The notes under the pieces are model-generated. The model saw nothing but the letters and a program-made list of their open reading frames with translations. It was not told where the DNA came from and ran no database searches. Below, in pieces: positions 1 to 55,516 of a DNA stretch of 55,516 nt. Each line of letters starts with the position of its first letter. Positions within the stretch are counted from its first letter, which is position 1. Source of the DNA: Alistipes sp. GTDB taxonomy: Bacteria > Bacteroidota > Bacteroidia > Bacteroidales > Rikenellaceae. Both the position numbers and the translations under genes were made by a program. The stretch spans positions 1 to 55,516 of the forward strand of contig JAFWYM010000038.1 in NCBI GenBank assembly GCA_017517705.1. Direction: 5' to 3'.

Positions 1-107
1 AGAATCTGGAAGAGACAATGGAACAAAGAGGCAAAGTCTCCTCGCGGGCAGATCCTTCGACTCCGCTAACGCTCCGCTCAGGATGACAACCACCCCCTAC
101 CGTATTG

Positions 108-129
108 CGGGTATTATTTTTAATACCCG
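108..129. repeat. Perfect 9-bp hairpin with TTTT loop
   Basis: The arms CGGGTATTA (108-116) and TAATACCCG (121-129) are exact reverse complements around a four-base T loop. No T-tract follows on either strand, so this is only a stem-loop of unknown role in a gene-free stretch. Confidence 0.6.
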
Positions 130-191
130 TGATGTTTAGGGGGCGGGTATGGTGGGGTGCGAGTCAACTTTTTCCCGTACAAGACACCCCC

Positions 192-282
192 GAGTAACAG
201 AGTAACAGGAGTAACACAGTAACAGGGGTGGGGGTACCTGTTACTCTTGTTACTCCTGTTACTCGTGTTACTACTGTTACTC
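192..282. repeat. 9-bp tandem array with inverted partner (GTTACTC family)
   Basis: Five 9-bp units of the form CTGTTACTC (variants TTGTTACTC, GTGTTACTA) run from 238 to 282. The complementary units GAGTAACAG / AGTAACAG lie at 192-225, so the two halves can pair into one long hairpin around a G-rich loop (226-237). The ORFs crossing it are low-complexity by-products of the repeat on both strands and are not credible genes. Confidence 0.8.
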
Positions 283-298
283 GGGGGAGGGGAATATA

Positions 299-343
299 GG
301 GAGTTTAGGGAGTTTAGGGAGTTTAGGGAGTGTGGGGAGTTAC
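299..343. repeat. 9-bp tandem array (GGGAGTTTA family)
   Basis: Three perfect copies of GGGAGTTTA (299-325) are followed by two degenerate copies, GGGAGTGTG and GGGAGTTAC (326-343). The unit length equals that of the neighbouring arrays at 238-282 and 356-382, but the sequence differs. Confidence 0.8.
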
Positions 344-355
344 TTGATAGCGCCT

Positions 356-382
356 TACCCAATCTACCCACTCTACCCAATC
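356..382. repeat. 9-bp tandem array (TACCCAATC family)
   Basis: Three units, TACCCAATC, TACCCACTC and TACCCAATC, form a third array with a 9-bp period within 150 bp. Nothing else is recognisable here. Confidence 0.7.
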
Positions 383-397
383 TCCCCATGACTGCAC

Positions 398-411
398 TGG
401 AAGATGGGATT
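398..411 (-). repeat. Short fragment of the tRNA-His 3' end
   Basis: TGGAAGATGGGATT here is identical to 862-875, the acceptor and T-arm end of the tRNA-His gene, in the same orientation. At 14 nt it is the weakest of the repeated fragments and could be chance, but a better copy lies at 606-627. Confidence 0.4.
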
Positions 412-485
412 GGCTACTACGCAGACAAAGTCTGCTCCGCTTAACGCCTTTCCCTCCCGCTCGCCGCGGGGGCACCATCAAGCTC

Positions 486-599
486 CGAGAACAAGAGCTA
501 CATGGTAGTTTCCTTGTTTTCTTATGCCTATGCTATTAAGCAAGCTTATGCACAGGCATAAAAAAACAAGAAGATGTCTACGACATCCTCTTGTTCTCG
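486..599. repeat. Nested stem-loop element with 12-bp outer stem
   Basis: The outer arms are CGAGAACAAGAG (486-497) and CTCTTGTTCTCG (588-599), exact complements. Inside are a 17-bp stem with one mismatch (513-529 with 554-570) and a 6-bp hairpin (573-587). Read on the minus strand the 573-587 hairpin is followed by a T-rich run (559-570), so part of it can act as an intrinsic terminator directly downstream of the tRNA-like fragment at 606-627. Confidence 0.6.
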
Positions 600-605
600 A
601 AACTT

Positions 606-627
606 GGGTGGAAGATGGGATTCGAAC
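606..627 (-). other. Duplicated tRNA-His 3' end (possible att scar)
   Basis: These 22 bases are identical to 859-880, the 3' end of the real tRNA-His gene including the T-loop and the 3' acceptor strand, in the same orientation about 250 bp away. Identity stops inside the 5' T-stem strand, so no second complete tRNA exists. Duplication of a tRNA 3' end is what tyrosine integrases leave behind when elements insert in tRNA genes. The sequence between the copies is only about 230 bp and contains no integrase, so a scar or decayed remnant is inferred. Confidence 0.5.
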
Positions 628-739
628 GGCTTTAGCCGTAGAGCCGATACCTAAGAAAAAAAAGCGCAGGGCGAAGGCCCGAGCAATAAAACGTAATCCT
701 ATCGGCTCAACCCTACAAAAAAATCCTCACTTCAACCAC
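628..739. other. Gene-free spacer between tRNA-His copies
   Basis: No credible ORF. A 9-bp inverted repeat (GAGCCGATA at 641-649 with TATCGGCTC at 700-708) encloses an A-rich run and a small GGGC/GCCC hairpin. Function unknown. Confidence 0.4.
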
Positions 740-855
740 ATTGCAGAGCAGGCGCCATAGGCGCATTTGGTTTTGTTGCGGAGGCGTGGGCTTGCACACA
801 GCCATACGCAACAAAAACAAAACAGATGACTTCCGAAAGTCATCTGCTCTGCAAT
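740..855. repeat. Nested stem-loop element downstream of tRNA-His
   Basis: A perfect 12-bp outer stem, ATTGCAGAGCAG (740-751) with CTGCTCTGCAAT (844-855), encloses a 5-bp hairpin (752-764), a 10-bp stem TTTTGTTGCG/CGCAACAAAA (771-780 with 807-816) and the 10-bp terminator hairpin at 823-846, whose last three bases are shared with the outer arm. Its size and layout resemble the element at 486-599 although the sequences differ. Confidence 0.6.
811..846 (-). terminator. Intrinsic terminator of tRNA-His
   Basis: A perfect 10-bp stem (823-832 with 837-846) around a four-base loop is followed on the minus strand by a T-rich run (complement of 811-822). It sits 14 bp after the 3' end of the tRNA. 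Confidence 0.75.
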
Positions 856-859
856 AAGG

Positions 860-934
860 GGTGGAAGATGGGATTCGAACCCACGACCTTAGGAACCACA
901 ATCCTCTACTCTAACCAGCTGAGCTACATCCACC
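860..934 (-). tRNA. tRNA-His (anticodon GUG)
   Basis: Reading the minus strand, the sequence folds as a cloverleaf of 75 nt including the extra G at position -1 opposite discriminator C73, the identity mark of tRNA-His. The anticodon loop is UUGUGGU with GUG at 899-897. The D arm (GCTC/GAGT) and T arm (GTGGG, TTCGAAT, CCCAT) are clear. Two pairs are imperfect by eye: U6-U67 in the acceptor and G27-A43 at the base of the anticodon stem. CCA is not encoded. A promoter lies just upstream and a terminator just downstream, so it looks like a functional single-gene unit. The duplicated 3' end at 606-627 suggests that it has served as an integration target. Confidence 0.9.
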
Positions 935-961
935 ATATCGACTTGTTTCCAAATCGGTGTG

Positions 962-992
962 CAAATATACACACTTTTTTCTATTCTCCAAA
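962..992 (-). promoter_or_regulatory. Promoter of tRNA-His
   Basis: On the minus strand TTTG (992-989) is followed after 19 bp by TATATTTG (969-962), matching the Bacteroidetes housekeeping consensus TTTG-N19-TAnnTTTG. The tRNA 5' end is 27 bp further on. Confidence 0.75.
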
Positions 993-1047
993 ATTTTTAC
1001 ACGATATTTTTTTCTTATTTCTATTGTCGCGAACATCAATTACTGCA

Positions 1048-2220
1048 TTACCCTATCATCTCCAAGAACTTAGCCATAACGACACCGAAGTGATTGCCGA
1101 GGGCGTAGCCCACGATGCCGGCACCAAGACCCACTATCAGCGCCCCCTTATTCTTCATCACCACGACCATCATCGGCACGAAGGGTGGCGAGTTGATAAA
1201 GGCTACGGACGAGACGGCCATAGAGTCGGCATCGACACGCATAAGGCGACAGAAGAGTGCATGGAGTATCAATGATCCAAAGACCGCAATACAAAGGAAG
1301 GCTATCTGGTTAGCACCATTAGCGAGGTCGAGAGTCGAGAAATCGGCCATCGACGCCATGGCGATGCTGAATATATATATAAGGTACATGCCGATATCGA
1401 AGCTGCGGCCGAGTGCGCGGATGGGCTTAAAGAATGAACATACTACACCCAAGGTGCTAAGCACAAGGATAAATATCACCATAAACCACTCCGCGGGGAA
1501 GGGGAGCGTTGCAAGCGCCGAGATGGTAACAAGCATGAGGGTTACGCCCACAATCTTGGCCAATTCCGTCAGCCCCTCCTTGCTCCACAAACCTGCATAG
1601 GGGTTACGCTTCTGCTCGGCAATCTGTCGCTCGAGCTCGGCACGATCCTCGGCAGTAAGCTCTGTCGACGAACGCTCGCCATAGAGCCAGCGGAAGAACT
1701 TATATCCCACCGACACCAAGAATACGAGGTAGAGGAACGATATCACAATATCGTATGAGCACATTATCACGTATGCCTCCTCCTCGACACTGAATATCTG
1801 TTGCAGGGCCGCAGCGTTGACCATGCCACCCGTGTACATTCCCGACATGATGCCACCTATAGCCGCGCCCTCCGAGAGATGCTTGCCAAAGAGCAGGTAA
1901 CCCACCGCGATGGCCAAGAACGCAGCCAGGAAGCCACTGACGCATACGCGCAGTTGCAGGCTCGCCTCGTTGAGCGTAAAGCGACAGGCAAAGAGCATCA
2001 TGGGGATGGCTAAAGGTATGGTTGCGCTGGTGGCTATATCCTGAACGATAGGCATCTCCTCGGGATGCCAGCCTATATTGCCTATAAGGATGCCCAAGCC
2101 GTAGAGAATCATTATCGGGCCCAACTTGTCGAGCCACGGAAAGCGGCGACAAAGCCACAACACTACGGCCGGAAGTAGGACAAACAGCAGCGCGATAAAC
2201 AGATAATTGAGAATAGCCAT
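1048..2220 (-). CDS. DUF819 (YjcL-type) membrane protein
   Basis: A 390-residue hydrophobic protein with about ten to twelve membrane segments, assigned to the DUF819/YjcL family from its overall pattern, including a Gly- and Met-rich segment about one third of the way in (SGMYTGGMVNAAAL). The family resembles transporters but has no proven substrate. An in-frame GTG at 2247 would add nine residues, but a TACCTTTG promoter box (2249-2256) would then put the start at or before the transcription start, so the ATG at 2220 is preferred. The gene is transcribed divergently from the BASS transporter at 2425, another putative solute carrier. No terminator is obvious before the tRNA promoter. Confidence 0.8.
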   Translation of the reverse strand: MAILNYLFIALLFVLLPAVVLWLCRRFPWLDKLGPIMILYGLGILIGNIGWHPEEMPIVQDIATSATIPLAIPMMLFACRFTLNEASLQLRVCVSGFLAAFLAIAVGYLLFGKHLSEGAAIGGIMSGMYTGGMVNAAALQQIFSVEEEAYVIMCSYDIVISFLYLVFLVSVGYKFFRWLYGERSSTELTAEDRAELERQIAEQKRNPYAGLWSKEGLTELAKIVGVTLMLVTISALATLPFPAEWFMVIFILVLSTLGVVCSFFKPIRALGRSFDIGMYLIYIFSIAMASMADFSTLDLANGANQIAFLCIAVFGSLILHALFCRLMRVDADSMAVSSVAFINSPPFVPMMVVVMKNKGALIVGLGAGIVGYALGNHFGVVMAKFLEMIG

Positions 2221-2248
2221 AGATATATAGTTAGCGTTTTTCTTCACA

Positions 2249-2256
2249 CAAAGGTA
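2249..2256 (-). promoter_or_regulatory. -7 promoter box of the DUF819 gene
   Basis: TACCTTTG on the minus strand matches TAnnTTTG and leaves an untranslated leader of about 20 to 25 nt before the ATG at 2220. No clear TTTG -33 box is seen. Confidence 0.6.
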
Positions 2257-2344
2257 TGAAGAAAAGGCATATCGGCGAATAAGTATAAATGCGTATAATA
2301 CCCTAAATAGTCCAAAAAAGAAGAAAAATATGTAAAAATTGTTA

Positions 2345-2352
2345 TAACTTTG
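2345..2352 (+). promoter_or_regulatory. -7 promoter box of the BASS-acyltransferase-barrel operon
   Basis: TAACTTTG matches TAnnTTTG. The start codon follows about 70 bp later. No good -33 box is visible. Confidence 0.55.
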
Positions 2353-2424
2353 TAAGTTGAAGAGTTATGCTTCGCATCCATTTAACTCGACTAACGACCA
2401 TCTGGTCATAAAAAACTTACGTAG

Positions 2425-3384
2425 ATGAAAGAGATATTGTCGACCCTCGATGCCTTAGTCATCGACCTTGGCGCACGAGAGATGTTCTTGGTAAACATAA
2501 TCCTCGCAATCGTGATGTTTGGCGTGGCGCTGGGTATCAAGATGCAGACCTTCAAGGATGTATTCCGCAGCCCCAAGTCGGTAATCACAGGCATCTTCCT
2601 ACAGTGGATAGCCCTGCCTGCCGTGACGTGCCTGCTGGCCATCATCCTCAATCCATTTATAACGCCCATGGTGGCTATCGGCATGATTCTCGTGGCCTCA
2701 TGCCCTGGAGGTAACATCTCGAACTTTGTGTCGTCGCTGTCGAAGGGTAATGTCGAGTTGTCGGTGTCGATGACCGCGATAACCACGGTATTTGCACCAC
2801 TCGTCACGCCCCTAAACTTCTGGCTTTGGGGCACGCTGTACAGCCGCTTCGCATCGCTACGTAACGACATACCCACACTTGAGATTCCGTTCATCGACAT
2901 GCTCTACCAGATATTGCTTATCTTGGGCGTACCCATTATCCTCGGCATGCTCTTTTCGCACTACCAGCCTAAGGCCGCAGCTAAGATAATGAAGCCATTG
3001 CAGGCACTCTCCATACTCCTCTTCTTGGGCATGGTGATAGTATCGCTGAAGCAGGTGCTCACAGCCCTTGACCCCAGCATCTATTGGAGCATCCTCGTGA
3101 TTTTCAGCTTCGTCATCCTGCATAACGCCACCGCCCTCGGAACGGGATACTTGGGCGCTACGCTCATGCGCGTACCACCGATTGACCGCCGTTCGCTCAC
3201 CATAGAGGTGGGTATTCAGAACTCGGGCCTCGGCCTCACGCTACTCTTCAACCCCGCCATCTTCCCTCCCGAGGTGTGGAGCCACAATGGTGGCATGGTG
3301 CTTATCACCGCTCTTTGGGGTGTATGGCATATCGTTTCAGGACTTATCGTTGCCTCGGTTTTCCGTCGCAGCAAGCTCGTATAA
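2425..3384 (+). CDS. Bile acid:sodium symporter family (BASS) transporter
   Basis: This 319-residue protein has about nine to ten membrane segments and the family signature around residues 93-100 (CPGGNISN), plus the second conserved segment near residues 262-275 (EVGIQNSGLGL). BASS proteins are inner-membrane, usually sodium-coupled, carriers of organic acids, steroids or other anions; the substrate cannot be told from sequence. Length is normal for bacterial members. The stop codon lies 4 bp before the start of the acyltransferase gene, so the two are cotranscribed. The neighbour on the other strand is an unrelated membrane protein, so a shared solute-handling role is only a guess. Confidence 0.88.
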   Translation: MKEILSTLDALVIDLGAREMFLVNIILAIVMFGVALGIKMQTFKDVFRSPKSVITGIFLQWIALPAVTCLLAIILNPFITPMVAIGMILVASCPGGNISNFVSSLSKGNVELSVSMTAITTVFAPLVTPLNFWLWGTLYSRFASLRNDIPTLEIPFIDMLYQILLILGVPIILGMLFSHYQPKAAAKIMKPLQALSILLFLGMVIVSLKQVLTALDPSIYWSILVIFSFVILHNATALGTGYLGATLMRVPPIDRRSLTIEVGIQNSGLGLTLLFNPAIFPPEVWSHNGGMVLITALWGVWHIVSGLIVASVFRRSKLV

Positions 3385-3388
3385 CAAC

Positions 3389-4723
3389 ATGGCGCAACAA
3401 CGTAAGATACAAGATTACGACCCCGTATACAGCTTCTTGCGCTACTACGTCGACTTCGTGCTTAAGTTGTCGTACCGCACAATACGCTATGTAGGGCGGG
3501 AGAACGTACCCACAGATGGTACAATAATCTATGCACCGAACCATACCAATGCCCTCATGGATGCCTTGGTGATATTGGCTATGGACCGCAAGGCCAAGGT
3601 CTTTGTGGCACGTGCCGACATCTTCAAGAATCCCACGTTTGCAAAGATACTCAGCTTCCTGAAGATTATGCCTATCATGCGTATGCGTGACGGCATCGAC
3701 GAGGTGCGCAAGAACAACGAGACGATAGAGAGAGCCGTAGATGTACTTCGCGATGGTGTTCCATTCTGCATCTTCCCCGAGGGCACACACCAAACAAAAT
3801 ACTCCTCGCTGCCACTCTCGAAGGGCATCTTCCGCATAGCATTTCAGGCCGAGGAGCTCATCGACGATATGCCGCTCTATATCGTCCCCGTGGGTCTGCG
3901 CTACGGCAACTTCTTCCGCTTCCGCTCTACGGTACGCATCGCTGTGGGCGAGCCTATCGATGTCGGAGCCTTCCGCAAGGAGCATAGCACCATGGCGGAG
4001 GCCGAGCAGATGGCATTGCTGCGCACGATACTCGACGAGCGTATGAAGCAGACGATATTCTATATTCCCAACGACGAGGAGTACGATGCCAAATATGAGA
4101 TATGCGCTGCCGCAGTAAAGCAACAGGTGCGTCACATCGACCGCGATGCGAGTGGCAGGCGTCGTCGAGGCTTGGAGGCTCACTTTGCAGCCAATAACGC
4201 CACATTGCAAGAGCTCAACCGCCTCAAGGAGGAGGCTCCCGATGTCGCCAAGCGCCTTATAACCCTCGGCAACGAGGCCTCGGCAATGCGCCAAAAGGAG
4301 CACATCAGCCTATCGTCGGTATCGATAAAGTATCCGTTGCTATCGCGCCTGCTCATGACGCTATTTATGGTCGTGACACTACCCTACAACCTTGTGGCTG
4401 CGGTTCTCACGCTACCCATCAACGCCCTCGCCGAGTGGCTATTCACGAAACTCAAGGACCCGGCATTCCGCAACTCGGTGCGCTACCTCCTAAACCTTGT
4501 GCTGTGGCCGATATTGATCGTTGTATACTCCGTGGTGGCATATATCGTCCTGCCGTGGCAGTGGGCACTACCCATAACCATAGCGCTACTTCCCGCACCC
4601 ATCATCGTCCACGAGGCATGGCGCCTGGTGCGCCTTATGCGCTCGGACATACACCTCCTGCTCAACGGTGAGCTACGTAAGAAGTATCGCGAAATACGAC
4701 ATATCATCGACAAAAACCGCTAA
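3389..4723 (+). CDS. PlsC-like lysophospholipid acyltransferase with C-terminal membrane segments
   Basis: The N-terminal half is a glycerol-phosphate/lysophosphatidate acyltransferase domain: block I is NHTNALMD (residues 51-58) and block III is FPEGTH (129-134). The His and Asp in block I are separated by five residues rather than the usual four. From about residue 345 there are two or three hydrophobic segments, a layout resembling the yeast GPT2/SCT1-like branch. It probably transfers acyl chains to a glycerol-phosphate lipid precursor at the inner membrane. The open frame extends upstream to 3287, inside the BASS gene; the ATG at 3389, 4 bp after the BASS stop, fits better and gives 444 residues. 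The barrel protein gene follows 16 bp later in the same operon. Confidence 0.82.
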   Translation: MAQQRKIQDYDPVYSFLRYYVDFVLKLSYRTIRYVGRENVPTDGTIIYAPNHTNALMDALVILAMDRKAKVFVARADIFKNPTFAKILSFLKIMPIMRMRDGIDEVRKNNETIERAVDVLRDGVPFCIFPEGTHQTKYSSLPLSKGIFRIAFQAEELIDDMPLYIVPVGLRYGNFFRFRSTVRIAVGEPIDVGAFRKEHSTMAEAEQMALLRTILDERMKQTIFYIPNDEEYDAKYEICAAAVKQQVRHIDRDASGRRRRGLEAHFAANNATLQELNRLKEEAPDVAKRLITLGNEASAMRQKEHISLSSVSIKYPLLSRLLMTLFMVVTLPYNLVAAVLTLPINALAEWLFTKLKDPAFRNSVRYLLNLVLWPILIVVYSVVAYIVLPWQWALPITIALLPAPIIVHEAWRLVRLMRSDIHLLLNGELRKKYREIRHIIDKNR

Positions 4724-4739
4724 ACCAATATTTTAGACT

Positions 4740-6212
4740 ATGAAGAGACTTATACTCATTATGCTTGCCGTGAGCATTGCTGTAGCAGCCTCTGCCGAGG
4801 GTAATACGGAACAGATGCCAAAGAAGAAAAAGACAAAAGATAAGGATACGGAGCTTGTGAAGGAGAAGGAGGAGATAACCAAGACAGGCTATAACTTCGG
4901 CCCGCTGCCCGCTGTAGCCTTCGATGCCGACAAGGGCTTCCAGCTCGGTGCACTGCTCAACATCTACAACTACGGCGATGGCTCGACATACCCCAACCCC
5001 ATGTCGCACACCTACATGGAGGCATCGTGGTTCACCAAGGGCTCGCTGCAAGTAATCTTCTGGTACGACAATAAGACCCTTATCCCGGGCGTGCGCTGGT
5101 CGTCAGCCGTAACCTTCACCAACGACAAGGCTATGGACTTCTATGGCTTCAATGGCTACATGTCGCACTACGATGCCGAGATGGTCGCCCTGGGTAAGGA
5201 TAAGAGCAACCCTAACAACTTTATCTACACTCCCAAGTACCGCCTACAGCGCCTTCAGGTGCTCGCCAAAACCGACTTTGTTGGTAACATCTGGGATAAG
5301 AAGTTCTTTTGGGAGGCAGGATACCACTTCAGCTACTTCAAGCAGGGACACAACAACGAGGGGGCGCTAAACTTCGATAAGATAAACAAGGGTAAGAATG
5401 AGAATAAGAAGTTCCCGACCGACCCTACGGACCCGCGCTACGAGTCGACAATCTTCGATATGTATCGTCGCTGGGGCCTTATCTCCGAGGATGAGGCTTG
5501 GGGTGGCATCAACAGCACCCTACGCCTTGGTCTGTTGTACGACACGCGCGACAAGGAGGGTGCCCCATCACGCGGTATATGGGCCGAGGGCCACGTAATC
5601 ATCGCCCCGAAGTGGCTCGGCACAACAAACCCATACTACAAATACTCGGTCACATTCCGTCACTACGTGCCTATTGTTAAGAACGACATCCTCACGTTTG
5701 CATATCGACTAAACTATGAGGGCACCTTCGGCAAGGATGCTCCCTACTACATCCTTCCGTATATCACCACCGTAGGCCAAGCCTACGACCGTGATGGCAT
5801 GGGTGGCTACCGTACCATCCGAGGCATCATGCGTAATCGCGTGCAGGGTCTCGATATGGCATCGTACAATGCTGAGATACGTTGGCGCTTTGTGAGCTTC
5901 CCGCTATGGAAGCAGAACATCGCCTTTGGCCTCAGTCTCTTTAGCGATGGTACGATGGTTACAAAGGGGCGCGATATGTCGTTCCGTGGCGACGAGATGT
6001 ACCGTGCCGAGTACGACGCATATATGGCCGAGGGTGCAGATGCCGACCGTCCACATATCACCATTGGTGGTGGTCTGCGCTTCATCATGAATCAGAACTT
6101 CATCGTGGCATTCGAGTATGGTCTGCCTATAAGCCGCTTCAGTAGCAATCCTGCCATCAAGAATCAGGATGGCAAGGGTGCCTTCTACATCAATACGGGC
6201 TATTTGTTCTAA
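4740..6212 (+). CDS. Omp85-type outer membrane barrel protein without POTRA domains
   Basis: A 490-residue protein with a signal peptide (cleavage near residues 19-20), a short Lys-rich linker (28-45) and then a beta-barrel ending in Phe, as outer membrane barrels do. The segment LLYDTRDKEGAPSRG resembles the bacterial surface antigen (Omp85/BamA) barrel, and GYRTIRGIMRNRVQG corresponds to its conserved RGF-like loop motif. There is no room for POTRA repeats, so it is a short Omp85-like barrel and not BamA itself. It is the last gene of the operon with the BASS carrier and acyltransferase. Its role, perhaps in lipid or surface protein handling, is inferred only from this context. Confidence 0.75.
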   Translation: MKRLILIMLAVSIAVAASAEGNTEQMPKKKKTKDKDTELVKEKEEITKTGYNFGPLPAVAFDADKGFQLGALLNIYNYGDGSTYPNPMSHTYMEASWFTKGSLQVIFWYDNKTLIPGVRWSSAVTFTNDKAMDFYGFNGYMSHYDAEMVALGKDKSNPNNFIYTPKYRLQRLQVLAKTDFVGNIWDKKFFWEAGYHFSYFKQGHNNEGALNFDKINKGKNENKKFPTDPTDPRYESTIFDMYRRWGLISEDEAWGGINSTLRLGLLYDTRDKEGAPSRGIWAEGHVIIAPKWLGTTNPYYKYSVTFRHYVPIVKNDILTFAYRLNYEGTFGKDAPYYILPYITTVGQAYDRDGMGGYRTIRGIMRNRVQGLDMASYNAEIRWRFVSFPLWKQNIAFGLSLFSDGTMVTKGRDMSFRGDEMYRAEYDAYMAEGADADRPHITIGGGLRFIMNQNFIVAFEYGLPISRFSSNPAIKNQDGKGAFYINTGYLF

Positions 6213-6263
6213 TATCTCGATGCCTAAAACCATTAGGCCATTGCTACATTAGAAATATTTTTA

Positions 6264-6271
6264 TACCTTTG
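6264..6271 (+). promoter_or_regulatory. -7 promoter box of the phosphatase-PPTase operon
   Basis: TACCTTTG matches TAnnTTTG and is followed at once by the hairpin at 6271-6300, so the transcript would begin with that stem-loop. The first start codon is at 6320. Confidence 0.65.
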
Positions 6272-6300
6272 TAGGGTGCTGTGAGCCAACGGCACCCTAC
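6271..6300 (+). promoter_or_regulatory. Stem-loop at the transcript 5' end
   Basis: GTAGGGTGC (6271-6279) and GCACCCTAC (6292-6300) are perfect complements around a 12-nt loop, followed by a modest T-rich run. The position directly after the promoter suggests a 5' stabilising hairpin or an attenuator rather than the terminator of the preceding gene. Confidence 0.5.
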
Positions 6301-6319
6301 GTTGTTTTAGTTATTAGAT

Positions 6320-7048
6320 ATGACGATGAAAAGGTATATATGTATTGTTGCACTACTGCTCGGGGGCGTTCTATCGCTTGGAGCCCAGGAGTTCGAGGTG
6401 TTGAAGAATATCAACGGCAACCTGCGATATTCGGACGAGAAGGGAGAGTGGCTATCGCGCAAGGCGTGGTTAGAAAAGTATAGCCGCAAGGAGTTTCGCC
6501 AGCACTTTGGTGATGGCTCGCGTTACGACCACTCGGAGGAGGTCAACTTCCTACGCAACGACATCCAGGAGAGCGTGAAACTTCTGGGTGAGGGAAATAT
6601 CGTATGGGAGCGTGTTGTCGAAACGGAGGCACCGCGCGAGGAGCTAATCCTTGCTGCCCGTAAGCGTATGGCAAGCGTCATTTATGAGTCGCAGGATATG
6701 ATTGTGGGTGGTATCATCGAGCACGGCTTCATCCGCGATGAGATGGGACGTCCGTGGGGCATCAAGCATGCACACTGGAAGGGCATCGTGACATACGAGT
6801 TCAAGGAGGGACGCTACAAGGTGTCGGTATCGCACATACAGTATAAGGCGGAACGTGGCAGTTCGCTGGGCATCTATAGCTTGGGGTTCTCGACCGAGAA
6901 GGCCTATGCGCCATTTGCCAACCTGCTCTATCCCTATAGTCATAAGGCCGGCAGCTATCGCTACTATCGCCTTGTGGACTTCATCGACTACAACTTCACG
7001 ACAACATTTATTCTTTTCGATACTGCATTAAAATCGAATAACTGGTAA
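6320..7048 (+). CDS. Exported protein of unknown function, possibly DUF4468-like
   Basis: A 242-residue protein with a clear signal peptide ending near LGAQE (about residue 24). The rest is mixed alpha/beta with alternating charged and aromatic residues and no membrane segment. The central part (about 80-200) recalls the DUF4468 fold found in many exported Bacteroidetes proteins, but I am not certain of the family. A second in-frame ATG two codons downstream is an equally possible start. The gene lies 7 bp before the phosphatase gene and is first in the operon, which could mean that this periplasmic protein is linked to the sensor domain of the phosphatase. Confidence 0.65.
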   Translation: MTMKRYICIVALLLGGVLSLGAQEFEVLKNINGNLRYSDEKGEWLSRKAWLEKYSRKEFRQHFGDGSRYDHSEEVNFLRNDIQESVKLLGEGNIVWERVVETEAPREELILAARKRMASVIYESQDMIVGGIIEHGFIRDEMGRPWGIKHAHWKGIVTYEFKEGRYKVSVSHIQYKAERGSSLGIYSLGFSTEKAYAPFANLLYPYSHKAGSYRYYRLVDFIDYNFTTTFILFDTALKSNNW

Positions 7049-7055
7049 CCCATAT

Positions 7056-8996
7056 ATGAGAACACGAGGCATAACAACACAAGGTTCGGGGCTCTTTCGA
7101 GGCTCCTTCTCGCTGCGTTTAAGCCTCTACATACTGCTTGTTACCACCGTCATATTTGTCGTGACGCTCGTGGTCACGTTTCGTGCTGCACGTCGCGAGG
7201 TGCAGAGCGAGGTCATCAACCGCACAGAGATAGCCCTCGACAATACGATACTGCGCATCGGCACTATACTTCAGGAGATTGAGACAACCATAGCCGGCAG
7301 TGCCACGATGGTTGCGGAGGCTGCGGATGATGCAGAGGAGATGTATGCCATTGTCGAGCAGGTGGTTCGCAGCAACAATAATATCGTCGGCTCTGCCATA
7401 GCCTTCATCCCGCACTATTATAGCCATAAGGGTCTATACTTTGCACCCTATGCCTACCGCAATGGTGTCTCAATAGAGAGTAAACAGTTGGGAGGGGAGG
7501 ACTACGATTACTTTGCGATGGAGTGGTATAGCGTGCCTATGAACTACGGACTACCATATTGGAGTGAGCCGTACCACGACCTTGGAGGTGCCGACACACT
7601 TATTGCTACCTACTCCTACCCACTATCCGATGAGGCTGGCCGGACGTACGCCATCTTCACCGCCGACATCTCCATCGAGAGCTTTGCCCAGGAGGTGAAG
7701 CGACTTAAGCCCTACGCCGGCGCATATAATTTCATGCTCTCGCGTCGTGGCGCGTTCCTTGCGCACTCGCGCCATGAGGCATTGACCTCGGAGACGGTAT
7801 TCGAGAATGCCGTGCGCTTCAACGAGCCTGAGCTGGCTACGTTAGCAAATAAGATGATAGCCTTGGAGCGTGGCATAACCATTCACCAGCGCCACGGCAT
7901 CGAGTATTACGTGCTATATGCTCCCGTTGCCAACACGGGGTGGTCTATAGCCGTGGCGTGCCCCTACACAGATATATTTAGCAGCATATACCAACTGCGC
8001 GATAGTGTCGTTAGGATATTTATCGTCGGCATAATCCTTATCGTTGGCCTCAGCTACATAGTCATACGTCGCCTTACGCTGCCACTCAAAAGGCTGACAC
8101 TCGCAGCGCGGGAGATTGCCGCAGGGCACTTCGACAGTCCGACACCCACGGTCAAGGGGCGCGACGAGATGCGACAGCTGAGGGAGTCGTTCGAGAATAT
8201 GCGCACGTCGCTTATCGCCTATATCGACAAGCTGCAGACAACGACAGCACAGAAGGAGCGTATGGCCTCCGACCTGCGCGTTGCGCACAACATACAACTC
8301 GGCATGCTTCCCCGCCACGAAAGCACCGCAGACTATAGCACGTCGGTAGTGTTGGCATCGCGACTGATACCCGCCAAGGAGGTGGGTGGCGACCTCTATA
8401 ACTACTTCATCGAGAATCATAAGCTCTACTTTATTGTCGGTGACGTATCGGGCAAAGGTGTCCCTGCAGCCTTGGTTATGGCAGTAGTGTGCCGCATGTT
8501 CCGTACGGTAGCAAGTGTGGGGCGTACACCCTCGACCATTATGTCGATGCTCAACCGTGTGCTTGCTGAGAATAACGATAGCTATATGTTCGTGACGGCG
8601 TTTGTCGGCATTCTCGACCTTGAGAGTGGCATGCTGCAATATGCCAATGCAGGACATAACCCTCCGATTATATATGGTGGCAATGCACAACCCTACTACC
8701 TCGCTACCGAGCAGAACATGGCTCTTGGTATCATGGACGACTTTGCCTACTCCGAGGGCGAGTGCTGCATAGAGAGGGGCTCACACCTCTTGATCTTTAC
8801 CGATGGCGTCACGGAGGCAAGGAATGTAGATGGGGCGCTCTATGGCGAGGAGAGACTCCAAGAGCTGCTCTCGGAGTGTACGGCAATGAGCCCCAATGAG
8901 GTTGTCGACACCATCGTGATGGAGCTTCAAGCCTTTAGCCGTGGTGCTGAGCAGAGCGACGATATTACAATTCTCAACATAGAACTGAAGCGATGA
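7056..8996 (+). CDS. Membrane sensor PP2C-type phosphatase (dCache-HAMP-SpoIIE/RsbU)
   Basis: A 646-residue protein. A membrane segment (about 22-42) and a second one (319-338) enclose an extracytoplasmic dCache-type sensor. A HAMP domain (338-392), a short coiled linker and a SpoIIE/RsbU-type phosphatase domain (about 430-645) follow. Metal-binding residues are present: GGD (444-446), GDVSGKG (462-468), TDGV (582-585) and SDD (634-636). Such enzymes dephosphorylate an RsbV-type STAS protein when the sensor is triggered. The next two genes encode the matching kinase and STAS protein; the kinase gene overlaps this one by 4 bp, which implies translational coupling. The ligand sensed is unknown. 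Confidence 0.92.
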   Translation: MRTRGITTQGSGLFRGSFSLRLSLYILLVTTVIFVVTLVVTFRAARREVQSEVINRTEIALDNTILRIGTILQEIETTIAGSATMVAEAADDAEEMYAIVEQVVRSNNNIVGSAIAFIPHYYSHKGLYFAPYAYRNGVSIESKQLGGEDYDYFAMEWYSVPMNYGLPYWSEPYHDLGGADTLIATYSYPLSDEAGRTYAIFTADISIESFAQEVKRLKPYAGAYNFMLSRRGAFLAHSRHEALTSETVFENAVRFNEPELATLANKMIALERGITIHQRHGIEYYVLYAPVANTGWSIAVACPYTDIFSSIYQLRDSVVRIFIVGIILIVGLSYIVIRRLTLPLKRLTLAAREIAAGHFDSPTPTVKGRDEMRQLRESFENMRTSLIAYIDKLQTTTAQKERMASDLRVAHNIQLGMLPRHESTADYSTSVVLASRLIPAKEVGGDLYNYFIENHKLYFIVGDVSGKGVPAALVMAVVCRMFRTVASVGRTPSTIMSMLNRVLAENNDSYMFVTAFVGILDLESGMLQYANAGHNPPIIYGGNAQPYYLATEQNMALGIMDDFAYSEGECCIERGSHLLIFTDGVTEARNVDGALYGEERLQELLSECTAMSPNEVVDTIVMELQAFSRGAEQSDDITILNIELKR

Positions 8997-9400
8997 ACAG
9001 AAGCATAGTGCTACATAACGATACGAAGGAGTTACCTCGCCTTATGAGCTTTGTCGAGAGGGTATGCCACGACCTCGACATCGGCGACGTGATGCCCCTG
9101 CAACTGGCCCTCGAGGAGGTTGTTGTGAATGTGATGCACTATGCTTATGCCTCAGGCACGACAGGCGACATTTGGGTCAGCGTGGAACATAAGAGCGACC
9201 GAGTGGTATTTATAGTCGAGGATGAGGGCATCGCCTTTAACCCCACAAAGGCCCCCGATGTTGACACCAGCCTCTCAGCCGAGGAGCGCAGCATAGGTGG
9301 CCTCGGAATATTTATCGTGCGACAGACGATGGATATCGTGAGATATAGTCGTCGTGGCGAACGTAACAGATTGCGACTAACGAAAATTATTAATAGATAA
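8993..9400 (+). CDS. RsbW-like serine protein kinase / anti-sigma-type switch protein
   Basis: This 135-residue GHKL-ATPase domain protein has the N-box LALEEVVVNV (38-47, Asn46 for Mg-ATP), the G1 box EDEG (76-79) and the G2 box GGLGIFI (102-108). RsbW/SpoIIAB-type kinases phosphorylate a STAS partner and hold a target protein, classically a sigma factor, when the partner is phosphorylated. The start codon overlaps the phosphatase stop codon. No sigma factor gene lies in this operon, so the target held by this kinase is unknown. The closest sigma gene in the window is the ECF factor near 33000, which has its own membrane anti-sigma factor. Confidence 0.9.
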   Translation: MNRSIVLHNDTKELPRLMSFVERVCHDLDIGDVMPLQLALEEVVVNVMHYAYASGTTGDIWVSVEHKSDRVVFIVEDEGIAFNPTKAPDVDTSLSAEERSIGGLGIFIVRQTMDIVRYSRRGERNRLRLTKIINR

Positions 9401-9404
9401 CTAT

Positions 9405-9698
9405 ATGAATATCAACATTAACAAGTGTGACAATAAGTACATCGTAGCTGTAGATGGACGTCTCGACACAAATACAGCACCCGAATTAGAGGCGGCATTG
9501 AATGATATAATCGCCGAGGATATACTCTTAGCGTGCGAAGCCATGGAATATGTTAGCAGTGCCGGTTTGCGTGTCATCCTCGCGCTACACAAGCGACTCG
9601 CAGCCCAGGGCCGTTGTCTCACACTCCGTGGCATACGCCCCGAAGTGCGCTCCGTACTCGATATGACAGGATTCTCGCGCATACTTTGTTTCGAGTAG
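9405..9698 (+). CDS. RsbV-like STAS domain protein (anti-anti-sigma type)
   Basis: A 97-residue single STAS domain. The conserved phosphorylation loop is YVSSAGLRVIL (49-59); Ser51 or Ser52 would be the site modified by the kinase encoded 4 bp upstream and released by the phosphatase. It completes a phosphatase-kinase-STAS partner-switching set in order. The 4'-phosphopantetheinyl transferase gene starts 9 bp downstream, so all are probably on one transcript. Confidence 0.9.
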   Translation: MNININKCDNKYIVAVDGRLDTNTAPELEAALNDIIAEDILLACEAMEYVSSAGLRVILALHKRLAAQGRCLTLRGIRPEVRSVLDMTGFSRILCFE

Positions 9699-9707
9699 CT
9701 CGTCTAA

Positions 9708-10298
9708 ATGATATATATATGCGAAAATATTCTTGACTTAGATGTCGAGAAGGCATTACGTGTGGTATCTACCCAACGTAGGGATAAGGCTCTCCGCTAT
9801 CGCTTCGACATCGACCGCCGACAGAGCCTCGCTGCCTATATGCTGTTGATGTATGGGCTACGCAAGGAGTACAATATCGACATGGCACCCATATTCGCAT
9901 ATACCACTGATGGCAAGCCATATATACGCAATCATATAGACATTCACTTTAACCTTAGTCACTGTCATCGCGCTGTTGCATGTGCCATAAGCAACTACCC
10001 TATCGGTGTTGACATCGAGGCGATAGCTCCCATAGATTGGCATGTAGCACGTCGTGTGATGAACGACGCGCAGCTACGCCACATAGAGTCCTCCGCAGAG
10101 CCCGAGCGCAGCTTCTCACAGTTGTGGACAATGAAGGAGAGCCTATTGAAACAGACGGGCGAAGGGTTGTGCGACGACCTGCCACGTTTGGCTATCGACA
10201 CACAACTCTTCACCCATCATCACGCTAAAGAGTATGTCTGCACGGTATGTTACTCCACGTCCGAGCAAGATGATGCATTTAGCATTGTCACATTATAG
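9708..10298 (+). CDS. 4'-phosphopantetheinyl transferase (Sfp family)
   Basis: A 196-residue enzyme that moves phosphopantetheine from CoA to a conserved Ser of carrier domains. The signature motifs are visible: FNLSHC (81-86), GVDIE (100-104, Mg-binding Asp102 and Glu104) and WTMKESLLK (140-148, Glu144). The obvious client is the NRPS on the opposite strand (11643-18947), which has two carrier domains. Despite this, the gene is placed at the end of the partner-switching operon and not in the NRPS operon. Its last 6 bp overlap the 3' end of the MATE gene, tail to tail. The protein is a little shorter than Sfp (about 224 residues), with a reduced C-terminus. Confidence 0.92.
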   Translation: MIYICENILDLDVEKALRVVSTQRRDKALRYRFDIDRRQSLAAYMLLMYGLRKEYNIDMAPIFAYTTDGKPYIRNHIDIHFNLSHCHRAVACAISNYPIGVDIEAIAPIDWHVARRVMNDAQLRHIESSAEPERSFSQLWTMKESLLKQTGEGLCDDLPRLAIDTQLFTHHHAKEYVCTVCYSTSEQDDAFSIVTL

Positions 10299-11633
10299 AG
10301 TCGCCATCTTTGCACGCACATCCATACGTCCAACCTTATATACAATGCCAATGGCAATCATCTCGAGGATATAGGCAATAAGGTAGCTATACCATATATA
10401 CTCGGGAGCATAGTGTGCCATAATAGATATGACGGGGATTACCGTGAGCGACAATATCAACGACACAAATAGAGACATACGATTGAACGCCAACAGCTTG
10501 AATACTATCATTACGAAGTATATGTAGCAGAATGGGATGAAGCTAACGGCAAAGATTCTCAAGGCGTAGTTACACTCAGCGATAATATCTGCCCCCTCGG
10601 CGCCAAAGAGCGTAGCAATGCTCGAGGGAAACACCCACACGTAGGCACATGTGGCAATCATAGCCACCGTGATGAACCTCAGCGACTTAGCAAAAACAAA
10701 ACGCACACCATCACTATTACGCTCGCCGATGAGCACCGCACCGAGTGTCTGCAACGAGCGACACGTACCAGCGAGAAAGAGGTTGTACACCTGCAATAGG
10801 TTCATACATACCGAGAATACGAAGATACCCTCGCGACCCACAGCCGTAAGCACCATCTTATTCGACGTGAAGAGAAGCAACGTAAGGCATACCGAGGCCA
10901 CAGCCAGGGGTGCTCCCTGCGAGATGATGTCCCGCCACTGGCTAAGGCTACCCCCTTGCGATAAGAGCGACAGCACACGGCTACGATTACTTGGCAAGAA
11001 GTGTAGAAGCATAACCAAGATGCCGACAATATGTCCGATGACCGTAGCCAACGACGAGCCCTCGATGCCCATGCCGAGGAACTTGATAAGCACGACATCG
11101 AGGATGAGGTTTACCACATTATCTATGACAATAGCCAACGATGCCAAACGCGGGCTTCCGTCGACACTTATCATTGTCGACACACCCCACATAAGCATAT
11201 AGGCGGGAGCTCCGAGCAATACTACGCGCAGGTAGTCTGCCACCATGTCGTGTAGCGCAGGATTGTCACAGAGGAACGATGCCACCTGTTCCGTGAAGAG
11301 CAAACCCACAAGTGTGAAGATAACACCTACGCCCAAGCTGCCAAGCATCGACTGCGTGAAGATGTAACGTGCGCGGTCGTGCTCCTTGCGCCCGAGGGCA
11401 TAGCCCACAAGCATACCACCACCCGAGGCGATGATAAGGCTGATGGTCAGCAACAGCTGTATTATGGTGCTATTGAGGTTTATGGCGCTCACGCCATCAC
11501 CACTAATAAGATTACCGACGATGACGCTGTCGACGATAACACCCAACGCCCCCGAGAGCGTAATAAGTATCGACGAGCTTAAGTATCGCCAGAAGAGCGA
11601 GTTTAGCTCCTTACGGTTATTCGTATTCATCAT
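10293..11633 (-). CDS. MATE family efflux transporter
   Basis: A 446-residue protein with about twelve membrane segments and the MATE pattern in its first half (SALGVIVDSVIVGNL-like start, SGGGMLVGYALGR near the second repeat loop). MATE proteins export drugs or small metabolites across the inner membrane by sodium or proton antiport. The gene begins 9 bp after the NRPS stop codon and is the last gene of the operon that starts with the RND pump, so it probably exports the NRPS product or an intermediate. Two Met codons in a row make the exact start uncertain by one residue. Confidence 0.88.
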   Translation of the reverse strand: MMNTNNRKELNSLFWRYLSSSILITLSGALGVIVDSVIVGNLISGDGVSAINLNSTIIQLLLTISLIIASGGGMLVGYALGRKEHDRARYIFTQSMLGSLGVGVIFTLVGLLFTEQVASFLCDNPALHDMVADYLRVVLLGAPAYMLMWGVSTMISVDGSPRLASLAIVIDNVVNLILDVVLIKFLGMGIEGSSLATVIGHIVGILVMLLHFLPSNRSRVLSLLSQGGSLSQWRDIISQGAPLAVASVCLTLLLFTSNKMVLTAVGREGIFVFSVCMNLLQVYNLFLAGTCRSLQTLGAVLIGERNSDGVRFVFAKSLRFITVAMIATCAYVWVFPSSIATLFGAEGADIIAECNYALRIFAVSFIPFCYIYFVMIVFKLLAFNRMSLFVSLILSLTVIPVISIMAHYAPEYIWYSYLIAYILEMIAIGIVYKVGRMDVRAKMATL

Positions 11634-11642
11634 TTCGCACTT

Positions 11643-14600
11643 TTACAATTTGTCGAAGAATCCCATACCTGCAATAGCCTTGAGGAAGCGATCGATGTAA
11701 TCCCATGTTGTGTGCGACCATCGGTAGCCTAAGCGGTAGAGCACCTGCATAGTGTAGATGTTCTGGCGCGTGACATCCGAGGTCTTACGACCGTGAGCCA
11801 TATCCTGGTAGGCCAAGAGACTTGATAGCTGACGTGCCTTCTCGGGATCCTCCTTTGCTATCTCCATACGTCGAGCGAACTCGTCGCCATCAACGAACTC
11901 AACGCCATCGCCCACACACTCAAGCTCCGAAAGCACATCGCCAAAGAGCACCGAGTGGTTGTTGTAGGGGTGGAATACGCAACACTCCTTAGGCGTATGT
12001 GCCAGGAGAACAATAGCACGCGACACCTCGTTAATGGGCGAGAACTCAACGCCATTATCGCGCATCTCATGCGGACAGCAACCCAGCATATTGAACACCT
12101 TGATGCGCCCCATAAAGCTATTTGTCGAGAAGTTAACCTGGAACTCGCCATCCGTCGAGCGTGCTGCGAGGTTGCCTACGCGCATAATCTTTGCACCAAG
12201 GCCACGCAATGCCACCGCCTCGAGGATGATGCGTTCGGCAATATATTTCGAATAGATATACTTGTTACCAAGATACTGACCCAGATATAATGTCTGCTCA
12301 TTGAACACTTGAGTTGATGCTGGCACATCGTTGATACTCAAGCCGCGAGTACTCGCTGTCGAGATATGCACGAGACGAGCATTATGGCTCAAGCAGTACT
12401 CTACGCAACGCTCTGCGCCACCGATGTTGACATCCTCAATCTCCGTACCCTCGGCAAAGTGCTTGACAATGGCAGCACAGTTGAAGATGGTATCAACCTC
12501 TATGCCCTCGAGCAACGTGGATAGGTCGTCAGTGACATCGCCAAGGATAATGTTTAGTCTATCTCCAAGGATGTCATCAAACGTAGAGTCGAAATAGTAG
12601 AATAGCAGTGTCTTAAGACGGCTCTCTGCAGCCGCAATACTCTTACCTCGCACGAGACAGTATATCTTCTCGGCATCAGACGACAATAACTCGCAAAGGA
12701 TATGTATGCCCAGGTAGCCCGTAGCACCCGTAAGCAGCACATTACCCAGCTTCTGCTCACTACCACTACGGAAGGCATCGAGCGTATTCTTAGCAAGGAT
12801 ATTGTTTATCGCCGTATAGTCATAGTCCACAATCGTGGGGTCGAGGATGTTATCCTCGTCGGCAGAGGTGTGCAGGCGCGCAAGTTTACGCGGTGTGGGG
12901 TTAGCAAAGACATCGCCATAGCTCACATGATAGCCCGCCTTGTCAGCCTCGATGATCACACGTGTGACAACAAGCGACGTGCCACCGAGCTCAAAGAAGT
13001 TATCGGCAGCACCAACCCTCTCGAGCTGAAGTATCGAAGCAAAGATATCGCAGAAGGTGCGCTCTACGTCGTTTGCCGGCTCCTCATAGGCACTGCTTGC
13101 TGAGAGCTCAGGCTCGGGCAGCGCCTTAGTGTCAGTCTTACCGTTGGGTGTCATAGGCATGGTTGCAAGCTGTAAGTATGCCGTGGGCACCATATATTGT
13201 GTAAGGTGCTTAGATATCTCCGCCTTAAGCTCCGTGGGGTCTATCTCGCGATTTGCCGTATAGTATGCCGAAAGGTGCTCCTTACCGCTAATCTTGCGAA
13301 TGAGGATTACAACCTTATCGATGCCCTCCACACGCTGCATAACGCTCTCAATCTCGCCCAACTCAATACGCAGGCCACGGAGCTTTATCTGGTTATCCGT
13401 ACGGCCAAGGATCATAACATTGCCATCGGGCAGCCACTTGGCATAATCTCCCGAGCGATATATGCGCTCACCATGATAGTCGATAAAACGCTCACGTGTC
13501 ATCTCGTCGAGATTATTATAACCCTTGGCAACACCCATACCTCCGATATATAGCTCGCCGACAACGCCTACGGGAAGTTCGTTGCCATCCTGGTCGACAA
13601 TAAACTCACGCACGTTGAGTTGAGGACGACCCACGGTCACAATCGAGGCATTGGTGAGCTCAGCATTATTCGACGCTACGGTAATCTCCGTAGGGCCGTA
13701 GCAGTTGAATATACGTGCCGAAGTGATAGCCTTGAGTTGCTCGAGCAATTGCATAGAGAACTTCTCGCCACCGGCACGTACAATATGTATGCTGGAGATG
13801 GCACGCGCAAAATCGTTGCTCGTAAGCCATGTCTGCCAGCGTGAGGGTGTGCCCGAGACCATATCGATGTGCTGCTCTTGAATAAGCGCTGCGAGCTCTA
13901 TAGGGTTGTTGGCCTGCTCCTCGGTGGCAACGATGAGAGTCTTACCGCTATACATCGACGTGCCTATATCCTGCAGTGCTGCATCGAACGATATTGTCGT
14001 CACGCTAAGTATACGACTTGCATCGGTCATCACAGCATTGGCAAATACATTTGCCGGATGACCATAGAGGTAATTGCATATACCTCGGTGGTGAAGCATA
14101 ACGCCTTTAGGACGCCCCGTAGAGCCCGATGTGTATATAAGGTACGACAACGAGTCAGGCGTAACACCCACATTGGGGTTCGTGTCATCCGCCTCCTTGA
14201 GTAGCTCCTCTACATCCACTGCACGGCCACTCTCGAACTCCGCAAGGTGGTCGGCGGTGGTTATAACGTAGTCGGCCTCCGAATCCTCAAGAATCAACTT
14301 CACGCGATCTGCCGGATAGTCGGGATCACAAGGTATATATGCAGCTCCGGCCTTCAACACACCAAACATCGAGAGTATCAGACGGCTGGTACGTGGCAAC
14401 AGCAGAGCCACACGGCTACCTACATCCACACCACGCTTAATGAGCGCATGAGCAATGCGATTCATCGCCTTATTCATCTGGCCATAGCTATAGCTACCAT
14501 CCACGGCAACGAGAGCCTCAGCCTCGGGCTTCACCTCGGCCCAATGCTCCACAGGCTTATGGAAGAGGTTGAAGGGGGCATCACCTATAGCCACCGAGCG

Positions 14601-17600
14601 CAGGGCATCGAGCTCCTTCGCAGCATTAGCGCCAACCATCGACACCTTAAGGAGGCTGCCGCTACGATTCGCCACAAAGCCATCCAGCACAGCAAGCATA
14701 GAGTCACCAAAGCGACGTATGCTATCCTCCGAATATACAGCATCGTTATACTGTAGTTGGATAACGGCACGACCATCGACCTCGGCAATCATTATATCGA
14801 GTTTCTGCTTCGGCACATCGAGCTTCAGCTCACACATCTTAACCTCCATGCCACTAACGCCATACTCGGTCATCACGCCTATCTGATAGGCATAGTTTGT
14901 GGCAAAGGCAAAGTTGTAATCCGCAGCTATGCGCGCAAAAGGATAGTTCTCGTTGCGTATGGCGCCATCAAAATTCTCGCTCACGGCACGCACAAACTCC
15001 TCAATGCTCTGCTCCTTGATATGCGCGTGGAGCGCCAGGGTGTTTACAAACATACCAACCGTGTCGGCAATCGCGAGATTCGAGCGTCCGTTGCTCACGG
15101 TAGCGATGTATATATGGCGATTGTTCGTATAGCGTGCAAGAGTATAGTCTGCCACCGCAAGCATAGTATGCGCCGGGGTGACACCTATCTCGCGACTAAA
15201 GGTCTCGACACGCTCAAGGTCGAACGGCAGGTATATGCGCTGTGAGCGCCCCGTAGACTCGTCACCCTTGAAGTCGGCAGGCAGCTCGCTACACCCCTCG
15301 CACTCCGCAAGCGCCTCGCTGAAGAACTCCTTGGCCGAGATGAAGTCTTGGCTATCCTCGCTACGCTGCTGCTCCGCGGCAAAGGTCATATAGTCGCACG
15401 CCTCCGCCTCGATGTCGCCACCCTCAAGGAGGGCGCATAGCTGGCGATTGAATAGATCGAGCGAGTAGCCATCAGCCACCAAGTGATGAATATCGACAAG
15501 TAGATGCACACCACTATCGGTCTCAACAATGCAGAAGCGATAGAGTGGCTCCTTGGCGAGATGGAAGGGCTGAACAAAGCCATCCTTAAGTATCTGTAAC
15601 TCATCCTCCGTAGCACGCTGGTAGGGCACTTCAACATCGCCATAGTCGCCACGAAGCTGCACAACACCAGCCTCCGTAGACTCGAAGCGAACACCCATCT
15701 CGGGATGAATCCTAACAAGGCTCTTGATGGCCCTCTGTAGGGCCTCTATGTTGGTATCCACAGGGAAATGTAGGCTATAGGGGATGTTGTATGTCGTATC
15801 AAGCGGATGCTTCATACACTCATAGTATACACCCATCTGAGCATAGCTTAGCGGGGCTCTATCGATATTATCGGCGACACTCTCACTCTGGGTGGTTGCA
15901 TCCTTGTCCGACGAGAGCATACTCTCGAGGATGATATTCTCGATGCTCTGTAGCGAGCCACCCTTAAGCAATGCCTTACTATCGACAGCCACGCCAAAGC
16001 GCTTATACACCTGTGTAGTGAGCTTTATCGAGGCTATAGAGGTGAGACCCACGTATGCCAAAGGTGTCGTAACGCCAAACTGCTCGGTGTTAAGAACACC
16101 CGCAATGATAGCGTGCAACTCCCTTTCCAAGAGGTTCATTGGCACGTTACTCTCCACCTCAAGACTCTCAGGCTGACGCTCGGGTTTTGGCAATGCGCGC
16201 TTGTCGACCTTGTGATTCTGCGTTAGCGGTATGCGCTCGATCTGCATAGTGACAGCAGGAACCATATATGGAGGCTTCTCCTCGAGGATAAAGTCGTTGA
16301 GAGCCCTGATGTCGATCTCCTTGTCGCCAACGATATATGCGGCGACATACTTACCGCCACCCTCCTCGTCGAAGGCCTGAACCGTAACATCACGAATGTC
16401 GGGGTATTGACGGATGATAGACTCTATCTCCTTAAGCTCAATGCGGAAGCCTCGAATCTTAACCTGTCCATCTCTACGGCCTACGAACTGCACATTACCA
16501 TCCGTGAGGTAGCGAACGATATCACCGGTGTGGTATACACGGTTATACGCATCATCATCGTTGAATGGGTTCGCCGTAAATACCTTAGCCATCTGCTCCT
16601 CGCGATTTAGATAGCCACGTGACACCTGATGGCCTGCAACCCACAACTCACCCACAGCTCCCGCAGGTAGACGTCGGCCGTTGCCATCAACAACGTACAG
16701 CTTGATATTGGGCAGCGCCTTACCGATGGGGATATTATCCTCGTATTTTGCAACATTGTATACATTGGTATATACACAACACTCCGTGGGGCCATAGGCG
16801 TTGAAGAGCTTAAAGCCCTTTGGTGGCTCTATCGAGGCGAGCTTCTCACCACCCACCATCAATGTCTTAAGGTAGGGGCTCTCACATGCGGTTGCAAACT
16901 GAAAGCCTACCTGTGTAGTCATAAACGATGTTGTAATGCGGTGCTTGAGGAAGTAGTCGTTCAGCGCCACAAAGTCGAGACGTATCTCCTCGGCAATGAT
17001 ATGCAGCGTAGCACCGCTAACGATGGTGCCATAGGTATCCATCAGCGAGGCGTCGAAGCCATAACTTGCGTATGCTGCCACGCGCGACTCTCCCTGAATA
17101 TCGCATATCCTACTATGTGAAAGCGCAAATGCCAAGACATTGCGATGCTCTATCATACATCCCTTGGGCACGCCTGTCGATCCCGAGGTGTAGAGCATAA
17201 TGAAGAGATCGCTCGGCAACACCTCCACACCAACAGGAGTAACAGGCTCATACATCGACGCTATATCGCTTGTATAAAGAATGTTATCTGCCGTCAACTC
17301 CATAGATGCTATAAGTTCAGCATCGCCAATAATCATACGCACGCCAGCATCTGCGGTCATAAATTGCAGGCGCTCACGCGGGTAGCTCGGGTCGAGAGGC
17401 TCATATCCACAGCCCGCCTTAAGAACACCAAGCGAGGCTATCATCATCCACTCCGAGCGCGGGATTATCACCGCCACAACATCATTGCGGCCGAGACCTG
17501 CGCGATGTATGCGGTGTGCTATCTTATTCGATAGCTCGTCGACCTCACGATAACTATAGGCCCTATCCTTATAGACCACTGCGGGGTGATCGGGCGTCTG

Positions 17601-18947
17601 AGCAACGTATTGAGCGAAGTAATCGAGAATAGTCTTAGATGTGTCGTAGTCACGCTCCGTGGCGTTGAACGAGTCGAGCAGTGCCTCCTGCTCGGAGGTA
17701 ATGAACGATAGTTCATTGATGCTCTGCGCGCCATCCTTCATAGAGTTAAGGATAGCCTCGAAGCTATGCACAAGTTGATGAATAAGAGCATCCGAGTATA
17801 AGTGGGCAAAATACTCCACTACAGCACGATAGCTGCCATCACGCTCCTGGTATATCTGCACGGCCAAGGGTTCTGTCGTAGCGCTATCCTCCAAATCAAG
17901 CATCGAAACGGGATAACCACCAATGGACATGTTGTTAAACAGGTAGCCCTGATATACGAAGAGGTAATTAGACTTTATACCCAAAGCTGCATGAGCATCT
18001 GCAAACGAAAATATGCTATGCTTGCGGGCCCCCTTAATAATCTTATCGCCATGAGCAAAAAGCTCAGCAATGGTCATATCGTTATTGAAGGCGTAGTATA
18101 CGGGGAGTGTCTTAACGAACATACCCATTGTGCGCGCCATGCGCCTATCGCCACGACCATGCCATATTGTCGAGAACAACACCTGATCGTCTCCCGTGAA
18201 CTTAGACATCAGAAGTGCAAAGGCTGAGGTAAACAGCGTACCGGGCTTAACGCCAGTGGTATCTATGAGATTACGCAGGTTATCTAAATTGAGATTTAAG
18301 TCATACTCGGCATGCACTACCCTATGCTCCTTATCGTTACGATCGGCAATAATCTGTGTATCCACATCACCGACATTGAAGTTCTCCTCGTGCCAACGAC
18401 GCGCTTCATCATAATCCTGAGAGCCGGCACGCAGTCTGAGCTCCTCGGCAGTGACATCGTAGAAGGTATAATCCTCGGGCTCAATATCCTCGCCACGATA
18501 GGCGCGATCGAGCTCATCCATAAGGATGCTCGCCGAGGCACCATCGCATACTATGTGGTGTACCTCAAAGAGCATATAGTTATGTTCCTTACCCGAATAG
18601 AGCGCAATATGTACTGGGCGACCCTCAGTAAGGTCGAAGCGTTGCGCAATATCGTGCTTCATAGCATCCATATCGGCGACACTCTGGATGTCAACGACTA
18701 TAGGCAGATCCTTGCGCTCGACAATAATAGGCTCGCCGTTATCGTCAGTTGTGTAGTAGGAGTAGAACGCAGGATGAGCCTCGATAACCCTATATATTGC
18801 AGCACGTAAGCGCTCCAGATCTATCGACTTATCGAGCGTATAGAGGAATGGCATATGGTACACCAACGAGTTGGGGTGCTGTATAGATTCGACATATATG
18901 CCCATCTGCGATTGCGATAGAGGCGTAGACTTTAGGCCGTTACTCAT
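11643..18947 (-). CDS. Two-module nonribosomal peptide synthetase, C-A-T-C-A-T-Reductase
   Basis: 2434 residues. C1 is about 7-430 (HHIVCDG 130-136); A1 437-920 (YTSGSTG 586-592, NAYGPTE 716-722); T1 938-1010 (pantetheinyl Ser970 in an atypical GLTSI context); C2 1032-1430 (HHLVADG 1154-1160); A2 1463-1945 (YTSGSTG 1605-1611, NCYGPTE 1748-1754); T2 1958-2025 (LGGTS, Ser1991); and a thioester reductase 2067-2434 (GATGYLG 2074-2080, catalytic Tyr2230 and Lys2234). All catalytic motifs look intact. It should join two amino acids and release them by NAD(P)H reduction as an aldehyde or alcohol. A leading C domain suggests that the first residue is N-acylated or accepts an upstream donor. The gene follows the RND outer membrane channel by 23 bp and precedes MATE by 9 bp. 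The product is unknown. Confidence 0.95.
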   Translation of the reverse strand: MSNGLKSTPLSQSQMGIYVESIQHPNSLVYHMPFLYTLDKSIDLERLRAAIYRVIEAHPAFYSYYTTDDNGEPIIVERKDLPIVVDIQSVADMDAMKHDIAQRFDLTEGRPVHIALYSGKEHNYMLFEVHHIVCDGASASILMDELDRAYRGEDIEPEDYTFYDVTAEELRLRAGSQDYDEARRWHEENFNVGDVDTQIIADRNDKEHRVVHAEYDLNLNLDNLRNLIDTTGVKPGTLFTSAFALLMSKFTGDDQVLFSTIWHGRGDRRMARTMGMFVKTLPVYYAFNNDMTIAELFAHGDKIIKGARKHSIFSFADAHAALGIKSNYLFVYQGYLFNNMSIGGYPVSMLDLEDSATTEPLAVQIYQERDGSYRAVVEYFAHLYSDALIHQLVHSFEAILNSMKDGAQSINELSFITSEQEALLDSFNATERDYDTSKTILDYFAQYVAQTPDHPAVVYKDRAYSYREVDELSNKIAHRIHRAGLGRNDVVAVIIPRSEWMMIASLGVLKAGCGYEPLDPSYPRERLQFMTADAGVRMIIGDAELIASMELTADNILYTSDIASMYEPVTPVGVEVLPSDLFIMLYTSGSTGVPKGCMIEHRNVLAFALSHSRICDIQGESRVAAYASYGFDASLMDTYGTIVSGATLHIIAEEIRLDFVALNDYFLKHRITTSFMTTQVGFQFATACESPYLKTLMVGGEKLASIEPPKGFKLFNAYGPTECCVYTNVYNVAKYEDNIPIGKALPNIKLYVVDGNGRRLPAGAVGELWVAGHQVSRGYLNREEQMAKVFTANPFNDDDAYNRVYHTGDIVRYLTDGNVQFVGRRDGQVKIRGFRIELKEIESIIRQYPDIRDVTVQAFDEEGGGKYVAAYIVGDKEIDIRALNDFILEEKPPYMVPAVTMQIERIPLTQNHKVDKRALPKPERQPESLEVESNVPMNLLERELHAIIAGVLNTEQFGVTTPLAYVGLTSIASIKLTTQVYKRFGVAVDSKALLKGGSLQSIENIILESMLSSDKDATTQSESVADNIDRAPLSYAQMGVYYECMKHPLDTTYNIPYSLHFPVDTNIEALQRAIKSLVRIHPEMGVRFESTEAGVVQLRGDYGDVEVPYQRATEDELQILKDGFVQPFHLAKEPLYRFCIVETDSGVHLLVDIHHLVADGYSLDLFNRQLCALLEGGDIEAEACDYMTFAAEQQRSEDSQDFISAKEFFSEALAECEGCSELPADFKGDESTGRSQRIYLPFDLERVETFSREIGVTPAHTMLAVADYTLARYTNNRHIYIATVSNGRSNLAIADTVGMFVNTLALHAHIKEQSIEEFVRAVSENFDGAIRNENYPFARIAADYNFAFATNYAYQIGVMTEYGVSGMEVKMCELKLDVPKQKLDIMIAEVDGRAVIQLQYNDAVYSEDSIRRFGDSMLAVLDGFVANRSGSLLKVSMVGANAAKELDALRSVAIGDAPFNLFHKPVEHWAEVKPEAEALVAVDGSYSYGQMNKAMNRIAHALIKRGVDVGSRVALLLPRTSRLILSMFGVLKAGAAYIPCDPDYPADRVKLILEDSEADYVITTADHLAEFESGRAVDVEELLKEADDTNPNVGVTPDSLSYLIYTSGSTGRPKGVMLHHRGICNYLYGHPANVFANAVMTDASRILSVTTISFDAALQDIGTSMYSGKTLIVATEEQANNPIELAALIQEQHIDMVSGTPSRWQTWLTSNDFARAISSIHIVRAGGEKFSMQLLEQLKAITSARIFNCYGPTEITVASNNAELTNASIVTVGRPQLNVREFIVDQDGNELPVGVVGELYIGGMGVAKGYNNLDEMTRERFIDYHGERIYRSGDYAKWLPDGNVMILGRTDNQIKLRGLRIELGEIESVMQRVEGIDKVVILIRKISGKEHLSAYYTANREIDPTELKAEISKHLTQYMVPTAYLQLATMPMTPNGKTDTKALPEPELSASSAYEEPANDVERTFCDIFASILQLERVGAADNFFELGGTSLVVTRVIIEADKAGYHVSYGDVFANPTPRKLARLHTSADEDNILDPTIVDYDYTAINNILAKNTLDAFRSGSEQKLGNVLLTGATGYLGIHILCELLSSDAEKIYCLVRGKSIAAAESRLKTLLFYYFDSTFDDILGDRLNIILGDVTDDLSTLLEGIEVDTIFNCAAIVKHFAEGTEIEDVNIGGAERCVEYCLSHNARLVHISTASTRGLSINDVPASTQVFNEQTLYLGQYLGNKYIYSKYIAERIILEAVALRGLGAKIMRVGNLAARSTDGEFQVNFSTNSFMGRIKVFNMLGCCPHEMRDNGVEFSPINEVSRAIVLLAHTPKECCVFHPYNNHSVLFGDVLSELECVGDGVEFVDGDEFARRMEIAKEDPEKARQLSSLLAYQDMAHGRKTSDVTRQNIYTMQVLYRLGYRWSHTTWDYIDRFLKAIAGMGFFDKL

Positions 18948-18970
18948 AGTATCGTGTTTTAGTATTTATA

Positions 18971-20353
18971 TTATTCTGCATTCTGGTCAAGCTGTTCGCG
19001 ACCACCACCAAGTGCCGTGTAGAGCGTGATGATACCCTGCACCTCCTCGAAGCGGTCGTTGATCTGCGCAATGCGACCCGAAAGTAGATTCTGCTGTGCT
19101 GTGAGCACCTCAAGATATGTCGTCGAGCCATACTGCATAAGCATCTCAGTGCTCTCGACAGCAATCTCCAGTGCCTCAATCTGTTTCTGGCGCCACTCAT
19201 GCTTGGCACGCGCCGTTTGTATCTGTGCCAGAGCGCTATTAACCTCACCACCGGCATTCAACAGCGACTGACGGAAGCCAATGAGTGCCTCCTGCTGTTG
19301 CGCCTCGGCAATCTTAACACCAGCACGCGCTCTACCTGCATTGAAGATAGGCGCGGTGAGCGATGCTGCTGCGGAGAGTAGTAGACCACCGGGATTTACA
19401 ACAACACTGCCGGCATTATTTGCCCAGCCGATGAGGCCATTGAGTGTCAATGTAGGATATAGTGCCGAGCGTGCTGCTGCCGTGGCATAGAATGCTTGCA
19501 TGAGGTTATACTCCGCAAGGCGCACATCGGGACGATTGGATAGCAGCTGTACGGGGATGCCCGTAGCCAACTCCTCGGGCAGGCTCTGCTCCAAGAACGA
19601 CGAGCGTTCTATGGCATGGGGTACATCGCCAAGGAGCGCACAGAGGCCATTCTCCACCTCACGAATCTGAAGCTCTATGTCGAAGAGCGACGCCCGAGCG
19701 GCGTGAGCAGCAGCATCCATCTGTGACACAGCAGCCATATTGGTCATGCCGGCATCCATCATAGCACGCATAGTCTCAGCACTGCGATCAAACGACTCTG
19801 CCGTAAGGCGCGTAACCTCACGCTGAGCATCGAGCATCTGCAACGTGTAGTAATAGTTGGCAATGGTCGACACCAGCTGTGCGTGTACTGCCTGACGATA
19901 CTCCAACGACTGCTCATAGAGAGCCTTGGCCTTGCGCTTAGCGTTGGTGATACCCCCGAAGATGTCTATCTGCCACGATGCAGCCATAGGGGCAGAATAT
20001 GTCCACGAACCGGCACTGCCATCGAAACTCGACACGCCACCCGTGGGACTGAGGTTGAACGATGGGAGGTATGCTAAACGTGCCGACTTAAGTGCCGCCT
20101 CCGCCTCCTTGATACGCCACGTGGCAGCCTGCATATCGCTATTATGTTCCAAACCGTCGGCGATAAGCTGCTGTAGGTGGCTGTCGGTGAAGAACTCACG
20201 CCACTCGATGGTGGCAATAGTTGTAGTATCCGTAGTCTCGTGCTCAGCACCGTAGAGACCCTCGGTAGAGACCTCGGGGCGGCTATAGGGCTTATAGATA
20301 CCACAGCTTGTGATGGCAAGCGCAAGGGTTATAAAAAATATATATTTCTTCAT
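18971..20353 (-). CDS. RND efflux outer membrane channel (NodT/OprM family lipoprotein)
   Basis: A 460-residue TolC-like protein with a lipoprotein signal (Cys17 in ITSCG) and two OEP repeats rich in Ala, Gln and Glu, typical of the long periplasmic helices. Conserved outer membrane efflux pieces such as SNRPDVRLAEYNL and GWANNAG are visible. It would form the exit duct for the RND pump encoded 5 bp upstream. The NRPS start codon lies 23 bp downstream, so channel, pump, adaptor and synthetase belong to one operon. Length fits the family. Confidence 0.93.
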   Translation of the reverse strand: MKKYIFFITLALAITSCGIYKPYSRPEVSTEGLYGAEHETTDTTTIATIEWREFFTDSHLQQLIADGLEHNSDMQAATWRIKEAEAALKSARLAYLPSFNLSPTGGVSSFDGSAGSWTYSAPMAASWQIDIFGGITNAKRKAKALYEQSLEYRQAVHAQLVSTIANYYYTLQMLDAQREVTRLTAESFDRSAETMRAMMDAGMTNMAAVSQMDAAAHAARASLFDIELQIREVENGLCALLGDVPHAIERSSFLEQSLPEELATGIPVQLLSNRPDVRLAEYNLMQAFYATAAARSALYPTLTLNGLIGWANNAGSVVVNPGGLLLSAAASLTAPIFNAGRARAGVKIAEAQQQEALIGFRQSLLNAGGEVNSALAQIQTARAKHEWRQKQIEALEIAVESTEMLMQYGSTTYLEVLTAQQNLLSGRIAQINDRFEEVQGIITLYTALGGGREQLDQNAE

Positions 20354-20358
20354 ACGTC

Positions 20359-23300
20359 TTAGCTATTAATGATTTTATCGACCTCCTCCATCTCGTGCTT
20401 AATAGCAGGCTCAGGATCGGGATTTACATCCAACGGATGAATCTTCTCCTGAAGCCACTGGAATGCGATGAAGAGACCCGGAACAAGGAAGAGAAGCGCC
20501 AACGTGCCGATGAACATACCTCCAACGACACCCGTGCCGAGCGACGAGTTGCCATTAGCACCCACACCCGAAGAGAACATCAACGGCAACATACCGAAGA
20601 TCATCATCAACACGGTCATCAGAATAGGACGCAGACGTGCTCGTGCTGCAGCCAAGGCCGCCTGCTTAAGCGACATACCCGCACGACGACGCTCCGAGGC
20701 GTACTCCGTCAGAAGAATGGCAGTCTTCGATAGCAGACCGATAATCATAATCATACCCGTCTGCAGATATATATTATTCTCCAAGCCCATGACACGAGCA
20801 AACAGAAGACAGCCCATAAGTCCTGCGGGCACAGCCAAGAGCACAGCAAAGGGTATGAGATAGCTCTCGTATAGCGCCGCCAGCAGGAGATATATAAGCA
20901 AGAAGCAGATGCCATAGACAACGATAGCATTGCTCGATGTACCCTCCTCCTCGCGTGTAAGGTCGCTGAACTCGAAGCCATAGCCTCGTGGCAATACCCT
21001 CTCGGCCGTCTCCTTGATGGCTCGAATAGCATCACCCGAAGAGTAACCCTCGGCAGCCTCGCCATTTACAGCGATGGAGTTATCCATATTGAAGCGGTTA
21101 AGCGTCTCAGGGCCATATATCTTCTCGAGCGTAATAAACTGGCTCACAGGAGCCATCTCGCCATTAACCCTCACATAAACATTATCGAGCGACGCCACAT
21201 CCTTTCTATCCATCGGGTCGGCCTGAATCATAACACGGTAGACCTTCGAGAAGCGGTTGACGTCCGAGACATACTGACCACCATAGTAACCACCAATAGT
21301 CGACAGCACATCCTTAGGCGATATGCCCGCGCGCTTACACTTTGCGGCATCCACATCAACCATATACTGCGGGAAGTTCACATTGTACGTGGTATAGGCC
21401 ATACCTATCTCCGGGCGTTCGTTGAGGGCGGCAATAAACTGCTGCGCAACCTTATAGAAGTCGCGGATATCGCCGCCACTACTATCCTGCAGGTGCATCG
21501 AGAAGCCACTGGCCGTACCATAGCCCGAGATCATAGGTGGCACGATGGCAATGACCTGAGCATCCTTAATATCGGCACACATTGCCATAATCTTCTGACT
21601 CAGGTAGGCGACGTTATCCGTATCCTCGGGGCGCTCATCCCAATTCTTCAGACGCACGATGAGCGTACCATACGACGAGCCCTGGCCCGAGAGGATGCCG
21701 AAGCCTGAAATCTTACAGAAGGAGTCTATCTGATCTAGGGTCTCCACACGGTCGCTAATCTCGGCCATAATCTTATTCGTCTGCTCAAGTGTTGAGCCTG
21801 GCGCCATAGTCACATTGACCATAATCGTTCCTTGATCCTCCGAGGGCACAAGACCCGTCTTTGTCGAGGTGAAGAGGTAGGCCATAGCTGCAATAGAGAG
21901 GGCAAGTGTACCCCACAACACCCAACGACGCTTAACGAAGAAGTGTACACCGCGCTGGTAGCGTTTAAGTAGCGCATCAAATGCCGTATTGTAGGCCTTG
22001 CCAAAGCGCTGCATAAGCGTAGGACGACCCTCATGGCTCTCCTCGTGAGGCTTGAGCATCATGGCACATAGTGCCGGCGAGAGCGTGAGTGCGTTGATGC
22101 CCGAGATACCTACAGCCACAGCCATCGTAATACCAAACTGTGTGTAGAATATTCCCGACGTGCCACCCATCATCGACACAGGGATAAACACCGCCATAAA
22201 GACAAGTGTAGAGGTGACAATGGCAGATGAGATACCCGTCATAGCATCAACCGTAGCCTTATAAGGAGAACGGTAGCCCGCCTCGAACTTAGCCTGCACA
22301 GCCTCCACAACGATAACCGCATCGTCGACAACAGTACCGATAGCCAACACCAACGCAAAGAGCGTAAGCATATTAATCGAAAAGCCTAAGGCAACAAGCG
22401 CTGCAAACGTACCTACCAGCGAAACAATAATCGAGATAAGCGGGATGATTGAAGAACGAACACTCTGCAAGAAGATGAACACAACGAGGATAACAAGGAT
22501 GATAGCCTCGATAAGGGTATGTATCACCTCGTGGATAGATGCAAAAAGGAAGTCGTTGGTATCCATAATACTAACAAACTCGACATCACGCGGAGCTTTA
22601 GACTTCTCCTCCTCAATAAGTTTGTCGATGCTCCTAAGCACCTCGGTAGCATTCGAGCCAGGCGTCTGGTATATCATCGCAACAATACCCGTGTGACCAT
22701 TAACCTCACTTGTGTAGGCGTATGTCTCGTTGCCAAACTCCACACGTGCCACATCCTTCAAGCGAAGCACCTCGCCCGAAGGCAACGACTTAAGAACGAT
22801 GTCGCCGAACTCCTCGGGCGTAACCTTACGTCCCGTATAACGCATCGTATATTGGAACGTACCTCCCGAGTTCTCGCCGAGGTTACCCGTCGACGACTCT
22901 ATATTCTGCTCCGCAAGGATGGCAGTGATATCCTGGGGTACAAGACCATACTGCGCCATAACATCGGGCTTCATCCATATTCGCATAGAGTACTTCGAGC
23001 CCATTGTCATACACTCACCCACACCGTTGATACGCAACAACTTAGGCTTGATATTATTCGAAAAGTAGTTCGATAGAAATGTCTCGTCGTAGGTCTCATT
23101 GGGCGAATATACACCGATAGCCTTGATGATGGATGTCTGCTTCTTAGATGTCTGGACACCCACACGCGTAACCTCTGCAGGCAACACCGACGATGCTCGC
23201 GACACACGATTCTGCACATTCACGGCAGCCATATCGGGGTCGGTACCCTGCTCAAAGTATATCGAGATAGACACACTACCTGTATTCGAGGCCGTAGAGG

Positions 23301-23538
23301 TCATATATGTCATATTCTCCACGCCATTAATCTGCTCCTCGAGGGGTGCGATAACAGCCTTCTGTATTGTCTCGGCTGAGGCTCCCGGATAGGATGTTGA
23401 CACGTTGATCGTTGGCGGTGCAATATCGGGGTACTGCTCGACAGGTAGCGACACCAGACCGATGACGCCGGCAAACATTATCGTTATCGATATCACCGTC
23501 GAGAGGACAGGGCGGTCGATAAATCTCTTTAAGTTCAT
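20359..23538 (-). CDS. RND efflux pump, hydrophobe/amphiphile (AcrB/MexB) type
   Basis: 1059 residues, the usual size for an HAE1-type inner-membrane pump with twelve membrane segments and two large periplasmic loops. The start (FIDRPVLSTVISI) and the proton-relay segment with paired Asp in the fourth helix (GTVVDDAVIVVEA) are characteristic. It uses the proton gradient to expel amphiphilic compounds through the adaptor and channel encoded on either side. The spacing to the adaptor gene (18 bp) and to the channel gene (5 bp) indicates one transcript. Being in the NRPS operon, it could export the peptide product or protect the producer from it; this is inferred. Confidence 0.95.
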   Translation of the reverse strand: MNLKRFIDRPVLSTVISITIMFAGVIGLVSLPVEQYPDIAPPTINVSTSYPGASAETIQKAVIAPLEEQINGVENMTYMTSTASNTGSVSISIYFEQGTDPDMAAVNVQNRVSRASSVLPAEVTRVGVQTSKKQTSIIKAIGVYSPNETYDETFLSNYFSNNIKPKLLRINGVGECMTMGSKYSMRIWMKPDVMAQYGLVPQDITAILAEQNIESSTGNLGENSGGTFQYTMRYTGRKVTPEEFGDIVLKSLPSGEVLRLKDVARVEFGNETYAYTSEVNGHTGIVAMIYQTPGSNATEVLRSIDKLIEEEKSKAPRDVEFVSIMDTNDFLFASIHEVIHTLIEAIILVILVVFIFLQSVRSSIIPLISIIVSLVGTFAALVALGFSINMLTLFALVLAIGTVVDDAVIVVEAVQAKFEAGYRSPYKATVDAMTGISSAIVTSTLVFMAVFIPVSMMGGTSGIFYTQFGITMAVAVGISGINALTLSPALCAMMLKPHEESHEGRPTLMQRFGKAYNTAFDALLKRYQRGVHFFVKRRWVLWGTLALSIAAMAYLFTSTKTGLVPSEDQGTIMVNVTMAPGSTLEQTNKIMAEISDRVETLDQIDSFCKISGFGILSGQGSSYGTLIVRLKNWDERPEDTDNVAYLSQKIMAMCADIKDAQVIAIVPPMISGYGTASGFSMHLQDSSGGDIRDFYKVAQQFIAALNERPEIGMAYTTYNVNFPQYMVDVDAAKCKRAGISPKDVLSTIGGYYGGQYVSDVNRFSKVYRVMIQADPMDRKDVASLDNVYVRVNGEMAPVSQFITLEKIYGPETLNRFNMDNSIAVNGEAAEGYSSGDAIRAIKETAERVLPRGYGFEFSDLTREEEGTSSNAIVVYGICFLLIYLLLAALYESYLIPFAVLLAVPAGLMGCLLFARVMGLENNIYLQTGMIMIIGLLSKTAILLTEYASERRRAGMSLKQAALAAARARLRPILMTVLMMIFGMLPLMFSSGVGANGNSSLGTGVVGGMFIGTLALLFLVPGLFIAFQWLQEKIHPLDVNPDPEPAIKHEMEEVDKIINS

Positions 23539-23556
23539 AATCTAACTATTAACGGG

Positions 23557-24687
23557 TTAGTTCTCAACGGTGGTGACATCAGCGCCACCCTTCTCCTTCA
23601 GTTCCACAGCGGCACCCTCACGCAACATAGCGACACCCTCAGTGATGATCACATCGCCAGCCTCAAGGCCACTCTTAACGATGTAGTTCACGCCATCGTA
23701 GTTGACAACCTCTACCATCTGCGATACCGCACGGCCATCGATAGGCATATAGACGAACTTCTTATCCTGAACCTCGTAGGTTGCTACGCAGGGAATGATG
23801 ATACACTCCTTCTGCTCGTAGCGCAGCACCACATTACCCGTGCTGCCACTATGCAATAATCTGTCAGGATTGGGGAATACTGCGCGCAACGATATAGAGC
23901 CGGTATTCGGGTCGATAACTCCGCTGATAGACTCAATATTGCCCGCGTGCTCGTACATCGAGCCATCGCTAAGCATAAGCTCGGGCTTAGGCAGCGCCTC
24001 GAGAGCGCGCTCCATCGAGCCATACTGGCGTGTGAGGTTAAGAAGTAGCGTCTCGTTCATCGAGAAATAGACATACATCTCAGAGTTATCCGACACGGTG
24101 GTTAGAGGCTGCGGCATCGAGGGGCCAACAAGAGCACCTACACGAAACGGTATCGTACCCACAACACCATTGGCAGGAGCCTTGACATACGTATAACTAA
24201 GGCTATTGGCAGCATTTACGCGCTGAGCCTCAGCCTGAGCAAGTGCCGCCTCGGCCGTGAGCAGATGATTCTCGGCCATACTCAGATCGTACTGCGAGAT
24301 GATGTTGCGCGCAAAGAGTTCACGCTTGCTCTCGAGCGTCAACTCGGCCGTAGCGACGCTGGCCTCTGCAGCCTTGACATTGGCCTCAGCCGTGGTGAGC
24401 GCAGCCTTAAAGGGAACCTGATCGATGATAAAGAGCGTCTCGCCACGCTTTACCGTCTCACCCTCGGTAACACACACCTTCGAGATGGTACCGCTAACCT
24501 GCGGCATAATATTTATATCCTGGCGACCGCGTATCGACGCCGAGAACTTACTCGCCACCTCCGCATCGGTAATGGCTACCGTCATCCACTCGTATGCAGA
24601 CACGGGCTCCACCTTTGGCGCCTCATTGCACGAAGCCAAGAGTAGCATAAATGTGAGGATAACACCTCCAAATAGAGATCTCTTCAT
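23557..24687 (-). CDS. RND efflux periplasmic adaptor (AcrA/MexA type lipoprotein)
   Basis: A 376-residue membrane fusion protein with a lipobox (LASC, Cys20). A barrel-sandwich hybrid (GTISKVCVTEGETVKRG around 75-90), an alpha-helical hairpin rich in Ala and Glu (about 100-170) and a beta-barrel domain (YVKAPANGVVGTIPF, then 200-290) follow in order. It links the RND pump to the outer membrane channel. It is the first gene of the operon; a promoter box lies 57-64 bp upstream. Confidence 0.93.
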   Translation of the reverse strand: MKRSLFGGVILTFMLLLASCNEAPKVEPVSAYEWMTVAITDAEVASKFSASIRGRQDINIMPQVSGTISKVCVTEGETVKRGETLFIIDQVPFKAALTTAEANVKAAEASVATAELTLESKRELFARNIISQYDLSMAENHLLTAEAALAQAEAQRVNAANSLSYTYVKAPANGVVGTIPFRVGALVGPSMPQPLTTVSDNSEMYVYFSMNETLLLNLTRQYGSMERALEALPKPELMLSDGSMYEHAGNIESISGVIDPNTGSISLRAVFPNPDRLLHSGSTGNVVLRYEQKECIIIPCVATYEVQDKKFVYMPIDGRAVSQMVEVVNYDGVNYIVKSGLEAGDVIITEGVAMLREGAAVELKEKGGADVTTVEN

Positions 24688-24743
24688 ATATTATAGTATT
24701 TATTAGTTTATATTCTATATTATTACTTTTATATCCGTTCGCG

Positions 24744-24751
24744 CAAAGATA
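24744..24751 (-). promoter_or_regulatory. -7 promoter box of the RND-NRPS-MATE operon
   Basis: TATCTTTG on the minus strand matches TAnnTTTG. It leaves an A/T-rich untranslated leader of about 50 nt before the ATG at 24687. No clear -33 TTTG is present, which may mean weak or regulated initiation. No repressor or activator gene is adjacent. Confidence 0.65.
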
Positions 24752-24830
24752 GGGTTTATTTTCGATTTATTGACCATTTTGCATTGATTTATGCTAAAAA
24801 AATATCGACAATCAATCAACATCTCAACAA

Positions 24831-24880
24831 ACAAAAAAACGGGGATGACTAAAAAGTAAATTTGTCATCCCCGTTTTGTT
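24831..24880. terminator. Bidirectional terminator, copy 1 of the dispersed repeat
   Basis: CGGGGATGAC (24840-24849) and GTCATCCCCG (24864-24873) form a perfect 10-bp stem. The minus strand continues into seven T and the plus strand into TTTTGTT. It separates the alanine dehydrogenase transcript from the RND-NRPS promoter about 90 bp downstream on the minus strand. Confidence 0.85.
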
Positions 24881-24945
24881 AAGAGGTTGAATAAAAAGAT
24901 GTAGTTTTAGGCTTGCGAAGCCCGAAAAAGCGGAGTTTACTTGGC
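24840..24945 (+). repeat. Dispersed intergenic repeat, copy 1
   Basis: A hairpin (24840-24873) is followed by a conserved tail of about 70 bp containing TTGAATAAAAAGATGTAG, GCGAAGCCCGAAAAAG and GAGTTTACTTGGC. The same order of blocks recurs at 39448 and 53435. In this copy only, a near-perfect inverted match to GAGGTTGAATAAAAAG (24883-24898) lies at 24987-25002, so the whole element can fold back. No coding potential. Confidence 0.85.
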
Positions 24946-25024
24946 GTAAATGAGCATTTTGAGGGCGAGCATAACGCAGAAATACACTTTTTATTCAGCC
25001 TCACTTCAGTATATAGGCGTTATC

Positions 25025-26131
25025 TTAGAGTACAAGTTCCTCATACTCAAGGTCCCAAGCCTCAGCAACAGGCCTATATACGACCTTACCTTCGACGATA
25101 TTCAGACCCTTGCGCAACTCTTCGTTATCCTTGCACGCCTCACGCCAACCCTTATTCGCGAGCTGAATCATATAGGGCATAGTGGCATTGGTGAGCGCCA
25201 ACGTAGAGGTATATGGCACCGCACCAGGGATATTGGCCACACAGTAGTGGAGGATGCCATCAACATAATATACCGGATCCTCATGCGTCGTAGGACGCGA
25301 CGTCTCAAAGCAACCACCCTGATCAATAGCGACATCCACCATAACAGTACCAGGCTGCATATCCTTGAGCATATCACGCGTGACGAGCTTAGGAGCCTTA
25401 GCGCCAGGAATAAGCACCGAGCCAATAACCAAATCGGCAGTCTTGAGCTCCTGGCGAATATTATACTCCGACGACATCAAAGTCTTGACATTCTTAGGCA
25501 TAACATCTGCCAAATAAGTAAGACGTTGAAGTGAAATATCGCATATCGTGACATCGGCACCCGTACCTGCCGCTGTACGTGCAGCAGCAGTACCAACAAC
25601 ACCGGCACCAATAACAAACACCTTGGCAGGCTTAACACCCGGAACACCACCGAGCAACACACCCTTACCACCACGTGGCTTCTCAAGGAAGTAGCGCCCC
25701 TCCTGCGTAGACATGCGTCCCGCAACCTCCGACATAGGGATAAGCAACGGCAGTGAGCGATCCTTACGCTCGACGGTCTCATACGCACAGCAGACTGCCC
25801 CACTATCGATCATAGCGCGTGTGAGAGGCTCACTACTTGCGAAATGGAAATATGTAAATACAAGCTGCCCCTTGCGAACAAGCTTATACTCAGGCTCAAT
25901 AGGCTCCTTCACCTTAACAATCATCTCAGCTATGGCATATACATCTTCGATTGTTGGGAGAATCTCGGCGCCCTGGGCGACATAGTCCTCATCGCTAAAT
26001 CCACTATTAACACCAGCAGTAGACTGAACATATACCTTGTGGCCACGGCGAACTAACTCCATAGCACCTGCAGGAGTAAGAGCAACACGATTTTCGTTGT
26101 TTTTAATCTCCTTGGGAACTCCAATAATCAT
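25025..26131 (-). CDS. ald: Alanine dehydrogenase
   Basis: 368 residues, matching the family length of about 370. It catalyses reversible NAD-dependent deamination of L-alanine to pyruvate and ammonium in the cytoplasm. The N-terminus [18 protein letters not shown], the Rossmann motif [13 protein letters not shown] (about 175-187) and the segment [14 protein letters not shown] near 265-278 are diagnostic. The open frame extends 22 codons further upstream, but the ATG at 26131 gives the conserved family start. It is a single-gene unit terminated by the hairpin at 24831-24880; a promoter of the TAnnTTTG type was not found in the A/T-rich region upstream. Confidence 0.95.
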
Positions 26132-26227
26132 AGCATTAAGTTTTAAGGTTACACATTGTGTGGCTATTTTAATTAAAAACCGCACATTTTCGACCACTAA
26201 TATAATACATTTTTAGAAAACAACATG

Positions 26228-27394
26228 CTATTTATCGAAATTTTTACAAACGCGACTATGTTTTTCTGCAACAACAGCAACTAACAGATAGAATAGAGCA
26301 AGGGCGATAAGTATGTACATCTCGCTCGATATATCACTCAGCGACGCACCCATAGTCCCGATAGCGACGTATCCCCGCACAGCACTACTACTGGGCAGGA
26401 GCTCGCCAATGAGATACAACCACTCAGGGAAGGCCTCCTTGGGAAGCGAGAGGCCGGCCAAGAGAAGTATCGGCACAGAGCTCCATAGAAGCAACAAGAA
26501 GGGCGACTCGCGTCTCTTAAAGAGATGCGAAAGGGCAAGTCCAAGAGAAATCACGGCAACAAGATATGCAGTCATAAGAGAGACAATATCGAGCGTAGCA
26601 CCTGCATACGGAAAGCCAAATATAGGCCAAACAACGCCCAAGATTATGATTAAGTTAATAGCATATATCATCATATAAACCAAAATCTTGGCAGCTGTTA
26701 TCTTTACCGAAGTCCAGAGGGTTATAACCTCGGGATACAGCCCCATCGCCCGACGACGAACAGCCATAAGTGCAAGGCCTATAAGAAGCGTTTGTTGAAC
26801 GATTACAACGAGTATTGAAGGCATAACGAATGAGCCATACCCGAGAGAGGTGTTATACATTACATTGCCATCGTAAGCAACGGGCTGTACCGCGCCCAGA
26901 ATGGTGGCAGCATCAAGTCCTCGAGCAACGAGGCGTTCAACCTCCACATTAGCACCATAGGTGAGAATGTCGGCAGCGGCCTGCTGTAATACCTGGCGAT
27001 AGATAAGCAGGTGGCTACCGTCAAGAACAATACCCACATCTGCCTGATTACCCGAGAGTAAGTCGCGTTCATATCCCGAAGGAATGTAGACAACGCCATA
27101 GATATCGCGATCGTAAAACATAGACTCAGCATCAGCCGTTGACACAAGGCTATATCCGACCTTTGTGTTGGGCCCCGAACGCAAACCATCAACCAAGCGA
27201 CGACTCGAAGCAGTATTATCCTCATCAACAACACCAATGACAACATCCCTGACCACCTCCTTGCCATAAGCCACGGAGTATACGACCGTATATATCAATA
27301 TCGCAAAGACGAGAATGAGCACAGCACCGGCATCACCGAACAATAGATGTAGTTCATCTTTTATTGTTGATATAAATATATTTGCACGCTTCAT
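26228..27394 (-). CDS. ABC-2 type transporter permease (second of two)
   Basis: 388 residues with one membrane segment near the N-terminus (about 22-45), a large extracytoplasmic domain (about 45-185) and five or more segments in the C-terminal half, the standard ABC-2 permease layout. It is similar in plan, though not closely in sequence, to the preceding gene product, so the pair may form a heterodimer. The start codon lies 1 bp after the upstream permease gene stop codon. It is the last gene of the TolC-HlyD-permease-permease operon. No ATP-binding subunit is encoded in this operon. Confidence 0.87.
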   Translation of the reverse strand: MKRANIFISTIKDELHLLFGDAGAVLILVFAILIYTVVYSVAYGKEVVRDVVIGVVDEDNTASSRRLVDGLRSGPNTKVGYSLVSTADAESMFYDRDIYGVVYIPSGYERDLLSGNQADVGIVLDGSHLLIYRQVLQQAAADILTYGANVEVERLVARGLDAATILGAVQPVAYDGNVMYNTSLGYGSFVMPSILVVIVQQTLLIGLALMAVRRRAMGLYPEVITLWTSVKITAAKILVYMMIYAINLIIILGVVWPIFGFPYAGATLDIVSLMTAYLVAVISLGLALSHLFKRRESPFLLLLWSSVPILLLAGLSLPKEAFPEWLYLIGELLPSSSAVRGYVAIGTMGASLSDISSEMYILIALALFYLLVAVVAEKHSRVCKNFDK

Positions 27395-27395
27395 A

Positions 27396-28571
27396 TCAAT
27401 CTCTTTTTAGATACTTGTCGCCAGATAACACTCTCTTCATACGGTGCCAAACAATAGGGATAAGCACCAAGAATAGCAACAAGGCAATAATCGCCCAAAG
27501 ACTCTTTGAAGCCTCGATGCCACGCATGGCCTGATCGATAAACAGGTCGCAAAAATAGGTTAACGGAAAGAGATGGGCAAAGCCCTGAGCGATGCCATAC
27601 ATCGACTCCGTAGGAAAAGTAATACCCGAGAAGGTAAATGCCATCACGGAATAACCACCACCAAGCGAGAGGGCCAAGCGGAGGTTTGCCGTAAGGGCTA
27701 CAATCACAACCGCAACAGATTGATAGGCAAGGATAAAGACAATACTACCTAACGTAAGCATAAGATAGCTACCACGACAATCCATACCCATAACGATAAA
27801 CAACACCAGAAAGATAATCTGCATAAAAAGCGCCATTGACACCGCTATAGGCAACAACTTACCAACAACAGCCGCCGGTAACGACCCCGAGGCGCTCGAT
27901 AGCCACTCCGAAGCGGTAGCATAGTACAACTCCCGACCTATAGCAAATATGGTTGCAAGCACCGTGAAGATAACAATCCCCATAAACATAAAGATTGGCG
28001 CGAGATAGTACCCATAGTTAAGATAAGGATTGGATATGGTGTAAGTATGGAAGTTAACAGGCATAATATCAACCATCGCTTGAGAATAAGGCACACCTAA
28101 TGCTTGTAGTCTGCTTAGCGCCACACCCACAGAGAACGTCCTAACTGCCTGCTGCACATCACTCTCAACAACTCCCGCCGCAGAGATACTCGCTCCCGAG
28201 ACATAACACTCCACCTGCGTAGGCACACCATGATATATATCCCTCTCAAAACCATCATCAACATATAGGATAGCAACCACCTCACCCGAAAGCATGAGAT
28301 GTTCAGCCTCGTCTATAGAGTTCGCCTCAAAAGCCACATCCACACCCCTCGTGGCATCGACCATGGAGATAACGCGCCTCGACATCACACTATCATCCCT
28401 ATCTACCACAACAACGGGGAGCGACACAATGGTACCGCTCGAGAACATCACAACAAAGAAGAGCACCATAAGCGCAGGCAAGAGGAGTAGCACTGAGAGA
28501 TAGAGCCTATCGTTCACTACCTCAAGCAGTTCGCGCTTAAGTACAGATAATACACTGGTAACGAAAGACAT
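27396..28571 (-). CDS. ABC-2 type transporter permease (first of two)
   Basis: 391 residues with an N-terminal membrane segment (about 25-45), an extracytoplasmic domain to about residue 180 and a cluster of five or six membrane segments in the C-terminal half, as in YhhJ/YhiH-like ABC-2 permeases. The frame is open to 28604, but an ATG at 28571 lies 4 bp after the adaptor stop codon and avoids an unlikely overlap. It would form the inner-membrane channel of a type-I-like export system with the HlyD adaptor and TolC-like channel upstream. Substrate unknown. Confidence 0.87.
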   Translation of the reverse strand: MSFVTSVLSVLKRELLEVVNDRLYLSVLLLLPALMVLFFVVMFSSGTIVSLPVVVVDRDDSVMSRRVISMVDATRGVDVAFEANSIDEAEHLMLSGEVVAILYVDDGFERDIYHGVPTQVECYVSGASISAAGVVESDVQQAVRTFSVGVALSRLQALGVPYSQAMVDIMPVNFHTYTISNPYLNYGYYLAPIFMFMGIVIFTVLATIFAIGRELYYATASEWLSSASGSLPAAVVGKLLPIAVSMALFMQIIFLVLFIVMGMDCRGSYLMLTLGSIVFILAYQSVAVVIVALTANLRLALSLGGGYSVMAFTFSGITFPTESMYGIAQGFAHLFPLTYFCDLFIDQAMRGIEASKSLWAIIALLLFLVLIPIVWHRMKRVLSGDKYLKRD

Positions 28572-28575
28572 AGTA

Positions 28576-29562
28576 TCACAGCCTATCTGCATATACAACG
28601 ACACTCATGCCCGGCAGGAGCCCACTATCAGCGTGGGTAGCCCGAGCGCGAACCTCGAAGGTGCGGATGTCGAAACCACCGCGTGCGCGCGTAGCACTCC
28701 ACGTAGCAAAGTCGGCCTCAGCTGCAATATAGTAGACCTCCATCTCCACATTGTGATCCAAAGCAGGCACATATCCATTAAAGCGATAGCCCACATTCAA
28801 GCCGTGAAGATCGCTCTCTCGGATATTAAACGACACCCAGCAATCTGCCAAATCGAGGATGGCAACAACTGGAAATCCGGCACCAACAAGCTCTCCTGGC
28901 TCGGAGACAACATCGGCAATACGCCCCGAAACAGGAGCATACACACGGGCATCTGCAAGATAGGAACGCACCTCATTCACAGCCCCTTGAGCCTCACGCA
29001 CCTTTGCTGCTACAGCCTCCTTCTGCTCGCGCGTAGCACCATTGAGTGCCAATGTATACTCAGCCTTAGCAGCACGCACCGTAGCAGCCATAGCCTCGAC
29101 ATTCGCAAGCGCTTCATCGTATTGTTGTCGCGGGACGACACCTTTGCCATAGAGATTATTAACACGCTCAAAACTCCGCCGGGCAAGCTCCTCACCTGCC
29201 AACGCCTTCTGCCACATACTGCGTGCAGCATCTATCTGCTCCTTACGAGCACCACGATCTACCTCTACATTTATAGCCTCGGCAGCAGCCTCGAGCGCAG
29301 TAACCTGCTGTAGTTTGGCATCAAGCTCCGGGGTGGTAAGCGTATAGAGCAGGTCGCCAACAACAACCCTATCACCCTCGGCAACAAAGAGCGAGTCAAT
29401 ACGTCCAGGAATCTTGGAGGAAGCTCGATAAGTACGACACTCAACAACACCCTGTATTACGGGGTGATTTACAAGTGTAAAGTGTCTAACAACCAGCAGC
29501 AGCGCCAATAGCACCAAGCATAGCAGCACGATGATAACGGTGTATTTATGTTTGAATTTCAT
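28576..29562 (-). CDS. HlyD/EmrA-like membrane fusion protein
   Basis: 328 residues with one N-terminal membrane anchor (about 8-27). The first half of a lipoyl-like domain (SSKIPGRIDSLFVAEGD, about 48-65), a long helical hairpin rich in Ala, Glu and Gln (about 78-200) and the second lipoyl half (DARVYAPVSGRIADVV) follow, then a beta-barrel. It bridges the ABC-2 permeases to the TolC-like outer membrane protein. The gene lies 27 bp after the TolC-like gene and 4 bp before the first permease gene. Confidence 0.9.
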   Translation of the reverse strand: MKFKHKYTVIIVLLCLVLLALLLVVRHFTLVNHPVIQGVVECRTYRASSKIPGRIDSLFVAEGDRVVVGDLLYTLTTPELDAKLQQVTALEAAAEAINVEVDRGARKEQIDAARSMWQKALAGEELARRSFERVNNLYGKGVVPRQQYDEALANVEAMAATVRAAKAEYTLALNGATREQKEAVAAKVREAQGAVNEVRSYLADARVYAPVSGRIADVVSEPGELVGAGFPVVAILDLADCWVSFNIRESDLHGLNVGYRFNGYVPALDHNVEMEVYYIAAEADFATWSATRARGGFDIRTFEVRARATHADSGLLPGMSVVVYADRL

Positions 29563-29589
29563 AATATTATAACGATTATATAAAGCTAT

Positions 29590-31020
29590 TTACACATCAA
29601 TCTCATGTCCCTCATCAATACAAAATATAAACTCGGAGCTCAAACCCGAAGCCTCCAGGAGGCGCGCCAACGAGGTGACGAAGGTATACGCCGAATTGAG
29701 ATACTCAACCCTCTGGGCTGCGTACTCCACACGAGCATCGACTAAGTCGGCAGAGGAGTTTACCCCCTCGCTAAAGCCATCCGAGATGGAGGCGAGATAG
29801 CTCGCTGCAAACTCCATAGAGCGACGTGATGCTTCGATAGCAACGATGGCATTTGTAGTAGCATAGTACTCTTTCTCAACGAGTAGTACTATATCATCTC
29901 GAGCATTTTCTACAAGTTCAGCAACTTGATGCGCCTTAAGTTTAGATGCACGGTAGCGATGCTCCTTGCCAAGACCATCGAAGATGGACAACTTAACACC
30001 CACGCCTACTGCCCAGCGGGGAACGATGTCGCTAAGGTTGTGCGAGTAGATGGAGCCTCCAGCCATTGCCGCCACTTCGGGAAGAAACTCAGCACGCGAG
30101 AGTTTAACACCCTCGTTAGCGAGGCTTGCATTGGCAGCAAGACCGCCTAAAATAGGATTTAGGTTATACGCATTATCAACATAGTAATCAAGGCTATGTA
30201 TCGTGTCAAGTATAAACAATTTCCCCGATGGAAGTAGCTCCATATCAGTGCTCATAGTAGAACATAGAGCATGCTTCGCAACCTCAAGTCGATGTTCTGC
30301 TTCAGCAAGATCGCGCTCAGCCGAGGAGCGTCGATATTCGAGGTAGAGTATGGCGCTATGAGCAAGAAGCCCCTCCTCCTCCATAGCCAAGGCATCGCTA
30401 AGATGCTTCTCTACCCCACCCAGCACCTCGCTACGCACCTCGACAACATGCTGCGCAAGTACAACACCATAGTAGCGCTCGACAAGCTGCGTAAGTAGGC
30501 TATTTTCCTTAGCATTCAGCTCGCAAACGCCCACCTCGACACCGAGATGCGCCGCGCGATTGGCAATATTTATCTTACCACCCATATAGATAGGCACGGT
30601 GAGTGTAGCACCAAGGGTAAAGAGTGAGCGCTTCTGAAGCCTATAGCGCCAATCCATATCGGCAATAGGAGCAAGAGCACCACCGAGGAATGATGCCACC
30701 CCGGGAGTTATAACTCCCGACTTCACACCCTCGCCAATAATATCCTCTATAGACTTAGTAACCACACCCTTGACACCTCCTAACTCAATATCTACATCAT
30801 GTTGTAAAAGTGTGTAAGCGCCAACTAAATCCACACGCAGAGAACGAAGTCCACGAGCTGCGCGCAACTCCTCCTCGGCAGCATCGACACCATAGCGAGC
30901 ACCCCGCAATGCACGGTTATTGGCAAGCATAAGCGCCAAGGCCTCATCGAAGCAGACGTAGCGCTGCGCTGCGACATCCACAGCGAGGGCTACAGCCACA
31001 ATAGTCAATAGGTATCTCAT
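29590..31020 (-). CDS. TolC family outer membrane efflux protein
   Basis: 476 residues with a cleavable signal peptide (VAVALAVDVAAQ, no lipobox) and two OEP repeats built of long helices. The open frame reaches 31101, but the upstream 27 codons are not signal-peptide-like, while the ATG at 31020 begins MRYLLTIVAVALAV, so this start is preferred. It heads the export operon that continues with HlyD and two ABC-2 permeases and is divergent from the porin gene at 31138. It differs from the NodT-type lipoprotein channel of the RND operon, so the two export systems have separate channels. Confidence 0.88.
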   Translation of the reverse strand: MRYLLTIVAVALAVDVAAQRYVCFDEALALMLANNRALRGARYGVDAAEEELRAARGLRSLRVDLVGAYTLLQHDVDIELGGVKGVVTKSIEDIIGEGVKSGVITPGVASFLGGALAPIADMDWRYRLQKRSLFTLGATLTVPIYMGGKINIANRAAHLGVEVGVCELNAKENSLLTQLVERYYGVVLAQHVVEVRSEVLGGVEKHLSDALAMEEEGLLAHSAILYLEYRRSSAERDLAEAEHRLEVAKHALCSTMSTDMELLPSGKLFILDTIHSLDYYVDNAYNLNPILGGLAANASLANEGVKLSRAEFLPEVAAMAGGSIYSHNLSDIVPRWAVGVGVKLSIFDGLGKEHRYRASKLKAHQVAELVENARDDIVLLVEKEYYATTNAIVAIEASRRSMEFAASYLASISDGFSEGVNSSADLVDARVEYAAQRVEYLNSAYTFVTSLARLLEASGLSSEFIFCIDEGHEIDV

Positions 31021-31137
31021 AGCAAAACGTTTACCCGACGATAGCAAATATCGAGCAAAACAATAATACTCCTTTGGCATATATCTTGCGCTACGGCTCA
31101 CGACATAACACTTATTTATAACTTAAACATATCAGTT

Positions 31138-32466
31138 ATGAAACAAATGAGACTATTGGCATTCGCCGCACTAATGGTTGCAGCAGGCACATTTACATCG
31201 AGGGCTCAAGACGGGCATCACAGAAGGCACGACTATACGCCCACAATCTACACCATAGGTGCAGATGACAACACAAAAGAGTATGACCCTAAAGAACATA
31301 GGGATAATACTATAGACGACTTTAAGGAGACTCATCGCCGAGGTTTTCAGCAGGCTCACAACCCGCAGTTTATCTTCGCGACACGCAACAATAGTTTTGC
31401 ACTCGGCATTGGTGGCATGGTGAACCTACGCACGAGTTTCGACTTTAACGGTGCTATGGGCAATATCGACTTTATCCCCTACGATATACCAATGTCCAAG
31501 AGCTATAGCACACGCCAGCGCGTGATGATGGATGCCTCGACATCTCGCCTATTCATGAAGGCCATCATCAACAGCCCGATGCTCGGTCGCGTAGTGGTAT
31601 TTACGGATATGGACTTCCGCGGTGGCGCAGAATTCTCGTATATCCCACGTCTACGCTCAGCATACGTGCAGCTCAAGGGCTTCACCGTAGGTCGCGACGT
31701 GACAACATTCTGCGATCTTGCGGCAGCACCCACGACAATAGACTTCCAGGGCCCTAACGCCTACAACTTCGCCTTTAACGAGATGATACGCTACGAGCAT
31801 AGCTTCCTCCGTCGCCACCTCACAGTAGGTATCGCAGCAGAGATGCCCGTAGTGAATGCAACCTACGGTGAGCACTTCTCTGCAATATATCAGCGCGTAC
31901 CCGACGGCATAGCCTACATAGAGTTTGCCTGGGGCGAGAATCGCTCGAGCCACATACGCGCATCGGGCGTGATACGCGATATGTATCTACACGACAACCT
32001 GCGTGGCAAGAACACAACACAGCTCGGCTGGGGAGCACAGCTAAGCGGACATATAGACATCGGCCGTTGGTTAGACATCTACATGAATGGTGTATATGGC
32101 CGTGGTATAACACCTTATATACAAGACCTTGCAGGTGCGCCATACGACTTCACATTCAACCCCAAGAACCCCCAGAGTGTACAGACGATGCCTATGTGGG
32201 GATGGCAGGCTGCAGCACAGATAAACCTCGCACCGGGACGTTGCTGGCTTGCGGGTGGCTACTCGCAGGTACGTCTCGAGAAGCATAATGGCTACCTCAC
32301 AGATGGCCAATACCATGAGGGCGACTACATCTTCGGCAACGCCTTCTGCAATATCACCAAGAACTTCACCGTAGCGTTGGAATATCTCCACGGCAGTCGC
32401 AAGGATATGAGTGGCAAGAAGGGCTCAGCAAACCGCGTAAGCCTCATGGCTCAGTACAACTTCTAA
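31138..32466 (+). CDS. DcaP-like outer membrane porin
   Basis: 442 residues with a signal peptide (cleavage near AQDG, residue 24), a His- and Asp-rich linker up to about residue 75 and a beta-barrel of alternating hydrophobic strands ending in Phe (AQYNF). The segment ALGIGGMVNLRTSFDFNGA and the overall plan match DcaP-type trimeric porins, which pass small anionic solutes. The assignment is by recognition of the pattern and is not certain. It is a single-gene unit ended by the terminator at 32530-32558. It is divergent from the TolC-HlyD-ABC operon. Confidence 0.75.
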   Translation: MKQMRLLAFAALMVAAGTFTSRAQDGHHRRHDYTPTIYTIGADDNTKEYDPKEHRDNTIDDFKETHRRGFQQAHNPQFIFATRNNSFALGIGGMVNLRTSFDFNGAMGNIDFIPYDIPMSKSYSTRQRVMMDASTSRLFMKAIINSPMLGRVVVFTDMDFRGGAEFSYIPRLRSAYVQLKGFTVGRDVTTFCDLAAAPTTIDFQGPNAYNFAFNEMIRYEHSFLRRHLTVGIAAEMPVVNATYGEHFSAIYQRVPDGIAYIEFAWGENRSSHIRASGVIRDMYLHDNLRGKNTTQLGWGAQLSGHIDIGRWLDIYMNGVYGRGITPYIQDLAGAPYDFTFNPKNPQSVQTMPMWGWQAAAQINLAPGRCWLAGGYSQVRLEKHNGYLTDGQYHEGDYIFGNAFCNITKNFTVALEYLHGSRKDMSGKKGSANRVSLMAQYNF

Positions 32467-32529
32467 CTACTGATAGTCGAAACAATAGATACAACTTACA
32501 TCGAACGAAAAACTATCATAATTGATGGG

Positions 32530-32558
32530 TCGGCACCATTTTGTGGGTGCCGATTTTT
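32530..32558 (+). terminator. Terminator of the porin gene
   Basis: TCGGCACC (32530-32537) pairs with GGTGCCGA (32546-32553), loop of 8 nt, followed by TTTTT. The loop also contains the TTTTG that serves as the -33 box of the next promoter. Confidence 0.85.
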
Positions 32559-32569
32559 CGTTACCTTTG
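32539..32569 (+). promoter_or_regulatory. Promoter of the DUF4491 gene, overlapping the porin terminator
   Basis: TTTTG (32539-32543) and TACCTTTG (32562-32569) are separated by 18 bp and match the Bacteroidetes consensus. The -33 box lies in the loop of the terminator and the start codon at 32599 follows about 30 bp after the -7 box. Confidence 0.75.
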
Positions 32570-32598
32570 CGCCGTAATAGATAAATATATATATTTGT

Positions 32599-32922
32599 AT
32601 GGAACTACATTTTACAGGTTTGATAATTGGCATCGCCACATTTGTTATAATAGGCATCTTCCACCCTATCGTCATTAAGGGTGAGTATTATTTTGGCACG
32701 GGAATATGGTGGATCTTTCTCATTAGCGGCATCGTTACGGGCGTATGCTCGGTGCTTGTTGCCGACGTGCTATGGTCGACGCTCTTAGCTGTCTGGGCAG
32801 CCTCGTCGCTATGGGGTATAGGCGAGCTCTTCGAGCAGAAAAGACGTGTTGAGCGTGGGTGGTTTCCCGCACGACCCGAGGGAAAGATATGCTGTAAGAG
32901 GTGCAAGGGTGAGAAAAAATAG
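32599..32922 (+). CDS. DUF4491 family membrane protein
   Basis: A 107-residue protein with three membrane segments (about 5-25, 35-57 and 60-77) and a short C-terminal tail with a conserved segment FEQKRRVERGWFP and two CxxC-like Cys pairs (CCKRC). The N-terminus LHFTGLIIGIATFVIIGIFHP is typical of DUF4491, a small family of Bacteroidetes and Firmicutes without known function. It has its own promoter. A long hairpin (32927-32963) separates it from the sigma factor gene. Confidence 0.85.
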   Translation: MELHFTGLIIGIATFVIIGIFHPIVIKGEYYFGTGIWWIFLISGIVTGVCSVLVADVLWSTLLAVWAASSLWGIGELFEQKRRVERGWFPARPEGKICCKRCKGEKK

Positions 32923-32926
32923 CGAA

Positions 32927-32963
32927 AATGATGGTTGCGATGTTACGTTTCGCAACCATCATT
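32927..32963. terminator. 14-bp hairpin between DUF4491 and the sigma factor gene
   Basis: AATGATGGTTGCGA (32927-32940) and TCGCAACCATCATT (32950-32963) form a perfect 14-bp stem with a 9-nt loop. On the plus strand no T-tract follows; on the minus strand a T-rich run does. It may end the DUF4491 transcript or stabilise its 3' end. Confidence 0.55.
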
Positions 32964-32996
32964 CGTTATATAGGCAAACAACAACCTAAAAAAGGA

Positions 32997-33509
32997 TTGG
33001 AGACGCAACACTATAATAAGCTGATGGCGGAGCTGCGGGATACTTTATACCGTATGGCATTGGGTATTCTGGGCGACAGGGCCGAGGCGGAGGATATTCT
33101 TCAGGATGTATCGGAGAGAGTATGGAGGGCTCGCGATGCAGTGCTTAAGAGTCAATATCCCCGAGCCTATGTCTATCGTATAGCGCGTAATATGGCCATA
33201 GACAGGCTGCGACATCGAAAACATACGCTGCCTTCATCCGCGTTACAGCTTACGGATAGTGGCGACGATGGCGATAGGGAGAGCGACCTAAACGATATAA
33301 CGCTACTTACGCGCAAATTGATAGCTGCGCTACCCGAAAAACAACGCCTCGCCTTGGAGTTGCGTGATGTCGAAGGGTATGAGATATATGAGATTGCAGC
33401 CATTGTTGAGAGTGATGAAACAAGCGTAAGGATGAACCTCTCAAGGGCACGTAAGAGTATACGCGAACAACTAATAAAAGCATTGAACCATGGAGTTAGC
33501 AGAGATTAA
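32997..33509 (+). CDS. ECF-type RNA polymerase sigma factor
   Basis: Region 2 (LYRMALGILGDRAEAEDILQDV ... YRIARNMAIDRLR, in pieces) and region 4 (LPEKQRLALELRDVEGY, then a helix-turn-helix with SDETSVRMNLSRARKSI) are clear. The frame is open from an ATG at 32928, which lies inside the hairpin at 32927-32963. Comparison with family starts suggests TTG at 32997 (171 residues); ATG at 33024 is a further possibility, so the start is uncertain. The factor would redirect polymerase to a small set of genes and is held by the anti-sigma factor, whose gene overlaps its 3' end by 20 bp. Confidence 0.9.
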   Translation: METQHYNKLMAELRDTLYRMALGILGDRAEAEDILQDVSERVWRARDAVLKSQYPRAYVYRIARNMAIDRLRHRKHTLPSSALQLTDSGDDGDRESDLNDITLLTRKLIAALPEKQRLALELRDVEGYEIYEIAAIVESDETSVRMNLSRARKSIREQLIKALNHGVSRD

Positions 33510-33951
33510 GATACTCATTGACAAGTATTACGATGGCGAGACTACTCTGGCCGAGGAGACTGCTATTGCCGAGTACATTGCAACGCATGACAATCTTCCA
33601 TCGGAGCTTGAGGTTATGCGAGCCATATTTATGACTACCAGCACGTTGAAAGAGACGAAGGCTCCAAAGGCTAAACCGCGTGTAATGACACTAAGGAGAC
33701 GGCTGACACTCGCCATCAGCGGTGTTGCAGCTGTTGCCATCGCGATCATCGGCGTAGTTTTAATACCCGACGGTACGCATAACACTAAGACAAACGAGCA
33801 ACCGACCATCCTCTGTTACAAAGATGGCATCGCCATCGAAAACCAAGAGGTCGTTATGGCCGAAGCACATAGAATACTTGGCGGTGTGTCGGAAGATATG
33901 CAGATGGTCATGGCAAAGATTGAAGCACTCAACATAGCGTCTATACATTAA
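33490..33951 (+). CDS. Membrane anti-sigma factor
   Basis: A 153-residue protein with a cytosolic N-terminal part (1-70; ILIDKYYDGETTLAEE resembles the anti-sigma domain seen next to Bacteroidetes ECF factors), one membrane segment (about 73-92) and a short periplasmic C-terminal tail. It should bind the sigma factor encoded just upstream and release it on an envelope signal. No zinc-binding HxxxCxxC motif is seen. Its gene starts within the sigma gene, so the two are translationally coupled. It is followed 10 bp later by two small exported proteins. Confidence 0.82.
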   Translation: MELAEIKILIDKYYDGETTLAEETAIAEYIATHDNLPSELEVMRAIFMTTSTLKETKAPKAKPRVMTLRRRLTLAISGVAAVAIAIIGVVLIPDGTHNTKTNEQPTILCYKDGIAIENQEVVMAEAHRILGGVSEDMQMVMAKIEALNIASIH

Positions 33952-33961
33952 AATTTTTACT

Positions 33962-34390
33962 ATGAAGCGACTGATAATATTAACACTCTTATGCTTACCA
34001 ATGGTGGCAAGGGGGCAAGATGTGACCTTTGCGGAGTTGGTGGAGAAGTACTCTTCGTTGCAACACTGCACAACGATTGAGCTGTCGAAGCAGATGCTTC
34101 AAAGTATGGATGTACATTCCGACATCGACTCGTTGGTTGCGATATCCGTGGAGAGCGATGAACACATCGCCTCTTTCAGAGATGATGTGACACGTGTGAC
34201 GACTGGATATAGCACGATGCTCTCAGTAAACAACAGTGGCGAGCTGGTCAAGATATATGGTCGTAGCGACAATAATGGCCATATAACGACGCTCATAGTC
34301 GTGACAATATCCAGCAGTGAAGGTGTCGTGGTAATGATTAAGGGCGACGACATATCACTTAGCGACGCATCGTCATTAATATCCCTTTAG
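33962..34390 (+). CDS. DUF4252 family exported protein (first of pair)
   Basis: 142 residues with a signal peptide (ending near ARGQD, residue 20). The rest follows the DUF4252 plan: FAELVEKYSSLQHCTTIELSK near the start, a middle helical stretch and a C-terminal strand pair (VVVMIKGDDISLSDA). The function is unknown. This family commonly follows ECF sigma/anti-sigma pairs in Bacteroidetes, and the 10-bp gap to the anti-sigma gene supports cotranscription. Confidence 0.8.
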   Translation: MKRLIILTLLCLPMVARGQDVTFAELVEKYSSLQHCTTIELSKQMLQSMDVHSDIDSLVAISVESDEHIASFRDDVTRVTTGYSTMLSVNNSGELVKIYGRSDNNGHITTLIVVTISSSEGVVVMIKGDDISLSDASSLISL

Positions 34391-34412
34391 CAACCTTTAA
34401 AAACAAGTTTAT

Positions 34413-34877
34413 ATGAAGAAGTTTATTATTTTGATTATGATGCTATTACCAATGAGTGCTATAGCATCAGTGCCGGAGATTGCAGCAATGGTTGACAAGT
34501 ACTCGACAGTGGAGGATGCAACGGTAGTAACCCTCAATGGCGATATGCTTAAGATGGCGATGGCTGAGAGCGACGCGGCGAGTGCCAGTGTCGAAGGATT
34601 AGAGTCACTATGCGTGCTTACTACCGAGGTCGCATCGCTTGTATCAGAGATAGGTGACGAGTTTGACAGGCTCACAGCCAACCTTACCCTCACGACACTC
34701 ACCAATATTGAGGCTGATGGTGCAAAGGTACGCATCCTTGCAAATAAGGGCGATGAGGCATTTAACGACATCATCATCTACGTCAGGGAGAGCGCAGAAC
34801 TCGTAATTGTTATGATCTCTGGCGACATCCAAGAGTCGATGATTGGCGAGTTGGTAGGTGGCATGATGCAGATGTAA
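34413..34877 (+). CDS. DUF4252 family exported protein (second of pair)
   Basis: 154 residues, signal peptide ending near AIASV (about residue 18). It shares the family frame with the preceding gene product (VDKYSTVEDATVVTLNGDML near 28-47; LVIVMISGDIQES near the C-terminus), so the pair probably arose by duplication, although similarity between them is low. It ends the sigma factor operon; a long hairpin at 34890-34931 follows. Confidence 0.8.
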   Translation: MKKFIILIMMLLPMSAIASVPEIAAMVDKYSTVEDATVVTLNGDMLKMAMAESDAASASVEGLESLCVLTTEVASLVSEIGDEFDRLTANLTLTTLTNIEADGAKVRILANKGDEAFNDIIIYVRESAELVIVMISGDIQESMIGELVGGMMQM

Positions 34878-34889
34878 CTGAGTGCCAGT

Positions 34890-34931
34890 AATAGCAGTAA
34901 CGCGGGGCTTATGCCTCGCGTTACTGCTATT
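34890..34931. terminator. Bidirectional 19-bp hairpin between converging operons
   Basis: 34890-34908 pairs with 34913-34931 over 19 bp with one G-T wobble and a TTAT loop. It lies between the stop of the DUF4252 gene (plus) and the stop of the last gene of the exported-protein operon (minus). T-tracts are weak on both sides. Confidence 0.7.
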
Positions 34932-34949
34932 AATTGTATCACGAGTGCT

Positions 34950-36290
34950 CTACTTCGTGCGCTTGATGGTCACCTCGCGTACAACGCAGCCGGGAATGAT
35001 GCGGTTGCCACCGGCCGTTGCCTTGAACGTCGTAGCATCCAGGTAGGCATTACCATCCTTTGCATCCTCATCGGCCTTGGCATCCTTATCCGAGGCAAGA
35101 GCCTCAGCATCCTCCATAGCACCAAAGCGGTTATCCCAGATCTTACCCTTGACAGGGCGCACCTGACCAATCTTTGTATAGGTGAGACGACCCATCTCGT
35201 CCTCCACGGGCATAAGTACATCGTACTCCGACTTCTCATTAACACCCTCCTTAAGACCAATCTGAATATCTACCGTGCCATCTTCGTTCACACGATAGAT
35301 AGGTACGTTAACCTTGAAGTCCTCATACTCGCGCTGAAGCTCGACAATAGACTTGTCGATAGCACGTGTACACACCTTGAGCATCTGCTCCGATTTAGAC
35401 TTCTTGGCAAAGTACTTCGACGACATATTCGCAGCCGTAGTGGTAGTCTTACCCACATACTCCAAGCGGAAGATGGGATCAGAACCCTGAATGGCATTAA
35501 AGAGGTCGCGAGCTGCAATACGCTGCTCGTCGCTATAGGTATGATCGGCATAGAAGCGTGAATAGAAGTCCCACAACAAGTCCTCATTCCATGCAAGGCG
35601 GTAGAGGTATGAGGTGATATTCACACGGAAGCCATCGATGTCATTAACGGCATTAGCTGCCATGTCGGTAACATCCGTAACATCGACACCCACGATGGCA
35701 CCTGCCAGGGCACCAAAGATTCTAAGTCCTGTAGCCACACCCGATGACACCTCGCCATTGTCGATAAAGGTGATGTCGTTGACAAGCACAAAAGTATTAC
35801 CGATGAGCTTATCACCCAAGTCGGCAAGCTGCGCCTTACCACGAATGCTCTGCTCCGCAAGACGTATGTCGAGCTGTGAAGCATCGTAGTAACCACGCTC
35901 CGAGATTAGGTCCATGTTGCATATACCGGTCCTGGCATCGCGGTTGAACCACTTGGAGATAAGCGCCTTAGCGACAGCCTCGCGAGTAAAGAAGTTATTG
36001 ATATCCTCGAAGTTAACCTTATCCTTCTTCCCGCTCTTAGCAGCCTTCTTCACCTTCTTTGCCGACGACTCGAACGAGCGATCTGCAAGGTTGTGATTAT
36101 TGAACTTATCGGGCATAGGCATAGCCATAAATGCCGAGTCGATAGATTCACCATAGGGCAACTGCGAGTGCTTGATGAGCACGGTATAAAGCGAGCTGCG
36201 ATGGTACTTAGCCAACGAGTCAAGCTGACGTTGTGCTGATGCGGTAAACGACACCATCACCAGGCACGCGAGCAAAAATAGTCTCTTCAT
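34950..36290 (-). CDS. Exported protein of unknown function (446 residues), last gene of five-gene operon
   Basis: A signal peptide (SFTASAQ, cleavage near residue 19) is followed by a soluble, mostly helical protein with a Lys-rich stretch (about 76-92, AKKVKKAAKSGKKDKV), a short Gly- and Ala-rich segment near residue 190 that may be membrane-associating (FGALAGAIVGVDV), and a charged C-terminus that includes an Asp/Ala/Lys-rich linker (about 395-415). I do not recognise a family. The gap to the upstream gene is 47 bp. The order in the operon and the shared signal peptides suggest that it works in the periplasm or at the outer membrane with the four other products. Confidence 0.75.
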   Translation of the reverse strand: MKRLFLLACLVMVSFTASAQRQLDSLAKYHRSSLYTVLIKHSQLPYGESIDSAFMAMPMPDKFNNHNLADRSFESSAKKVKKAAKSGKKDKVNFEDINNFFTREAVAKALISKWFNRDARTGICNMDLISERGYYDASQLDIRLAEQSIRGKAQLADLGDKLIGNTFVLVNDITFIDNGEVSSGVATGLRIFGALAGAIVGVDVTDVTDMAANAVNDIDGFRVNITSYLYRLAWNEDLLWDFYSRFYADHTYSDEQRIAARDLFNAIQGSDPIFRLEYVGKTTTTAANMSSKYFAKKSKSEQMLKVCTRAIDKSIVELQREYEDFKVNVPIYRVNEDGTVDIQIGLKEGVNEKSEYDVLMPVEDEMGRLTYTKIGQVRPVKGKIWDNRFGAMEDAEALASDKDAKADEDAKDGNAYLDATTFKATAGGNRIIPGCVVREVTIKRTK

Positions 36291-36337
36291 AATAGTATTG
36301 CTTAGTAGTTAAAATTGTTTGTGTCCGCTTCACACCA

Positions 36338-37297
36338 CTACTCCATCCACCACATCTTATAGTTCTCCTCGGGCTGGTTTTCGCCATACGATACACCCAC
36401 CTCGCGCCAAGCATCAATCTTCTGCTCCTCGAGGTACTGCTCGTTCTCGGCCATCTTACGCCACCAATCGATCTGCTCCTCGGCCTGTTCACGGTCGTAG
36501 GCACGCTCCTCGATGACAAACTCCTTGATCTCCTCGGCTAAAGCCTCCGCCTCCTCGAAGCAACTCGAGTAGGGCGACACCTCCGCCAGATACTTTCCAG
36601 CCTCCTCGGCAGCTTCGTAGCTATGACCCGCAGCCCATACAGCCTTGGCCTTCTGCAGGTTCTCGAGTGACTCGCCATCAATCATCTTTTGGTATACCTC
36701 TATGGCGGCATCGTTAACCTTATCGAAACCATCGCATACGTCGGGCACAGCCGAAAGAATGTAGAGTGCCGACTCATACTCACCCATCTTAGCCAGCGCC
36801 TCAGCCTGCTTGATAAAGTTATCTATCTGCGACTCGTAGTACTCGACAATCTCCTTCGAGGCACGTGTCACAAAGCTCTTAAACTCTGGTGCCGTAGGCT
36901 TCAATGCCTTGAATGCCGAGGCATACGCCTTATTTTCGTTCTCACCCACCCCACGAACAGACATAGAGCAAGTCTCGTATATACGCTCCGTGCCGGCATC
37001 AGCGATGTAGAAGGTGATGTCGGCATGCTGAACGATACGCGTAGGAGCACCTGCAACAACCTCCTTATCGGTAAGGTTTACCGAGCAGGTGATAAAGAAC
37101 TGCGCGCGGTTGTTGGCACCCATACCGTTAAGTGTGACAATCTGACGCATCTTATCCGTGAGCGTAGACTGAGCCATAGCGGGAACGATGGCCTCGTCGC
37201 TCGACATGTACACACCAATAGGAATAGGCTTCGACGACTGAGCCATGACAGTAACCATTGAGGCTAACGCCATAAATGTCATTATAATCTTCTTCAT
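36338..37297 (-). CDS. Exported protein of unknown function, helical repeats in C-terminal half
   Basis: 319 residues from the ATG at 37297; an in-frame ATG four codons upstream does not look like a signal-peptide start. The signal peptide ends near VMAQS (about 20). The N-terminal half (about 22-130) is mixed alpha/beta (QFFITCSVNLTDKEV, then a strand ADITFYIADAG) and recalls small lipoprotein or CsgG-like folds, without certainty. Residues about 150-290 are Glu/Ala-rich helices that look like TPR-type repeats, ending in a Trp-rich tail (MWWME). It lies 23 bp after the DUF6175-like gene. Confidence 0.72.
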   Translation of the reverse strand: MKKIIMTFMALASMVTVMAQSSKPIPIGVYMSSDEAIVPAMAQSTLTDKMRQIVTLNGMGANNRAQFFITCSVNLTDKEVVAGAPTRIVQHADITFYIADAGTERIYETCSMSVRGVGENENKAYASAFKALKPTAPEFKSFVTRASKEIVEYYESQIDNFIKQAEALAKMGEYESALYILSAVPDVCDGFDKVNDAAIEVYQKMIDGESLENLQKAKAVWAAGHSYEAAEEAGKYLAEVSPYSSCFEEAEALAEEIKEFVIEERAYDREQAEEQIDWWRKMAENEQYLEEQKIDAWREVGVSYGENQPEENYKMWWME

Positions 37298-37320
37298 ACT
37301 CGTATACATATTTTAATGGT

Positions 37321-38265
37321 TTACTTCTCGCCCAAGATAAGCACACAACGGCCAAGACCCTGATTCAATATCTTGATATCCTCAATGAGGAATGGCTCAG
37401 CACGAAGGTAACGCACAAGGTCACGGATGAAGCGATTGGCATCGTTGGCACGACCGCGCTCATCATAGATAGGTATGCGCACCTGGTTGAGTGTCATCTG
37501 TGTCTCCGACTGGTCAGCGATATTGTAGCGGTGACCCTCGGTATTGTCGTAGAACCAGTCATCCAAGATCTCCGACAAGGCATAGCCGTCGTAGTCGCTC
37601 TCGAGGTCGTTCTCCCAGATGTCCGAGATGCGGATAAGGTAGCTAACCTCGCGTCCATTGGCAAACATATCATCGAAGTGAGACTGAAGACGACCAACAA
37701 ATGCATCCATATTAGCCACCACAGCCTCAGCAAGAAGCATAGCCTCGTCTACCTCATGCGAGGGGGCACCCGTACCACTTGCACCGGCAACCTGCTTGTT
37801 GGTATACGAGTCGAGACCCTGCAATGTGTAGCGCACAGCCTTCTTGGGGCCTACGGTCACCACATCCCACGTAACCTGCATAATGATATCAGCCTTAGCA
37901 CGATTGCGCACCTGGTCGTAGAGCGACTCAGCCACCGAGCCACCATTCTTACCCTCAACCAATGCCAACTCAGCGCTGGTATTGTTAATATCCTTCATCA
38001 CCGACTCGAGGTTCTGCAAAGGGAAGCCACGGTCGTTCATCAGGTCGTTGAGCTTGGCAATGACGCTGATAAGATCAATATCGCCGAGCGCCGCAGCGTA
38101 GTCCGAGGCATAGACCTTGGTGCCCATATTATCTATCTCCGTAACATAACCATTGGTCTTACACCAAGCATCGCTGGGCATAACCATAATCGTAGGCCTC
38201 TTGGCCTGCGCAAAAGCGCTCACCGTAACAACGGCAAGGAGCGCCGTAAGTAGTATCTTCTTCAT
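37321..38265 (-). CDS. Exported protein, DUF6175-like
   Basis: 314 residues with a signal peptide (SAFAQ, cleavage near residue 20). The mature start KRPTIMVMPSDAWC and the segment NRAKADIIMQVTWDVV (about 128-143) match my memory of DUF6175, an uncharacterised Bacteroidetes family; a relation to CsgG/LpoB-like periplasmic domains is possible but unproven. The gene is third in the five-gene operon, 8 bp after the lipoprotein gene. The predicted place is the periplasm. Confidence 0.7.
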   Translation of the reverse strand: MKKILLTALLAVVTVSAFAQAKRPTIMVMPSDAWCKTNGYVTEIDNMGTKVYASDYAAALGDIDLISVIAKLNDLMNDRGFPLQNLESVMKDINNTSAELALVEGKNGGSVAESLYDQVRNRAKADIIMQVTWDVVTVGPKKAVRYTLQGLDSYTNKQVAGASGTGAPSHEVDEAMLLAEAVVANMDAFVGRLQSHFDDMFANGREVSYLIRISDIWENDLESDYDGYALSEILDDWFYDNTEGHRYNIADQSETQMTLNQVRIPIYDERGRANDANRFIRDLVRYLRAEPFLIEDIKILNQGLGRCVLILGEK

Positions 38266-38273
38266 AACTTAAG

Positions 38274-38753
38274 CTATTTTATTATTCCATTCTCTCTTAG
38301 GTACTGCTCCAGGTCGGCACGCAATACGCGCACGGTTGTCGAGATCTTCATCTGTGTACCGCTCCAGTGTTTCTCGTTGCTATTATGGCGACGATCACGC
38401 TTCGATACAAACTGCTTATAATCGCTGTCATCCTTAAAGAAATCATTAAGGAAGGCTGCATACTTCTCCTCGGCATTTACCTCGGTAATTAAGGGGCGCG
38501 ACATTACATGGTCGCCAGGCACGTTGACGCCTACGAGCATAACCTCACGTACTGCATTCTTACGCGCCTGCTCGATAGCATCGCCACGATGACGTCCCTG
38601 ACCATAGGCACGAAGTGTAATAGAACCATCACCCTCAGCATTAAGAAACTCACACTTAACGGGATGGAAGGCTTCGTTGGTTACCAACTGCTGGTTGCAC
38701 GAAACAAAGAGCATTGCCCCTGCTGCAACGACTAATGATATGATTCTCTTCAT
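38274..38753 (-). CDS. Small lipoprotein, paralogue of the upstream gene
   Basis: 159 residues with a lipobox (FVSC, Cys19). The core around residues 45-85 (RAYGQGRHRGDAIEQARKNA) resembles the LPP20-type pattern of regularly spaced Ala and Gly. It shares with the upstream gene product the blocks QxRKNAV, SxRPL, a KxAxFxxFF-like stretch and a C-terminal end LxxxLxxxGI, so the two are diverged paralogues. The gene is second in the operon, 21 bp after its paralogue. Function unknown. Confidence 0.75.
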   Translation of the reverse strand: MKRIISLVVAAGAMLFVSCNQQLVTNEAFHPVKCEFLNAEGDGSITLRAYGQGRHRGDAIEQARKNAVREVMLVGVNVPGDHVMSRPLITEVNAEEKYAAFLNDFFKDDSDYKQFVSKRDRRHNSNEKHWSGTQMKISTTVRVLRADLEQYLRENGIIK

Positions 38754-38774
38754 ACTATCTTCGGGTTTTAAAGA

Positions 38775-39272
38775 TTAAAAGCCACTGTTCAAGCTACGCA
38801 CGATGCCGGCATCCTCGAGGTGCTTGCGAAGCATCTCCTTGTTTACCGAAACAACGACACCAACCTTATACTCCTTGCCCACCTTGCGCACCTCTGCCGA
38901 GCCATCCATCATCGAGCCAACATAGCGTGCATAGGGTCCCTCGTCAGCGAAAAACGCCTCGAAGTAAGCAGCCTTAACAGACTCAATCGTAGGATCTGAC
39001 ACCAATGGGCGGTGCGATGCCGTACCTGCACCGGCATAGCCACGGAAGATAACGCCGTGAACAGCATTCTTACGACACTGCTTCATAGCCAAATCCGAAC
39101 GCTTAGAGTAGCTCCACACCTTCACCAACACCATGCCGTCAGACGCCGTCTGGCAGTACTCAATATCATAACGGAAGTTATCCGTATCCTGGTTGAGTTT
39201 CTTCTTTTTGTCGGCATAAACAGCAGTGCAAGCCAACATCACCATTGTCAAAACAAGAATTAGTCTCTTCAT
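38775..39272 (-). CDS. Exported protein, first gene of five-gene operon
   Basis: 165 residues from the ATG at 39272; the frame is open to 39299 but the signal peptide (MKRLILVLTMVMLACTAVYA) begins here. A short Lys-rich stretch follows. The core QCRKNAVHGVIF, SHRPLVSD and the end LRKHLEDAGIV align with the lipoprotein encoded next, so these are paralogues with an LPP20-like look. The Cys in MLACTA could be a lipobox, though not a good one. A promoter box is found about 108-115 bp upstream. Confidence 0.75.
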   Translation of the reverse strand: MKRLILVLTMVMLACTAVYADKKKKLNQDTDNFRYDIEYCQTASDGMVLVKVWSYSKRSDLAMKQCRKNAVHGVIFRGYAGAGTASHRPLVSDPTIESVKAAYFEAFFADEGPYARYVGSMMDGSAEVRKVGKEYKVGVVVSVNKEMLRKHLEDAGIVRSLNSGF

Positions 39273-39379
39273 CACAATAAGGAATTTACCGCCGCACAAC
39301 TCCTCTACGGCTATAGTTACAGTTTGATGATGTGGAGTTGCTTGACCATCACCCTATCACGGCAACACGTACCGTAGTG

Positions 39380-39387
39380 CAAATATA
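39380..39387 (-). promoter_or_regulatory. -7 promoter box of the five-gene exported-protein operon
   Basis: TATATTTG on the minus strand matches TAnnTTTG; TTGTG about 18 bp further upstream could be the -33 box. The implied leader of about 100 nt is long. Confidence 0.55.
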
Positions 39388-39447
39388 AATATTATTTAAT
39401 ACAAACACAATTTTTTCAACTAAAATAATATGTAAGATATCAAAAAT

Positions 39448-39545
39448 GGGGATGACCAATTTGTCATCCCCGTTTGTTAGGAGGTTGAATAAAAAGATGT
39501 AGTTTTAGGCGCTGCGAAGCCCGAAAAAGGTGGAGTTTACTTGGC
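39448..39545 (+). repeat. Dispersed intergenic repeat, copy 2, with terminator
   Basis: GGGGATGAC (39448-39456) and GTCATCCCC (39463-39471) form the hairpin, here with a 6-nt loop. The tail TTGAATAAAAAGATGTAGTT, GCGAAGCCCGAAAAAG and GAGTTTACTTGGC is nearly identical to copy 1. On the minus strand the hairpin is followed by five T, so it can end the rubrerythrin-DMT transcript. Confidence 0.85.
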
Positions 39546-39569
39546 ATCTACCTTAAAGGATGTGACAAC

Positions 39570-40457
39570 CTATACCCTACTACGATCTGCCCGAGCTATG
39601 ACCAACACAACTGCAGCAATAATTAATATGAGACCCGCAACACTCGACGAATCAAAGCGTTCGCCAAAATAGACCACGCCCACAATCACCGCTGTCAATG
39701 GTTCCATCGAGCCAAGTATCGATGTCATAGTCGAGCCGATGCGCTTGATGGCCAAGACAAGAGTATAGTCCGAAAGCACGGTACATACCAGCGCCAACAT
39801 TATAAGGTCACGCCAGTCGCTCCAATGATGCACAGCCTCGATTCCTGTAGTAGCCAGCGCATAGAGAAAGAATAGCAGCGCGCCTATAACGAGCACGTAG
39901 AAGGTGAGCACCAAAGAGTCAATCGTCGAAGCTCTGCTACGCATCACACCGATAATATATGCAGCATAAGTAACCACCGTCAGTAGCGCCAGCATCACAC
40001 CGCGATGAAAATCACCCTCGGTATGGTTACCCCACGCCAGAAGCCCAACACCCACCAACGACACCACCACTGCGATATACGTCGCCGCAGACGTGCGCTC
40101 GCCAAAGAGCCACGACATCGTCAACGTCACGGCCAAAGGATAGAGGAAGTGAATCGTCGTAGCTATGCCACTCGGGATGTAATCATAACTCTCGATTAAA
40201 AGTATTGCAGTTGAAGCATACAACACTGATAGTATGACAACTATGCCAAGTTTATTAAACTCCAGCTTGAACTTACGACGCCTAAGCAACATAATCAAAG
40301 CCATCATCATGGCTGCGAGCATAAAACGATAAGAGAGTATCGTCGGGGAACCCAGACCCCTACCAAGCAATGGTATCGAGAATAGAGGTATAAGTCCGAA
40401 TGTTGCAGAGGAGATAATAGCAAAAGCCACTCCCGTAGTGTTAACCAGTTGTTTCAT
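39570..40457 (-). CDS. DMT superfamily (EamA) transporter
   Basis: 295 residues with ten predicted membrane segments in two EamA repeats (about 5-135 and 150-288); the second repeat carries the family piece LGSMEPLTAVIVGVVYFGE. EamA carriers move metabolites or amino acids across the inner membrane; the substrate cannot be told. The gene follows rubrerythrin by 29 bp on the same strand and may be cotranscribed with it. The terminator in repeat copy 2 lies downstream. Confidence 0.87.
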   Translation of the reverse strand: MKQLVNTTGVAFAIISSATFGLIPLFSIPLLGRGLGSPTILSYRFMLAAMMMALIMLLRRRKFKLEFNKLGIVVILSVLYASTAILLIESYDYIPSGIATTIHFLYPLAVTLTMSWLFGERTSAATYIAVVVSLVGVGLLAWGNHTEGDFHRGVMLALLTVVTYAAYIIGVMRSRASTIDSLVLTFYVLVIGALLFFLYALATTGIEAVHHWSDWRDLIMLALVCTVLSDYTLVLAIKRIGSTMTSILGSMEPLTAVIVGVVYFGERFDSSSVAGLILIIAAVVLVIARADRSRV

Positions 40458-40486
40458 AGCTATGTGTCACTGCTTATATCAAGCGC

Positions 40487-41068
40487 TTAATAGTTATCGG
40501 CCATAGGCTCGAAGTATGCCTGAGGATGTTCGCACGAAGGACACAACTTGGGCGCAACCTTCGCCTTCACGATATACCCGCAGTTGCGACACTGCCACAC
40601 GATCTCGCCATCGCGACGGAAGAAGTCGCCATCGGTGAGACGGCTGAGCAACTTAAGGTAGCGACGCTCGTGCTCCTTCTCCACCTCTGCCACGAACTTA
40701 AACGTGAGAGCTATCTTCTGAAAGCCCTCAGCGTGTGCCGTCTCGGCGAATGCCGAGTACAGTGCCTCCCACTCCTCGTGCTCACCCTCGGCAGCGAGTA
40801 TCAGATTCTCGCGCGTTGTGCCAATAACACCCGCAGGGAATGTAGCATTGTGTATCGTTGCCATACCGCCCTCAAGATATTTGAAGAAGCGCTTGGCATG
40901 CTCCATCTCCTGGTCTGCCGTGGTGGCGAACACCGCGGCAATCTGCTCATACCCCTCCTTTTTAGCCGCCGAGGCAAAGAAGGTGTAACGGTTGCGTGCC
41001 TGGCTCTCGCCGGCAAATGCTTTCAATAGATTCTCTTCGGTAAGAGTGCCTTTAAGTCTGCTTTTCAT
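40487..41068 (-). CDS. rbr: Rubrerythrin
   Basis: 193 residues: a four-helix diiron domain (1-145) with the repeated E-x2-H pattern (ESQARNRY, EMEH, EGEHEEWE, EKEHERRY) and a C-terminal rubredoxin-like iron site CRNC ... CPSC (about 160-180). Rubrerythrins reduce hydrogen peroxide and protect anaerobes in the cytoplasm. The frame extends 12 codons further up, but the ATG at 41068 gives the family start MKSRLKGTLTEENL. The gene is divergent from ettA. Confidence 0.95.
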   Translation of the reverse strand: MKSRLKGTLTEENLLKAFAGESQARNRYTFFASAAKKEGYEQIAAVFATTADQEMEHAKRFFKYLEGGMATIHNATFPAGVIGTTRENLILAAEGEHEEWEALYSAFAETAHAEGFQKIALTFKFVAEVEKEHERRYLKLLSRLTDGDFFRRDGEIVWQCRNCGYIVKAKVAPKLCPSCEHPQAYFEPMADNY

Positions 41069-41175
41069 AATGTTAAATTTTAATTTGTGAGTGATTACCG
41101 ACAATCAACAGCACAAATCGCGCCGAAGATTTCAGCGTAACGAATAGGAGGCTTGCTCTTTCCAAAAGTTTTACG

Positions 41176-41183
41176 TATCTTTG
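41176..41183 (+). promoter_or_regulatory. -7 promoter box of the ettA-hisS operon
   Basis: TATCTTTG matches TAnnTTTG; the ettA start codon lies 38 bp downstream. Confidence 0.65.
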
Positions 41184-41221
41184 CGCGATATACGCGAAAT
41201 ACAATGTAAAAACACAAATAT

Positions 41222-42901
41222 ATGGCAGACGAGAAGATTATATTTTCGATGGTTGGCGTTAGCAAGGTGCTTAACAACAACAAGAAAATTCTGAACAACA
41301 TCTACCTGTCGTTCTTCTATGGCGCGAAGATCGGTATCATCGGTCTCAACGGCTCGGGTAAGTCTACGCTGATGAAGATTATCGCAGGTATCGACAAGAG
41401 CTTCCAGGGCGAGGTGGTATTCTCACCCGGCTACACCGTGGGATACCTCGAGCAGGAGCCTCAGCTCGACCCCTCAAAGACCGTCAAGGAGGTTGTTGAG
41501 GAGGGTGCAGCACAGACCGTAGCACTACTGAAGGAGTATGAGGAGATCAATATGAAGTTATGCGAGCCTATGTCGGACGACGAGATGGCACGCCTCATCG
41601 AGCGTCAGGGTGAGCTCTACGAGAAGATCGACCAGGTGAACGGATGGGAACTTGACAGTGTCTTGGAGCGTGCTATGGATGCCCTACGCTGTCCCGACCC
41701 CGAGCAGAGCGTAAGTGTTCTATCGGGTGGTGAGCGTCGCCGTGTGGCATTGTGCCGTCTACTTCTTCAGCAGCCCGACGTATTGCTCCTTGACGAGCCT
41801 ACCAACCACCTCGATGCCGAGAGTATCGACTGGTTGGAGCAGCACCTTCAGCAGTATAAGGGTACGGTCATTGCCGTAACTCACGACCGCTACTTCCTGG
41901 ACAATGTTGCCGGATGGATTTTGGAGCTCGACCGTGGCGAGGGCATACCCTGGAAGGGCAACTATTCGGGATGGCTCGAGCAGAAGACACAGCGTATGGC
42001 TATGGAGGAGAAGCAGGAGAGCAAGCGTCGTAAGACTCTTGAGCGCGAGCTTGAGTGGGTGCGCATGTCGCCCTCGGGACGTCACGCCAAGTCGAAGGCT
42101 CGTCTTTCGGCCTACGACAAGCTGATGAATGCCGACACTAAGGAACGCGAGGAGAAGCTCGAGATATATATTCCCAATGGCCCACGCCTGGGTGATGTAG
42201 TCATCGAGGCACAGGGCGTATCTAAGGCCTTTGGCGACCGCGTGCTATACGAAAATCTGGAGTTCTCGTTGCCACCTGCCGGCATTGTGGGTGTTATCGG
42301 CGCCAATGGTACGGGTAAGACTACCCTATTCCGTATGATTATGGGGTTGGAGGAGCCCACATCTGGCTCATTCCGCGTAGGCCCCACTGTGAAGCTCGCC
42401 TATGTAGACCAGCAGCACAAGTCTATCGACCCGGATAAGACCGTATATGAGGTTATATCACAGAATAGCGACCTCATACAGCTCGGCAACCGTCAGGTGC
42501 CCGCACGTGCCTACGTCGGTCGCTTCAACTTCAACGGTGCCGACCAGGAGAAGAAGTGCGGTGTATTGTCGGGCGGTGAACGTAACCGCCTGCACTTAGC
42601 CCTTGCACTCAAGGAGCAGGGCAACGTCCTTCTTCTTGATGAGCCTACCAACGATATCGACGTAAACACACTCCGAGCGTTGGAGGAGGGTCTTGAGAAC
42701 TTCGCAGGATGTGCTGTGGTCATCTCGCACGACCGTTGGTTCTTGGATCGTATCGCTACGCACATCCTCTCGTTCGAGGGCGACTCGAAGGTGGTATTCT
42801 ACGAGGGCTCATACTCGGAGTACGAGGCATGGAAGAAGGCTCAGGGCGAGGATACCACGCCCAAGCGTGTTAAGTATAAGAAACTATTGGCAGAGCAGTA
42901 A
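41222..42901 (+). CDS. ettA: ABC-F protein EttA (translational throttle)
   Basis: 559 residues, close to the 555 of E. coli EttA. Two ATPase cassettes carry Walker A (GLNGSGKST, GANGTGKTT), signature (LSGGERRR, LSGGERNR) and Walker B (LLLDEPTNHLD, LLLDEPTNDID) motifs; the charged linker between them is present. There are no membrane segments. EttA binds the ribosomal E site and gates entry into elongation according to energy state. The hisS start codon follows 6 bp later, so the two translation genes are cotranscribed. Confidence 0.95.
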   Translation: MADEKIIFSMVGVSKVLNNNKKILNNIYLSFFYGAKIGIIGLNGSGKSTLMKIIAGIDKSFQGEVVFSPGYTVGYLEQEPQLDPSKTVKEVVEEGAAQTVALLKEYEEINMKLCEPMSDDEMARLIERQGELYEKIDQVNGWELDSVLERAMDALRCPDPEQSVSVLSGGERRRVALCRLLLQQPDVLLLDEPTNHLDAESIDWLEQHLQQYKGTVIAVTHDRYFLDNVAGWILELDRGEGIPWKGNYSGWLEQKTQRMAMEEKQESKRRKTLERELEWVRMSPSGRHAKSKARLSAYDKLMNADTKEREEKLEIYIPNGPRLGDVVIEAQGVSKAFGDRVLYENLEFSLPPAGIVGVIGANGTGKTTLFRMIMGLEEPTSGSFRVGPTVKLAYVDQQHKSIDPDKTVYEVISQNSDLIQLGNRQVPARAYVGRFNFNGADQEKKCGVLSGGERNRLHLALALKEQGNVLLLDEPTNDIDVNTLRALEEGLENFAGCAVVISHDRWFLDRIATHILSFEGDSKVVFYEGSYSEYEAWKKAQGEDTTPKRVKYKKLLAEQ

Positions 42902-42907
42902 TATATT

Positions 42908-44248
42908 ATGGCACAGAAACCATCAATACCAAAGGGTACGCGCGACTTCTCACCAGAGGAGATGATGCGTCGCACCTATATCTTCGACACCATCAAGAGT
43001 GTATTCCGCCTCTTTGGCTACGCGCCGCTGGAGACACCCTCGATGGAGAACCTATCAACGCTTCTGGGCAAGTATGGCGACGAGGGCGACAAGCTACTAT
43101 TTAAGATTCTCAATTCTGGCGACTATGGCGCAAAGCTCACGGAGGAGGAGTTGCGTCAGGCATCAAAGATTTCGGAGAAGGGGTTGCGCTACGACCTCAC
43201 GGTGCCCTTTGCGCGCTATGTGGTGCAGCACCAGAACGAGTTAGTGTTCCCCTTCAAGCGCTACCAGATACAGCCCGTATGGCGTGCCGACCGCCCACAG
43301 AAGGGTCGCTACCGCGAGTTCTATCAGTGCGATGTCGATGTCATCGGCTCGAAGTCGCTACTCTCGGAGGTGGAGTTGGTAGACATCGTAGCACGTGTAT
43401 TCCGCAAGCTCGGCATATCGGTTACGCTTAAGATGAACAATCGCAAAATATTGTTCGGCATAGCCGAGAGCATAGGTCATGCCGACAAGATGATAGACAT
43501 CACCGTGGCTATCGACAAGCTCGACAAGATAGGCTTAGACAACGTGAAGGCGGAGCTCCGCGAGCGTGGCATCGACGACGAGGCCATTGACAAGCTTCAA
43601 CCTATACTTGAGCTTAGCGGCACTAACGAGGAAAAGCTAACGAAGTTGAGCGAGGTGATAGGCACCTCAGAAACAGGCATGCTCGGCATCGAGGAGATGC
43701 GCACGATATTCTCGAATGTCGAGAAGCTCGGCATCGGTATTACACCCGAGCTCGACCTATCGTTAGCACGCGGCTTGAACTACTACACGGGAGCGATATT
43801 CGAAGTCAAGGCCAACGATTTCCAGATTGGTTCTATCTCGGGTGGTGGCCGCTATGACGACCTCACCGGCATCTTCGGCATGCCGGGGATGTCTGGCGTG
43901 GGCATATCGTTTGGTGCAGACCGCATCTACGATGTTATGCTCGGCCTAAACCTCTTTCCGGAGGATCTCGCCTGCTCTACAAAGGTGCTCTTCGTAAACC
44001 TCGGCACAGCAGAGGAGGAGGCATCGATGCGTATCATCGCGAAGCTTCGCGACAAGGGTGTCGCTGCGGAGATATATCCCGAGGCTGCGAAGATGAAGAA
44101 ACAGATGGAGTATGCCAATCGTCGCGGCATTCCACACGTTGTAATCATAGGCTCGGAGGAGCTTGCCGAGTGCATCGCCACAATCAAGGACATGCGCACC
44201 GGCGAGCAGTCAAGGAGGAGTTTCGACGAGGTAGTCGAGGTGCTATAA
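42908..44248 (+). CDS. hisS: Histidyl-tRNA synthetase
   Basis: 446 residues, class II aminoacyl-tRNA synthetase that charges tRNA-His. The start [11 protein letters not shown], motif 2 ([19 protein letters not shown], about 122-140), the His-specific segment [10 protein letters not shown] (about 278-287) and a C-terminal anticodon-binding domain (about 355-446) are all recognisable. It lies between ettA and the C-terminal processing protease (12 bp downstream), all on one strand. The substrate tRNA gene is at 860-934 in this window. Confidence 0.97.
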
Positions 44249-44260
44249 TGGTGATGATGT

Positions 44261-45835
44261 ATGCGTAGAATCGCAACCATATTGCTCGGTATGATGTGTT
44301 GCTGGGTGGCACAAGCCCAGCAACACAACCAGCAGTTGGAGAAGCTGAACTACACGTACAACTACCTTCAAAACAACTATATCGAGGAGATAGACCTTGA
44401 GCCGCTGGTCACCGAGGCAATCAAGGCGACACTCAAGCAACTCGACCCCCACACGTCATATCTCACACGCCAGGAGATGAGCCAGATGCTCAACTCCATC
44501 AACGGAGAGTTTTCGGGCATCGGCGCCAATGTAGCCATCCATAACGATACCCTTATCATCACACGCATACTACCAACGTCGCCATCTGAAGCTGCAGGCC
44601 TTAGAAAGAACGACCGCATACTAAGTGTTGGCAATACTACGCTTGTGGGCCTCGAGCGCAAGTGCGCTGTGGAGCATCTGCGTGGCCCCAAGGGGAGCGT
44701 TGCCTCGCTCGTCATACTACGTGGCGGCCAGGAGCAACATGTCGACGTCATACGCAACGACATTCCCACAAAATCGGTAGATGTGGCGTATATGCTCAAC
44801 GATAGCGTGGCATATATCCGCGTCGACAGTTTCCTTAGTCGCACCACAACTGAGGAGTTTAAGGAGGCCGTGAAACCCTTGGGCGATATGCAGGCGATGA
44901 TTATAGACCTGCGTGGTAATAGTGGAGGATTGCTCACCTCGGCCATCAAGCTATCGGAGCTCTTTCTCGAGCGCGGCGATGCCATTGTGAGCACCGAGGG
45001 TCGCAAGGGCACTACGCGCTACCAGTCGTCGCGCAGTGGTGAGTATCGCGACATTCCGTTGGCCATACTCGTAGACGAGAGTACAGCCTCGGCAAGCGAG
45101 GTGTTTGCCGGTGCACTACAAGATCAGGATCGCGCCATAATCATTGGGCGTCGCACCTTTGGCAAGGGATTGATACAGAAACTTGTGAAATTCAAGGACG
45201 ATACTGGAGCAAGGATTACGATAGCACGCTATAAGACACCCTCGGGGCGCATCATACAACGCCCCTATCGTTTGGGCGAAACGGATGAGTACAACGCCAA
45301 TAGGGAGCGCTACAACCACCCCGACTCAATGCTTCTGGACAGCCTCCCGCGCTATTCCACACTTCGCAGCAACCGCACGGTATATGGCGGAGGCGGCATC
45401 ACGCCCGACATATACATTGCCAAGGATAGCCTTGCGGCTAAACCCTTCACACGCGCCATGGTGAAGAGTCACATAGTCCAGAAGGTCATCATCGAGCTCT
45501 TCGACCGCATAGCAATAGATGAGTTCATCGCCCGCTACCCTACGCTTAGCGACTACACCGCCACCTTCACTCTCGACAACAGCAGCCGCGAGCTAATGAA
45601 GAGCCTCGTAGCAACGAAGGATGAGACATTACTCGACGACAGCGAAGGCATCGCAGAGAGCATACGTGTCATCGAAGCACAGATTGCCGAAGAGGTGTAT
45701 GGCGTGGGCTCCTATTATTATATATATGGTAGGGAGCGCGACAACACCCTAAAACGAGCCATAGACATCATATCATCGCCATCGTCCGTAGCCGATATTC
45801 TCGATAGTGCAGAGATAGCAGAAAAGAAAATTTAG
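44261..45835 (+). CDS. C-terminal processing protease (S41 family, PDZ domain)
   Basis: 524 residues with a signal peptide (CWVAQAQ, cleavage near 20). An N-terminal helical region (25-75), a PDZ domain (about 82-165) and the S41 catalytic domain (170-330) follow. The Ser-Lys dyad is Ser277 in STASASE and Lys302 in FGKG. Such periplasmic proteases cut unstructured C-termini of envelope proteins. The region after 360 is variable. It shares the operon with hisS, an arrangement I cannot explain functionally. Confidence 0.92.
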   Translation: MRRIATILLGMMCCWVAQAQQHNQQLEKLNYTYNYLQNNYIEEIDLEPLVTEAIKATLKQLDPHTSYLTRQEMSQMLNSINGEFSGIGANVAIHNDTLIITRILPTSPSEAAGLRKNDRILSVGNTTLVGLERKCAVEHLRGPKGSVASLVILRGGQEQHVDVIRNDIPTKSVDVAYMLNDSVAYIRVDSFLSRTTTEEFKEAVKPLGDMQAMIIDLRGNSGGLLTSAIKLSELFLERGDAIVSTEGRKGTTRYQSSRSGEYRDIPLAILVDESTASASEVFAGALQDQDRAIIIGRRTFGKGLIQKLVKFKDDTGARITIARYKTPSGRIIQRPYRLGETDEYNANRERYNHPDSMLLDSLPRYSTLRSNRTVYGGGGITPDIYIAKDSLAAKPFTRAMVKSHIVQKVIIELFDRIAIDEFIARYPTLSDYTATFTLDNSSRELMKSLVATKDETLLDDSEGIAESIRVIEAQIAEEVYGVGSYYYIYGRERDNTLKRAIDIISSPSSVADILDSAEIAEKKI

Positions 45836-45852
45836 GTTTATTAGTCTAAAAA

Positions 45853-45884
45853 TTTGGAGTTTATAGAAATTTTTCGTAAGTTTG
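45853..45884 (+). promoter_or_regulatory. Promoter of the DUF3276 gene
   Basis: TTTG (45853-45856) and TAAGTTTG (45877-45884) are spaced by 20 bp, matching the Bacteroidetes consensus. The ATG follows about 60 bp later. Confidence 0.75.
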
Positions 45885-45944
45885 TTTAAGATTATTCGAG
45901 ATTTCGAAACCCAAACTACTAAGAAACACTAAAAAGATTAAGCT

Positions 45945-46277
45945 ATGGCTTCAGATTATTTGTCTCGACGCGATAATGACGATTTTGGCGAGCAGATCTA
46001 CTCAAAGGCTGTGCGTGCCGGCAAGCGCACATACTTCTTCGATGTTAAGGCCACACGTGGCGACGACTACTTTCTAACGATCACCGAGTCGCGCAAGAGA
46101 CTCGACAGGGATGGCGAGGCCACATTCACGCGCCACCAGATGCACCTCTACAAGGAGGATTTCCATAAGTTCTTGGAGGGACTAAGCGACGCCATCGACT
46201 ATGTCAAGAGGGCGCGTCCGGACTACTTCAATGAGCAGGCGACTACCTCCATCGACGAGGAGTTCGACAGTTTGTAA
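45945..46277 (+). CDS. DUF3276 / PUR-alpha-like nucleic-acid-binding protein
   Basis: 110 residues. The core AGKRTYFFDVKATRGDDYFL-type strand pattern (in pieces), ITESRKR and the helix FLEGLSDAIDYVK match the single PUR repeat of DUF3276, a family of small Bacteroidetes proteins that bind single-stranded nucleic acids by homology to PUR-alpha. It has its own promoter and a terminator hairpin downstream, so it is probably a single-gene unit with strong expression. Confidence 0.9.
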   Translation: MASDYLSRRDNDDFGEQIYSKAVRAGKRTYFFDVKATRGDDYFLTITESRKRLDRDGEATFTRHQMHLYKEDFHKFLEGLSDAIDYVKRARPDYFNEQATTSIDEEFDSL

Positions 46278-46284
46278 CAAATTA

Positions 46285-46324
46285 AGGGTTGTGGTCACAA
46301 GAGAGGATTACAACCCTATTTTAT
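46285..46324 (+). terminator. Terminator of the DUF3276 gene
   Basis: AGGGTTGT (46285-46292) pairs with ACAACCCT (46310-46317), followed by ATTTTATT. Confidence 0.6.
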
Positions 46325-46328
46325 TGAT

Positions 46329-47336
46329 ATGAAGAGCGTACTTTTAGGTTTCAGCGGAGGCATAGATAGCTGCACAGCAGCAGAGATACTCCTTGGTGAG
46401 GGTTACCGTGTTGTAGCGCTCACCATCGATACCATAGGAGACGAAGCCATGCTCTCAAGAGCAGAGGCCAAGGCACGCGATATAGGCATCGAGTGGCTGC
46501 GATACGATGCATGCACACTTTTTCGACGCGAGATCATCGACTACTTCATCGCCGAGTATCATAAGGGGCGCACACCAGCACCTTGCACACGCTGTAACAC
46601 AATGATAAAATGGCACATACTCGAGGCTGTTGCCAACGAGCACAACATCGAGCATATTGCCACGGGCCACTATTTCAACATCGAGATGCAGGATGGCAAG
46701 CACTATGTAGCCAAGGGCTTAGACCCAGCCAAAGATCAATCCTACTACCTTTGGGGACTAAGACAGGAGACTCTGCAACGAGCACTAACGCCTATGGGTA
46801 ATCGCATAAAGAGCGAAGTTAAGGAGCGCTTCAGCGATAAGAGTGAGAGTATGGGTATATGCTTCCTCTCCGGTAGACACTATGCCGATTTTCTGCAATC
46901 CGAGGGCGCAGCCATGCACGACGGAGCAATCCTCACGACCGATGGCACAGTCATCGGATACCATAATGGCATAGCTCGCTACACAATAGGCCAGCGCCGT
47001 GGCTCGGGCATACCCGAGGGTAAGCGCGTAGTGGACATCGATGCGCAGAACAACACCATCACCATAGGTGATAACGCACTCCTTTTTAAGCACCGCATAC
47101 ACATTGCCGAGTGCAATATAGTAGATCGCAAGGAATTGCTCTCCGCCACCGACATAACCATAAAGATACGCGGCATAGGGCGCAACCCCGAGCTTCCCGT
47201 GGCAATCAATCCATGTGGCGAAGGCTATACAATAACCACGCGCGACGCTATGTGGGCACCCGCAAAGGGTCAACCTCTGGTATTTTATCGCAATAATTTG
47301 GTTCTTGGAGGCGGTATTGTTGTAGGTTTCGACTAA
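46329..47336 (+). CDS. mnmA: tRNA 2-thiouridylase MnmA
   Basis: 335 residues, a little shorter than the E. coli enzyme (about 368). It thiolates U34 in tRNAs for Lys, Glu and Gln. The PP-loop SGGIDS (9-14), the nucleophile region PCTRCN (Cys89) and the second catalytic Cys178 in MGICF are intact, as is DQSYYLWGL (136-144). Bacteroidetes often carry two copies of this enzyme; this could be either paralogue. It starts 5 bp after the downstream end of the DUF3276 terminator. Confidence 0.92.
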   Translation: MKSVLLGFSGGIDSCTAAEILLGEGYRVVALTIDTIGDEAMLSRAEAKARDIGIEWLRYDACTLFRREIIDYFIAEYHKGRTPAPCTRCNTMIKWHILEAVANEHNIEHIATGHYFNIEMQDGKHYVAKGLDPAKDQSYYLWGLRQETLQRALTPMGNRIKSEVKERFSDKSESMGICFLSGRHYADFLQSEGAAMHDGAILTTDGTVIGYHNGIARYTIGQRRGSGIPEGKRVVDIDAQNNTITIGDNALLFKHRIHIAECNIVDRKELLSATDITIKIRGIGRNPELPVAINPCGEGYTITTRDAMWAPAKGQPLVFYRNNLVLGGGIVVGFD

Positions 47337-47350
47337 ATGTTGTACTTTTG
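47317..47350 (+). promoter_or_regulatory. Promoter of the DedA-aroE unit inside the end of mnmA
   Basis: TACTTTTG (47343-47350) fits TAnnTTTG and TTGTTG (47317-47322) is 20 bp upstream, within the last codons of mnmA. This argues that the ATG at 47348 is not used. Confidence 0.6.
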
Positions 47351-47374
47351 CGCGCAAATTATTTTCATAGCACA

Positions 47375-48088
47375 ATGATTAAGAGATTATACAACTGGAT
47401 ACTTTCGTGGAGCGATAGCCGATGGGGATGGCTCGCGCTACTCTTCATCGCCCTGTTTGAGGCCAGCTGGTTCCCCCTGCCTCCCGACATTCTGCTCATA
47501 GCCCTCTGTCTGGGAGCAACAAAGAAGTCGTTTCGTTTCGCCACAATATGCCTCATAGGCTCCGTGGTGGGTGCTGCCTTAGGCTACAGCATAGGTCACT
47601 TCCTCTGGATAACTCCCGCAGGAGAGCCAACAGCCATCGCCAACTTCTTCTACGACAACGTATTCAGCATCGAGAGTTTTAACAACGTGGGCAACCTATA
47701 CGATAGGTTTAACTTCTGGATTGTCTTTACCGCAGGCTTCACTCCCCTGCCGTTTAAGCTCTTCACCATCGCTGGTGGTATGTTTGACATCAACTTCGTG
47801 ATGTTCATCATCGCCTCGACCGTCGCTCGCGGTATGCGTTTCTTCCTTATCGGCTGGCTCATCTGGCGCTATGGAGCACCGATAAAGAGCTTCATCGACA
47901 AGTATTTCAACCTCTTAGCAACGCTCTTAGCAGCTATGCTTATCGGATTTACCGCCCTTGCGCTATGGCTCTTTGGCAGTGGCGAAACGGAGACGACAGA
48001 GGAGGTTATAACCCCGACAGAGGAGGTTATAGTTATTGATGAGCAACCTATTACCGAGGAGGAAGAATGCGAAACTTTGGACTTATAG
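47375..48088 (+). CDS. DedA/YqaA (SNARE-associated) family membrane protein
   Basis: 237 residues from the ATG at 47375. Membrane segments lie at about 20-45, 50-75, 120-150 and 180-205. The segment FEASWFPLPPDILLIA is typical of the YqaA branch of the DedA superfamily, and the second conserved piece GFTPLPFKLFTIAGGMF follows. Members take part in lipid flipping or envelope homeostasis. The C-terminus is a Glu/Thr-rich acidic tail (about 205-237). The aroE gene begins 22 bp before its stop codon, so the two are coupled. Confidence 0.9.
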   Translation: MIKRLYNWILSWSDSRWGWLALLFIALFEASWFPLPPDILLIALCLGATKKSFRFATICLIGSVVGAALGYSIGHFLWITPAGEPTAIANFFYDNVFSIESFNNVGNLYDRFNFWIVFTAGFTPLPFKLFTIAGGMFDINFVMFIIASTVARGMRFFLIGWLIWRYGAPIKSFIDKYFNLLATLLAAMLIGFTALALWLFGSGETETTEEVITPTEEVIVIDEQPITEEEECETLDL

Positions 48089-48801
48089 GTCGCAAGCTCG
48101 GCCATTCATTCTCGGCTAAGTTCTTCACAGCCAAGTTCACGAGCGAGCAGATTGATGCTAACTACCAGCTATACGAGCTAACGAGCATCGACCTGCTACC
48201 CAAGCTTCTTGCCGACTACCACCTTGAGGGTTTCAATGTTACAATACCCTATAAGGAGAGCATCATACCATACCTGGATAAGCTCACCTCCGAGGCACGT
48301 GAGGTTGGCGCCGTAAACTGCGTGGTTATGCGTGATGGCAGACTTGTCGGACATAATACCGATATTGCAGGCATTGAGGCCTCGCTGCACTGGTTGGACA
48401 TCGACGATCAGTCTAAAGCATTAGTCCTCGGCACAGGAGGTGCATCAAAAGCCGTGCAGTACGTACTAAGAAAGTACGGCATCGAGTATAAGGTGGTATC
48501 GAGGGATAGCAGTCGCGGTGATTTAACATATAGTGAACTAACACGTGATATAATATCGTCGTATCGACTGATAATCAATACCACACCGCTGGGAATGTAT
48601 CCCGACATAGAGAGTGCCCCCGAGATAGATTACACGGCAATAACTACCGAGCATCGCATCTTCGACCTCGTCTACAATCCTGCAAATACGGAGTTTCTGC
48701 GCCGCGCCAAGGAGCAGGGTGCACAGACAATGGGCGGCATAATGATGCTGCAAACACAAGCGATAGCCTCGTGGCACTTCTGGAATAGAGTGGACGGCTA
48801 A
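48067..48801 (+). CDS. aroE: Shikimate dehydrogenase
   Basis: 244 residues; reduces 3-dehydroshikimate to shikimate with NADPH in the aromatic amino acid pathway. The substrate site GRKLGHSFSAKFF (8-20), the catalytic Lys in VTIPYKE, NTDIAGI near 97-103 and the nucleotide loop GTGGASKAV are visible. It overlaps the 3' end of the DedA-like gene by 22 bp. The length is slightly below the usual 270. Confidence 0.95.
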   Translation: MRNFGLIGRKLGHSFSAKFFTAKFTSEQIDANYQLYELTSIDLLPKLLADYHLEGFNVTIPYKESIIPYLDKLTSEAREVGAVNCVVMRDGRLVGHNTDIAGIEASLHWLDIDDQSKALVLGTGGASKAVQYVLRKYGIEYKVVSRDSSRGDLTYSELTRDIISSYRLIINTTPLGMYPDIESAPEIDYTAITTEHRIFDLVYNPANTEFLRRAKEQGAQTMGGIMMLQTQAIASWHFWNRVDG

Positions 48802-48893
48802 ATAGTCTTGCCATCTGCGAGCGCCGATGATAACTCGATGTAGCGAGAAGGTATCAGATACAACGCGCGATTAAAGCCCGACGATACCTACCT

Positions 48894-49124
48894 CTACCTA
48901 CCATTGAGTATACCATTAGCTACATCCACATCCTCGGGTTTAACCATCAGACGCACAGGAAAAGCACCCGTGGAATAGATTGAAGAGATATACTCTCCGT
49001 GAAGCACGCAGAAGATACCTGCACTCTCGAGCATCGACTTTGCGATCTCGGCCTGCATGGTGTTATCATAGAGTTGTAATACCACCAGCGATTCTGTAAA
49101 ATTAGATGTATCCCCCATAATCAT
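48894..49124 (-). CDS. DUF2007 family small protein
   Basis: 76 residues. The pattern VVLQLYDNTMQAEIAKSMLESAG (in pieces), then RLMVKPEDVDVANGIL, matches DUF2007, small cytoplasmic proteins called putative signal-transducing because they also occur as fused modules. No function is known. It is divergent from dnaE; two Met codons at the start leave two alternatives, and a near-consensus TACCTTTA lies about 12 bp upstream. Confidence 0.8.
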   Translation of the reverse strand: MIMGDTSNFTESLVVLQLYDNTMQAEIAKSMLESAGIFCVLHGEYISSIYSTGAFPVRLMVKPEDVDVANGILNGR

Positions 49125-49200
49125 AATAGTTTAGGTAAAGGTAAGCATTATTTTGTAAAAAAACGAATCTATAGGCTAAAAATATACAGAATTTTATACG

Positions 49201-49208
49201 TATATTTG
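49201..49208 (+). promoter_or_regulatory. -7 promoter box of dnaE
   Basis: TATATTTG matches TAnnTTTG; the start codon lies 26 bp further on. No obvious -33 box. Confidence 0.6.
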
Positions 49209-49234
49209 TACTCTGAAATTATAACGACTGAGAA

Positions 49235-52200
49235 ATGCCTATGCGCCCATTTGTACATCTGCACGTTCACAGCCAATACTCGCTATTGGATGGTCAGGCA
49301 AGCATCGCAAAGCTTGTCGACAAGGCTATTGCTGATGGTATGCCGGGCATAGCGCTTACCGACCACGGCTCGATGTTCGGCGTAAAGGAGTTTTTCAACT
49401 ATGTTAACAAGAAAAACTCGGCACGCAGAGATAAGATCAAGGTACTTCAGGGTCTCATTCAGCGCCTCGAGGATGGCACAGCCACAGATGCCGAGTGGGG
49501 CGATGACCCCTCAGCGGCCCTGGCCAAGGCTCGCGCAGAGCTCGATGCCATACCTAAGGTCGACTTCAAGGGTATTATCGGTAGCGAGGTATATGTTGCC
49601 CGTCGTCGTCTCTTCAACAAAGAGAAGGGCACGGGTGACCAGAGTGGTTACCACCTGATACTACTTGCGAAGAACGAGAAGGGATATAAGAACCTCATCA
49701 AGATCGTATCTAAGGGTTACACCGAAGGTTTCTACGGACGCCCGCGTACTGATCGTGTCGAGCTGGAGAAGTATCACGAGGGGCTGATATGCTGCTCAGC
49801 ATGTATCGGTGGTGAGGTGCCACGACTTATACGCCAGGAGCGCTACGACGATGCTGTTGCAGCCATAGAGTGGCACCGCAGCATCTTCGGTGACGACTAC
49901 TACCTCGAGCTACAGCTGCATAAGGCCACGGTAGAGCGAGCTAACCATGAGGCCTACGGCGAGCAGCTTAAGGTCAACGCCTTCCTCGAAGAGTACTCTC
50001 GAAAACACGGCGTAAAGCTCGTGTGTACCAACGACGTACACTTCGTGAACGAGGAGGATGCCGAGGCTCACGATCGCCTGATATGTTTAGGTACGGGCAA
50101 GGATCTCGACGACGCAAAGCGTATGCTCTACTCCAAGCAGGAGTGGATGAAGACTACGGCCGAGATGAATGCCATATTCGACTATATCCCCGAGGCACTG
50201 GATAACACCATAGAGGTATGCAATAAGGTTGAGAGCTACTCCATCGACCATGCACCCATTATGCCCACCTTTGCCATACCCGAAGATTTTGGCACAGAGG
50301 ATGGCTATCGCGAAAAATATAGCGAGGAGGACCTCTTCAACGAGTTTACGCGCGACGAGAATGGCAATGTCGTCATGGAGGAGGCTGCAGCACGCAAGAA
50401 GATTGATAAGTTAGGCGGATACGACAAGTTATATCGCATAAAGCTTGAGGCCGACTACTTAGCCAAGCTTGCTATGGATGGCGCACATAAGCGCTATGGC
50501 GAGGTATTGGACGAGGAGACCGAGACACGCCTGAAGTTCGAGCTCCACATCATGAAGACCATGGGCTTCCCCGGTTACTTCCTCATCGTTCAGGACTTCA
50601 TACGCGCAGCGCGCGAGGAGCTCGACGTATCAGTAGGCCCGGGTCGTGGCTCTGCTGCAGGCTCAGCTGTAGCCTACTGTCTCGGCATCACGCAGATAGA
50701 CCCTATAAAGTACGACTTGCTATTCGAGCGCTTCCTGAACCCCGACCGCATTTCGCTTCCGGATATCGACATTGACTTCGACGACGATGGTCGTGGCCGT
50801 GTGCTCAACTGGGTTACACAGAAGTATGGCAAGGAGAAGGTGGCACATATCATCACCTACGGCACGATGGCCACAAAGATGGCATTAAAGGATGTTGCAC
50901 GCGTGCAGAAGCTTCCCTTGGCACAAGCCAACCAGCTATGCAAGTGGATTCCTGACCGCATACCCGACCCCAACGATAAGGATAAACTCTTGAAGGTAAA
51001 CCTCAAGAACGCCATTATGGCCGTTCCCGAGCTGAAGGCTGCCGAGGAGTCTACAGACCCCATACTTCACGACACGATGAAGTATGCCAAAATGCTGGAG
51101 GGCAACGTGCGTGGCACAGGTGTACATGCCTGTGGCACGATCATCTGCCGCGACGACATCACCGACTGGGTGCCAGTGAGCATTGCTACCGACAAGGAGA
51201 CGGGAGAGAATATGCTTGTCACGCAGTACGAGGGTGCCGTTATCGAGGATACGGGACTCATCAAAATGGACTTCCTCGGACTTAAGACCCTCTCGATCAT
51301 CAAGGATGCCGTGGAGACCATCTACGACACCCACGGTGTGAAGATCGACCCCGACACCATACCTATCGACGATAAGAAGACATACGAGCTCTACTGCGCA
51401 GGACGCACCATTGGTACGTTCCAGTTTGAGTCGCCCGGTATGCAGAAGTATCTTCGCGAGTTACAGCCCTCGACATTCGAGGATCTCATTGCGATGAATG
51501 CACTATATCGCCCCGGGCCTATGGACTATATCCCCGACTTTATCGACCGTAAGCACGGACGTAAGCCCATAGTCTACGATATACCTATTATGGAGCGATA
51601 CCTGAAGGATACGTATGGTATCACCGTATATCAGGAGCAGGTGATGCTTCTCTCGCGCCTATTAGGCAACTTCACGCGCGGTGAGTCAGACACGTTGCGT
51701 AAGGCTATGGGTAAGAAGATCAAGTCGAAACTTGACGAGCTTAAGCCCAAGTTTATCGCCGGTGGCAAGTCTAACGGCCACGACGAGAAGGTCTTGGAGA
51801 AGATATGGGCCGACTGGGAGAAGTTCGCATCATACGCCTTCAACAAGTCGCACGCCACATGTTACTCGTGGGTAGCATACCAGACGGCCTACATCAAAGC
51901 GCACTTCCCGTCGGAATATATGGCTACGGTACTCAGCCGCAACCTCAATGATATTAAGCAGGTTACAGCCTATATGACCGAGTGCAAGAATATGGGCATC
52001 GCCGTACTTGGCCCCGATGTCAACGAGTCGATGCTGAAGTTCTCGACAAACAAGAGGGGTGACGTGCGCTTCGGCCTCGCAGCCATCAAGGGCGTGGGCG
52101 AGGCAGCCTCGGAGGCTATCGTCAAGGAGCGCAAGGCTAATGGTAGCTATAAGTCGATATACGACTTTATGGAGCGCGTAAACTTCTCGGTAGTCAACCG

Positions 52201-53083
52201 CAAGTGCCTCGAGAATATAGCCTACTCGGGAGGCTTCGACTCGCTTATCGACTTCAACCGCTCGCGTTTCTTTGCTGAGGATCAAAACGGTATTCAATTC
52301 CTCGACCTACTTGTGCGATATGGCCAGCGCTACCAGCAGGATAAGAACGACGCACAGCAGAGCCTCTTCGGTATGCTCTCGGGTGGTAGTGGCAGCGACA
52401 TACAGCCACCACGTGTACCCGTAGCAGAGGACTGGAGCAATATAGCGATATTAAACAAGGAGAAGGAGGTCATCGGCCTCTACCTCTCGGCACACCCCCT
52501 CGAGCGTTTCGACTTCATCCTCAAGAAGATGTGTCAGATGGAACTTGGCGAGCTTGACAGCCTCACACTCCTCGAGGGTAAGGATATTGCCGTTGCCGGC
52601 GTTGTAACCTCCGTGACCCCACTCACGACGAAGGATGGCAGACGATATGCCCGCTTCATCCTTGAAGATTACAATACGCAGCACGAGTTTACGCTCTTTA
52701 GCAAGGATTACCAACAGTTTGGCCTTATGATTGAGGTAAACAACTTCCTCTTCATCAAGGGGCGTGTGCAGCGACGCTTCGGCAAGGAGGATGCCGAGCT
52801 GGAGTATAAGATTCTCTCCATCCAGCACCTTGCGGAGGTTGCCGAGAGCATTGCATCCATACGTGTGGAGCTCGACATCAACGAGCTGTGTAGTACACTC
52901 ACGGATATGTTCCTCGAGGCTGTGGAGCAAAACCCGGGTAAGACGACACTGCAGTTTGCCATCGTCGACCGCCAGGATGGCGTTCGCCTGACACTCAAGT
53001 CGAAGAAATACCAGGTATCGCCCTCGGCCGACTTTATGGATTTCCTAAACAACAACGAACTCAACTATTTTATTAACGTATAA
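49235..53083 (+). CDS. dnaE: DNA polymerase III alpha subunit
   Basis: 1282 residues; the replicative polymerase. A PHP domain starts at VHLHVHSQYSLLDG (7-20), the polymerase core follows with the catalytic Asp motif PDIDIDFDDDGR at about 507-518 and GPGRGSAAGSAV about 40 residues before it, then YRPGPMDYIPDF, a tandem helix-hairpin-helix and a C-terminal OB domain (about 1110-1190). The size is above the 1160 of E. coli, mostly because of an insertion in the PHP region (about 55-115) and a stretch near 360-400. It is followed 18 bp later by thioredoxin. Confidence 0.97.
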   Translation: MPMRPFVHLHVHSQYSLLDGQASIAKLVDKAIADGMPGIALTDHGSMFGVKEFFNYVNKKNSARRDKIKVLQGLIQRLEDGTATDAEWGDDPSAALAKARAELDAIPKVDFKGIIGSEVYVARRRLFNKEKGTGDQSGYHLILLAKNEKGYKNLIKIVSKGYTEGFYGRPRTDRVELEKYHEGLICCSACIGGEVPRLIRQERYDDAVAAIEWHRSIFGDDYYLELQLHKATVERANHEAYGEQLKVNAFLEEYSRKHGVKLVCTNDVHFVNEEDAEAHDRLICLGTGKDLDDAKRMLYSKQEWMKTTAEMNAIFDYIPEALDNTIEVCNKVESYSIDHAPIMPTFAIPEDFGTEDGYREKYSEEDLFNEFTRDENGNVVMEEAAARKKIDKLGGYDKLYRIKLEADYLAKLAMDGAHKRYGEVLDEETETRLKFELHIMKTMGFPGYFLIVQDFIRAAREELDVSVGPGRGSAAGSAVAYCLGITQIDPIKYDLLFERFLNPDRISLPDIDIDFDDDGRGRVLNWVTQKYGKEKVAHIITYGTMATKMALKDVARVQKLPLAQANQLCKWIPDRIPDPNDKDKLLKVNLKNAIMAVPELKAAEESTDPILHDTMKYAKMLEGNVRGTGVHACGTIICRDDITDWVPVSIATDKETGENMLVTQYEGAVIEDTGLIKMDFLGLKTLSIIKDAVETIYDTHGVKIDPDTIPIDDKKTYELYCAGRTIGTFQFESPGMQKYLRELQPSTFEDLIAMNALYRPGPMDYIPDFIDRKHGRKPIVYDIPIMERYLKDTYGITVYQEQVMLLSRLLGNFTRGESDTLRKAMGKKIKSKLDELKPKFIAGGKSNGHDEKVLEKIWADWEKFASYAFNKSHATCYSWVAYQTAYIKAHFPSEYMATVLSRNLNDIKQVTAYMTECKNMGIAVLGPDVNESMLKFSTNKRGDVRFGLAAIKGVGEAASEAIVKERKANGSYKSIYDFMERVNFSVVNRKCLENIAYSGGFDSLIDFNRSRFFAEDQNGIQFLDLLVRYGQRYQQDKNDAQQSLFGMLSGGSGSDIQPPRVPVAEDWSNIAILNKEKEVIGLYLSAHPLERFDFILKKMCQMELGELDSLTLLEGKDIAVAGVVTSVTPLTTKDGRRYARFILEDYNTQHEFTLFSKDYQQFGLMIEVNNFLFIKGRVQRRFGKEDAELEYKILSIQHLAEVAESIASIRVELDINELCSTLTDMFLEAVEQNPGKTTLQFAIVDRQDGVRLTLKSKKYQVSPSADFMDFLNNNELNYFINV

Positions 53084-53101
53084 CTTTAAAACATTACAGC
53101 T

Positions 53102-53416
53102 ATGGCACTGAAAATCAACAATGAGAATTACAACGAAGTATTGAACCAGGGTCTTCCCGTAGTTATCGACTTTTGGGCTACATGGTGTGGTCCCTGCCGT
53201 ATGGTAGCCCCCATCATCGACGAGCTTGCTGAGGAGTATGACGGCAAGGTGCTTATCGGCAAGTGCGACGTAGAGGAGGGTGACGATGTTGCTGCTCAGT
53301 TTATGGTTCGCAACGTTCCTACCATCGTATTCCTCAAGGATGGCAAGCAGGTAGACAAGCACGTAGGCGCTGCTACTAAGGAGCAGCTCAAGGCTAAGGT
53401 TGAGGGTCTCCTCTAA
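53102..53416 (+). CDS. trxA: Thioredoxin
   Basis: 104 residues with the redox site WCGPC (Cys29 and Cys32) and the cis-Pro loop VRNVPTIVFLKDG (about 71-83). It keeps cytoplasmic protein thiols reduced. No signal peptide. It lies 18 bp after dnaE with no promoter found between, and ends in repeat copy 3, whose hairpin is a good terminator. Confidence 0.97.
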   Translation: MALKINNENYNEVLNQGLPVVIDFWATWCGPCRMVAPIIDELAEEYDGKVLIGKCDVEEGDDVAAQFMVRNVPTIVFLKDGKQVDKHVGAATKEQLKAKVEGLL

Positions 53417-53434
53417 TCTGTCGACGCTAAAGAT

Positions 53435-53473
53435 GGGGATGACTAAAAAGTAAATTTGTCATCCCCGTTTTGT
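53435..53473 (+). terminator. Terminator of trxA in repeat copy 3
   Basis: GGGGATGAC (53435-53443) pairs with GTCATCCCC (53458-53466), followed by GTTTTGTT. Confidence 0.8.
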
Positions 53474-53603
53474 TAAGAAGTTGAATAAGAAGCTGTTTTA
53501 GGCTTAAGCACCTTTTCACCGCTCACGCTCGGCATTGTCTACAAGTAGCCTCTGCCCTCGCTTAATCGCGGCGCTGCAAAGCCCGAAAAGCTGAGTTTAC
53601 TAA
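53435..53603 (+). repeat. Dispersed intergenic repeat, copy 3, with 68-bp insert
   Basis: The hairpin and the start of the tail (TTGAATAAGAAG, TTTTAGGC) match copies 1 and 2. About 68 bp (roughly 53503-53570) are then inserted before the tail resumes with GCTGCAAAGCCCGAAAAG and GAGTTTACTAAG. The insert is GC-rich (ACCGCTCACGCTCGGC) and has no counterpart in the other copies. Confidence 0.75.
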
Positions 53604-53610
53604 GATAAAA

Positions 53611-53639
53611 AAATCCGCCCCGAAAGGCGGATTTTTATT
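53611..53639. terminator. Bidirectional terminator between trxA and the Big_2 protein
   Basis: AAATCCGCC (53611-53619) pairs with GGCGGATTT (53626-53634) around CCGAAA, with T-tracts on both strands. It ends the minus-strand Big_2 gene and backs up the trxA terminator. Confidence 0.85.
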
Positions 53640-53656
53640 TCTACAACTCTTCCCGA

Positions 53657-55516
53657 TTATGGAATAAGGTTGATAGTGTAGGTCTGGGTATGTTCGCCAC
53701 ACTTGTAGGTCAGCGTTACCGCCACAAGGTCGGTGGTGTTCAGACGCTCAATCTTCCAAGACTCACCGTCATCATTCTTTGTCACCTTAACCTTGCTCTC
53801 ATCGCTCGATGTAAGGGTATATTCCGACGATGGAATTTTATAATTACCATATTTCCTATTTGCCACTACATCTTTGTAATACTTAATGAATCTGAGTTCT
53901 GTAACATTATTTTGAATCCAATTCAAGGTATTTCTACTTATTGCGATATCCTCGAAGATGTTGTCTGCTGATAACTGTCCAGTACGATAAAATAATATCG
54001 CCTGATTATGCATTATAATATTAACGCTACCTATCTCCACATTATCAACATAGGCTGTCATGCGAACAGTTTCATCTGCAACCCAATTGGTTGAGTGAGC
54101 ATACGATAGAGTGATATTATTATCTTTTACCTCATACTTTACCTCTTTGCCGCTTACATCATCTCTCGCACTTTCAATAGACAAACCCCACTCGATTACA
54201 CTCAAATCGGCATCTGCGGGCTCGACCTTCATCTTCAAATCGTTCTTGAAGTCGATGACCTTTCCCTGCCAATAATCAAACTCATAAGGTGCTGTGCCAT
54301 CAAATGTGATGCTTGTAGGCTTTTTATCCACAACGGTAATGGTTGCCTCTCCCTTCACGCCGCTGCCATCTTTGGCCGTGGCGGTAATGGTTGCAGTGCC
54401 CTTGCCAACGCCCGTAACCACGCCGTTTGCAGCAACGGTTGCAACTGATGTGTCGCTACTACTCCACTCAACCTCTTTGTTGTTGGCATCGCTCGGGCCT
54501 ATTACTGCGGTAAATTGCTTTGTCTCGCCCACCTCGATTGCTGCATTTTTAGGGAGAATATTAATTTCGGTAACCTTTGTGGGGGCAGATACGGCGATAT
54601 TTTTGGTGGCTGTAATGCCGCCATCCTCGCTCACTGCGGTAAATGTTACTTCACCTTCACCCAGAGGCGTGACATCATACCCAATCATACCGGGTGTGCT
54701 ATACTCTATGTTTTCTTCAATAGATACAAGTTCTGGACTACAAGTAAATGATACTTTCTGGTTAGTCGCATTTGAAGGTTTAATCCTTACACCCATCACA
54801 CACTTTTCGCCGAGTTGAAGTTCTGCACCACCTATGATAATCAACTCCTCTACTGCCACTCTCTCGGTAACAACCTTTACGGGGATAGTGGCGGTATGAC
54901 CACCATCTGCGGTGGTTGCGGTAAGGGTGGTTTCGCCTACGGCTACACCCGTTACTACACCGTTTGCTACGGTGGCTACTGCTGTGTCGGCAATGCTCCA
55001 CTCAACAGCTTTGTTGGTTGCGTTCTCTGGAGTTACAGTTGCCTCAACAGTCACGCTCTCGTCAATCTCCAAGGCTACCATTGTCTTATCCAACGATACG
55101 CCAGTGACCTTGATAGGCGCAGCCTTTACTACGACATTAGCCGTAGCCTTAAAGGCGCCATCGGCCGTAGTCACGGTAACGGTAGTCTCGCCAGCAGCAA
55201 CCGCCGTAACAACGCCATCCTCAACCGTAGCAATGGCATCGTTGGCCGAGCTCCAGCTTACTGCCTTATTTGTGGCATCGTCGGGAGCAACGGTAGCAGT
55301 AAGAGTATCACTATCGCCAATCTCCAGCTCCAAGCCCGGCTTGTCGAGCGTCACGCCCGTGACCTTGATGATGCCCTCGGCGACGGTAATCGTAGCCGAT
55401 GCGGTAAATCCACCATCGACGGTGGTAACGGTAACGGTAGTCTCGCCAATAGCCACAGCCTTAACTACACCATTCTTAACGGTGGCAACAGCATCGTCTG
55501 CTACGCTCCACTCAAC
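53657..55516 (-). CDS. Large exported protein with Big_2 Ig-like repeats (N-terminus beyond window)
   Basis: The frame is open to the right edge, so at least 619 residues are visible and the true start is outside. Four or five Ig-like Big_2 domains of about 85 residues follow one another, each with VTGVTLDK-like starts, ATNKAVEWS and VVTGVAVGETT-type ends; the fourth is divergent. A C-terminal part of about 215 residues (after VVDKKPTSITFDG) has no repeats and is more A/T-rich. Such proteins usually act at the cell surface in adhesion. A signal peptide or lipobox would lie in the missing part, and no type IX sorting domain is seen at the end. Confidence 0.88.
   Translation of the reverse strand, partial: VEWSVADDAVATVKNGVVKAVAIGETTVTVTTVDGGFTASATITVAEGIIKVTGVTLDKPGLELEIGDSDTLTATVAPDDATNKAVSWSSANDAIATVEDGVVTAVAAGETTVTVTTADGAFKATANVVVKAAPIKVTGVSLDKTMVALEIDESVTVEATVTPENATNKAVEWSIADTAVATVANGVVTGVAVGETTLTATTADGGHTATIPVKVVTERVAVEELIIIGGAELQLGEKCVMGVRIKPSNATNQKVSFTCSPELVSIEENIEYSTPGMIGYDVTPLGEGEVTFTAVSEDGGITATKNIAVSAPTKVTEINILPKNAAIEVGETKQFTAVIGPSDANNKEVEWSSSDTSVATVAANGVVTGVGKGTATITATAKDGSGVKGEATITVVDKKPTSITFDGTAPYEFDYWQGKVIDFKNDLKMKVEPADADLSVIEWGLSIESARDDVSGKEVKYEVKDNNITLSYAHSTNWVADETVRMTAYVDNVEIGSVNIIMHNQAILFYRTGQLSADNIFEDIAISRNTLNWIQNNVTELRFIKYYKDVVANRKYGNYKIPSSEYTLTSSDESKVKVTKNDDGESWKIERLNTTDLVAVTLTYKCGEHTQTYTINLIP
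54310..55516 (-). repeat. Big_2 domain repeats visible at DNA level
   Basis: Units of about 250 bp repeat the blocks for TNKAVEWS and GETTVTVTT with strong DNA similarity between the copies next to the right edge, suggesting recent duplication or recombination. Similarity weakens toward 54310. Confidence 0.7.

Follow-up and report, generated by a model that had tools for sequence, protein, structure and literature searches.

A reductase-ended peptide synthetase with a conserved partner-switch neighborhood adjoins an RND pump operon in an Alistipes contig

Does a peptide synthetase gene lying directly behind the genes of a tripartite efflux pump belong with that pump, or have two separate gene groups come to lie next to each other? 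The question is raised by a contig of Alistipes sp. (JAFWYM010000038.1 of assembly GCA_017517705.1), the 55,516 nucleotides of which we call the window. A preliminary description made from the sequence alone had proposed that five genes run here from one promoter, with a non-ribosomal peptide synthetase (NRPS) wired directly to an RND pump. The open reading frames, Pfam and NCBIfam profiles and the gene spacing bore out the five genes, their order and their positions on the minus strand. The array begins with a periplasmic adaptor, or membrane fusion protein, of an RND triad (23557..24687, 376 aa; TIGR01730, 249.6 bits with a cut-off of 94.9; 87% match in the congener genome G071), followed by a HAE1-type RND permease (20359..23538, 1059 aa; PF00873, 994.7 bits; TIGR00915, 1028.5 bits with a cut-off of 940.35; 95% in G071) and a TolC/NodT-type outer-membrane channel (18971..20353, 460 aa; TIGR01845, 252.8 bits with a cut-off of 210.05). 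Adaptor, permease and channel thus all score above their own NCBIfam cut-offs, as a HAE1 RND tripartite pump. The synthetase comes next (11643..18947, 2434 aa), with full-length orthologues in G055 (84%) and G022 (80%), and the array ends with a MATE exporter (10293..11633, 446 aa; PF01554, 90.2 bits); a MATE gene also comes after the synthetase gene in G055, in G022 and at the locus L078. All five frames start with ATG and stop with TAA, and the gaps calculated from the coordinates are 18, 5, 23 and 9 bp.

A Bacteroides-type -7 promoter motif, TATCTTTG, was found at 24744..24751 on the minus strand, 64 bp before the adaptor start, the call being based on TAnnTTTG, which we take to be the Bacteroides consensus. 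Four further matches on the minus strand between 10200 and 25100 (22411, 15054, 13047 and 12585) are all intragenic. None lies within 300 bp before the window synthetase, and the near orthologues in G055, G022 and L078 have one within about 105 bp upstream; the background of 0.09 matches per 300 bp is a whole-window average, and A+T-rich gaps are expected to have more. With its start 23 bp behind the channel gene and no separate promoter motif before it, the window synthetase is probably transcribed from the promoter of the pump. The suggestion of one promoter agrees with the single non-coding motif upstream, at 24751, and one transcript over the five genes is plausible from the arrangement. 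Rfam models gave no match over 5000-26500, and PADLOC gave none on four proteins.

The pump has a wide distribution of its own. An RND homologue (E≤1e-100) occurs in 113 of the 121 genus genomes searched, its own included, many of these being paralogues with 37-40% identity. Seven congeners (G022, G067, G071, G112, G078, G121 and G109) have an RND match of 80-95% within stand-alone HAE1 triads of the same adaptor-RND-channel order. Unlike in the window, the channel gene is not followed by a synthetase in the stretches examined, of which that of G121 reaches the contig end 63 bp from the channel gene and that of G071 ends 210 bp past it. Only G022 among the seven also has the synthetase, on a different contig from the pump, and G055, which carries the synthetase, lacks a close pump (38% for its best RND match). 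With these two exceptions the synthetase was not found in the nine congeners searched, G071 being one of the seven without it. In the matching G071 locus, the region of about 12 kb corresponding to 7049..18970 is absent: the stop codons of the channel gene and of a gene for a 242-aa protein are 9 bp apart, with the window gene order on either side, the empty site being split over two contigs that both end inside the 242-aa gene. A chimeric contig at the channel-synthetase junction of the window is unlikely, because both flanks form one locus in G071. The 242-aa gene (6320..7048, plus strand) is a flanking gene rather than a core one; its product has an N-terminal hydrophobic stretch, no family and a weak structure model (pLDDT 62.5), which was not used. 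It is present in nine genus genomes, in six of which the synthetase was not found.

We also surveyed 84 non-redundant loci of related synthetases. A same-strand upstream RND gene was identified in only one of these other loci, where the up and down sides may be wrong if genes overlap. The layout is indeed unusual, as had been proposed. In view of the rarity of the upstream RND gene and the empty site in G071, we rejected the idea that the cluster includes the pump as a conserved component. That the pump belongs to the system by descent is likewise not supported, given the frequency of RND genes in the genus, the congeners having the pump without the synthetase and the G071 site without the island. 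Of the claimed direct wiring there remains the one apparent operon; the pump is not part of what is conserved. The pump might even be a chance neighbor, a general efflux pump with incidental read-through into a synthetase whose product leaves via MATE and other routes. This is what the common RND homologues, the three near orthologues without an adjacent pump (G055, G022 and L078) and the single upstream RND gene of the survey would suggest. Wherever the pump came from, however, it is likely to be transcribed together with the synthetase, given the 23-bp gap and the absent promoter motif, and a distant relative, G520 (L052, 32% identity), also has outer-membrane factor, adaptor and RND genes upstream of its synthetase, with an RND-synthetase gap of 436 bp. 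We consider a mere chance neighborhood unlikely.

The conserved companions of the synthetase lie largely on the opposite strand, where the preliminary description had overlooked four genes (7056-10298, plus strand). Convergent with the MATE gene, and overlapping its 3' end by 6 bp, is an AusB-like 4'-phosphopantetheinyl transferase (PPTase; 9708..10298, 196 aa; PF01648 and PF22624; NF047349 AusB, 95.6 bits with a cut-off of 225). Before it are a STAS-domain, RsbV-like antagonist (9405..9698, 97 aa; PF01740, 62.6 bits), an RsbW-like ATPase/kinase with N, G1 and G2 motifs (8993..9400, 135 aa; PF13581, 81.3 bits), each the sole match to its family found in the genome, and a membrane sensor phosphatase of dCache-HAMP-SpoIIE layout (7056..8996, 646 aa; PF07228, 182.8 bits; PF22673, 91.6 bits; PF02743, 60.2 bits; PF00672, 53.6 bits). 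The RsbU/V/W module set is complete, with a phosphatase of the PP2C type, a STAS antagonist and a kinase of the HATPase type. The string R.WY, presumably the dCache amino-acid motif, is absent from the window phosphatase, and a similar string occurs in 3 of 60 proteins of relatives. The genome G064 (80% complete) still has the PPTase gene and all three switch genes, and a search of it found neither MATE nor synthetase.

The same companions recur in the survey, where STAS was found in 64, RsbW in 59, SpoIIE in 56 and MATE in 43 of the 84 loci, with all three switch proteins together in 54; one set of relatives comprised the best 80 of 197 loci. Where at least 5 kb was available on both sides, 45 of 55 loci have a member of the partner switch within 5 kb. 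Sixteen of the 84 loci have no partner-switch genes within 10 kb; six of these stop within 5 kb on one side or both, and L078, an 80% orthologue, is one of the ten that are not cut off. STAS, RsbW, SpoIIE and MATE are missing from all 20 hand-picked control NRPS loci of Bacteroidales, three of which (L195, L200 and L209) are under 9 kb and three of which (L195, L202 and L207) have a reductase-like domain, L207 being identical with survey locus L057. The companions of this small family of reductase-ended synthetases of gut Bacteroidales are a MATE exporter and a switch of sensor phosphatase, kinase and STAS protein. Other neighbors resemble AMP ligases, symporters and serine dehydratases, from a Pfam check on one representative each. 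An Alginate_exp-like outer-membrane barrel is encoded in 32 of the 84 loci, with a PF13372 match in 21 of the 22 members scanned, and its structure model is rich in strands (pLDDT 73.4). A search that had no positive control did not find the barrel family in G000, G055, G022, G071 and G064. We dropped the idea that a TolC channel substitutes for this barrel: L052 and the window lack the barrel near the synthetase, but so do G055 and G022.

What might the synthetase make? Pfam assigned two condensation, two AMP-binding, two PP-binding domains and one NAD_binding_4 domain, bearing out the proposed C-A-T-C-A-T-reductase layout. HHxxxDG is present in both C1 (residues 1-435) and C2, together with GLTS and GGTS, and GATGYLG with S2199/Y2230/K2234 in the reductase; we take these to be the condensation motifs, the carrier serines and the catalytic motifs of an intact reductase, respectively. 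The nearest solved structures to the reductase are 6vtj (252.6 bits), presumably an archaeal T-R didomain, and AusA R (4f6c; 130.9 bits). A dipeptide aldehyde is the likely product, as it fits the intact reductase. The aldehyde is perhaps N-capped. Five of the 42 structure matches of C1 are surfactin 8f7h and 8f7f together with 7c1k, 7c1h and 7c1p, all assumed here to be starter-C structures, at 25-29 bits, C1 scoring higher on other C domains; these five are absent from the 33 matches of C2. Among nine relatives examined, an N-terminal A-T was seen in six (five of them non-redundant), its A domain lacking Asp235 in all six. The window synthetase has no such loader, and the loader-bearing relatives form a separate branch in a quick tree. 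The N-terminal C domain and the loaders of some relatives weakly favor capping, an argument weakened by the roughly 430 unassigned positions that the AusA profile also has before its first A domain. Amino-acid prediction was abandoned: the codes read at the presumed PheA positions were DAMFMGAVYK for A1 and DAQSRGCVAK for A2, but position 4 of A2 is W, not S, in a pairwise check, and the A2 code is shared by 30 rows out of 82, a further 26 of the 82 being unreadable through an alignment slip.

The capped aldehyde has to be weighed against an aureusimine-like product, a free-amine dipeptide aldehyde cyclizing to a pyrazinone. The AusA profile NF047350 is the top NCBIfam match for the whole synthetase, but its 1126.1 bits do not reach the cut-off of 2500, and the AusB-like score of the adjoining PPTase is likewise far below its own. 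The two systems have in common a dimodular, reductase-ended synthetase paired with a PPTase. AusA of Staphylococcus aureus is described as A-T-C-A-T-R in the available passages of its account (PMC12153313), and the window synthetase has C1 at its N-terminus. In the AusA profile, about 995 positions precede the C domain matched by both C1 and C2, about 430 beyond what A and T would take up; AusA itself may therefore have a further N-terminal segment. C1, however, aligns with the internal C domain of AusA and not with its N-terminus, and in the relatives with an N-terminal A-T, the A domain of which lacks Asp235, a substrate other than an amino acid would be loaded before C1. We regard an aureusimine-like product as quite improbable; within the product class proposed earlier, the aldehyde is consistent with the reductase and a pyrazinone is less likely.

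A cluster of this type was described as early as 2010 in Methanobrevibacter ruminantium M1 around mru0068 (Leahy et al. 2010, PMC2812497). In the passages available from that report, mru0068 is likewise a two-module C-A-T-C-A-T synthetase with MatE, serine phosphatases and an anti-sigma-factor antagonist adjacent; a thioester reductase domain is given in the legend to Figure S8 and a thioesterase in the main text. Its authors suggested sensing, regulation, export and N-acylated peptides. Compared by description, the methanogen cluster differs from the window in its archaeal host, in having the PPTase and the anti-sigma kinase in a separate cluster, and in that these passages mention no RND pump. 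The window has C-A-T-C-A-T with a terminal reductase and, adjacent to it, MatE, a serine phosphatase and an anti-sigma antagonist.

RsbW/STAS/SpoIIE modules classically target sigma factors. The window switch might follow this pattern, with RsbW holding a sigma factor, possibly the primary one as in Chlamydia, where a switch-protein kinase network is reported to govern the availability of the main sigma subunit (PMC4552016, abstract); the module would then switch transcription. Beside the presumed primary factor no sigma-B/F-type factor was found in the genome (96% complete), where the search gave one region-3 sigma factor and four region-2 matches without region 3. Archaea have, to our knowledge, no bacterial sigma factors. 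A similar gene set nevertheless stands beside an NRPS in an archaeon (PMC2812497), and RsbW is fused to MATE in eight non-redundant survey loci, the fusion counts of the survey (52/60 and 9/47) including four duplicate loci. In L126, of Prevotellaceae, the operon consists of SpoIIE, STAS, MATE-RsbW and synthetase, and a second RsbW was not found anywhere in this locus of 28.9 kb. Ordinary sigma-factor control is possible, in our view, at less than even odds. Because of the fusions, we also put forward the boldest reading, that the target of the kinase is not a sigma factor but the exporter, possibly along with the synthetase, so that an outside signal received by the dCache phosphatase would gate peptide secretion post-translationally; we hold this reading to be doubtful.

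As a whole, we lean toward an explanation in which a resident HAE1-type RND pump operon is abutted by a patchily distributed secondary-metabolite island, comprising synthetase and MATE genes and, on the opposite strand, PPTase and the complete partner switch. The island lies 23 bp behind the channel gene in the window species and has probably come under transcription from the pump promoter. The PPTase would prime both carriers of the synthetase, C1 might cap residue 1 with an acyl group, which is the least sure step, and C2 would join residue 2, before the R domain with NAD(P)H releases a dipeptide aldehyde or alcohol. MATE could carry the product across the inner membrane, and RND-TolC could then export it from the periplasm. 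Through its dCache sensor, the phosphatase would set the phosphorylation state of the STAS protein and, thereby, cluster activity.

Ruminopeptin and other dipeptide aldehydes of the gut act as protease inhibitors. Compared by description, these are also gut NRPS products, ruminopeptin having its source in Ruminococcus bromii (PMC12327764, available passages). The picture of an NRPS wired to a pump gives way to a conserved system of reductase-ended synthetase, MATE and sensor phosphatase/kinase/STAS switch, and the window illustrates how such an island can be brought under an efflux operon already in place. Should export be the direct target of the switch, the system would be a tractable case of signal-gated peptide aldehyde secretion in gut microbes and would give a reason why similar genes adjoin the NRPS gene in a methanogen. 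The exporter as target would, if true, be a new kind of partner-switching output, one that gut Bacteroidota and Bacillota would share, reportedly together with an archaeon that lacks sigma factors.

All five genes of the minus-strand array named in the preliminary description were borne out at their places, separated by gaps of 18, 5, 23 and 9 bp. Family searches identified the adaptor (24687–23557), the RND permease (23538–20359), the channel (20353–18971), the synthetase (18947–11643) and the MATE exporter (11633–10293), and inspection of the sequence found the catalytic motifs of the synthetase. A Bacteroides-type −7 motif, TATCTTTG, starts at 24751 on the minus strand, and the remaining four matches on this strand between 10200 and 25100 all lie within coding sequence. 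The window synthetase has no −7 motif within 300 bp before the gene; in two congeners (G055 and G022) and at the surveyed locus L078, one lies at most about 105 bp before the synthetase. A hairpin at 24840–24873, upstream of the pump promoter, has a perfectly paired, GC-rich stem of 10 bp with a T run after it on the minus strand; it is perhaps a terminator isolating the pump operon from the gene at 25025.

The same gene list missed the convergent half of the locus, which lies on the plus strand. It encodes a dCache-HAMP-SpoIIE phosphatase (7056–8996), an RsbW-like kinase (8993–9400), a STAS protein (9405–9698) and a PPTase (9708–10298) that overlaps the convergent MATE gene by 6 bp. The phosphatase, kinase and STAS protein form a partner switch, and the searched genome (1.99 Mb in 48 contigs, 96% complete) has a single PF13581 match and a single PF01740 match, both at this locus. 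Because a promoter motif lies 56 bp upstream of the gene at 6320 on the plus strand, which encodes a 242-residue protein, and the next four genes each have none in the 300 bp preceding them, all five may constitute one operon. Sigma region 2 was matched five times in the genome, and one of the matched proteins, a sigma factor, also has region 3. Among the five is an ECF-type sigma factor at 32928–33509 on the plus strand, about 8 kb off the pump promoter.

We surveyed 88 synthetase loci, 84 once four duplicates were removed, counting neighbours up to 10 kb from the synthetase. STAS genes were found in 64, RsbW in 59 and SpoIIE in 56 of the 84 loci, with all three in 54, together with MATE in 43, a barrel protein in 32 and PPTase in 27. 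Among the 55 loci flanked by 5 kb or more on each side, 45 had a partner-switch gene no more than 5 kb away; none was present within 10 kb in 16 of the 84, six of which are truncated loci. In 20 control loci of the same order, hand-picked for other NRPSs (three shorter than 9 kb, one repeating a survey locus), STAS, RsbW, SpoIIE and MATE were each absent (0/20), and PPTase occurred in four. The association with the partner switch and MATE, conserved across the survey and absent from the controls, thus looks specific to this synthetase family. Other neighbour clusters, judged by one representative each, were a sodium:neurotransmitter symporter family in nine loci (L157:24602–25954) and a serine dehydratase alpha chain in four (L143:7223–8518).

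An RND gene was found within 10 kb in only two of the 84 loci, on the same strand in one. RND homologues (E ≤ 1e-100) occur in 113 of the 121 genus genomes searched, many of them paralogues. Among seven congeners with an 80–95% RND match, only G022 has the synthetase, on a different contig. The congener G071 shares the gene order of the window from 31101 to 18971, and the channel stop is followed 9 bp on by the stop of the 242-residue gene; on a second contig, which likewise breaks off within this gene, the genes of 1048 to 6320 stand in window order. The block 7049–18970 is absent from the G071 locus, which spans two contigs, and the 12.3-kb contig of G075 has the 242-residue gene and no gene of the block. 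The simplest reading of these gene orders is insertion of the block behind a resident pump operon, although an older arrangement lost from G071 is possible. In G064, the phosphatase, kinase, STAS and PPTase genes stand beside the 242-residue gene (L178:4072–8038), with no trace of MATE or synthetase in the 13.8-kb contig, and this set could be a remnant, or else a module that serves some other purpose. Pump and synthetase were probably joined at least twice, because in G520 (L052) a distant synthetase likewise has an OMF-adaptor-RND set of its own upstream. Just upstream of the window pump, a second export set on the minus strand (26228–31101), in identical order in G071, comprises two permease-like proteins (26228–27394, weakly like ABC-2 efflux permeases, and 27396–28604), an HlyD adaptor and an outer-membrane channel.

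Synthetase matches were found in five of 268 family genomes, own included: the window synthetase itself, full-length orthologues in G055 (84%) and G022 (80%), a divergent copy in G003 that is divided between two contigs, and a distant match in G209. The G003 locus (L016:1–8904), from the same genus, is a larger variant in which genes for an A-T-thioesterase protein, a MATE-RsbW fusion and a PPTase come after the synthetase end. Scanning with an alignment of five synthetases, we kept the best 80 of 197 relatives, whose record titles point to a ruminant host in 24 cases and to Bacillota in six. A quick tree of 76 sequences places the window synthetase with those of G055 (L079), G022 (L116) and L078 with support of 100. 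An extra N-terminal A-T was present in six of nine relatives examined (about 2970–3000 residues), representing five non-redundant loci as L118 repeats L048. Since the loader A domain lacks the amino-group-binding Asp in all six, their first C domain probably takes a non-amino acid. Directly 3′ of the synthetase, 11 loci encode a 450-residue AMP-ligase-like protein (e.g. L087:14612–15964 and L127:17316–18668), which occurs together with the loader in L126, L132 and L156. It is possibly an acyl-activating enzyme; the one representative tested against PF00501 scored 26.8 bits, under the cut-off. By analogy, the window enzyme may produce an N-capped dipeptide aldehyde or alcohol. However, the loader-bearing loci sit on a separate branch of the quick tree, and the AusA (aureusimine synthetase) profile has about 995 positions ahead of the C domain matched by both C domains of the window enzyme. 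This N-terminal part exceeds the need of A plus T by some 430 positions, so an enzyme with a free-amine product may also carry an extra N-terminal stretch.

The cluster type is already known: in the genome of M. ruminantium, a two-module NRPS was described as accompanied by MatE, serine phosphatases and an anti-sigma antagonist, and the authors propose sensing and export and mention N-acylation (PMC2812497). A rumen BGC survey reports many Bacteroidaceae NRPS clusters and archaeal clusters similar to those of Firmicutes, with "anti-sigma" and "reductase" each occurring 0 times in the main text (PMC8241843). Among the matches listed from the open-licence literature, no title or abstract linked partner switching with NRPS.

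RsbW is fused to SpoIIE in 52 of 60 ORFs and to MATE in nine of 47 (eight non-redundant loci). The MATE-fused domains retain the N-box Glu (9/9), the N-box Asn (8/9) and the DxG motif (9/9), and the first G2 glycine is missing in at least seven of the nine. A Prevotellaceae operon (L126:5994–18859) consists of SpoIIE, STAS, MATE-RsbW and synthetase genes with gaps of 14, 39 and 12 bp, and the exporter-fused RsbW domain is the sole one found at this locus. The RsbW-MATE fusions therein and elsewhere suggest that the partner switch may address the exporter.
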